A DNA stretch of 40,033 bases from an uncultured Olsenella sp. (GTDB taxonomy: Bacteria > Actinomycetota > Coriobacteriia > Coriobacteriales > Atopobiaceae). The notes under the pieces were generated by a model, which saw nothing but the letters and a program-made list of their open reading frames with translations, did not search any database and had not been told where the DNA came from. Positions 1 through 40,033 of this stretch are shown piece after piece. Position numbers and translations under genes: made by a program. The stretch is from assembly GCA_900314495.1 (NCBI GenBank), contig OMVJ01000018.1:49898-89930 (forward strand), in the 5' to 3' direction. Numbering within the stretch: the first letter of the stretch is position 1; each line of letters starts with the position of its first letter.

Positions 1-1106
1 ACGTCCTTGATGTTGGAGATGTGGCGCAGCAGGTTGGGCAGGCCAGCCTTGACGGCGTCCAGGTTCTCTGTCGTGAGCTCGGCCTTGGGCACGCCGCCGT
101 TGTACTTGAGGGCGCGCACCGTTGCAACCAGCACCACCGCGTTGGGGCGCAGGCCTGCCATGCGGCTCTTGATGTCCAGGAACTTCTCCGCGCCCAAGTC
201 CGCACCGAAGCCGGCCTCGGTCACCACGTAGTCAGCCAGCTTCAGGGCCGTAGTCGTGGCCTCGACGGAGTTGCAGCCGTGGGCGATGTTGGCGAAGGGG
301 CCGCCGTGCACGAAGGCGGGGTTGTTCTCCAGCGTCTGCACCAGGTTGGGCTTGATGGCGTCCTTCAGAAGGGCCGTGCAGGCGCCCTCGGCGTGAATGT
401 CGGAAACGGTGACGGGCTTGCGGTCGTAGGTGTAGGCGATGACCATGCGGCCCAGGCGCGCCTTGAGGTCCATGAGGTCGGTCGCCAGGCAGAAGACGGC
501 CATGACCTCCGAGGCCACGGTGATGTCGAAGCCGTCCTCGCGCGGCACGCCGTTGGCGACGCCGCCCATGCCGTCGACGATGTTCCTGAGCTGGCGATCG
601 TTCATGTCCATCGCGCGCTTCCACACGATGCGACGCGGGTCGATGTTGAGGGCGTTGCCCTGCTTGATGTGGTTGTCCAGCATGGCAGCGATGAGGTTGT
701 TGGCGTTCTCGATGGCGTGGAAGTCACCGGTGAAGTGCAGGTTGATGTCCTCCATGGGGACCACCTGCGCGTAGCCGCCACCAGCCGCGCCGCCCTTGAT
801 GCCAAAGACGGGGCCAAGGGAGGGCTCGCGCAGGCAGAGCATGGAGTTCTTGCCCAGCTTGCACAGGGCATCGTGCAGACCGACGGACGTGGTGGTCTTG
901 CCCTCGCCCGCAGGGGTGGGGTTGATGGCGGTGACCAGAATGAGCTTGCCCTTTGTGGGTGCGTCCTTGAAGGCGTGAATGTCAACCTTGGCCTTGTAGT
1001 TTCCGTAGAGCTCCAGCTGCTCTGGCTTGAGGCCAGCCTTGGCTGCAACCTCCGTGATGGGAAGCATGGTCGCTTCCTGGGCAATCTCGATGTCTGACTT
1101 TGCCAT
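1..1106 (-). CDS. fhs: Formate-tetrahydrofolate ligase (partial, C-terminus beyond left edge)
   Basis: ATP-dependent ligation of formate to tetrahydrofolate, giving 10-formyl-THF; cytoplasmic one-carbon metabolism. About 368 codons of the usual ~555 are present. The frame begins [12 protein letters not shown] and carries the P-loop of the family, [14 protein letters not shown], near residue 65, then the conserved [19 protein letters not shown] region and the HFTGDFHAI motif. The start at 1106 is chosen because AAAGGATG lies a few bases upstream and the family begins here. In purine- and amino-acid-fermenting anaerobes this enzyme runs toward formate plus ATP, which fits the purine genes further right; that direction is inference. 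Identification is firm; the end of the gene is not visible. Confidence 0.95.
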
Positions 1107-1494
1107 CTGTGCACATCCTTTCGCTTCTTGGCGTCGTCGCGCCAATGGTTACCGAGTTTACGGGACGAATGACCATGCCCCGTATTGTCCTCCCCACATG
1201 AGATTTTGCAACCATCGGAGGTCACAGAACCCCTCATTGCGTGCATTAACCCATGCCAAATCCAAATGCCAACCGCACGGTACGGCGCTCACCGCAGGCG
1301 CCGAATTCCCATAATTGGTACTCGACGCCAAGCCCGCCGCCGACCACCCCGCTAAACAGCCCAATCGTACGGACGCGCGGGCAACCACTCAACGGCGATT
1401 GCGACGATTTGCGGATGCCGCTTCCGTGCAAAGTGACCAACCAGCCCCCACAATCCGTACGCCTTATCAACATTGCACGCGAACGACCCAACGC
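1107..1494. other. Gene-free stretch upstream of fhs
   Basis: No convincing coding frame on either strand. It holds the fhs leader (ribosome binding site, a 6-bp hairpin at 1128-1145 and a weak promoter candidate). The rest looks like decayed sequence continuing from the broken genes on its right. Confidence 0.5.
1184..1211 (-). promoter_or_regulatory. Candidate promoter for fhs
   Basis: Read on the minus strand: TTGCAA, a 16-base spacer, then GACAAT, about 80 bases upstream of the fhs start. Each hexamer matches the sigma-70 consensus at four of six positions. Between it and the gene is a small hairpin (TTGGCG/CGCCAA, 1128-1145). Weak evidence. Confidence 0.3.
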
Positions 1495-1717
1495 CTAAGC
1501 CCTCGCTGCAATCCCTTCGAGCGCCTTCTTGCGCATGAGGTCGCGCGCGGCTCACCATCTCCTGCCAGGCGGCGTCGCGGTCCTGCGACTTGTAGCTCCA
1601 GTCCCCGGTTGCCATGGCATGCTACTTGAGCTGGTGGCGCCAGCCGGCAAGGTCCTCGGTGGCCTCCTCCTGCACGCGGACCTCGTCCACCGTAACGCCC
1701 GCACGCTCCGCATTCAT
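1495..1717 (-). pseudogene. Broken small gene of unknown function
   Basis: An ATG at 1717 opens a 31-codon frame (MNAERAGVTVDEVRVQEE...) that ends in TAG at 1622-1624. The same frame resumes at an ATG at 1615 (MATGDWSYKSQDRDAAWQEM). One base of frameshift later the other frame gives DLMRKKALEGIAARA and a clean TAG at 1495. Read through, this would be a charged helical protein of roughly 70 residues. One in-frame stop plus one frameshift suggests decay. I do not recognise the family. It starts 5 bases after the stop of the GroEL fragment, so both may be parts of one degraded locus. It could also be two short unrelated frames. Confidence 0.35.
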
Positions 1718-1721
1718 GGCG

Positions 1722-2702
1722 CTACCTGGCCATTCCCGCCGCCGCGCACACGCGGTCCATGATTGTCAGGTCATGTGGCTCCGCGTCCACGACGGCGCCC
1801 TCCGTCGTAAGGAGCGTGGAGGCGACCGAGGCGGCGCACTGCAGCGAGTCGAGGCACACCTTGGCGGGATCGATGATCCCCGCCTCGTTGGCGTTCACAA
1901 AACGGAGCCCCTGGGCGTCGAACACCGTTCCATGCCCCATGGTGCGAACCTTGTCCAGCACCATGCCCGGGACCTCGCCGGCGTTGGCAGCCTGCCGGCG
2001 CAGGGGCTCCTCCAAGGCGCAAACCACCAGCTCTGCCCCCGTGCGCTGGTCTCCGGAAAGGGTGGCCGCGTATGCCTTGGCAGCACGCTGCACCAACAGA
2101 TACGCGACGCCGCCGCCCGGCACTATGCCCTCCTCAAGCGCCGCGCGCCCGGCGTTGATGGCATCCTCCACGCGCAGCTTGCGCTCGTTCACGTTCTCCT
2201 CGCTGACGCCACCCACGCGAATGACCGCCCTGCCGCCCGTAAGGCGCGAGAGGCGCTCAGTCATGCGTTGCTTGTTGAACTCATAGTCCGTCTCCGCAAT
2301 GCGGCGGCGCAGGTCCGCCACACGGTTGCGAATCTCCTGCACGTCGCCGGCACCCCCGATGACCTGCGTGGAGTTGCGCCCGACGACCACCCTCTGCGCA
2401 TGGCCCAGCATGCTAGGCGTGACGTCCCCCATGGTGTAGCCCATCAGCTCGTGGTCCACATAGGTGGCGCCCGTGAAGATGGCCAGGTCCTCCATGCACT
2501 TGCGGCGGCCTTCGGCATAGGCCGGCGGGTCAACCTCAACCACCCGCACCACACCCGCCGTCACGTTCTTCACGATGGTGGAGAGGGCCTCGCCGTCCAA
2601 CTTCTCCGCCACCATGAGCAGCGGATTCTGCTGGTCCAGGGCCATCTCCAGCACGGGCAGCACCTGCTTCACCAGCGGCGTCGCAAATGCTGCGAGCGGC
2701 AC
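1722..2702 (-). pseudogene. groEL: GroEL (60-kDa chaperonin) remnant lacking the N-terminal ~225 residues
   Basis: A 326-residue open frame aligns from memory with E. coli GroEL from about residue 228 to the C-terminus: VKQVLPVLE (apical domain), EKLDGEALSTIV, RVEDAINAGRAALEEG, the VPGGGVAYL motif and LQCAASVASTLLTTE. Missing are the N-terminal equatorial domain with the GDGTTT nucleotide-binding loop, the first intermediate segment and part of the apical domain. The usual Gly-Met C-terminal tail is replaced by AAAGMAR. An in-frame TGA lies directly before the only possible start (GTG at 2702), and no chaperonin sequence continues in other frames upstream. It cannot form a working ATPase. I call it a truncated pseudogene, although the remaining frame is uninterrupted and could still be translated. 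Confidence 0.8.
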
Positions 2703-2812
2703 TCAACTCCACGGGCACATGTTTCCTGTTCGTGGAAGGTCTCGCAGCGTTCAGCCCCAGATGATGCAGTCGGTGTATGTTTTGCTCGTAGTTCGTTCCA
2801 AGGGAGGCCGCC

Positions 2813-3394
2813 ATGACCGCAACCAACCCAGACAAGCGTGGGCTTGAGCTGCAAGCCGACAAGGTTCTCTTCACCTCGTCGCTGGATGGTCAGCCGGACG
2901 CGCCTTCCCGCGCGGAGTTCTCCGATGAGCAACAGTCCCTGCTAGATGACTACTCCACACAGATTGGCACGGACCTGGTCACGTTCCTGCGCGCCGCCAC
3001 TCCCTTCCTGCGCGCTGCGACGCAGACTGAGTGGAACGTCCTCAGCTTTATTGCGAACTTCGACGCCAGCGAGGGCACGCCGGCGCACATCGCGCAGGAG
3101 ATAACCGTCACCAAGGCACGCGTCACGCAGATTTGCAACAGCCTGGAGGAGCGGGGCCTCATCGAGCGCCATCCGGACGAGTCCGACCACCGCAAGGTAT
3201 GCTTCACGCTCACGGATGCCGGCCAGAAACTCTGCTCGGAGCGCGACCGGCGGTTCCTGCTCCTCATCCAGAACTACCTGCTGCTCTTGGGACAGGACGA
3301 CGCGCGAGAGTTCATGCGTCTACTGGACCGTACAGCACGTATCGTGTCCCAGTTTGACATGACCAAGGCCAACGAGTTCCTGAACCAGGCGTAG
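2813..3394 (+). CDS. MarR-family winged-helix regulator
   Basis: A 193-residue DNA-binding regulator. The winged helix lies at about residues 70-140: recognition helix region AHIAQEITVTKARVTQI, then ERGLIER and the wing DESDHRKV with the D-x-R pattern of the family, followed by LTDAGQKL. A long N-terminal arm of about 45 residues precedes it. Residues 57-69 contain a near-perfect tandem repeat, FLRAATP/FLRAATQ. The start follows AAGGGAGG with a 6-base gap. It converges with the dehydrogenase gene, the stops being 28 bases apart. Ligand and targets cannot be read from sequence; self-regulation is usual for the family. Confidence 0.9.
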   Translation: MTATNPDKRGLELQADKVLFTSSLDGQPDAPSRAEFSDEQQSLLDDYSTQIGTDLVTFLRAATPFLRAATQTEWNVLSFIANFDASEGTPAHIAQEITVTKARVTQICNSLEERGLIERHPDESDHRKVCFTLTDAGQKLCSERDRRFLLLIQNYLLLLGQDDAREFMRLLDRTARIVSQFDMTKANEFLNQA

Positions 3395-3422
3395 GAGCGC
3401 AATGCCGCGCTTCTGCAGCGTT

Positions 3423-4409
3423 CTAGATTCCATTGACCACGCAGGTGGGACGCTCGCCCCGTTCCAGCGCATGCACGTTGGCCCACATGTGGCGTTGCAA
3501 CCTTCGGAGGGAACCCGTCGTGATGCCGCCCACGTGCGGCGAGAAGAGCACGCACCCAGCGGCCCGGTCAGAAAGGTTGAGCAGCGGGTTGTCTGACGTC
3601 ACGGGCTCGGGCGCCACCGTGTCCAGTCCAGCGCCCGCAAGGTGGCCCGACTCCAAGGCCCGTGCCAGCGCCTCGTTGTTCACCAGGTCTCCGCGCGCCG
3701 TATTGATGAGATAGGAGCCGCTCTTCATCGCAGCCAGGAAACCGTCATTCACCATGCCCGTTGTCTCTGGCGTGACGGCACAGTTCAGGCTCACGATGTC
3801 GCTCTGCACCAGCAGGTCGAGAAGCCCCAGCCATTCGATGCCCAACTCATCTTCCGCATCTTTCTTGCGATGCCTGGACGTGTAGATCACGCGGCACCCA
3901 AAGGGAACGAGCCGCGCAGCCAACGCCTTGCCAATAGCGCCCAGCCCGACAATGCCCACCGTCATGTCCATCAGATCGTCCTCGCCGTTGGCGAAGACCA
4001 TGTTCTTGGCCTCAATCTGCTTGCCCGCACGAACGGCACAGTCTCCCCACGTTACCTTCCGCAACAGCCCCAGCATGAGAAGAATCGCCTGTTCGGCCAC
4101 CGCCCCGGCATTCATGCCCGCACCGTTGGTGACGTAGACGCCCCGTCCTGCGGCAGCCGCGCAGTCTATCTTGTTGTACGCCACACCTTCGGAGCAAATC
4201 ATCCTGAGCTTGGGCAGCGCCGCAATCAGCTCCGCGCTCACGGGACTTATCGCATCGGCCAGTATCACCTCGGCGTCAGGCTGGGCGCTAACGGCATCCG
4301 CGACGGATGCGTCAATTGGCACGAACACGATGGAATCCCCTGCCGCCTTCAAGTCCTCAGGATCCATGCGCTCGTACTTTGCCCTGTCGCTGATTGCGAG
4401 TATCTTCAT
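3423..4409 (-). CDS. D-isomer-specific 2-hydroxyacid dehydrogenase
   Basis: A 328-residue NAD-dependent dehydrogenase of the D-lactate/phosphoglycerate dehydrogenase superfamily. It has the Rossmann motif GLGAIG (residues 155-160) and the catalytic triad in context: Arg in NTARGDLVN (about 239), Glu in DTVAPEPV (about 268) and His in FSPHVGG (about 292). The active-site loop EGVAYNKID is present. I chose the ATG at 4409 (MKILAIS), preceded by a G-rich ribosome binding site, over a GTG six codons upstream. Substrate is uncertain: no ACT domain is present, so serine biosynthesis is less likely than reduction of a 2-keto acid or hydroxypyruvate. It stands alone on its strand. Confidence 0.88.
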   Translation of the reverse strand: MKILAISDRAKYERMDPEDLKAAGDSIVFVPIDASVADAVSAQPDAEVILADAISPVSAELIAALPKLRMICSEGVAYNKIDCAAAAGRGVYVTNGAGMNAGAVAEQAILLMLGLLRKVTWGDCAVRAGKQIEAKNMVFANGEDDLMDMTVGIVGLGAIGKALAARLVPFGCRVIYTSRHRKKDAEDELGIEWLGLLDLLVQSDIVSLNCAVTPETTGMVNDGFLAAMKSGSYLINTARGDLVNNEALARALESGHLAGAGLDTVAPEPVTSDNPLLNLSDRAAGCVLFSPHVGGITTGSLRRLQRHMWANVHALERGERPTCVVNGI

Positions 4410-4429
4410 CAAGCGCCCCCCAGCCACCT

Positions 4430-6004
4430 TTATCCAACGCGCTCAATTATGCAGGAATGCTTACGTGTCTTCTTGTCATAGCTAACTCCGGCAAGTATGA
4501 CCTGACCACCATCTCTGCGCCATTGTTCAAGCACATCCGGATAACGCCTCTGATGAATCTGCTCGATGGCCGTCTCTGCAGATTCATCCCACTTGAGTTC
4601 CGCCACGATAGCCGGACGGTCAGCATAGGCACGCCGTGGAATGAAGACCAAGTCGGCAAACCCCTTGCCCGCCGGTAACTCCCTAATCACGTCGTACCAC
4701 TGTCTCGCAGCATATAGGCCAAGCGACAGTGTATATGCCAGAGCGTTCTCGTCGTTGTATGTCAGGTGACTCGTCTCTTGATGCGCGACCTCTATCCCCG
4801 CGGCCACAGCATCCTCATTACCAGCAATGATGTTCTGCAGCAGCCGCCCAGATCCCCTCACTGCACGAGCGACCTCGTTCCAGCCACCATTGTCAGTTGA
4901 GTTTACGAACTCCTGCATCACCTCTCGATTGGGCACAAAGACCTCTCTCGAGGTTTGATCATAGGCAAGATACCCAAGATGCACGAGCAATGCCAGCACA
5001 TCGTCAGCCGAGACGAAGGAGGTCATATCGTTGGAGAACTTCCCGATGTTTACCACATGACGATCGCCTGCCATCATCGCCACAACGGCATCACGTAGGC
5101 CATCGTAGTTGAGGTCCAAGTAGACCTTCAGGGCTTCGTAGGTCTCGGTGGAATTCCAGTAGTCGCCAAATGCGTGTCGGGTCATGGCTTCCACAATAGA
5201 TTGCGGCGAATATATTTCACCAGCACCCTCTAGCAGGTACCCGTCATACCAAGCACGCGTCTCATCGTATGGCATGTTCCACTCGCGGCAGAGTGCACGT
5301 ACTTCCGCGTCTGTGAAGCCCATGGTCGGTGCCAATACATCGGCATCAGCCATGGAGAACTCGCTGAACATGTTGAGCGCTGAGTGCTCCCCATACTTCT
5401 TGATGGGCAGGATGCCTGTCATGTACGCTAGGGCAACGTACGGACGATCCTTGAGCCAGAGGCGAAGGAAGTCTAGGTAGTCTCTCTGGGCATCCTCGTC
5501 ATGCTGGTACACACGGAAGACGGCATCCCACTCGTCGATGACTATTACGAACTGACGCCCCGTGGCATCGAATATCTTTGCCATAGACCGCGCTAGTCTA
5601 CGTTGGTCGAGCGGGACATCCGGATATTCCCCGCCAAGTTCTTCCAGCACCGACTCGGAGATGTCCTGCAACATGTCCGGCATATTGGCATTTTCGCTCA
5701 GGAAGTCACGGATGTTGAGCTTGATTACGTCATAACGGTTGCGGCACTCGTCAAACTTCGAGTCCTTGGCAATCTGTAGGCCATGGAAAACCTGTCTGCC
5801 GTCGACGGAACGATCGTAGTAAGCGCTCACCATGTTGGCGGCCATGGATTTGCCAAAGCGGCGAGGCCTGCTCACGCATACGTACTTTTGCTCGGAGTTC
5901 AGCACGGAATTGAGGTACGCAATGAGCGCACTCTTGTCTACGTAGATCTTTGAATTGCGACCCTGGCGCAACATCGCGTCACCCGGATTCAGAAACACGC
6001 CCAT
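4430..6004 (-). CDS. AAA-ATPase-like protein with C-terminal PD-(D/E)XK nuclease-type domain (copy 1)
   Basis: A 524-residue protein of the family annotated AAA-ATPase_like (PF09820) plus DUF1703 (PF08011). N-terminal YVDKS motif at 21-25, an atypical P-loop RPRRFGKS (46-53) and a Walker B strand FVIVIDEWD (152-160). The middle carries KKYGEHSALNMFSEFSM. The C-terminus has FADLVF...AELKW (ELKW at 469-472), as in PD-(D/E)XK nucleases. The start has a strong GGAGGTGAT ribosome binding site. A paralogue of the same architecture lies at 21320-22915. The family occurs in many copies in gut anaerobes and its function is unknown; defence or mobile-element roles have been suggested but nothing here proves either. 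Confidence 0.88.
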   Translation of the reverse strand: MGVFLNPGDAMLRQGRNSKIYVDKSALIAYLNSVLNSEQKYVCVSRPRRFGKSMAANMVSAYYDRSVDGRQVFHGLQIAKDSKFDECRNRYDVIKLNIRDFLSENANMPDMLQDISESVLEELGGEYPDVPLDQRRLARSMAKIFDATGRQFVIVIDEWDAVFRVYQHDEDAQRDYLDFLRLWLKDRPYVALAYMTGILPIKKYGEHSALNMFSEFSMADADVLAPTMGFTDAEVRALCREWNMPYDETRAWYDGYLLEGAGEIYSPQSIVEAMTRHAFGDYWNSTETYEALKVYLDLNYDGLRDAVVAMMAGDRHVVNIGKFSNDMTSFVSADDVLALLVHLGYLAYDQTSREVFVPNREVMQEFVNSTDNGGWNEVARAVRGSGRLLQNIIAGNEDAVAAGIEVAHQETSHLTYNDENALAYTLSLGLYAARQWYDVIRELPAGKGFADLVFIPRRAYADRPAIVAELKWDESAETAIEQIHQRRYPDVLEQWRRDGGQVILAGVSYDKKTRKHSCIIERVG

Positions 6005-6064
6005 CCCGCATCACCTCCGTACCTGCGCTCTCATACTACCAGCGCATCTATCGATAACGCTTGC

Positions 6065-7300
6065 CTACTCGTAACGCTCGTCGTACACGCGCTTGGTCTT
6101 CTTCTCGCTGCGTGGAAGCATGCCGTTCTCTACAATCTTCACCAGCGGGGTGAAGCCGATGCGGTGACGAACCTTGGTGGCGACGGCCTTGGACATGTCC
6201 TCCCAGTCCACGGAGCCGTTGGTCTCTACGTAGATGCGCATGGTGTCGCGTCCGTCCAGGTGCGAGAGGCGAATCTGGTACTCGCTGGAAAGGTCGGGGA
6301 ACTCCTGGAGCACCTCCTCGATCTGCCGTGGGAAGACGTTGACGCCGTGAATCTTGATCATGTCATCGGAACGGCCCATAAGGGTGTCGATGCGCGGGTG
6401 GCGCGAGCCGCACGCGCACTCGCCAGGGATGATGCGGCTGATGTCGTGAGTGCGGAAGCGGATGAGCGGCGCCCCCTCCTTGACGAGCGTCGTGAGGACA
6501 ATTTCTCCCCATTCGCCGTCCGGTACGTTCTTGCCCGTCTGTGGGTCGATGATCTCCGCATACACGAAGTCATCCCAGACGTGCATGCCGTCGCCCTCGC
6601 TGCAGCTGATGCCGATGCCGGGGCCGTACACCTCCGTGAGACCGTATATGTCATAGAGCTGGATGCCCAGCTTGCTGGCAATGCTCTTGCGCATCTTGTC
6701 GCTCCAACGTTCGGAGCCGATGACGCCGCGCTTGAGGGCGATCTTGTCCCTCAGACCGCGCTTCTCGACCTCCTCCGCAAGGAGCAGGGCATAGCTCGAG
6801 GTGGCACAGAGCACCGTGGACTGCATGTCCACCATAAACTGCAGCTGCTTCTCGGTGTTGCCAGGACCCATGGGAATGGCCATGGCTCCCAAGAGCTCGC
6901 AGCCCGCCTGGAAGCCGATGCCTGCGGTCCAAAGGCCGTAGCCCGGGGTTATCTGAACGCGGTCCTGGGGTGTCACGCCTGCATATTCATAGCAGCGGGC
7001 GAACTGGATGGCCCAGTCGTCCACATCCTTCTTGGTGTAGGGGACGATCACAGGCGTACCCGTGGTACCACTGGAGGAGTGGATGCGCACGATCTTCTCC
7101 TGAGGCACCGCAGAAAGTCCCAGCGGGTAGGCGGCGCGGAGGTCATCCTTCTCGCTGAAGGGCAGCGCGAGAAAGTCCTCGTGCGTGGAGACGCCGGTGA
7201 TTCCGGCATCCCGCAGACGCTTGCCATAGAAGTTCTCAGAAGCGATGAGTCGCTTGATCTGCGTGTCGACCTGCTTGAGCTGCGTCTCGTTGATCTGCAT
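6065..7300 (-). CDS. paaK: Phenylacetate-CoA ligase family enzyme
   Basis: A 411-residue adenylate-forming enzyme that activates an aryl acid (phenylacetate, indoleacetate or similar) with ATP and CoA. It has the phosphate-binding loop SSSGTTGTP (75-83), the adenine-binding segment YDIYGLTEVYGPG and the hinge region MGRSDDMIKIHGVNVFP. Length matches the usual ~430. The start at 7300 (MQINETQLK) follows GGGAGGAAAT. It lies 67 bases downstream of iorB on the same strand and is probably the last gene of an iorA-iorB-paaK operon. In that setting it may run in reverse, making ATP from the aryl-acetyl-CoA produced by IorAB; that direction is inference. Confidence 0.92.
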   Translation of the reverse strand: MQINETQLKQVDTQIKRLIASENFYGKRLRDAGITGVSTHEDFLALPFSEKDDLRAAYPLGLSAVPQEKIVRIHSSSGTTGTPVIVPYTKKDVDDWAIQFARCYEYAGVTPQDRVQITPGYGLWTAGIGFQAGCELLGAMAIPMGPGNTEKQLQFMVDMQSTVLCATSSYALLLAEEVEKRGLRDKIALKRGVIGSERWSDKMRKSIASKLGIQLYDIYGLTEVYGPGIGISCSEGDGMHVWDDFVYAEIIDPQTGKNVPDGEWGEIVLTTLVKEGAPLIRFRTHDISRIIPGECACGSRHPRIDTLMGRSDDMIKIHGVNVFPRQIEEVLQEFPDLSSEYQIRLSHLDGRDTMRIYVETNGSVDWEDMSKAVATKVRHRIGFTPLVKIVENGMLPRSEKKTKRVYDERYE

Positions 7301-7367
7301 GATGGATTTCCTCCCGTTGGTTTGTAGGTACCTGTAGTGGCCCCCAGTACGCCGTCTTGCCCCGCTA

Positions 7368-7949
7368 CTATACCGTGGAACCCGCGTAGGCAAGCGCGCG
7401 GGTATTCAGCTTCTGGAAACGCTCGGGGACAACACGCCGAATTGCTCCGAGTAGATCTTCCTCGCTGAGCCCCAGCACGCCCGCCCGCGCCGCAGCACCC
7501 AAGAGCACCACGTTAAGGCACTTGGCGGAACCGAGGTCACGAGCTGCCCGCACGGCATCCACCTCAATGAGGTTGGGCACCGCGGCACGCAGGTAGGCAA
7601 GCACCTCCTCCACGTGGTATGCCGGTCCTCCCGTCATGGCGGACACAGGCACCACGGGGGTGATGCTGGTCACCACGGTGCCACCCTTGCGCAGGTAGGG
7701 CAGTTGCCGTGCCACCTCCGCAGGTTCGAAGCCGATGATCGCATCCGCTCTGCCACGACCGATGAGCGGGCACTCGACACCCTCCCCAAGGCGCACGTGC
7801 GTGAAGACGCTACCGCCGCGCTGCGCCATGCCAATGGTCTCTGCCGTCTTTACCTCCATGCCGCGGGCCATTGCTGCGTTGGAGATGAGCTTTCCCGCCA
7901 AGACGCTGCCCTGGCCGCCCACGCCACAGATAATCATGCTGCAGCTCAT
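7368..7949 (-). CDS. iorB: Indolepyruvate ferredoxin oxidoreductase, beta subunit
   Basis: A 193-residue gamma-domain-type subunit of a 2-oxoacid:ferredoxin oxidoreductase. It has MIICGVGGQGSVLAGKL at the N-terminus, ETIGMAQRGGSV (residues about 38-49) and ECPLIGRGRADAIIGFEP, all typical of IorB. The ATG at 7949 overlaps the iorA stop (ATGA, 4 bases), so the two subunits are translationally coupled and probably made 1:1. The frame stays open further upstream inside iorA, but the coupled start is the one that fits the family. Confidence 0.95.
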   Translation of the reverse strand: MSCSMIICGVGGQGSVLAGKLISNAAMARGMEVKTAETIGMAQRGGSVFTHVRLGEGVECPLIGRGRADAIIGFEPAEVARQLPYLRKGGTVVTSITPVVPVSAMTGGPAYHVEEVLAYLRAAVPNLIEVDAVRAARDLGSAKCLNVVLLGAAARAGVLGLSEEDLLGAIRRVVPERFQKLNTRALAYAGSTV

Positions 7950-9781
7950 ATGATCACTCCCCCAGAGATTGCGCCCGCCGGGCAAACCTGCTCGCAGAGC
8001 GTGCATCCCGTGCACTGGGATTGGTCTATCTCCACATGACCGTCGGCTTGAGGTATAAGCGCCGGACAACCCAGCTGCCTGTAGCAGCTTCCGCATCCAA
8101 TGCACTTCTCCGCGTCAACATGGCTACGGTTCCTTGGTTTGACCAGCGCGACGCACGGGGAACGGAAGATGATAGCCTTCACCCCAGGTTCGGCATCCAC
8201 ACGCTTGACCGTCTCGACGGCGGTAGCCTGGTCCAGCGGGTTCACAACCTCAACCGTCGTCAGCCCAATCGCCCGTAGCACCGCCTCCATGTTCACGGCA
8301 CTGACCACCTCACCGCGAATGGTACGTCCCGTTCCTGGGTGCGGCTGGTGTCCCGTCATTGCCGTGGTGGAGTTATCTAGCACCACTAGGGTCATGGAGG
8401 CCTGGTTGTAGTACGCATTTACCACGCCCGTAATGCCACTGGCAAAGAACGTGGAGTCACCGACAAAGGCGAAGGCGTGCGTGTCTGGCTCCACGTGGTA
8501 GACGCCCTGCGCGATGTTGATGCCCGCGCCCATACAGAGGCAGGTATCGCACATGTCCAAGGGCTGAGCGTTGCCCAGCGTGTAGCACCCAATGTCACCG
8601 CAGAAGATGGTCTTCTTGCCCCGCATGGCCCGCTTTACGGCATAGAAGCTCGCACGATGTGGGCAACCTGCACAAAGCACAGGCGGACGCACGGGAAGCT
8701 GCGGCGCAGATGGAACAGGGGCCGCAGCCTCATCCCGAGCAGCGCTCCTACCCAGGAACGCGTCCAGGACTTCTCCCACATAGTCCACGGAGTTCTCACC
8801 CGAAGGCTTTACGTCCCCGGTGAGCTTTCCCCGAACGCGTACATCCAGGTGATACTTCCCGCACACGCCGATGAGCGCTCGTTCAATAACCGGATCAAGC
8901 TCCTCAACGCACAGGACCTCGTCCAGGCCGTCAAGAAACTCTAGTGCGAGTTGCTCCGGAAAGGGGAACGGAGTTCCCACGCGCATAACCCGAACGTCAT
9001 CCGTTGCAGTCAGGCTCTCTCGCACGTAGCTGTAATTGACGCCGTGGGTCGCAACGCCAAGCCTGCGCCCGTCCGAGCGACTTCCCGTCTCGCGTTCGAT
9101 GAAGTTCCCTTGGTAGGCAGAAAGACGCCTGGAGAGCTCTGCGTTGCGCCTCTCGATTTTCGCATGGTTGGCTACAGAGAGGCGCGGGAAGATGACCCAC
9201 CTGCTGGAGTCCTTGGCGAACCCCTCGGGTGCACGGACGGGCCAATCCGCCTCATCCACAACGTCAAACGCCTGGTAAGCATGGTCTATGCGCGTGGTCG
9301 GCCTCAGGAAGACCGGCGTGCCCAGCTCTTCCGAGAGAGCGAATGCATCCTGCACCATCTGATAGGCCTCGGGAACCGACGAAGGGTCGAAGCAGGGTAC
9401 CTTGGAGAAGGCGGCAAATGTCCGCGTGTCTTGCTCCGTCTGAGACGAGATGGGTCCGGGGTCGTCCGCGACAACGATGACCATGCCACCCTTGACCCCT
9501 ATGTACTCCAGGCTCATAAGCGGATCGGAGGCGACGTTCAGGCCGACCTGCTTCATGGTCACCAGGGCACGGGCGCCAGCATAGGCCGCGCCCGCAGCCA
9601 CTTCCAATGCAGATTTCTCGTTGACGGACCATTCCACGTGCACGTGCTCCGGCGCACGCTTTCCCATGGTCTCGAGAATCTCCGTCGAAGGCGTGCCAGG
9701 GTAGCCGCAAGCAACGTTGACACCAGCTGCCAGCGCACCTAGGGCGATGGCCTCGTTGCCCATCAAGAATTCTCTGTGCAT
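7946..9781 (-). CDS. iorA: Indolepyruvate ferredoxin oxidoreductase, alpha subunit
   Basis: A 611-residue thiamine-diphosphate enzyme that oxidatively decarboxylates aryl pyruvates from Trp, Phe and Tyr to aryl-acetyl-CoA and reduces ferredoxin. N-terminal pyrimidine-binding domain with GYPGTPSTEI and VEWSVNEKSALEVAAG; ThDP/Mg site GDIGCYTLG and FVGDSTFFASGITGVVNAYYN. A C-terminal double ferredoxin domain has two cysteine clusters: CIGCGSCYRQLGC and CTGCTLCEQVCP. The first cluster has four residues before its last Cys. Start at 9781 with GGGGGATAC before it. Only 25 bases separate it from the upstream Rpn-type gene, so the operon promoter must lie inside or beyond that gene. Confidence 0.96.
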   Translation of the reverse strand: MHREFLMGNEAIALGALAAGVNVACGYPGTPSTEILETMGKRAPEHVHVEWSVNEKSALEVAAGAAYAGARALVTMKQVGLNVASDPLMSLEYIGVKGGMVIVVADDPGPISSQTEQDTRTFAAFSKVPCFDPSSVPEAYQMVQDAFALSEELGTPVFLRPTTRIDHAYQAFDVVDEADWPVRAPEGFAKDSSRWVIFPRLSVANHAKIERRNAELSRRLSAYQGNFIERETGSRSDGRRLGVATHGVNYSYVRESLTATDDVRVMRVGTPFPFPEQLALEFLDGLDEVLCVEELDPVIERALIGVCGKYHLDVRVRGKLTGDVKPSGENSVDYVGEVLDAFLGRSAARDEAAAPVPSAPQLPVRPPVLCAGCPHRASFYAVKRAMRGKKTIFCGDIGCYTLGNAQPLDMCDTCLCMGAGINIAQGVYHVEPDTHAFAFVGDSTFFASGITGVVNAYYNQASMTLVVLDNSTTAMTGHQPHPGTGRTIRGEVVSAVNMEAVLRAIGLTTVEVVNPLDQATAVETVKRVDAEPGVKAIIFRSPCVALVKPRNRSHVDAEKCIGCGSCYRQLGCPALIPQADGHVEIDQSQCTGCTLCEQVCPAGAISGGVII

Positions 9782-9806
9782 GTATCCCCCCTATGCAGCA
9801 CACTCA

Positions 9807-10676
9807 CTACTCGATGCCAAATTCCTGAAAAAGTTGTTCTAGTATCTCGCGGTCACCCATGGCGGGCACTAGCTCGTCAGCCCTCCCATGGTCAGACAGC
9901 GCTTGGGCGAGCTTGCTCATCTTTTCGTACGTCTCTGCCTTTCCTTCCGCCTTTCCTTCTGCCTTTCCTTCTCGCCTGGCATCTTCCAAGTTCCACTCGT
10001 ACATGACGTATTCCTTCCTCTTCTTAGATGAGAGGAGCACCCTCTGCACGGTCTGTTGAATGTCCCGAACCAATTCGCTCTGTTCAGCATTATCACCCGC
10101 CAGATAGTCAAGTACGTCTTGAAGAGCATCGTTGACCGTGCCGACGGTGCCCGTGGCATTCAGGAACACGTGTTCGGTTCCATCCCAAGGCATCGCGACC
10201 TCGTTCTCAACACAGACCCGCCGATACGTATACCGCTTGAGGCCGTACCCAAACGGATCGAACGTGCAGAAGAAGATGACGTACGAATCCGAAAGTCGTC
10301 CGTAGTCCAACCCCTTGCCCAGCTGACCGGTATCCATAGCCGCCTGGTAATAGCGCGCACGCTTCACCAGGTCAGTCGCGTTGCTGCGCTGCATCTCCAC
10401 ATCGAACACGCGACCCGAGCCGTCCTTGGCGTACACGTCAAGCCTTACACCCTTCGAACTCGGCGAGGGTTCGAAGCCACGCTCGGCAGCACTCACTTCA
10501 ACATGATCGATGGGAATCTCCAGCACTGCCTCAAGCAGACGTTGACATACCTCGAGGTTCGACGCGAGCACCTCACCGAAGACGTAGTTGTCCGCGAAGG
10601 TGAGTTTGCTCCACTTGCCCTCCAGCCGATCGATGTCTTGCTGGCTTGGCATCTTATGATTCAATTCGTGCTCCAT
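9807..10676 (-). CDS. Rpn-family recombination-promoting nuclease / putative transposase
   Basis: A 289-residue PDDEXK_2-type (PF12784) protein. The N-terminal half has TFADNYVFGEVLA, then the nuclease core: Asp in VRLDVYAKD and the E-x-Q of FDVEMQ, followed by RARYYQAAMDTGQL and YVIFFCTFDPFG. The C-terminal part is helical and contains GKAEGKAEGKAE, coded by a 12-bp tandem repeat at 9937-9972. E. coli RpnA relatives cleave DNA and promote RecA-independent recombination. Here the activity is inferred from family only. The start at 10676 (MEHELNHKM) follows AAGGGGGC; an ATG 29 codons upstream is less likely. Two palindromes sit in its upstream region. Confidence 0.85.
   Translation of the reverse strand: MEHELNHKMPSQQDIDRLEGKWSKLTFADNYVFGEVLASNLEVCQRLLEAVLEIPIDHVEVSAAERGFEPSPSSKGVRLDVYAKDGSGRVFDVEMQRSNATDLVKRARYYQAAMDTGQLGKGLDYGRLSDSYVIFFCTFDPFGYGLKRYTYRRVCVENEVAMPWDGTEHVFLNATGTVGTVNDALQDVLDYLAGDNAEQSELVRDIQQTVQRVLLSSKKRKEYVMYEWNLEDARREGKAEGKAEGKAETYEKMSKLAQALSDHGRADELVPAMGDREILEQLFQEFGIE
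9937..9972 (-). repeat. In-frame 12-bp tandem repeat (three copies) in the Rpn-type gene
   Basis: Three adjoining copies of GCCTTTCCTTCT (first copy ends in C), read on the plus strand. On the coding strand each unit gives Gly-Lys-Ala-Glu. Because the unit is 12 bp, copy number can change without breaking the frame. Confidence 0.9.
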
Positions 10677-10782
10677 GCTGCCCCCTTGGTGTTTCGTACG
10701 ATTGCTTCGTTCGTTCAAGACAAGCTCGTCTAGGTACCTAACGGAGTGAAAGCGGATCCCCATCCATTTGGCTGTAATGTGA

Positions 10783-10818
10783 TGTTATGATAACACATAT
10801 AGCGAACCGTTGTTCGCT
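10783..10818. promoter_or_regulatory. Two adjacent palindromes upstream of the Rpn-type gene
   Basis: TGTTATGATAACA (10783-10795) is a perfect 6+1+6 palindrome. Five bases later AGCGAACCGTTGTTCGCT (10801-10818) is a perfect 7-bp stem with a 4-base loop. They lie about 110-140 bases upstream of the Rpn-type start. The first looks like an operator; the second could be an operator or a short hairpin. Confidence 0.45.
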
Positions 10819-10941
10819 TATCTAAGAAATCTGTTGTCCGTAGACGCGACAAGGGACACCCACTGCGGTCGCCTATCCACTGACTGTAATTCATGCAGCT
10901 GATGCCTATGGATCGCTCAAAACTTAAGAGCTCTCATGAGG

Positions 10942-11525
10942 TCAGCCTCTGCCATCAGTGACCTCCCGAGTCCCGCCCGCAGCTTGCGCGGCCTCCTCCT
11001 TGATGCAGCCCTCCAACGTGTTCAGGAAGAGCGGAACCATCGCTGACGGGCTGTACTTACGGTACGCATAGCCATAGGTGATAGACAGGTCAACCCTTCA
11101 CCTTGGCTCGCCACAAGTCCCCAAAGCGGGGCCGCGTAAAGCGCCGTTCGTCAGGAAGAACACGTCCGGATATATACATGGAGAGCATGTTGACCTGCTG
11201 GAAGTCCCTCATGGTGGAGGAGCACACGGCCTGCCTGACGCCCACGCGCAACTCCCCACCCAGTTCACGCACATACTCGTCGACCTCGTTCTGCATGAGG
11301 TCGTACTCGGCGAACATGCGCCTAAACCGCTTGGGCAAATGCCTCCCGCCGCGTTCGCACGTACCTCATGGCCGCTGCGGTCAAGCAAGGGAACTCCCAG
11401 CTCCTCCTCCACCTGCTCGCATGGTGTGAAATGGTGGGCGGGTCACGTACAACGCCTTGCCCGTTTGCGCGAAGCTCTTGTTGCTGGCCAAGTTCACAAA
11501 CTCGCGTACGTTCTACGTCAATCAT
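10942..11525 (-). pseudogene. LysR-type regulator, degraded
   Basis: Pieces of a LysR regulator lie in order but in different frames. Start: MIDVERTR at 11525, after GGAGGCGCCC. One frame over: EFVNLASNKSFAQTGKALYVTRPP, the helix-turn-helix region. Then EEELGVPLLDRSGHEV, the end of the HTH domain. Then RRMFAEYDLMQNEVDEYVREL, the linker helix, and GGELRVGVRQAV, the start of the effector domain. A final frame gives VDLSITYGYAYRKYSPSAM and LFLNTLEGCI, typical of the C-terminus, ending at 10942. At least three frameshifts are needed. The whole is only about 580 bp instead of ~900, so most of the effector-binding domain is deleted. Confidence 0.8.
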
Positions 11526-11556
11526 GGGCGCCTCCTTGAAGGGACATCGTGACACC

Positions 11557-12594
11557 TCAAGCAAGCGAAGGATCGCAGTACTCGGAAGACGATTGCTTTG
11601 GCACACAGAGGAAGTTCATGACCAACCTGACCATGGCCTCCTTCTCTTCCGCGTTTGACTCTGCAATCATGATGGTCATGGCCACCAACACATCGTCCTG
11701 CAAGCGCTTCTCTCCATGCGCATCGTAGAGGAGATTGTTTCTGTCCAGGAAGTAGAGAAAGATAGCGGCAGCTATACGCTTGTTACCGTCAAGGAAACTG
11801 TGATTCTTTACCACGAAGTACAGGAGGTTCGCCGCCTTCTCCTCCGTCGATGAGTACGCATCCTGGCCACCAAAGCTCGCATAGATGTCACCTATGCTGG
11901 CCCGGAATGAGTCGTCCTTCTCCACGCCAAACAGGCTCGACTCGGAACCAAACCGCATGTGCGAAATGACGTCGCGGCACTCATCGTACGTCAGCACCTC
12001 CGAGGACTTGCTGCCCTCAGGCTTTGCAATTGACTTGTTGTCGTAGTCATCCAGGAGGTCAAGCGCCTGAGCATAGCTCTGCACTATTTCGATAACCTGC
12101 CGCGTCCCGATTTGCCCCTCTGACAGGCGAGACATCACCTCTACCGTCTGTCGGAGTTGCCTGAGCCGCGCCTCGTTTGCGACGTAACCACGAACCACGT
12201 AGTTGCGCAACACCGCGGTGGCCCATCGACGGAACTCGACGCCCCTCTTGGATTTCACTCGGTAGCCGACCGAGATGATGGCATCCAAGTTATAGAGCTT
12301 TACCTTGTAGTTCTTTCCGTCTGTGGCAGTTGTCAAGGATTCCTTGACAACTTCGGTGCGTTCCAGTTCGCCTTCTTTGAAGCAGTTATTGACATGCAAG
12401 CTCACGTTCTGCTTGGTCGTGTCAAAGAGAAGCGACATCTGGTGTTGGCTCAGCCAAACGGAGTCATCCTCGACGGCAACCGGAAGCGTTATCTGGCCAT
12501 CGCTCGACTCAAACAGAACAATCTGACCTTTCGGCCATCTGTCCTCTGGGTCGGTCACATAGTTGTATGGCTCTACAAATGCTTGTTCTGTCAT
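11557..12594 (-). CDS. RhuM-Fic fusion protein
   Basis: A 345-residue two-part protein. Residues about 24-150 are a RhuM-type domain (virulence RhuM/YhbX-like): QIVLFESSDGQITLPV, VWLSQHQMSLLFDTTKQNV, YNLDAIISVGYRVKS and FRRWATAVLRNYVVRGY. Residues about 200-345 are a Fic/Doc domain with the motif HSFLDGNKR (265-273). The GNKR ending resembles Doc-type phosphotransferases more than the HPFxxGNGR of AMPylating Fic proteins. Start taken at 12594 (MTEQAFVEP), with a weak GGGG ahead; the frame is open upstream from 12663. It neighbours a LysR pseudogene and an Rpn-type gene. Target and toxicity are unknown, and no antitoxin gene is recognisable beside it. Confidence 0.88.
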   Translation of the reverse strand: MTEQAFVEPYNYVTDPEDRWPKGQIVLFESSDGQITLPVAVEDDSVWLSQHQMSLLFDTTKQNVSLHVNNCFKEGELERTEVVKESLTTATDGKNYKVKLYNLDAIISVGYRVKSKRGVEFRRWATAVLRNYVVRGYVANEARLRQLRQTVEVMSRLSEGQIGTRQVIEIVQSYAQALDLLDDYDNKSIAKPEGSKSSEVLTYDECRDVISHMRFGSESSLFGVEKDDSFRASIGDIYASFGGQDAYSSTEEKAANLLYFVVKNHSFLDGNKRIAAAIFLYFLDRNNLLYDAHGEKRLQDDVLVAMTIMIAESNAEEKEAMVRLVMNFLCVPKQSSSEYCDPSLA

Positions 12595-12894
12595 TGTTAC
12601 CCCAATCACATCGGTCAACAGTGCCTCTCCCGTTTGGACCGACTGATTAAGGAAGACAAGCAATAGGCATAGTGAGCCCTCCTTTCACAAAACGGTCCGA
12701 ACGGACGTCTTGCTACGGAGGCACTCACTGAGGAATTGAAAGCCCCGATAACTCCTGGGACACCTTATAGCCACAGGCTTTCGTGCCAAAGGATCGAGGT
12801 CCGGTACGCTCCTCGTTCGCTCGTACGTCGACGGCCTCTCACCTTGCAGCAACGCAAGTCTAGCACACTACAAACGTATGTTCTAATGTTTTTT
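12595..12894. other. Gene-free stretch between the rhuM-fic and buk genes
   Basis: No supported gene. Both flanking genes read leftward, so it should hold the promoter of rhuM-fic and the end of the buk transcript. I see only a short GTCC/GGAC hairpin near 12696 and an A/T-rich run at 12885-12894. No clear terminator. Confidence 0.4.
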
Positions 12895-14016
12895 CTAGAA
12901 ACCCTGCCACACAGGCGCACCGGGGTAGACCTGTGCCTCCGCGTCACCCGCCAGCACGTCACAGGCGGCTTGCGCCATGGCCTGCTGCTCAAGCTCGTCG
13001 GGGTAGGTGTAGATTGGGGCAATCCAGCCGCAGCGGGCGCGAACGCCGTTTACCACGTCGTCAAACCGCAACAGGCCGCCCGTCAGCAGAATGGCATCCA
13101 CTTGGCCGCTGAGCGCGCCAGCCATTGCCGCGATCCACTTGCAAGTTTGGTAGATCATCGCGGACCACACGCGCGTTGCCACGGGGTCGCCCTCCTCCAC
13201 CATCTTGTGCACGGCGTCCGAACTGCTGGTGCCAAACCAGGAGGAAAGACCGCCACCCTGCGAGCAGAGCGTGCGCACATCCTCGGGCTTCTGGTCCCAC
13301 AGGTGGTCAAGCACGTCCGTCACCGCCATGGACCCCATGCGGGTGGGCGTGAAGGGGCCCTCTCCCCCGCCGGCGTCGTTGCCGTCTACCATGCAGCCAT
13401 GCTGGTGGGCAGTGATGGAGATGCCGCCGTCGATGTGCGCGACGATGAAGTTGTGGTCCTCGTAACGAATGCCCTGCTCCTCGCAGTGACGGCGCGCGAC
13501 AGCCTTGAGGTTGAGCGCGTGGCTAACGGCGCGGCGGTACACCCCACGGACACCTGTGATGCGCGCGTCCTCGCAGAGCTCGTCCACAATGGGCGGGTTC
13601 ACCATGAGCGCGAGGCCACCGTAGCGCGCGTGAACGCGCTGCGCCATCTGCACGCCCAGCATGGAGGCATGGTACAGGCCACCCTTGCAGGCGCGCGTGT
13701 CGTCAATGAGCCGCTGGTCAATGGCATAGATTCCGCTCGCCACGGGATAACAGCTGCCGCCCCGGCCAACCACGGCGTCTATGCCCGTCAGGTCGATTCC
13801 GTTCTCGCGCAGGAAGTCCTCCAGCACGCCCATGCGGTAGTCAAGCTGGTCGTTTATGGTCCCCAGCTGGCGCAGCATGCTGGAATCGTGGAAGACGTCC
13901 GTGTCAAACTCGCACACGCCGTTCTGGAACAGAGAGACCTTGGTGGAGGTGGACCCCGGGTTGATGACGAAGATTCGCCAAGGACCAGTAACGGCCTGGC
14001 CAACGTTGCTGGGCAT
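12895..14016 (-). CDS. buk: Butyrate kinase
   Basis: A 373-residue ASKHA-fold acyl kinase that makes butyrate plus ATP from butyryl phosphate, or handles branched-chain or other acyl phosphates. It has the N-terminal phosphate loop FVINPGSTSTKVSLF (about 15-29), DAVVGRGG, the NPPIVDEL segment, HIDGGISI and LLTGGLLRF. Full length for Buk. It lies 68 bases downstream of the cyclo-ligase gene on the same strand; that gap holds an imperfect hairpin. Substrate preference cannot be read from sequence. It gives the last ATP-yielding step of an acid-producing fermentation and fits with aryl- or acyl-CoA production elsewhere in the window. Confidence 0.93.
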   Translation of the reverse strand: MPSNVGQAVTGPWRIFVINPGSTSTKVSLFQNGVCEFDTDVFHDSSMLRQLGTINDQLDYRMGVLEDFLRENGIDLTGIDAVVGRGGSCYPVASGIYAIDQRLIDDTRACKGGLYHASMLGVQMAQRVHARYGGLALMVNPPIVDELCEDARITGVRGVYRRAVSHALNLKAVARRHCEEQGIRYEDHNFIVAHIDGGISITAHQHGCMVDGNDAGGGEGPFTPTRMGSMAVTDVLDHLWDQKPEDVRTLCSQGGGLSSWFGTSSSDAVHKMVEEGDPVATRVWSAMIYQTCKWIAAMAGALSGQVDAILLTGGLLRFDDVVNGVRARCGWIAPIYTYPDELEQQAMAQAACDVLAGDAEAQVYPGAPVWQGF

Positions 14017-14084
14017 GTGGTTGGGCTCCCTTCCGCGCTATGCGTACAACCGCGCATGATAGCACGGAGGGCACGCGCCAGCGC

Positions 14085-14684
14085 CTATCGCCCGCGCACG
14101 TACAGCGTTTCGCTCTCCGTGATCACCACGTCCACGGGCACGTCGTACTTCTCCACCACGGTCAGCTTATCCACCAGCGTGGACTCGCGGCAGATGCCCA
14201 CAGAGGTCCCCGCGAAGGCGGCCAGGAACGAGTCGTAGAAGCCGCCGCCGTAGCCAAGGCGATAACCGCGCCGGTCAAACGCCAACCCCGGCACAATGGC
14301 CAGGGCATGGGTGCCGGCATCCTCGGGGTTGACCTCCGCGCGGCGCTGGGCTGGCGGTTCCAGCACGCCAAACTTGCTCTTCTCCAAACCGTCAAGGTCA
14401 TCCACCTGGTACCAGGTCATTTGGTGGGGGCCGATGACGCGCGGCAGGGCAACCAGCTTGCCCGCTTCCCACGCAGCCTGGATTATGGCGCGGGTCTCAA
14501 CCTCGGAGCCCATGGCCAGGTAGGTCAGAAGCAGGCGCGACCGCCCCCACTCCGGCAGCGCCGTGATCGCCGCCTGAATCCTGCGGTCCGTTGCCGCTCG
14601 CTCCTCGGGATCACGCGCGTCGCGCTCCGCGCGTAGGCGGGCACGGAGCTCGCGCTTTTCATCTGCAAGGTTCTTCTCCGCCAT
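14085..14684 (-). CDS. 5-formyltetrahydrofolate cyclo-ligase
   Basis: A 199-residue enzyme (MTHFS family) that uses ATP to turn 5-formyl-THF into 5,10-methenyl-THF. It has the N-terminal helix EKRELRARLRAERDA with the nucleotide-binding Lys/Arg pattern and the C-terminal signature VPGLAFDRRGYRLG followed by YGGGFYD. Start at 14684 (MAEKNLADEK), giving the usual family length; the ribosome binding site GGGTTGGTG is mediocre. It likely shares a transcript with buk. Together with formate-THF ligase at the left edge it belongs to folate one-carbon metabolism. Confidence 0.92.
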   Translation of the reverse strand: MAEKNLADEKRELRARLRAERDARDPEERAATDRRIQAAITALPEWGRSRLLLTYLAMGSEVETRAIIQAAWEAGKLVALPRVIGPHQMTWYQVDDLDGLEKSKFGVLEPPAQRRAEVNPEDAGTHALAIVPGLAFDRRGYRLGYGGGFYDSFLAAFAGTSVGICRESTLVDKLTVVEKYDVPVDVVITESETLYVRGR

Positions 14685-14762
14685 GTGACACCAACCCCCT
14701 ATACAACGGGCAACCCGGCCGCCCAGCAACTTCACGCTAATGGTTCACCAGCTTATACAAGA

Positions 14763-14800
14763 ACGGGCCCGTGGGAAGCCGAGACTCCCCACGGGCCCGT
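14763..14800 (-). terminator. Rho-independent terminator after modA
   Basis: A perfect 13-bp stem (ACGGGCCCGTGGG with CCCACGGGCCCGT) with a 12-base loop, followed on the minus strand by TTCTTGT. It lies 39 bases beyond the modA stop and before the cyclo-ligase gene, so it closes the yqeB-xdhC-modA transcript. Confidence 0.85.
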
Positions 14801-14838
14801 CAGCGGTTGCAAGGTCACAAGCGAGAGTCCGCCAGCTA

Positions 14839-15747
14839 CTACGCGCTGGCCAGCGGCGTGAAGCCCACCTTCTGGAAGCAGGCGCTCGCGTCCGGGGTCT
14901 GCAGGAAGTCAAGGAACTCCTTGGCCAGCTCGGGCTCCGGTGCCTCCTTCAGCACGGCGGCGGGGTACACGACCTTGCCGCACATCTCCTCCGTTGCCTC
15001 GTCCACCACGGTCAGGCCCGCAGAGGTGGCGTCCGTCTTGTAGATTACGCCGCAATCAACCGCGGCCTCACTCACCTGAGAGGTGACCTCCTTGACGTTG
15101 GTTCCGTACGTGATGCAGCCAGCGTTGGCAAGCGTCTTTTCGTCCAGGCTGTAGTACGCAAGAATCTTTTGCGTGTACTGGCCAACGGGCACGTCGGAGT
15201 TGCCCATGGCCAGCAGGATGGACTGCCCCTTCAGCTTCTGCGCCATGTCGTCAAAGCCAGAGACCTTAGCGCCCTCGCCGCCCAAGTCCGGCACGACCAG
15301 CGTGACCTTGTTCTCCAGAATGTCAAAACGAGTGGAATGATCCACGAAGTCAAGGCCCTCGTCGTTGCCGGTCTCGGACTGTGCGTCCAGGGCGTTCATC
15401 TGTTTCTGCGCGGCGGAGATGAACACGTCGCACGCGGCACCCTCCTGAATCTGCGTCTTCAGCGTGCCAGATGAGTCAAAGTCGTACGAGATGTCCACGT
15501 TGGGGTTGGCCTGCCTGAAGAGGTCCGCAATCTCCGTAAGGGACTCCGTGAGCGAGGCGGCAGCGAAGACCGTCAGCGTCTTGCTCTCACCCGCACCCGC
15601 GGCAGACGAGCCAGCCGCACCGTTCGCGGCAGCTGACCCCGCGTCTGAGCTTGCGCCCGAAGATCCGCACGCGGCTAGTCCCAACGCGCCCACAAGACCA
15701 ACCGCGGCAACGAATGCGCGCCTGGTCATACCGTATGTTCCGCCCAT
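14839..15747 (-). CDS. modA: Molybdate-binding lipoprotein of an ABC transporter
   Basis: A 302-residue periplasmic-binding-type protein for molybdate or tungstate. The N-terminus has a twin-arginine-like start (MTRRAFVAAVG), a hydrophobic stretch and a lipobox LAAC, then a Ser/Ala/Gly-rich linker, so it should be an anchored extracytoplasmic lipoprotein. The mature part begins TLTVFAAASLTESLTEI, typical of ModA, with SSGTLKTQI, ACDVFISAAQKQM and a C-terminal EFLDFLQTPDA. Start at 15747 (MGGTYGMTRR) follows AGGGGAAG. It starts 13 bases after xdhC stops and is the last gene of that operon. The permease and ATPase genes (modB, modC) are absent from the window. Confidence 0.93.
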   Translation of the reverse strand: MGGTYGMTRRAFVAAVGLVGALGLAACGSSGASSDAGSAAANGAAGSSAAGAGESKTLTVFAAASLTESLTEIADLFRQANPNVDISYDFDSSGTLKTQIQEGAACDVFISAAQKQMNALDAQSETGNDEGLDFVDHSTRFDILENKVTLVVPDLGGEGAKVSGFDDMAQKLKGQSILLAMGNSDVPVGQYTQKILAYYSLDEKTLANAGCITYGTNVKEVTSQVSEAAVDCGVIYKTDATSAGLTVVDEATEEMCGKVVYPAAVLKEAPEPELAKEFLDFLQTPDASACFQKVGFTPLASA

Positions 15748-15760
15748 ACTTGCGCTTCCC

Positions 15761-16789
15761 CTACTTGCCCGCATGAGGCCTTGCGTCGGAAGGCCTCAAC
15801 TCCGCGCGACAGCGAATCATCTCCGCCGCGATGGATACCGCAATCTCCGCAGGCGTGACGGCCAGAATCCGCTCGCCAATCGGCAAATGGATGCCATCAA
15901 GCCACCCCTTGTCCACCCCGCGCCGTGCTAGTTCCTCGCGCGCAAAGGCGGCCTTGGCGCGGCTGCCGATGCAGCCCACGTAGGCCGGCCGTACGCGAGC
16001 CAGCCGTTCCAGCACGTCAATGTCCGCCGCATGGCCGTGCGTGAGCACAACGGCGTAATCACGCCGCGTGACCTGCACTTTATTGCTAAGGTCCAAAAAG
16101 TCACCGCAGATCACGCGCTCCGCCGCAGGGAACCGCTCCGGACGCGAGAACTCCTCGCGGTCGTCGTACACCACCACACGGAAGCCCACGCTGGCCAGCA
16201 CGGGCGCAAGCGCGCAACCCACGTGGCCGCCGCCAAAGATGTATGCGATGGGGTCGGGACCCATGGGCTCCGCGTACGTGCGCGCCTCCTCGCTCCACAG
16301 TGGCACCTCCGCATTGGCAGCGGGGTCATCTGCGGCAAGCTCTTCCACGTCCGCCAGGGTCATCACAGGCTTGGCAGGGTCCGACCAATCCTCAGACAGC
16401 ACAAAGCGCTTCTCCGCCACCAGGCAATCGCACAAGCCCTCAAGAAAGTCCTGCTCGCCAGGGGTGCAGAGGCGCACGCCCACCAGGGCGTCGCCCCCGC
16501 ATGCCATGCCGGTCTTTGCGTGCGTCAGCCACTCCAGCGAGGGTTCCTCCGCACCGGCAAGCACGGCGCGAAGCCGCTCCTCCCCCATCTGCTCCACGCG
16601 GCCACCGCCGATGGTCCCCATGAAGGTACCGTCCGCCAGCAAGGCCAGCCTCGCGCCTGCGGCCCGCGGCATGGACCGGCGCGTGGCCAGGACCGTTGCC
16701 AAAGCAAAGGGCCGGCCAGCGCGAGCCTCCACAAGTAGCTTCTCAACAAACCGCAGGTCGCGCATGGTATCGCGAGAGTCTTCCAACAT
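15761..16789 (-). CDS. xdhC: XdhC/CoxI-family molybdenum hydroxylase maturation protein
   Basis: A 342-residue accessory factor. In this family XdhC binds molybdenum cofactor and helps sulfurate and insert it into xanthine dehydrogenase-type enzymes. N-terminal XdhC domain with LATVLATRRSMPRAAGARL, DGTFMGTIGGGRVE and TGMACGGDALV; C-terminal Rossmann domain with YIFGGGHVG (about 187-195) and VVVYDDREEF, then VLTHGHAADIDVL and YVGCIGSRAK. Start at 16789 is 2 bases beyond the yqeB stop, with GAGGGGG as ribosome binding site. Downstream of yqeB it most likely serves a selenium-dependent hydroxylase. Confidence 0.93.
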   Translation of the reverse strand: MLEDSRDTMRDLRFVEKLLVEARAGRPFALATVLATRRSMPRAAGARLALLADGTFMGTIGGGRVEQMGEERLRAVLAGAEEPSLEWLTHAKTGMACGGDALVGVRLCTPGEQDFLEGLCDCLVAEKRFVLSEDWSDPAKPVMTLADVEELAADDPAANAEVPLWSEEARTYAEPMGPDPIAYIFGGGHVGCALAPVLASVGFRVVVYDDREEFSRPERFPAAERVICGDFLDLSNKVQVTRRDYAVVLTHGHAADIDVLERLARVRPAYVGCIGSRAKAAFAREELARRGVDKGWLDGIHLPIGERILAVTPAEIAVSIAAEMIRCRAELRPSDARPHAGK

Positions 16790-16791
16790 GT

Positions 16792-17598
16792 TTACCCCCT
16801 CAGCCTTCCAGAGAAGTGCAGCAGTGCCTCCAGCACGCCACCGCCCACGGCGCGCGCCTTGTCAGAACAGGTGAAGCAGTGCGCGCGCTTGCAGCGCGGG
16901 TCGATGTCGCCGGACTTCATGCCCTTGGTCACGGGCACGCCCTCCTGCAGCAGGCCGCGCAGGATGCCGTCGATGGTGGCGGGCATGGGCTGACCCTCCA
17001 CCGTGGCAATGAGGTCACCCCGCTTCACCTGGTCCCCAATGTGGGCAACAGGTTTGAAGAGGCCATCCGCCGGCGCTCGCAGCACACGCTCCGTGGTGTA
17101 GCCGCCAATGTTGCCAGGCACTCCGGTGTTGGGAATGGCGGAGCCGTCGTAGATCACGCGTCCCAGGTAGTGGCCGCGCTTGGTCTCTATGACGGCATCG
17201 CAATCCGCGTGGGGGTCCGCCCCGGCGCGGAAACCCGGTCCAACAGCAATCACGATGGGCGCCATGTCCTTGTTGGTACCCAGGTTGCGCTTGGCAATAA
17301 TCGCGTCGACCACTGCCGCTGGCTTGAGCTCGGCAATGGAGGCGCCGTCTGGGTCAACCAGCACAGCCACGTGGCCCATCTCCGCCACGCGACGAGCCTC
17401 GTCCGCCGTGGCGCAGCGGTATGCGCACACGTCCTCCACGGTTGCCTCTCCCAGTCGTATGGCCTCACTGAAGGCAACAGTCCTGCGCACCGCCGTGGGA
17501 ACGGCCACGTCCGTCATCACTATGTTCGCGCCGGCACCATGCAGGCGAATGGCAACACCCGTCGCGAGGTCCCCCGCTCCGCGAATCACGACCAACAT
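16792..17598 (-). CDS. yqeB: Selenium-dependent molybdenum hydroxylase accessory protein YqeB (EF2563 family)
   Basis: A 268-residue protein. Its family marks genomes with selenium-dependent molybdenum hydroxylases and an orphan SelD. N-terminal MLVVIRGAGDLATGVAIRL resembles a nucleotide-binding fold; then TDVAVPTAVRRTVAFSEA and IAVGPGFRAGADPHADCDAV. The end is a biotinyl-like hammerhead (APADGLFKPVAHIGDQV) and a cysteine-bearing tail CKRAHCFTCSDKARAVGGGV. First gene of a three-gene operon yqeB-xdhC-modA, divergent from yqeC across 71 bases that must carry both promoters. Biochemical function is not established for the family. Confidence 0.92.
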   Translation of the reverse strand: MLVVIRGAGDLATGVAIRLHGAGANIVMTDVAVPTAVRRTVAFSEAIRLGEATVEDVCAYRCATADEARRVAEMGHVAVLVDPDGASIAELKPAAVVDAIIAKRNLGTNKDMAPIVIAVGPGFRAGADPHADCDAVIETKRGHYLGRVIYDGSAIPNTGVPGNIGGYTTERVLRAPADGLFKPVAHIGDQVKRGDLIATVEGQPMPATIDGILRGLLQEGVPVTKGMKSGDIDPRCKRAHCFTCSDKARAVGGGVLEALLHFSGRLRG

Positions 17599-17669
17599 GT
17601 CAACTCACTCCAACCGAACTCGCACCCACACCTGTACCATGTATACGCACGCATTCTTTGGAGCAGCCC

Positions 17670-18356
17670 ATGAACCTTGCACGCGTCATGCATATTTCTG
17701 GCGGCGTCACCGCCGTCATCGGCAGCGGCGGGAAGACGACGCTCCTGTCCGCACTGGCAGGCAACCTCTCCGGCACCGTCATCCTCACCACCTCCACGCA
17801 CATCCTGCCCTTCCCCAACCTGCCCTTGGCAAGCAACGAAGCGCAGGTCAAAGCCCTCATTGGTGCCAACCACATCGTCTGCGTTGGCGCGCCAGTCGCA
17901 AACGGCAAGCTTGCTGAGCCCGCCTGCGGAATTCCCACGCTCGCACCGCTGGCTGACCACGTGCTGGTGGAAGCCGACGGCTCCCACCACCTTCCCCTCA
18001 AGGCGCACGCAGAGTGGGAACCCGTGGTCCCCGCCAGCACCAACCAGACCATCCTGGTGGTGGGCGCCTCCGGATTTGGCCAGCCCGTGAAGAAGGCCGT
18101 CCACCGGCCGGAGCTCTTCTGCAAGCGCACCGGCTGCCTTCCAACGGACCCCGCAGGCCCCCGGCTGGTTGCCCGCGAGCTTGCGGCGGAGGTTGGCGAG
18201 GGTCGCATCGCCTTCGACCGCCTGCTCGTCAACCAAGTGGACGACGAGCACGCCCTCGCGGATGCCACCGCCCTTGCCCACGAGCTTGCCCGCCTGGGCA
18301 TCTGCCAGCCCGTTGTCGCTGCCTCGCTCCGCAGCGGTTGGGCGCAGCAGCTCTAG
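17670..18356 (+). CDS. yqeC: Selenium-dependent hydroxylase accessory protein YqeC
   Basis: A 228-residue P-loop protein of the YqeC family, a partner of YqeB in selenium-dependent molybdenum hydroxylase loci. P-loop GSGGKTTLL (about 18-26), ILTTSTHI, then HVLVEADGSHHLPLKAHAEWEP, the hallmark of the family, and LLVNQVDDE. Start at ATG 17670 (MNLARVM), with GGAG six bases ahead; a TTG four codons upstream is also open. It diverges from yqeB and converges on hydA with only 4 bases between the stops, so the two transcripts must overlap at their 3' ends. Confidence 0.92.
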   Translation: MNLARVMHISGGVTAVIGSGGKTTLLSALAGNLSGTVILTTSTHILPFPNLPLASNEAQVKALIGANHIVCVGAPVANGKLAEPACGIPTLAPLADHVLVEADGSHHLPLKAHAEWEPVVPASTNQTILVVGASGFGQPVKKAVHRPELFCKRTGCLPTDPAGPRLVARELAAEVGEGRIAFDRLLVNQVDDEHALADATALAHELARLGICQPVVAASLRSGWAQQL

Positions 18357-18360
18357 CGCG

Positions 18361-19719
18361 CTACCTGGCCACGTACGTGCCCGGCTTCGCCCCAGTGGGC
18401 TCGCCGTCCCGCGCAGCAAGCTCGCCGTTCACGTACACCAGGTGCGCGCGGCCCTTGCACTGGAAGCCCTCGTAGGTGGTGTAGTCAACGTTTTGGTGCT
18501 GCGTCGCCGCGCTGATGGTCCACTCCTGTGCGGGGTCCCACACGCAGACGTCTGCATCGGATCCCACGGCCAGGATGCCCTTGCGCGGGAACATGCCAAA
18601 GACGCGTGCCTGGTTCTCGGAGAGAAGAGCCAGCAGCTCGCGCGGGCCCAGCGCATCCGCGAAGCTGGTGGCAATGAGCGCCGGCCTGTGCTCCACGCCG
18701 GGACCGCCGTTGGGAATCTTGCGGAAGTCACCCATGCCGCGGTCCTTCTGCCCATGCAGGTTGAAGGAGCAGTGGTCGGTGGAGATGGTGTCAATCTCCC
18801 CCTCAACCACGGCCCTGCGCAGGGCGGCGCGGTCCGTGGCCTTGCGCAGCGGCGGGCTCATGACGTACTTGGCGCCCTCGAAGCCGGGCTCCAGGTAGCG
18901 GGTCTCGTCCAGCAGCAGGTACTGGGGGCAGGTCTCCACAAAGATGTTCCTCTGGCCGCGCTCCTTTGCCGCACGGATGACCTCCAGCCCCAGCTTGGTG
19001 GAGAGGTGCACCACGTTCACGCGGGCATCCCCGGCCAGGTGGGCAATCATCAGCAGGCGGGAGATGGCCTCCGCCTCGCAGACGTCCGGCCGGCTCATGG
19101 GGTGGCCCTCCGGCCCGGTCACGCCGGACTCGAACACGCGCCGCTGCAGCTCGTTCACCAGGGTGCCGTTCTCGCAGTGCACGCAGAGGGTGCCACCCAA
19201 GGGCGCCAGGGCCTCCAGCACCTCCAGGGTCTGGGCGTCGTCCAGCCGCAGGTGGTCATAGGCAAAGTAGGTCTTGAAGGAGCTCACGCCCGCCTGGCGA
19301 ATGGCCGCCAGGTCGGCGCGGGTCTGGTCGCTCCAGTCCGCGATGGCCATGTGGAAGGCGTAGTTGGCGGCACACGTGCCGTCGGCGCGCCTGTGCCACT
19401 CCTCCAGGGCCTGCGGCATGGTCATGCCCTTGTCCTGGGTTGCGTAGTCCACGATGGTGGTGGTGCCACCGCACGCTGCCGCGCGGGTTCCCGTCTCGAA
19501 GCTGTCCGCCGTCCAGTCCATGCCCGTCCAGCACTGCATGTGCGTGTGGGCGTCAATGAAGCCCGGGAAGACCCAGCAGCCCGTCACGTCCGTGACCTCG
19601 TCGGCCTCCGCCGGGGAAATGGTGCCCCCCACGCGCACGATCTTGCCGCCCTCCATGGCAAGGTCACCCACGACCAAGCCCTGCGGCAGCACCAGCGTGC
19701 CACCCTTCAATACCTTCAT
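18361..19719 (-). CDS. hydA: Dihydropyrimidinase / hydantoinase-type amidohydrolase
   Basis: A 452-residue zinc amidohydrolase that opens cyclic ureides (dihydropyrimidines, hydantoins). It has metal ligands in FPGFIDAHTHM (about 57-67), a candidate carboxylated lysine in SSFKTYFAYD, HCENGTLV, VVHLSTKLGLE and the catalytic Asp in ISTDHCSFNL. Start at 19719 (MKVLKGG), with AGGAAG upstream, 4 bases beyond the mocA stop. HydA-type enzymes are regular members of selenium-dependent molybdenum hydroxylase clusters, as in the E. coli ygeW-ssnA region. The true substrate there is uncertain. Confidence 0.9.
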   Translation of the reverse strand: MKVLKGGTLVLPQGLVVGDLAMEGGKIVRVGGTISPAEADEVTDVTGCWVFPGFIDAHTHMQCWTGMDWTADSFETGTRAAACGGTTTIVDYATQDKGMTMPQALEEWHRRADGTCAANYAFHMAIADWSDQTRADLAAIRQAGVSSFKTYFAYDHLRLDDAQTLEVLEALAPLGGTLCVHCENGTLVNELQRRVFESGVTGPEGHPMSRPDVCEAEAISRLLMIAHLAGDARVNVVHLSTKLGLEVIRAAKERGQRNIFVETCPQYLLLDETRYLEPGFEGAKYVMSPPLRKATDRAALRRAVVEGEIDTISTDHCSFNLHGQKDRGMGDFRKIPNGGPGVEHRPALIATSFADALGPRELLALLSENQARVFGMFPRKGILAVGSDADVCVWDPAQEWTISAATQHQNVDYTTYEGFQCKGRAHLVYVNGELAARDGEPTGAKPGTYVAR

Positions 19720-19723
19720 GCCA

Positions 19724-20353
19724 TCATCTTCCTTCGACGATGCGTTCAATGCGCTCCAGGTCGGCGGGGGTGTCTATGTCCATGACCTCGGCCTTGGAGC
19801 CCGCCTCCACAAGAATCGTCCTGCTGGCAAGGTCTGGGTCGTTCCGCAGAATCTGCGAGCCACCCACGTCGCCCTCCAGCGCCCTCAGCCTGCGGAAGAG
19901 CCTCCGCGGGAAGAGCACCGGGTTATGCGCCTGGCCCTTCCACGCCAACCGCACCACGCGGTCGGGATGCTGCCCGAATGCGTCCAGCATGGCACGCACG
20001 CTCGCCTGCGTAAGCAGCGGCTGATCGGCCGTTACGAACAGGCAACCGTCCCAGCGCTCCTCCCCCGCGGCAAGGCCAATGCGAACCGTGTCGCTCTGGT
20101 AGGGCAACACGTTCAGGTAGTACGGCACGTCCAGCTCTATCATGAGCCGGGCAACGTCCATGGACCGCGTTACCACCACGGGCTCCACCGCGTCCAAGGG
20201 CAGGGCTGCGAGCGTGTGCTGAATGACGGGCTTCCCCGCCAAGTCCGCCAGCAGCTTGTTGGACCCGAACCTGCGTGCCACGCCAGATGCCATGACCACG
20301 GCGCCAATGCTCAAGGCCTTGCCACTTGCGCTTTCCTTAGCTTCCTTCTCCAT
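19724..20353 (-). CDS. mocA: Molybdenum cofactor cytidylyltransferase-like nucleotidyltransferase
   Basis: A 209-residue NTP-transferase-fold protein of the MobA/MocA group. MocA adds CMP to molybdopterin to form the MCD cofactor used by xanthine dehydrogenase-family enzymes. It has the nucleotide-binding start VVMASGVARRFGSNKLL (about 20-36), FVTADQPLLT with the metal-binding Asp, and HNPVLFPRRLF. Start at 20353; the ribosome binding site is weak (GTGGGCG). Operon with hydA. CTP rather than GTP specificity is inferred from the cluster. Confidence 0.87.
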   Translation of the reverse strand: MEKEAKESASGKALSIGAVVMASGVARRFGSNKLLADLAGKPVIQHTLAALPLDAVEPVVVTRSMDVARLMIELDVPYYLNVLPYQSDTVRIGLAAGEERWDGCLFVTADQPLLTQASVRAMLDAFGQHPDRVVRLAWKGQAHNPVLFPRRLFRRLRALEGDVGGSQILRNDPDLASRTILVEAGSKAEVMDIDTPADLERIERIVEGR

Positions 20354-20660
20354 ATGAAATCGCCCACTTCGCCTCGCCCCAGTTGAACGGCAGGCACTCC
20401 GCCTGCTTGACTTGCAGGTATATCATGCTGGCCTACGACGGCAGCGCACCATTCGGCGGCATGCCGCCGCATCCGTCCCACATGCGACGCGAGGGTACCG
20501 CACGGGGCGATACTTACTTATTGTTCGTCTTCCATACTTTTTGTTTTGTTGAGAATAGCCCAGCGGCAGCCGTGAATCAAGCGGCTGGTCACCCACTGCG
20601 TCGCGTTCTGGTGGGCGGCGCAATACGGCTCACGAATGGCGGGGGCCACACAGAGGCGGT
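20354..20660. other. Gene-free stretch upstream of mocA
   Basis: No coding frame supported. It holds the mocA leader with a short hairpin (GCAGGC/GCCTGC, 20390-20406) and an A/T-rich patch at 20513-20558 (TTACTTATTGTTCG and TACTTTTTGTTTTGTT). The patch could contain promoter elements or the 3' end of the channel-gene transcript. No recognisable riboswitch. Confidence 0.4.
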
Positions 20661-21275
20661 TCAGTCGTCCTCGTCGCTGCAAAGCGAGTCCAGGGCATGA
20701 ACTATGCGCAGGTCAGGCACGATCCACAGCGCAAAGGCGGCCAGCAGGGCCACGTAGGCCAAGTGGGAGCCGGGCACAAGCAGGGCCAAGGCCAGGGCCA
20801 CCAGCTGCAGGGCGATCGTCAGGCACTCCTTGGTGAGCAGGCGGTTGTGCATCCTGGCGCTTTCCCTCATGCAGCACTTGGCGTTGCGCCTGGAGCGGAC
20901 CTCACGCTCCAGGTTCATGTAAGAGAGCGAGACCAACATGTTGAGCACCACATAGGCAGTGGTGGGCACCATGGCGAAGCCCGTCACGTCAATCCAGTCC
21001 GTGGCTACTGGCACCAGGGAGAGCACAAAGAGGAAGAGAAGGTTGGCCCAGAGCAGGCGCCCGTTTACCCGCGTCACAAGGTTCAGCAGGTGATGGTGGT
21101 TGTTCCAGTAGATGCCCACGAACACGAAGGAAATCGCGTAACTCATGAGGCGCGGCAGAATGGACTCAAGAGCGACGATGTCCGACCCCTTTGGCGTCGC
21201 AATCTCCAGCACCATGATGGTGATGATAATGGCAATCACGCCGTCGCTGAACGCCTCGAGCCTGCCCTTGTCCAT
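20661..21275 (-). CDS. TMEM175-like (DUF1211) membrane channel protein
   Basis: A 204-residue integral membrane protein with the family motif RLEAFSDGVIAIIITIMVLE in its first helix and about six hydrophobic segments in all, including ISFVFVGIYWNNHHHLL and NLLFLFVLSLVPV. Bacterial TMEM175 homologues form tetrameric potassium-permeable channels. Start at 21275 (MDKGRLEAF), with a perfect AGGAGG six bases upstream. It lies 44 bases downstream of the second AAA-ATPase-like gene and could share its transcript. Confidence 0.9.
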   Translation of the reverse strand: MDKGRLEAFSDGVIAIIITIMVLEIATPKGSDIVALESILPRLMSYAISFVFVGIYWNNHHHLLNLVTRVNGRLLWANLLFLFVLSLVPVATDWIDVTGFAMVPTTAYVVLNMLVSLSYMNLEREVRSRRNAKCCMRESARMHNRLLTKECLTIALQLVALALALLVPGSHLAYVALLAAFALWIVPDLRIVHALDSLCSDEDD

Positions 21276-21319
21276 GTTGCCTCCTGACTCACCCCGCACA
21301 ACCTGCGGACCGCTTCAGT

Positions 21320-22915
21320 TTAGCAGCGCTCAATAACGCACGTATGCTCGCGGGTCGACTTGTCGTAGCTCACGCCTGCCAGAATCAGCTCACCGCCGTC
21401 GGCAAGCCACTGGTCAAAGACAGCTGGGTAGTGCTTGCGGTGGATTTGCGCGATGGCCGCGTCGGCAGACTTGTCCCACTTGAGCTCAATTAGGATTGCC
21501 GGTCGGTTCGCATACATGCGACGTGGTACCAAAGCGAGGTCGGCGAACCCCTTGCCCGCAGGCAGTTCACGCGTCACCGTGTACCACTGGCGCGCAGCAT
21601 AGAGTCCAAGCGACAGCGTGTAGCTGAGCGCCTCCTCGCTGTTGTAGCTGATGTGGCTGGTCTCTTGGTGTGCCGCCGCAATGCCCGCCGCCACAGCCTC
21701 CTCGTCACCGGCGATGATTGCATCCAAAAGGTCCTTCGACCCCTGCACCGCGCGCGCCACCTCGTCCCAGCCACCTACGCTTGTAGCGCTGACGAACTCG
21801 GCTGCCACCTCGCGGTTGGGCACGAAGGCCTCTTTGGTCTCCCGGTCGTAACCCAAGTAACCCAAGTGCACAAGCAACGTGAGCACGTCATCCGCCGTGG
21901 CGAAGGTGGTCATGTCGTTGTTGAAGGTTCCGACGTTTATCTGGCGCCTGTCGCCTGCGAGCAACGCCACGACTGCATCGTGAAGGCCATCGTAGTTCAT
22001 GTCGATGTAGACCTTCAGTGCTTCGAACGTCTCCGTCTGGTTCCAGTAATCCTCGAAGGAGTGGCGCGTCATCGCTTCGACGATGGACTGCGGCGAGTAC
22101 ACGTCAATCTCCGCGCTCTCGTCCCCGTGCACCCAGACGAGCCTGTACCCGTCATACCAGGCCTTTGTCTCGTCGTACGGCATGTTCCACTGCTGGCAGA
22201 GCTCGCGCACCTCCGCCTCCGTGAATCCCATGGAGGGAGCAAGCAGGTCCGCACTGGTCATCGAGAACTCGCTGAACATATTGAGCGCCGAGTGTTTTCC
22301 GTACTTCTTTATGGGAAGGATGCCCGTCATGTAGGCTAGTACCACATAGGTCTTGTCCTTTAGCAGAACGCGCAGCCAGTCCAGATACGCCTTCTGGCCA
22401 GCATCGTCGTCCATAGCCTCCCGCATGAGGCAGTCCCACTCGTCGATTACGATAACGAAGCGATGGCCGGTCTGGGCATACACGTCCCCTAGAACGAGCG
22501 GAAGATCTTCCTCATCCAGCAGGCCTACCTCCGGATATGCCCGCTTGACCTCGTGCGTCACAACGAGGGTGATGCGTCGCAACATGGCATTGACATCGTG
22601 GGTCTTGGTCCAATAATCCACCATGTTGAGCCGGATCACGTCGAAGCGGTTGCGATACTCGTCAAAGCTAGGGTCATCCGCGATGTCGAGGCCGGCAAAA
22701 GCATCGGCACCGTCGACCGTACGATCGTAGTAGGCACAAAGCATGTTGGCCGCCATGGACTTGCCAAAGCGGCGAGGGCGAGAGACACAGACGTACTCCT
22801 GCTCGGTGTCCAAGACGCTGTTTGTGAACGCAAGGAACGCCGACTTATCCACGTATATTTTTGAATTCCGTGCGCGGCGCAGTGCGTCCGCGCCTGGGTT
22901 CAGGTAGATGCCCAC
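21320..22915 (-). CDS. AAA-ATPase-like protein with C-terminal PD-(D/E)XK nuclease-type domain (copy 2)
   Basis: A 531-residue paralogue of the gene at 4430-6004, similar along its whole length: same YVDKS, RPRRFGKS (46-53), FVIVIDEWD, KKYGKHSALNMFSEFSM, EALSYTLSLGLYAARQWY and IELKW near the end. It differs by a few extra residues in the middle (VWVHGDESAEID). Start is GTG at 22915 (VGIYLNPG) after GGGAGG. A large perfect inverted repeat lies about 125 bases upstream. Function of the family is unknown. Two divergent but intact copies 17 kb apart argue for old duplication or repeated acquisition rather than a recent copy event. Confidence 0.88.
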   Translation of the reverse strand: MGIYLNPGADALRRARNSKIYVDKSAFLAFTNSVLDTEQEYVCVSRPRRFGKSMAANMLCAYYDRTVDGADAFAGLDIADDPSFDEYRNRFDVIRLNMVDYWTKTHDVNAMLRRITLVVTHEVKRAYPEVGLLDEEDLPLVLGDVYAQTGHRFVIVIDEWDCLMREAMDDDAGQKAYLDWLRVLLKDKTYVVLAYMTGILPIKKYGKHSALNMFSEFSMTSADLLAPSMGFTEAEVRELCQQWNMPYDETKAWYDGYRLVWVHGDESAEIDVYSPQSIVEAMTRHSFEDYWNQTETFEALKVYIDMNYDGLHDAVVALLAGDRRQINVGTFNNDMTTFATADDVLTLLVHLGYLGYDRETKEAFVPNREVAAEFVSATSVGGWDEVARAVQGSKDLLDAIIAGDEEAVAAGIAAAHQETSHISYNSEEALSYTLSLGLYAARQWYTVTRELPAGKGFADLALVPRRMYANRPAILIELKWDKSADAAIAQIHRKHYPAVFDQWLADGGELILAGVSYDKSTREHTCVIERC

Positions 22916-23040
22916 ACGCGCCTCCCAAGTCTGCTCTGTGTGGCAATTCTACCAGCAAGCTAAGCGTGCCTAGGAGTATTGATGTCTGAGACAACGCACT
23001 ACAATCGCCTTTTCAAGATCAGATGGGCAGACATTCACCC

Positions 23041-23108
23041 TGTCCCACGGAATCTTGGACAGATTCGTCCCTTCGTGGAACCGATCTTGTCCAAGATTCC
23101 GTGGGACA
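23041..23108. repeat. Large perfect inverted repeat (21-bp arms, 26-base loop)
   Basis: Arms at 23041-23061 and 23088-23108 are exact reverse complements; each arm begins TGTCCCACGG or ends CCGTGGGACA. Each arm is itself bounded by TGTCC and GGACA. It stands between two genes on the minus strand, about 125 bases upstream of the AAA-ATPase-like gene. There is no U-tract, so it is not a simple terminator; it resembles a REP/MITE-like palindrome. Confidence 0.85.
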
Positions 23109-23198
23109 CGCATCGGAAGGCCATTGCAAGCAGCAGCGGCCCGGAAAAGTGGTTCCATTCGGCCCTCTACTTACAAGGCCAAGAAGGCCGCGCGGCGC

Positions 23199-24179
23199 CT
23201 AGTCCTGCGGGAACACCACGCCGGCACCCAGGCGAAGCTCCGTCTGCACGCGGCTGACCTCGAGCGACAAGTCAAGCTCGCGCAGGCAGCCGGCAAGGTC
23301 GCCGGAGTCCATCTGCTGCTGGAAGTGGCGGAACTCCCCCTCCCAAGGGGCCGAGAGGCTGCGGTCGTACGTCTCCTCGGTGCCGTCGTTCAGGCGCAGC
23401 GTGACCGCGCCGCACACGTTGGGTGCGGTGTTGCTCACGATGGAACCCTCGGTGCCCTGGATTACCGTCTGCGTGAAGTTGCAGTCCTTGGAGCAGATGC
23501 AGGCGACCTGGAAGCCGTCGTACTCCAGCGTGGAGATGCCCGAAGTGTCGATGTTGCGCTCCACGTTTGCCGCATAACGGCAGGTCAGTGGCTTGCCGAA
23601 GAGGCCGATTGCGTACGTGAGCGTGTAGAGGCCAATGTCCATGATGGCACCGCCGGCCTTGGCCGGGTCAAACGCGGGCAGGACCTCCCCCGCGCGGAAG
23701 GCGTCGTAGCGGCTGGAGTACTGCGAATAGTTGATGGTAGCGATCTTGACATCACCTATGCGGCCCAGCAGCTCGTCACGCACCAAGAGGAAGTTGGGCT
23801 GGCGCGTGGTTACCACGGCCTCCCAGAAGAAGACGCTCGCCGCCTTGGCCTCCGCCACAAGCTCCGCCGCCTCACGCGCGTTGGAGGCAAGGGGCTTCTC
23901 GCAAATGACGTTCTTGCCGGCGGCCATGGCCTGCTCGCTCACGGGCTTGTGGAGGAAGTTGGGCACCGCGACGTAGACGGTGTCAACGTTTGGGTCCGCC
24001 ATGAGGACTGCCTGGTCATCGTAGGCGGCTGCGCCCGGGAAGTAATCCGCGATGAGCTCGCGCGTCTTCTGCGCGCTGCGCGGCGTGCCGGCCACAGCAG
24101 TTACCTCGACGCCCCACGAGGTCAGGTAGGGGGCAATCATCTGCGTCATCTTGCCCGTGCCAACGATTCCAAGTTTCAT
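23199..24179 (-). CDS. Gfo/Idh/MocA-family oxidoreductase
   Basis: A 326-residue NAD(P)-dependent dehydrogenase. N-terminal Rossmann motif GIVGTGKMTQM (about 4-14), the EKP motif with the probable catalytic lysine in NVICEKPLASN, and the C-terminal alpha/beta domain with GGAIMDIGLYTLTYAIGLFG. Start at 24179 (MKLGIVGTG), GGGAG upstream. Substrates in this family are sugars, inositols or related polyols; nothing in the sequence or neighbourhood settles which. It follows guaD on the same strand after a 174-base gap with its own palindrome, so it is probably transcribed separately. Confidence 0.88.
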   Translation of the reverse strand: MKLGIVGTGKMTQMIAPYLTSWGVEVTAVAGTPRSAQKTRELIADYFPGAAAYDDQAVLMADPNVDTVYVAVPNFLHKPVSEQAMAAGKNVICEKPLASNAREAAELVAEAKAASVFFWEAVVTTRQPNFLLVRDELLGRIGDVKIATINYSQYSSRYDAFRAGEVLPAFDPAKAGGAIMDIGLYTLTYAIGLFGKPLTCRYAANVERNIDTSGISTLEYDGFQVACICSKDCNFTQTVIQGTEGSIVSNTAPNVCGAVTLRLNDGTEETYDRSLSAPWEGEFRHFQQQMDSGDLAGCLRELDLSLEVSRVQTELRLGAGVVFPQD

Positions 24180-24231
24180 GTTCGGCTCCCTTCCCGCGGC
24201 CAAGAGCGGCCTCCCGGCGCGGCGTTCCCCG

Positions 24232-24247
24232 GTGATTAACTAATCAC
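24232..24247. promoter_or_regulatory. Operator-like palindrome upstream of the Gfo/Idh/MocA gene
   Basis: GTGATTAACTAATCAC, a perfect 7-bp inverted repeat with a 2-base spacer, starting 53 bases upstream of the gene's ATG. Size and symmetry are those of a dimeric repressor site. The cognate regulator is not identifiable. Confidence 0.5.
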
Positions 24248-24353
24248 ACGGTACGACACCGCTACGCCGAACGGCACAAGCAACCCGCGAGGACCCAAAG
24301 GGAGGGCCCCAGTGGGGAGGGCATCATTGGGTGGGCGTAGGGCGAGCAACGCG

Positions 24354-25643
24354 TCAGAACAGCTGGCACCCCGCCACGAACTTGTGGGCGATGCGCCCAC
24401 CCTCGCTGGACAGGTGGCAGAAGCGCTCCAGGCGCTGAGCCGCATCAAGGTGCCGCGGGGTGCGAATGCCGGAGTCGTCCAGCACCAGCGCGTCGAACTC
24501 GTAGCCGGCGACCAGGCTCCCCACCCTGCCGAAGAAGGAGCCACCACCGCACGTGGCCAGCCAGAACGCCTCTTGGATGGAGAGCGGCGGCAGCCCCTGG
24601 TCCACGCAGCGCCACCTCAGCTTTGAGACGGCCACGGCGTCACTCACCGCGCGGAACATGTTGAGGCTCGCACCGCCGGCAACGTCCGTGCCCAGACCGA
24701 CGTTCATGCCCAGGTCCAGGTAGCGGCGGATGGGCGCCATGCCGGAGCTGATGAGGGTGTTGGACTGCGGGCAATGGGCGATGTAGGTGCCGTGGGCCTG
24801 CAAGAGCCGGACCTCCTCGTCTGAGCAGTAGTTGCAGTGCGCCATGATGGCCTTGCCGCCTGCTGGGCCCTCGTCTCCCAGCAGGCCGAAGCGCGCGTAC
24901 GTCTGCCCGTAGCAGCTGGACCAGGGGCAGAGCTCCTTGACCCAGGCAATCTCGGAGAGGTTCTCAGAGAGGTGCGACTGCACGTTGAGGCCGCGCTCAT
25001 GGGCCAGCCTGCCCAGACCGCTCATGAGCTCGTCGTCGCAGCTGGGCGTGAAACGCGGCGTGATGATGGGCCGCGTGTTGGAGTAGCCGCGCGCCTCCAC
25101 GCCGTCCAGCCACGCACGCGTGGCCGCCAGCGAATCCGCCGCCGTGCCGTCGGCCAGGTAGTCAGGGCTGTTGCGGTTCATGTTGACCTTGCCCACGAAC
25201 GTCTTGAGACCCGTGGCCTCCAGCTTGTCCATGAGGAGCATCGTGGCAGGAACGTGCAGCGTGCCAAAGATGGCCGCCCGCGTGGTGGCGGAGCGGGCAA
25301 GGTCCTCCACGAAGTAGCCGTAGGCCTGGTGTGCATACGAGAGGTCCGCGTACTTGGCCTCCTCCGGGAAGGTGTAGGTGTTCAGCCAGTCCAGAAGCTC
25401 CAGGTCCGCACCCGTGCCGCGGAAGGTGTACTGGGGCGCGTGCACGTGCAAGTCCACTAGGCCGGGGCAAATTAGCTTGCCCGCGCAGTCAACCAGCGGC
25501 AGGTCAGCGTAGTCGGGCGGGATCTCGTCGAAGACGCCCGCACTCACGCCGTCATGGCAGACCACGTACGCATCCTCCCGCGCGTCGAAGGTCGTCGGGC
25601 TGGCGTTGTAGCACACAGCACCCCTGAGGACGAACCCATTCAT
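24354..25643 (-). CDS. guaD: Guanine deaminase
   Basis: A 429-residue zinc amidohydrolase converting guanine to xanthine and ammonia. It has PGLVDLHVHAPQYTFRG (about 60-76), in which HVHAPQY is typical of guanine deaminases. VQSHLSEN, AHCNYCSDEE and GTDVAGGASLNMF supply further metal and substrate contacts. Start at 25643 with GAGGTG upstream. It reads away from the YheO-type regulator and the xpt-M20 genes, across a region with hairpins. Product xanthine is the substrate of the xanthine phosphoribosyltransferase nearby and of xanthine dehydrogenase-type hydroxylases. Confidence 0.93.
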   Translation of the reverse strand: MNGFVLRGAVCYNASPTTFDAREDAYVVCHDGVSAGVFDEIPPDYADLPLVDCAGKLICPGLVDLHVHAPQYTFRGTGADLELLDWLNTYTFPEEAKYADLSYAHQAYGYFVEDLARSATTRAAIFGTLHVPATMLLMDKLEATGLKTFVGKVNMNRNSPDYLADGTAADSLAATRAWLDGVEARGYSNTRPIITPRFTPSCDDELMSGLGRLAHERGLNVQSHLSENLSEIAWVKELCPWSSCYGQTYARFGLLGDEGPAGGKAIMAHCNYCSDEEVRLLQAHGTYIAHCPQSNTLISSGMAPIRRYLDLGMNVGLGTDVAGGASLNMFRAVSDAVAVSKLRWRCVDQGLPPLSIQEAFWLATCGGGSFFGRVGSLVAGYEFDALVLDDSGIRTPRHLDAAQRLERFCHLSSEGGRIAHKFVAGCQLF

Positions 25644-25685
25644 GTCTGCACCTCGCGACTCGTGGTCTGTAAGTCGTCACAAAGA

Positions 25686-25721
25686 ACCCGCCGCTCCATT
25701 GTATGCAAGGGAGCGGCGGGT
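25686..25721 (-). promoter_or_regulatory. Terminator-like hairpin in the leader region of guaD
   Basis: A perfect 12-bp GC-rich stem (ACCCGCCGCTCC with GGAGCGGCGGGT) and a 12-base loop, followed on the minus strand by TTCTTTG. It lies 43 bases upstream of the guaD start and no other minus-strand gene ends here. So it may be an attenuator in the guaD leader. I could not match a known purine riboswitch ahead of it. Confidence 0.5.
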
Positions 25722-25731
25722 CTCGCCACGT

Positions 25732-25762
25732 GTGTCAAAAGGGAAACGTCCCCTTTTGGCAC
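25732..25762. repeat. Short palindromic repeat, GGGGACGT-core family
   Basis: Arms GTGTCAAAAGGG and CCCTTTTGGCAC pair over 12 positions with one mismatch around a 7-base loop. The same core (GGGGACGT followed by CC and TTTTG, minus strand) recurs at 31622-31650. It ends exactly where the promoter of the regulator gene begins. Confidence 0.8.
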
Positions 25763-25791
25763 TTGAAGTCAGACAAATTGTTTGGTCTAAT
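25763..25791 (+). promoter_or_regulatory. Candidate promoter of the YheO-type regulator
   Basis: TTGAAG, 17 bases, TCTAAT, with a TG one base before the -10 box. It lies about 120 bases upstream of the regulator's start. An imperfect palindrome (AGACAAATTGTTTGGTCT, 25771-25788) covers the spacer and could be an operator. Confidence 0.5.
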
Positions 25792-25910
25792 AACTTCTAG
25801 TCTGTTAAGGTGGTCTGGGATGTCCCAGAGCGCGCAGGCTTGCACTAATGCCCGAGGCCAGGACGACCAAGGGTCCCACAACTGGTAGCGCGGTGGCACG
25901 GGAGGCACAC

Positions 25911-26564
25911 ATGGATGCGCAGCAGAGGGAGTTCTGCCAGAGGGTGGCGCGGGGCATTGCCACGGAGTTTGGCCCAAAGTGCGAGGTTGTGGTGCACGAC
26001 CTTGAGAGTGCCGACCCCGACCACACCGTCATCATTGTGGAGAACGGGGAGGTGACGGGAAGGAAGGTGGGCGACGGCCCCTCCCGCGTGGCCCTGGAGG
26101 CGCTGCGCAGCAAGTGCAATCCTCCCCAAGACAGGATTGCCTACCTCACCAAGACGGAGGACGGGCGCATCCTCAAGTCCACCACCATCTTCCTGCGCAA
26201 CCAGGACGGCGAGGCCACCGGCATCCTGGCCATAAACTACGACATAACCCTCATGGTGAGCGCCAGCCAGGAGCTGAGCGCGCTTGCCGGCGACGCGGGT
26301 GACACCGCGAAAACCGCCCAGTTCATCCCCCGCAGTGTGAGCCAGCTGCTGGACGACCTCATAGAGAAGAGCGTGGAACTCGTCGGCAAGCCCGTATCGC
26401 TCATGGGCAGGGACGACAAGGTGCGTGCCGTCGGCTTCCTGGACAACGCCGGCGCCTTCCTCATAACGCGGGCGGGACAGCGGGTGTGCGACCGCTTCGG
26501 CATATCAAAGTTCACCCTTTATAGCTATCTGGACGCCGCGCGGCAGCAGGCGCAGGGAGCATAG
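25911..26564 (+). CDS. YheO-like PAS/helix-turn-helix transcriptional regulator
   Basis: A 217-residue protein of the YheO/DauR type. N-terminal PAS-like domain with FGPKCEVVVHDLES and TGILAINYDIT; C-terminal HTH near residues 180-210, RVCDRFGISKFTLYSYLD. Relatives control catabolism of amino acids or purine-related compounds. Start at 25911 (MDAQQREF) follows GGGAGG five bases before; an ATG 21 codons upstream also lies in frame but lacks a good site. It is divergent from guaD and 103 bases ahead of xpt, so it is the obvious candidate regulator of this purine locus. Confidence 0.85.
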   Translation: MDAQQREFCQRVARGIATEFGPKCEVVVHDLESADPDHTVIIVENGEVTGRKVGDGPSRVALEALRSKCNPPQDRIAYLTKTEDGRILKSTTIFLRNQDGEATGILAINYDITLMVSASQELSALAGDAGDTAKTAQFIPRSVSQLLDDLIEKSVELVGKPVSLMGRDDKVRAVGFLDNAGAFLITRAGQRVCDRFGISKFTLYSYLDAARQQAQGA

Positions 26565-26623
26565 GGTACTGCTGGCCTGATTTATGCCGCCCGTACCAGA
26601 AACCCTCCCTTAGCGCTACACTT

Positions 26624-26644
26624 CTGCACATCGCATATGTGCAG
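26624..26644. promoter_or_regulatory. Inverted repeat just upstream of xpt
   Basis: CTGCACAT, 5 bases, ATGTGCAG: perfect 8-bp arms ending 23 bases before the xpt ATG. Either an operator or a hairpin close to the ribosome binding site (AAGGGGAA). Confidence 0.5.
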
Positions 26645-26667
26645 ACGGGGTCTGGAAGGGGAACTAC

Positions 26668-27246
26668 ATGCAGGAGCTTGAGGAGCGAATCCTGACCGAG
26701 GGCGTCATCAGGCCGGGCAACGTGCTGAAGGTGGACGGCTTCATCAACCACCAGTGCGACGTGGACCTGTTCGACAGGATGGGTGCCGAGTGGGCACGGC
26801 TCTTCGCCGGCCGCCCCGTGGACAAGATCCTGACCATCGAGGCCTCGGGCATTGCGCTGGCCAGCATCGCGGCACTGCACTTCGGCCGCGTTCCCGTGGT
26901 GTTCGCGCGCAAGTCCGTGGGCAAAAACCTTGACGGCGACCTCTACCACGCGGTCGTTCACTCCTACACGCACGGCGTGGACAACAACGTGATCGTGGAG
27001 CGCCGCCTGCTCAACCCCGGCGAGAACGTCATCCTTATCGACGACTTCCTGGCCAACGGTGCCGCCATCCGCGGCTTGCTGGAGATTTGCGACCAGGCCA
27101 AGGTCAACGTGCAGGGCATTGGCATCGCCGTGGAGAAGGGCTTCCAGACCGGTGGCCACGACCTGCGCGCCATGGGCTACGACGTGCAGTCCCTGGCCAT
27201 TGTCCAGGAGATGGATGCCGACACGGGCACCATCCGCTTTGCCTAG
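26668..27246 (+). CDS. xpt: Xanthine phosphoribosyltransferase
   Basis: A 192-residue salvage enzyme that makes XMP from xanthine and PRPP. Start [25 protein letters not shown] as in Bacillus Xpt (shown here only by key parts: LEERI, VLKVD, FINHQ). It has [18 protein letters not shown] and the PRPP loop [11 protein letters not shown] (about 126-136). Full family length. AAGGGGAACTAC precedes the ATG. Its stop lies 12 bases before the M20 gene's GTG, so the two form an operon. Confidence 0.93.
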
Positions 27247-27258
27247 CGCAAGGGTAAT

Positions 27259-28398
27259 GTGACTTCCGTGCAAGCTTCCGATGCTCTGGGCCTGCTGAGA
27301 CAACTTGCCGTCATTCCCGCGCCGTCCCACCATGAGGAGCGGCGCGCCACTTTCGTGCGGGACTGGCTGCGCGCGGCGGGTGCCACCCACATGGAGATTG
27401 ACGACGTCAAGAACGTGGTGTGCCAGCTGGGACCCGCGGACGTGGACCGCTTCGTGGTCTTCTCCGCACACACGGACGTCGTGTTCCCGGACACGGACCC
27501 ACTGCCCCTGCACGAGGACGCAGAGAAGATCTATGCCCCTGGCGTGGGCGATGACACCGCCAACCTGTGCGCCCTGCTGCTGGCAACGCGCGAGCTCATT
27601 GCCCACCCCGAGGCCCTGCCGCGCAGCTGCGGCGTGCTGGTGGTGGCCAACTCCTGCGAGGAGGGCCTGGGCAACCTGGACGGAACCAAGGCGCTCTACC
27701 GCAGGTACGCGGGGCAGATTGTGGAGCACGTGGCCTTTGACCTGTACCTGCCGCAGTGTATCTCCTGCGCCGTGGGCTCGCACCGCTACCGCATTACCTG
27801 CCACACGCAGGGCGGCCACTCCCTGCGGGACTACGGCCGCCCCAACGCCATAGAGGTCCTGTGCAACCTGGTGGAGGACCTGTACGGCAACGGGCGTCCC
27901 TGGGGCGCGGAGCCCTTCCCCGACGACGAGGGTGCCACGCAGAACGTGGGGGTCATCAGCGGCGGAACCAGCGTGAACGCCATCCCCGCGGAGGCCAGCA
28001 TGCTGTACGAGTACCGGTCCGCGTCTGAGCTGATGCTCCAGAACCTGGCAAGCAGGCTGCGTGGCACAATTCAGAAGCACAGCCACTTCGACGGAACGCT
28101 TGAGCTGCAGTGCATTGGCGAGCGTCCGGGCAACGGGCGCGTGGACCAGGTTGCCCTTGAGGCGCTGGCGGCCCGGGCGGGCGAAGTCATCACCCGCGTT
28201 ACGGGCCAGGAGCCGGACCAGTCCCCCGCCTCCACGGACGTCAACGTGCCCCTCTCGCTGGGGATTCCCGCGGTATGCGTGGGCGCCGTGCGCGGCGGCC
28301 TTCTGCACACCCGCGACGAGTGGGTGGAGAAGGCCAGCCTGGAAGACGGTTGCCGCGTGGCGCACGACATCATGTTCGGCGAGCTGGCGCGCCTGTAG
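27259..28398 (+). CDS. M20-family metallo-amidohydrolase/peptidase
   Basis: A 379-residue zinc hydrolase. Metal ligands are visible in VFSAHTDVVFP (His, about 75), GVGDDTANL (Asp) and NSCEEGLGN (Glu-Glu), with the dimerisation-domain segment CHTQGGHSLRDYG. The GTG start (VTSVQASD) lies 13 bases from xpt. Members act as peptidases, deacylases or carbamoyl hydrolases. In selenium-dependent molybdenum hydroxylase loci an M20 protein (YgeY) is a frequent companion, so a role in ureide or carbamoyl-amino-acid breakdown is possible but not shown. Confidence 0.85.
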   Translation: MTSVQASDALGLLRQLAVIPAPSHHEERRATFVRDWLRAAGATHMEIDDVKNVVCQLGPADVDRFVVFSAHTDVVFPDTDPLPLHEDAEKIYAPGVGDDTANLCALLLATRELIAHPEALPRSCGVLVVANSCEEGLGNLDGTKALYRRYAGQIVEHVAFDLYLPQCISCAVGSHRYRITCHTQGGHSLRDYGRPNAIEVLCNLVEDLYGNGRPWGAEPFPDDEGATQNVGVISGGTSVNAIPAEASMLYEYRSASELMLQNLASRLRGTIQKHSHFDGTLELQCIGERPGNGRVDQVALEALAARAGEVITRVTGQEPDQSPASTDVNVPLSLGIPAVCVGAVRGGLLHTRDEWVEKASLEDGCRVAHDIMFGELARL

Positions 28399-28457
28399 CG
28401 AGACCAGCGCGCGGTGCAGGCAGGCAGGCGAGGATTCCCGACGGCAAGGAGCAGGCA

Positions 28458-29263
28458 ATGGCGGACCAACAGCGCGAGGAGACCGCGACCGACAGGCTGC
28501 AGATCGTTCTTGGCCAGGAGGGCCTGGCGCGGCTGCAGACGGCCACGGTCATGGTGCTGGGGCTTGGCGGCGTGGGATCCAACTGCGCGGTGGCCCTTGC
28601 CCGCGGGGGCGTGGGGCACCTGGTGCTGGTGGACAAGGACGTGGTGGGTGCCAGCAACATAAACCGGCAGGCCGTGGCGCGCGTGAGCACCATTGGCCAG
28701 CCCAAGACCGACGTCATGCGCCAGATGGTGGCCGACATCAACCCCAGCTGCCAGGTAACGACGCTCACCGCCTTCATTGAGAAGGACCGCGTGGCAGACC
28801 AGCTGGGCGCCCTCCCCCGGCCGGACTACGTGGTGGACGCCATCGACACCGTTACGTGGTGGACGCCATCGACACCGTATCCCAGAAGCTGCAGATTGCC
28901 CAATGGTGCCAGGAGCAAGGTCTGCGGGAGATAAGCTCCATGGGTGGCGCCAACAAGATCGACCCCACGCGGTTCCGCGTGAGCGACATCAACAAGACCA
29001 ACATCGACCCCCTGTGCCGCATCATCCGCAAGGAGTGCCGCAAGCGCGGCATCCGCCACCTGCAGGTCCTGTGGTCGGACGAGGAGCCCATGCGCGTGGA
29101 GCCCATCGACGGCCCGCGCGACCACAGTACCAGGCCGGAGGACAAGGGCTCCATCCTGGGCACCATGAGCTACATCCCGCCCATCATGGGGCAGATCATG
29201 GCCGGCCGCGTGATCTGCGACCTGGTGGGCTTGAAGAACGGCTACGCCGCGAGGCCGTGGTAG
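28458..29263 (+). pseudogene. tcdA: tRNA threonylcarbamoyladenosine dehydratase, frame broken by a 26-bp duplication
   Basis: TcdA (CsdL/YgdL, E1-like ThiF fold) cyclises t6A37 to ct6A37 in ANN-decoding tRNAs. First part, from ATG 28458 with AAGGAG upstream: TDRLQIVLGQEGLARLQ, VLGLGGVGSNCAVALAR, VLVDKDVVGASNINRQ. The frame is lost at a 26-bp tandem duplication (28827-28878) that repeats the codons for YVVDAIDTV. After it the other frame continues perfectly with SQKLQIAQWCQEQGL, SSMGGANKIDPTRF and GSILGTMSYIPPIMGQIMAG to 29263. Removing one copy restores a 259-residue protein of normal length. As sequenced the first frame ends at 28934, so the protein would be cut in half. Confidence 0.9.
28827..28878 (+). 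repeat. 26-bp perfect tandem duplication inside tcdA
   Basis: Positions 28827-28852 and 28853-28878 are identical. 26 is not a multiple of three, so the duplication shifts the reading frame. There is no other damage in the gene, which indicates a very recent event, a reversible slippage site or an assembly artefact. Confidence 0.95.
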
Positions 29264-29289
29264 ACGTGGGCGCGGCGCAACCGGACAGC

Positions 29290-30039
29290 ATGCGAATCTG
29301 CGACATGCATGTTCACCTGGGCTTCATTGCCAATGCGCCGCAGGTCGTGGTCGACGCCGCCGCCGATGGCCTGGCGCTCTTCGCAAACACCGTGACGCCG
29401 GAGGAGTACGTTACCGCTCGCGAGGAGGCGTGGTCGCGTGCGACGAACGTTCGCATGGGAGTGGGCATGCACCCCTGGTGGGTGGCGGACGGACGGGTGA
29501 GCGCAAGCGACGTGCAGCTCTTCTGCGAGCTTGCCGCAGACGCCCACTACATCGGCGAGATCGGACTGGACTTCTCCGACAAGCACACAGATCCGGCGTC
29601 GCGCGACACGCAGGTTGCCGCATTCACCGCCGCCGCGCAGGTCTGCGCCGAGGACGCGAAGGTCGTCTCCATCCACTCCGTACGCGCGGTGGATGCCGTG
29701 CTCGACGTGCTGGAATCCACGGGGGCACTCAGCAAGTCCCACTGCATCTTCCACTGGTTCAGCGGGTCCACGCCGGAACTGTGGCGCGCCATCCATGCGG
29801 GCTGCTACTTCTCCGTCAACGAGATGCAGGTCAGGACCCGTAAGGCAAAGGAACAGCTCAAGCTCATCCCACGTGAGCGTCTGCTGCTGGAGACGGACCT
29901 GCCGCCTGGCGAGGGTGTGGACTTCTCAGCAGAACAGATTGAAGACTCTCTGCAGAACGCGCTTGCAGGCCTTGAGCAGATTCGCGGTGAAAGCCTGCAG
30001 TCCACGTGCCGAGAGAATGCCGGCAGGCTCCTGGCATAG
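29290..30039 (+). CDS. TatD-family metal-dependent hydrolase
   Basis: A 249-residue TIM-barrel hydrolase of the TatD type (DNase/phosphoesterase-like). Metal-binding start CDMHVHLGF (about 4-12), GMHPWW, YIGEIGLDF with the catalytic Glu, VVSIHSV, CIFHWFSGS, GCYFSVNE and LLLETDLPPGE. Start placed at ATG 29290 (MRICDMHVH); a GTG at 29266 would add eight residues, and neither has a strong ribosome binding site. It follows tcdA by 26 bases and may be translated from the same message. Its substrate is unknown. Confidence 0.88.
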   Translation: MRICDMHVHLGFIANAPQVVVDAAADGLALFANTVTPEEYVTAREEAWSRATNVRMGVGMHPWWVADGRVSASDVQLFCELAADAHYIGEIGLDFSDKHTDPASRDTQVAAFTAAAQVCAEDAKVVSIHSVRAVDAVLDVLESTGALSKSHCIFHWFSGSTPELWRAIHAGCYFSVNEMQVRTRKAKEQLKLIPRERLLLETDLPPGEGVDFSAEQIEDSLQNALAGLEQIRGESLQSTCRENAGRLLA

Positions 30040-30495
30040 GCGAAATGGACCCAACGCGGTGCCCTGATTTGCGATTCTGCGAGTCTTAGACCGACTTGGC
30101 CGAGCACATCGTGTTATCACCGCAGATAGGATGCTCGCGCGGGAGGTGAGTATTCCCCACCGTGGGAAACAGCACCTCCCCGCGGAAGACCATTTTGCAA
30201 AATTGCAGCTCAGAGGGGGTGCGCGTTTTTCTGAGCTCGGCTGAGACAGCGCTTCGCATCCAAAACTCTCATTTTCGCAAATGAAGGTCTCGGAACCGCC
30301 CGGAGTAACCCCGGATGGCAGGCTCCCAGGCTTCCAGTAGGCGGAGTGACCTGAATACCCCAGCCTGAATACCCGCTTCCGGCACCAGCGCCCATCATAC
30401 TTCACACAGGAAAGAGCCATGCGTTTGCCGACGTGGACCTCTTCAACCCCGCCGGATTTCCTATCGTTATGACGGCTTCGCTACAAAGGAGAACC
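30040..30495. other. Gene-free stretch with several palindromes
   Basis: No gene supported. It contains a nested hairpin (GGGAGGTG 30141-30148 with CACCTCCC 30173-30180, enclosing TTCCC/GGGAA). Two A/T-rich near-palindromes follow: CATTTTGCAAAATTG near 30191 and CATTTTCGCAAATGAAGG near 30269. Between them is a GCTCAG/CTGAGC stem around 30207-30236. Such a set of motifs looks like an intergenic repeat unit or structured RNA. The last ~60 bases hold the leader of the radical SAM gene. Confidence 0.45.
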
Positions 30496-31377
30496 ATGAC
30501 CGACCCTGCAGACAACACCTCGAGCAGAAATCCTGAGGTACCCCTCTACTCCACCCAAGAGGTATACCGGCCCGTGTTCGAGGAGAAGAGCGCCCTCTTG
30601 GAGGTGCAGGTTGGCTGCAGCTGGCGGCGGTGCAAGTTCTGCGACTTCCCGCATGACGGTTACCGAATGTTCACGCTGGACGAGATTGACGCCAAGGCAC
30701 GGCAGCTTGCGGTGCTGGCTCAGGGCAGTAGGCGCCTCTTCCTGCTCGGCGCCAACGCATTCCACCGACCCGCACGCGAGCTGCTGCAGATCTTCCAGAT
30801 CGTGTACAAGTACATGCCCTGGATCGAAGAGATCAGCATGTACGCGCGCTACACGGACGTGATGGAGAAGACCGACCAGGAGCTGCAGCTGCTGCACGAG
30901 TGCGGCCTGGTGGAACTGCACATCGGCATGGAGTCTGGCTACCAGAAGCTGCTGGACTACATGGACAAGGGCGTGAGCGTGGAAGACGCCAAGCTGGCAT
31001 GCCGCCGCCTGCGCGCGGCCGGCATCGTGTACACCTTCACCATGATCTGCGGCCTGGGCGGACAGAACATGTCCGTGGAGCACGCGTACTATTCCGCCCT
31101 CTTCCTCAACGAGACGCAACCCAAACGCCTGTGGATTCTGGGCCTTTTGCTCTGGCCAAACACCCCGCTTGCAACCCTGGTGGAACGGGGCGAGTTCAAG
31201 CAACTCTCGCTCAAGCAGCGCCTGGAGGAGCTGGGCCGCATGGTGGACATGCTGCAGCTGGACGACTGCCAGTTCGTGGACTCGACGGTGCTCAACAAGT
31301 ACACGCTGCGGGCCCACCTGCCGGAGGAGCTACCCCAGCTGCGCGGGGCGATTCAGGCGCTGATGTGGGAGGCGTAA
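30496..31377 (+). CDS. Radical SAM protein of unknown substrate
   Basis: A 293-residue radical S-adenosylmethionine enzyme. The iron-sulfur cysteines are in GCSWRRCKFCDF (C41, C46, C49), a C-x4-C-x2-C spacing rather than the classic C-x3-C-x2-C. This longer spacing also occurs in a group of small radical SAM proteins related to the oxygen-independent coproporphyrinogen oxidase-like and B12-type families. Further barrel motifs: FLLGANAF, ISMYARYTDVM, ELHIGMESGYQKLLDYMDKG and YTFTMICGLGG. Start at 30496 (MTDPADN), AAAGGAG upstream. No cobalamin domain. No neighbour suggests a substrate. Confidence 0.88.
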   Translation: MTDPADNTSSRNPEVPLYSTQEVYRPVFEEKSALLEVQVGCSWRRCKFCDFPHDGYRMFTLDEIDAKARQLAVLAQGSRRLFLLGANAFHRPARELLQIFQIVYKYMPWIEEISMYARYTDVMEKTDQELQLLHECGLVELHIGMESGYQKLLDYMDKGVSVEDAKLACRRLRAAGIVYTFTMICGLGGQNMSVEHAYYSALFLNETQPKRLWILGLLLWPNTPLATLVERGEFKQLSLKQRLEELGRMVDMLQLDDCQFVDSTVLNKYTLRAHLPEELPQLRGAIQALMWEA

Positions 31378-31481
31378 GCCCGGAGCTAGAGCTGCGTCAC
31401 GAAGAAGGACCACGCCTCGAGTGCGCTGCCGCTGACAATGCCACGCCGGTTGAATGGCGTGAGAGCAAACGACCTCCCTTC

Positions 31482-31521
31482 CAAGACGTGCTTTGAGGAT
31501 GCAAGACGTGCTTTGAGGATG
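31482..31521. repeat. 20-bp perfect tandem duplication
   Basis: Two adjoining copies of CAAGACGTGCTTTGAGGATG in the gap between the radical SAM gene and valS. No coding role seen. Confidence 0.9.
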
Positions 31522-31592
31522 CGGAATCCATAGACGCATGCCCTCCTCGACCCATCGTAGAGGCAAAGATGCACGTTGCAGGCATAAGAAAA

Positions 31593-31617
31593 GGCCGGGC
31601 ACCTGAGGTGCCCGGCC
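31593..31617 (-). terminator. Rho-independent terminator after valS
   Basis: An 11-bp perfect stem GGCCGGGCACC/GGTGCCCGGCC with a 3-base loop, followed on the minus strand by TTTTCTTA. It is 31 bases past the valS stop. Confidence 0.93.
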
Positions 31618-31621
31618 CCAA

Positions 31622-31647
31622 TGAGACAAAAGGTACGTCCCCGTGTC

Positions 31648-31650
<3 letters not shown>
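31622..31650. repeat. Short palindromic repeat overlapping the valS stop codon, GGGGACGT-core family
   Basis: Arms TGAGACA (31622-31628) and TGTCTCA (31644-31650) enclose a core that reads CGGGGACGTACCTTT on the minus strand. The first three bases of the element on that strand, TGA, are the stop codon of valS. Related to the palindrome at 25732-25762. Confidence 0.8.
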
Positions 31651-34344
<2,694 letters not shown>

Positions 34345-34435
34345 GTCTTCCACGACGGTTCCGCCTTCTGGTCCTGACGCGCACTGGCACCGCGCCACAA
34401 AGCTTCATATGCAGGTCAAGAGGATAGCACTGTTG

Positions 34436-34465
34436 GGCCACGGCCGCTTGCGAGCGGTCGTGGCC
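34436..34465 (-). terminator. Strong hairpin between the coiled-coil gene and valS
   Basis: A 13-bp stem (GGCCACGGCCGCT with AGCGGTCGTGGCC, one G-U pair) and a TGCG loop. It lies 71 bases after the coiled-coil gene's stop. There is no U-tract on either strand, so it may be a weak or factor-assisted terminator, or a 3'-end stabiliser. Confidence 0.5.
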
Positions 34466-34535
34466 AGGAAACGGGCTGATGTTTGCGGCTGATGTTACGG
34501 GCGCTGGGGGCCGTGCTGGCAGCGGACGGCAACGG

Positions 34536-36140
34536 CTAGGAGTCAAGCTCCGCCATGATGACCTGCACCTCGGCGTCTGCCAGCACGGAGTTCGCGGCGT
34601 CCAGCTCCCGCTGGGCCTGCGCAAGCGCCTCCGACGCCTTGCGGTAGCCAGCGGAGAGGCCCGCGGACTTGACCTCGGCCTCCTTCATGATGGCCTGCTT
34701 CTCCTGGATGGTCTGCTCCGCGTCCGCGATGACGGACTCCGTGGCAGAGAGCTCCTTCTGGGCCTGCTCGTTGGCCTTGGCGCTTGCCGCCAGGCGCTCC
34801 TTGGCAAGGCTGACCGCCATCTGCGCGTTCTGGTAGTCTATGCGCGACTTCTCCACCCCGGCGACTGCGGTGTGCACGGCCGTCTGGCACTGCTTGGCAA
34901 GCGAGACCGCGTCCCTGCCCGCCTGGCCGCTCTTCTCGGTTGCCGTGCGCATCTCCTTCAGGCCCGTCTGGGCGCTGCGGTTGTCACCGGTGGCGCGGGT
35001 CTCCTCGGACTCGGCGTTCTTCTGCGCCTCCTCGGCGTCGCGCACCTCCGCCTCTATGCGCGCCACGTGCTCCGTCGCGGCGTGGCGCCTTGCCTGGGCG
35101 TCCTCCAGGGCGGAGCGGGCCACGGCAAGGTCACTCTCGGCCCTGACCAGCCTGGACCGAGTGTCGTCCACCAGGGAGCGCGTCTGCTCGCAGGTCAGGT
35201 GCGCGCGGATGGCGGCAACGTCCGCATCCGCCACGGCCGTCAGGGCCTCCGTGTTCACGGTGAGGGCGGCGGCGCGCAGGTCACCGGCATTGGAGAAGTC
35301 CGCCACGGCCGTGGCGTACGCCTTCTTTGCCGAGTCGTCAGCACCCTTGCCCAGAAGGGCCTGGCACTCGTGCATGCGGGCCTCGGCGCGGTCGGACGCC
35401 GCGATGGCGGACTTGAGGTTGGCCTGGGTCTTCTCGTAGTTCTTCTTGGCGACCTCCGCAGCCTTCTCCGTCTTGGCCAGGTGGGTCTCCGCGTCCTTGT
35501 TGGACCTCTCGGCAGACTTGGCGGCCTCCGCGGCCTTGCGGTAGGCGGCGGACCGCTCCTCTATCTTGGCCTCGAGCTTTGAGTCGTCCGTCTGCATGGA
35601 GTCTGCCTTGGCCTTGGCCTCATCCAGCTCCTTCCTCAGGCGCTCCACCAGGCCGCGCGCGTCCGCGGTGGCCTGGGAGGCGGAGTCAAGCCGCCGCTGG
35701 GCCTCCGTGGCCGCCTGCACCTTCTCGTCCAGGCTGGTGCGCATGGCAGACTCGTCGTCGCCCACGCGCGCCACGCGCTCGTTGGCCTCCGCCAGCGCGC
35801 GCTCCGCACCCTCGTGAGCGCTCTCCGCACTTGCAAGCTTGTCGTGGGCCGCCTTGGCGGCAGCCACGGCCTCGTCCACCTGGCGCTCCGCCACCTCGTA
35901 CTCCACCTTTGCTTTGCGGGCGGCAGCCGTGTTGTTCACCGATTCCTCGCGAATGGACCTCAGCTTGGCCTTGAGGTCGTCCACAACGGCCTTGGCCTCG
36001 TTGCGGCGGGCGTTTGCCTCCTCCATCTGAACCCTTGCCTCAGACGCTGCCGCCAGGGCCTCCGCCCGGGCCGCCGTCTTCTTCTGCACGTCCGCCTCAG
36101 CCGCGTCACGCGCCTTGCGCGCATCCGCCACACTTATCAT
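34536..36140 (-). CDS. Long cytoplasmic coiled-coil protein of unknown function
   Basis: 534 residues made almost entirely of Ala/Glu/Lys/Arg-rich heptads (for example AARKAKVEYEVAERQVDEA and RDAEEAQKNAESEET), with only a short break near residues 250-280 (CQALLGKGADDSAKKAY). No signal peptide, membrane span, P-loop or enzymatic motif. It resembles the arm of an SMC or a filament-forming protein, without heads. Start at 36140 (MISVADARK) is preferred over the ATG 12 bases earlier because GGAGG lies at the right distance. It sits between clpX and valS on the same strand but is separated from both by hairpins. I do not recognise the family. Confidence 0.8.
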   Translation of the reverse strand: MISVADARKARDAAEADVQKKTAARAEALAAASEARVQMEEANARRNEAKAVVDDLKAKLRSIREESVNNTAAARKAKVEYEVAERQVDEAVAAAKAAHDKLASAESAHEGAERALAEANERVARVGDDESAMRTSLDEKVQAATEAQRRLDSASQATADARGLVERLRKELDEAKAKADSMQTDDSKLEAKIEERSAAYRKAAEAAKSAERSNKDAETHLAKTEKAAEVAKKNYEKTQANLKSAIAASDRAEARMHECQALLGKGADDSAKKAYATAVADFSNAGDLRAAALTVNTEALTAVADADVAAIRAHLTCEQTRSLVDDTRSRLVRAESDLAVARSALEDAQARRHAATEHVARIEAEVRDAEEAQKNAESEETRATGDNRSAQTGLKEMRTATEKSGQAGRDAVSLAKQCQTAVHTAVAGVEKSRIDYQNAQMAVSLAKERLAASAKANEQAQKELSATESVIADAEQTIQEKQAIMKEAEVKSAGLSAGYRKASEALAQAQRELDAANSVLADAEVQVIMAELDS

Positions 36141-36272
36141 GAAAGCCTCCATGGCTCAGTTGACCGAATAGCACACACATAGAATAGCAACCCGACCCGC
36201 CGTCGGCGCCAACCTGTTGGCAAATCGTGGCGGTGCGTCAATTCGTTCGGCGGCCGCCGCCCGCCAAAGGAA

Positions 36273-36305
36273 GACCCCCGGTCGCACTTGGGGCAGCCGG
36301 GGGTC
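36273..36305 (-). terminator. Rho-independent terminator after clpX
   Basis: A 9-bp stem GACCCCCGG/CCGGGGGTC with a 15-base loop, followed on the minus strand by TTCCTTTGG. It lies 51 bases past the clpX stop. Confidence 0.8.
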
Positions 36306-36355
36306 CATTGGTCTTGCACGGGCCTTGTGGGAAGGCGAAGGGAGAGGTCAGCGCC

Positions 36356-37663
36356 CTAGGCAGACCGCCTCTCCACGTGCTGGGAGCGAATGACGCGGGG
36401 CTTCTCCGTCCCGTCCACGGCCTCCTTGGTCACCAGCACGCGGGTGATGTCCAAGTCGCTCGGCAGGTCGAACATGGTCTCCTGCAGGGTGTTCTCGCAA
36501 ATGGCGCGCAGGCCACGGGCACCGGTGTTGCGCTTTATGGCCTGGCGGGCAATCTCGCGCAGGGCGTCCTCCTGGAAGTCCAGCGTGACGCCCTCGATCT
36601 GGAACATGCGCTTGTACTGCTTCACGATGGCGTTCTTGGGCTTGGTCAGAATCTCGACCAAGTCGTCCTCCGTCAGCTCCTTGGTGGAGGTGATGACGGG
36701 GATGCGGCCCACGAACTCCGGGATCATGCCAAACTTGTGCAGGTCCTGGGGCATGACCTGGCTCATGAGCTCGTCCTCGTTCTGTTCCACCTTCTTGCCA
36801 AGCTCGGCGTTGAAGCCAACGCCCTTCTTGCCAATGCGGTCCGCCACGATCTTGTCCAGCCCGACGAAGGCGCCGCCGCAGATGAACAGGATGTTGGTGG
36901 TGTCGATGTGGATGAGCTCCTGCTGGGGGTGCTTGCGGCCGCCCTGGGGCGGGACGCTGGCCTCCGTGCCCTCGAGAATCTTGAGCAGGGCCTGCTGCAC
37001 GCCCTCGCCGGAGACGTCGCGCGTGATGGAGAGGTTCTCCGCCTTGCGGGCAACCTTGTCGATCTCGTCGATGTAGACGATGCCCACCTGCGCGCGCTCC
37101 ACGTCGCCGTCTGCGGCCGTGATGAGCTTGAGCAGGATGTTCTCCACGTCCTCGCCCACGTAGCCGGCCTCCGTCAGCGTGGTGGCGTCCGCAATGGCGA
37201 AGGGCACCTCCAGGAAGCGGGCCAGGGTCTGCGCCAGGAGCGTCTTGCCTGTGCCGGTGGGGCCCAGCAGCAGGATGTTACTCTTGGCAAGCTCCACCTT
37301 CTCGGACCCCTCGGGCACCTCGTCGTCGCCCGAGAGAATGCGCCGGTAGTGGTTGTACACGGCCACGCTCATGGCGCGCTTGGCGGCCTCCTGGCCCATG
37401 ACGTACTGGGAGAGCTCGTCGTAGATCTGGTGCGGGGTGGGAAGGTCCCTCAGGGGCAGGTCGCCCTCGTACTCCTCGTACTCCAGGGGCTCCGCCTCCT
37501 CCCCCACGGCGGCGTTGGCGTCGGCCTCGTGCATGATGTCTTCGCACGCGTTGACGCACTCATCGCAGATGTAGACCCCGTTGGGGCCCCCGATGAGCTT
37601 GCGAACCTGGCTCCGCGACTTGCCACAGAACGAACAATGCATCTCGTCGTTGTAGGACGGCAT
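36356..37663 (-). CDS. clpX: ATP-dependent Clp protease unfoldase subunit ClpX
   Basis: A 435-residue AAA+ unfoldase that feeds proteins to ClpP. N-terminal zinc-binding domain with CSFC (C10, C13) and CDEC (C33, C36); Walker A GPTGTGKT (134-141); pore loop GYVGED; Walker B VYIDEIDK; sensor region [13 protein letters not shown]; the ClpP-docking loop reads VGF in place of the IGF of E. coli. Start at 37663 ([10 protein letters not shown]), AGGAG seven bases upstream, inside the end of clpP (4 bases after its stop). Transcribed with clpP and closed by a terminator. Confidence 0.97.
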
Positions 37664-37667
37664 CCAA

Positions 37668-38288
37668 TTACTCCTCGGTGTTCTGCTGTGCGCGAGAGGT
37701 GATGACATGGTCCACAAGACCATACTCAAGGGCCTGCTGCGCGCGCATGTAGTTGTCACGCTCCGTGTCTGCGTTGATCTTCTCCACGGGCTGGCCGGTG
37801 TACTGGGACAGCAGCTCGTTCAGGTGGCCGCGGATCCACTTGGTCTCGTCCGCGACGATCTGGATGTCCGTCTGCTGGCCCTGGGCGCCGGAGCTGGGCT
37901 GGTGGATGAGGATCATGGAGTTGGGCAGGGCGAAGCGCTTGCCCCTGGTGCCAGCCGCAAGCAGCACGCTTGCCATGGAGGCAGCCATGCCCACGCAGAT
38001 GGTGGAGACGTCCGGCTTGATGAAGTTCATGGTGTCCAGAATGCCAAGGCCGGCGTAGACCTCGCCACCGGGGGAGTCAATGTACAGGGAGATGTCCTTG
38101 TCTGGATCCTGGCTCTCGAGGTGCAGGAGCTGGGCTATGACCAGGTTGGCGGAGTCGCGCGTGATCTCCTCCCCCAGGAAGACGATGCGGTCGTTCAGCA
38201 GGCGAGAGTAGATGTCGTAGCTGCGCTCACCGCGGGGCGTCTGCTCCACGACGTAGGGGATGAGCGGAATGTTGGTGGGGTTTGCCAT
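37668..38288 (-). CDS. clpP: ATP-dependent Clp protease proteolytic subunit ClpP
   Basis: A 206-residue serine protease forming the tetradecameric chamber. Catalytic triad Ser104 (GMAASMAS), His129 (ILIHQPSSG) and Asp178 (DTERDNYM), with the spacing of E. coli ClpP. Oligomer-sensor and handle regions are intact ([13 protein letters not shown]). Start at 38288 with AAAGGATGGG upstream. It lies 96 bases downstream of tig, across a strong hairpin, and is coupled to clpX. Confidence 0.97.
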
Positions 38289-38312
38289 GCGGTCCCATCC
38301 TTTCTTGCAAAT

Positions 38313-38340
38313 GTGCCCCAGGCGCTAACGCCCGGGGCAC
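38313..38340 (-). terminator. Hairpin between tig and clpP
   Basis: Stem GTGCCCC/GGGGCAC (7 bp), one A/C mismatch, GGCG/CGCC (4 bp) and a CTAA loop. On the minus strand it follows tig and is followed by ATTTGC. It can partly terminate tig transcripts before clpPX, or mark the start of an independent clpPX message. Confidence 0.65.
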
Positions 38341-38384
38341 GATCGTTAACGAGGTTTGTTATACCCCAAAACGAAAGTTCGAAA

Positions 38385-39746
38385 CTACTCGGCCGCGTTC
38401 TCCTCGGCCTCGGCAGTGGGCTCCTCGGCGGCAGCCTCTGCGGGCTCCTCGGCAGACTCGTCCTCGATGGTCACCGTGGCGTTCTCGACCAGCCAGTCAA
38501 CCGCCTTGGTGCGCTTGATGGACTCGCGGATGCCAGGCAGACGGCCCTCGGAACGGAACTGCTCGATGGACTTGTCAACGTCCTCCACGCCAGCCTTGAC
38601 GAACTCGGCGCGGACCTCCTCCTCGGAGGCCTCGAAGCCCAGCTTCTTGGCCAGGGCGTCCAGCGCCAGGGACTGGCGGGCGCGCTCGCCGGCCTGCTCG
38701 CGCAGGTCCTTCACGAAGGCGTCACCAGAGATGCCGCGGGCGCGCAGGTAAAGGTCCAGCGTCATGCCCTGGTTCTGCAGCTGCTGCAGGAACTGGTTGG
38801 CAATCTCGTTGAAGACCTGCTCGGTGTAGTCGGCGGGGACCTCCTCCAGGGTGAGGTGCTTGCCAACCTCCTCCACCAGGCGGTCCTCCTTGAGCTCGGG
38901 GAGGGTGCGCTTCTTGTCCTCCTCGATCTCCTCCTTCACGGCGTCACGAAGCTCCTGCACGGTGTCGAAGCCAAAGTCGGTCTTGACGGACTCGTCCGTG
39001 AGCTCCGGGGTGACGGGCTTGCGGATGGCCTTGAGGGTGACGGTGCCGGCGAACTCCAGGGTGTGCTTCTCGCCGTCGTGCTCGTGCTCCGTGGTCCAGG
39101 AGACGTCCTTGGTCTCGCCCTTCTTCATGCCGACGATGCCGTCACGCAGGTTCTCGTCCGCGGTGGAGAGGTTGACCATGCGGTCGGTGCCCTCGTACTG
39201 CAGGAGGTTGGACTTGTTGGCGAAGTCGATGAGGACGAAGTCCGTGGCCTCCACGGGGCGGTCCTCCTCCACGTCCTCATAGGAGGTGCGGTAGGACAGG
39301 AGCTCCTGGATCTGGGCGTCAATCTCGGCCTCGGTTGCCTCCTCGGAAGGCATGGTGATGGCGGGGGCGTCATAGGAGTCAAGCTCGGCCTCGGGACGGA
39401 GCTCGATCTTCACGTCCACCACGTAGTCCTGGTGCTCGACCACGAGGGCGGGATTCTCACCGTAGTCCGGCTGCTTGACGGGGACGACGTCCAGCTCCTC
39501 CAGCATGAGGGGCTCCGCCTGGGTGAGGACGGAGTTGGTTGCCTCGGCATAGACCGCACGACGGCCGATGATGCTGTCGATGACGGGACGGGGGGCGCGG
39601 CCACGACGGAAGCCCTGGAAGTTGTACTGATAGGCAATGTCCTTGTAGGTCTTCTTGACAGCGGCGTCGACGTCCTTCTTGTCGACAGTGAGCTTTGCGG
39701 CAAGCTCGTTGTCCTGGCCCTTCTCGGCGGTGACGGTGATCTTCAA
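38385..39746 (-). CDS. tig: Trigger factor
   Basis: A 453-residue ribosome-bound chaperone and peptidyl-prolyl isomerase. N-terminal ribosome-binding signature FQGFRRGRAPRPVID (about 44-58; the usual form is GFRxGKxP, here with Arg for Lys). Middle FKBP-type domain with DFVLIDFANKSN and GMKKGETKDVSW. C-terminal helical arms with YLRARGISGDAF. A Glu/Ala-rich acidic tail of about 30 residues (ESAEEPAEAAAEEP...) ends the protein. The start is TTG at 39746 (LKITVTAEKG), preceded by GGAGG at ideal distance; no ATG gives the family N-terminus. Confidence 0.95.
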   Translation of the reverse strand: MKITVTAEKGQDNELAAKLTVDKKDVDAAVKKTYKDIAYQYNFQGFRRGRAPRPVIDSIIGRRAVYAEATNSVLTQAEPLMLEELDVVPVKQPDYGENPALVVEHQDYVVDVKIELRPEAELDSYDAPAITMPSEEATEAEIDAQIQELLSYRTSYEDVEEDRPVEATDFVLIDFANKSNLLQYEGTDRMVNLSTADENLRDGIVGMKKGETKDVSWTTEHEHDGEKHTLEFAGTVTLKAIRKPVTPELTDESVKTDFGFDTVQELRDAVKEEIEEDKKRTLPELKEDRLVEEVGKHLTLEEVPADYTEQVFNEIANQFLQQLQNQGMTLDLYLRARGISGDAFVKDLREQAGERARQSLALDALAKKLGFEASEEEVRAEFVKAGVEDVDKSIEQFRSEGRLPGIRESIKRTKAVDWLVENATVTIEDESAEEPAEAAAEEPTAEAEENAAE

Positions 39747-39814
39747 CGTTCCTCCAGTGTCTCGTACTCCGGCGACGGCCGCCGCCGGTGCTTTCCTGCT
39801 CAAGCGTGCGCTGA

Positions 39815-39901
39815 TGGTGCGGGCGAAAGGACTCGAACCTTCACGGAATTTCTCCCACTGGAACCTAAATCCAGCGCGTCTACCAGTTCCGCCACGCCCG
39901 C
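39815..39901 (-). tRNA. tRNA-Leu (anticodon UAG)
   Basis: An 87-base tRNA with acceptor stem GCGGGCG/CGCCCGC, discriminator A and encoded CCA (39815-39817 on the plus strand as TGG). Anticodon stem CTGGA/TCCAG encloses TTTAGGT, giving anticodon UAG (reads CUN). A long variable arm (class II tRNA) and the T-arm GGTTCGAGTCC complete it. It lies 68 bases upstream of the tig start on the same strand with no terminator with a U-tract between. Confidence 0.97.
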
Positions 39902-39923
39902 ATGAATCTGCGCAAGCCTTCAC

Positions 39924-39952
39924 ATAATACCAAACAGAGGGATTATACCCAA
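39924..39952 (-). promoter_or_regulatory. Candidate promoter of tRNA-Leu (and tig)
   Basis: On the minus strand TTGGGT, 17 bases, TATTAT, ending about 23 bases before the tRNA 5' end. A perfect TATAAT (39942-39947) overlaps it and could be an alternative -10 box but lacks a good -35 partner. Confidence 0.55.
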
Positions 39953-39979
39953 CTTCATGCACGGTCTTTCCACTCAAAA

Positions 39980-40015
39980 GCGCCCCAGACGGCCAATTCC
40001 AGCCGTCTGGGGCGC
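39980..40015 (-). terminator. Rho-independent terminator of a gene beyond the right edge
   Basis: A perfect 14-bp stem GCGCCCCAGACGGC/GCCGTCTGGGGCGC with an 8-base loop, followed on the minus strand by TTTTGAGTG. It must end a minus-strand transcript entering from the right, and it isolates the tRNA-Leu promoter. Confidence 0.92.
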
Positions 40016-40033
40016 CCAGCTCCGCTTTGGGCA

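Follow-up and report, generated by a model that had tools for sequence, protein, structure and literature searches.

Haft and Self (2008) predicted that YqeB, YqeC and YgfJ are maturation proteins, and they also reported fusions of YqeB with XdhC (PMC2276186). In C. difficile, selD and yqeB are required for growth on xanthine and uric acid, and deletion of yqeC gave no phenotype under the conditions tested; yqeB, yqeC and selD are not neighbours in that species, where the dispersed version of the system is still functional (PMC11448449). A pathway of reductive uric acid degradation that includes HyuA has been published as well, and so has a uric acid cluster of Collinsella aerofaciens (PMC12542679).

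The window analysed here is the whole stretch of 40,033 nucleotides (G000:C48:49898-89930) that forms the right end of the 89,930-base contig C48, in a draft assembly of 2.80 Mb that is 99% complete and consists of 65 contigs. The host genome carries the same marker families as the Haft and Self system (yqeB TIGR03309, yqeC TIGR03172, selD and, as the best-matching family below its cut-off, ygfJ/mocA TIGR03310) and has in common with it the co-occurrence of the markers with selD and hydroxylases, the yedF and cysteine desulfurase partners and, in relatives, the YqeB-XdhC fusions. However, the genes of the set are distributed here among three contigs or more, and the selenocysteine (Sec) type of SelD is present, within a selenocysteine system, not an orphan. 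As in C. difficile, the maturation genes are unlinked from selD, but yqeB and yqeC, which lie apart in that species, are kept together here with mocA and xdhC. The locus is very probably one functional piece of a scattered set of genes for selenium-dependent molybdenum hydroxylases and the anaerobic breakdown of xanthine and uric acid. The system is known and complete, and probably working; only the gene order in this genome and the fold-based hypotheses are new.

Gene content and layout of the locus

An earlier note on this DNA had described yqeB, xdhC, modA, yqeC, mocA and hydA within 5.5 kb, followed downstream by guaD, xpt and M20 hydrolase genes. All of these were found (Table 1), and the six genes of the locus, strongly assigned by family profiles, are intact and open, with the high third-position GC of the local coding frames. 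The score of mocA lies below the TIGR03310 cut-off of 186 bits, yet far above that for MobA. The genes form three transcription units and not a single operon: yqeB-xdhC-modA on the minus strand, where yqeB and xdhC are 2 bases apart and xdhC and modA overlap; yqeC, divergent on the plus strand with its start 59 bases from yqeB; and mocA-hydA on the minus strand, where mocA overlaps hyuA and a 4-base gap separates the unit from the convergent yqeC.

Table 1. Positions of the locus genes and of other features. Numbers refer to the window unless a contig or locus is named.
Feature	Contig or locus	Position	Strand	Profile match
modA, molybdate-binding lipoprotein	window	14839-15774	-	TIGR01256, 118 bits (cut-off 62.5)
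xdhC, hydroxylase maturation factor	window	15761-16789	-	PF13478 and PF02625, both over cut-off
yqeB	window	16792-17598	-	TIGR03309, 366 bits (cut-off 220)
yqeC	window	17658-18356	+	TIGR03172, 154 bits (cut-off 73)
hyuA-type D-hydantoinase ('hydA')	window	18361-19749	-	TIGR02033, 519 bits (cut-off 393)
mocA/ygfJ-type molybdenum cofactor cytidylyltransferase	window	19724-20353	-	best match TIGR03310, 123 bits
six-gene locus	window	14839-20353		
guaD-like, xpt and M20 hydrolase genes	window	24354-28398		
regulator-like protein	window	25848-26564		
regulator-like paralogue	L011	17076-18083		
AAA-ATPase-like copies	window	4430-6004; 21320-22915	same strand	
inverted repeat	window	23041-23108		
stretch without assigned gene	window	around 22915-23199		
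REP-like copy	window	31625-31642 (hairpin about 31621-31653)		
REP-like variant	window	25734-25753		
further REP-like copies	L078	6274, 6514, 7936		
further REP-like copy	L010	10779		
further REP-like copies	L011	11041, 11166		
further REP-like copy	L012	5855		
selD, Sec-type	C36	16536-17459		381 bits
selD of a relative (G366:C1)	L085	about 10084-11130		
yqeB of Spirochaetes	L018	2713-3549		
yqeB of Spirochaetes	L020	963-1799		

The downstream M20 hydrolase is not YgeY, scoring 26 bits where the cut-off is 321; the gene for YgeY itself is on contig C17. Beside guaD/xpt, in divergent orientation, lies a gene for a regulator-like protein whose paralogue (50% identity over 236 amino acids) is encoded, likewise divergently, beside the permease/8-oxoguanine deaminase end of the C17 cluster described below, and the pair could possibly provide shared control of purine genes. 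A stretch of the window to which no gene was assigned harbors an inverted repeat that folds into a hairpin of very high stability (-47 kcal/mol over 91 bases).

The window copy of modA is the single TIGR01256 match in the genome, that of xdhC is the only credible one, and that of hyuA is the only close one, the next best being 28% identical. Thus the locus is not a spare, and under the model of a dispersed functional set it would be needed for the import of molybdate, for maturing the hydroxylases and for the pathway of uric acid breakdown. Two candidate second copies were discarded: a weak XdhC match on contig C55, whose open frame is that of a glycosyltransferase, and a 439-amino-acid protein beside modBC, which has no NCBIfam match at the threshold used and does not significantly resemble the ModA of the window.

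The gene labelled hydA is better read as hyuA, whose product is predicted to open the ring in reductive uric acid degradation, a catalytic rather than an accessory function. Since this is the only close HyuA, the locus would give a pathway enzyme along with the maturation factors. Profile matches for an XDH homologue, YgfK, SsnA, HyuA, YgeW, YgeY and YgeX are all present in the genome. These are all the enzyme families of the cluster for reductive uric acid degradation known from E. coli and from gut anaerobes (XdhD, YgfK, SsnA, HyuA, YgeW, YgeY and YgeX). In contrast to that cluster, HyuA is encoded here with the maturation genes, on another contig than the remaining enzymes. Collinsella aerofaciens, the species with the published uric acid cluster, is a member of the same class as the host, which the earlier note gives as Coriobacteriia, in keeping with the gene content.

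Hydroxylases, selenium genes and gene order beyond the window

Neither a hydroxylase nor selD was seen among the window ORFs. The genome-wide search that the earlier note had proposed for selD, selA/selB and hydroxylase large subunits found all of them, on contigs C36 and C17, so that the absence it described is true of the window only. The genome has two hydroxylase large subunits (PF02738), both on C17, in agreement with the suggestion that the client had been separated from the cofactor genes or that several hydroxylases are served elsewhere. One is a xanthine dehydrogenase XdhA, encoded with XdhB and the iron-sulfur subunit XdhC (xdhABC), and the other, of 941 amino acids, scores 1135 bits against TIGR03311 Se_dep_XDH (cut-off 830). 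Around them we found YgeW, YgeY, YgeX, YgfK, SsnA and 8-oxoguanine deaminase, all above cut-off (1279 bits against 835 for YgfK). From the ORFs, a carbamate kinase-like gene (ck) and two that resemble permeases were read as well. On C36, selD lies beside selA (543 bits) and selB (344 bits), with YedF and cysteine desulfurase genes nearby. It carries an in-frame TGA at the catalytic position (motif SG-U-AAK), which makes SelD a selenocysteine enzyme and not an orphan. The missing client is an effect of window size and of cluster break-up, and a false puzzle is thereby removed.

When gene order was compared in 40 loci from relatives, the common arrangement within the same family was modA-xdhC-(selD)-yqeB, a divergent yqeC, then hydA-mocA. 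In many relatives ck-ygeW-ygeY (often with ygeX) directly follows mocA, and modB adjoins modA in 22 of the 23 loci that hold modA. In the host, modB and an ATPase frame are found on C36 beside moaA-like and moaC genes, the neighbour of modA is a 5-formyltetrahydrofolate cyclo-ligase gene, and ck-ygeW is on C17; both edges of the block have been severed, one at the modA-modB junction and the other at mocA-ck. Within C48, almost 20 kb with other genes lie beyond mocA; ck is found some 132 kb into C17, and the genes read just before it are unrelated, so that the mocA-ck junction is broken within contigs. The distance on the same contig from yqeB to the nearest listed hydroxylase in relatives has a median of 21 kb and ranges from 2 kb to hundreds of kb, some of the values being upper bounds. 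The comparison places the subunits just outside related loci, which the earlier note had regarded as the mark of an ordinary arrangement. In the host, 22 kb separate yqeB from its contig end, and on C17 the nearer hydroxylase has 30 kb between it and the contig end; given an assembly of 65 contigs, the two may be as close as about 52 kb.

Repeat elements were sought at the exact breakpoints of the locus and not found. Two AAA-ATPase-like gene copies with 71% DNA identity flank the locus region, a possible substrate for recombination. We also observed a REP-like palindromic repeat with the core ACAAAAGG(1-5 bases)CGTCCCC, of which the genome contains 141 exact copies, compared with 0 for the reversed control; they are frequently arranged as inverted pairs about 30 bases apart. 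Copies occur in the window, near modB and within the C17 cluster; there was no match to the repeat in any fetched locus of other genomes, and no Rfam match in the window. That this repeat had a role in the break-up of the cluster is only a guess.

Predicted roles of YqeB and YqeC

The AlphaFold model of YqeB (pLDDT 95) combines an N-terminal Rossmann part with a barrel at residues 169-233, a carrier-like region already noted by the C. difficile authors (PMC11448449). The barrel superposes on the biotin carrier domains 5gu9 (Z 9.8, rmsd 1.2 over 65 residues, 26% identity) and 9yx1 (Z 9.7, rmsd 1.1 over 64 residues, 31% identity). Position 204, which we read by eye as that of the biotinyl lysine, is proline in 36 of 44 sequences and lysine in none, which argues against biotinylation. 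YqeB-XdhC fusions were seen at four loci of one genus and at two Spirochaetes loci; as a class of protein they are not new, having been reported by Haft and Self (2008; PMC2276186). In the Spirochaetes, a 600-amino-acid frame apparently has a weak XdhC-like match before YqeB, whereas in the fusions of relatives YqeB comes first and XdhC second. This suggests that the fusion arose independently more than once.

For YqeC, sequence-profile matches are weak, and both SRP-receptor and Mur-ligase/FolC-like P-loops appear among them, so that our reading of the protein relies on its AlphaFold model (pLDDT 97). The model aligns with FtsY (Z 12.2, rmsd 3.1, 167 aligned residues), UreG (Z 10.4, rmsd 3.4, 151 aligned), MeaB (Z 10.1, rmsd 3.7, 162 aligned) and HypB (Z 10.0, rmsd 3.7, 160 aligned), and a SIMIBI-type P-loop NTPase fold is predicted. 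The protein has a conserved GxGGK motif, an invariant EADG of the ExxG type and, from an NQxD motif, a conserved N. Among the invariant residues are G22, G24, G25 and E105-A-D-G108, and K26 is present in 38 of 39 sequences. UreG, HypB and MeaB help in the insertion or protection of metal cofactors, and a similar role for YqeC is reasonable as an idea. We tentatively propose, at less than even probability, that YqeC could be a SIMIBI/G3E-like nucleotide-driven insertase resembling these proteins, with YqeB as the partner that carries or handles the selenium-bearing molybdenum cofactor and acts directly with XdhC. The fold predictions give testable roles to both proteins.

The biochemical roles in the following scheme are drawn from published work and attached to genes whose identity, integrity, genome content, co-occurrence and conserved order were established here. 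ModA, with ModBC encoded on C36, would import molybdate, and MocA would produce the dinucleotide (cytosine) form of the cofactor, which XdhC may bind and then sulfurate or deliver. YqeB, probably together with YqeC, would bring selenium made available by the C36-encoded SelD to the cofactor of the two C17 hydroxylases, in an order of steps that we infer. The window HyuA and the C17-encoded YgfK, SsnA, YgeW, YgeY and YgeX would then account for purine ring opening.

Co-occurrence in the class and alternative readings

In a panel of 396 genomes of the host's class, in which gene sets were compared by genome, YqeB exceeded its cut-off in 103, and every one of the 103 also has a PF02738 hydroxylase and an over-cut-off selD. 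About 14 panel genomes have a strong hydroxylase match without YqeB. One of these (G156), which also seemed to lack selD, is no clear counter-example, as its contig starts inside mocA, exactly where yqeB and selD would come next. Among the 78 genomes searched for selB, it was present in 15 of 77 that are YqeB-positive, so that most YqeB-positive relatives searched have SelD without SelB. The orphan SelD of the earlier note fits these relatives as far as SelB is concerned, but not the host, where SelA, SelB and a Sec-type SelD are present.

Two side observations concern SelD. The selD of one relative (G366) has a TGA at the selenocysteine position, and no SelB was found at E 1e-60 in this 95% complete genome, which may be due to a gap in the assembly or else to an unusual state. 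In many relatives' loci (e.g. L035, L036 and L055), a TGA-free selD and cysteine desulfurase and YedF-like genes lie inside the yqeB locus, in contrast to the Sec-type selD near selAB in the host; lineages seem to have switched their selenophosphate source.

The earlier note had also considered that the client was lost and that the maturation genes persist without function, as the window itself, lacking hydroxylase and selD, might suggest. However, the genome holds two intact hydroxylases and a Sec-type SelD, the six reading frames are uninterrupted and look like coding sequence, and the genome offers no close duplicate of ModA, XdhC or HyuA. The idea of a relic fails on the retention of hydroxylase and selD in all the YqeB genomes of the panel, and we consider it highly improbable. 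Hardly any probability attaches, too, to an assembly artefact, with blocks that adjoin in the real chromosome. Although the genome is a 65-contig draft and the window end is a contig end, the mocA-ck junction is broken inside both C48 and C17, and modA is followed by the cyclo-ligase gene and not by modB.

It could also be argued that the locus serves ordinary sulfur-type molybdenum hydroxylases and that YqeB and YqeC are there through ancestry only. XdhC and MocA serve sulfur-type enzymes too, and the panel genomes with a strong hydroxylase match but no YqeB imply that hydroxylases can work without it. However, the second C17 enzyme lies well over the Se_dep_XDH cut-off, YqeB is always accompanied by selD in the panel, and in C. 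difficile growth on xanthine or uric acid requires both yqeB and selD (PMC11448449), so that this explanation seems to us unlikely.

Surveys that rely on gene linkage and look no further than about 15 genes would overlook HyuA in genomes such as this one. In this class, the maturation block, HyuA, molybdate uptake and selenophosphate supply co-occur regardless of their position.
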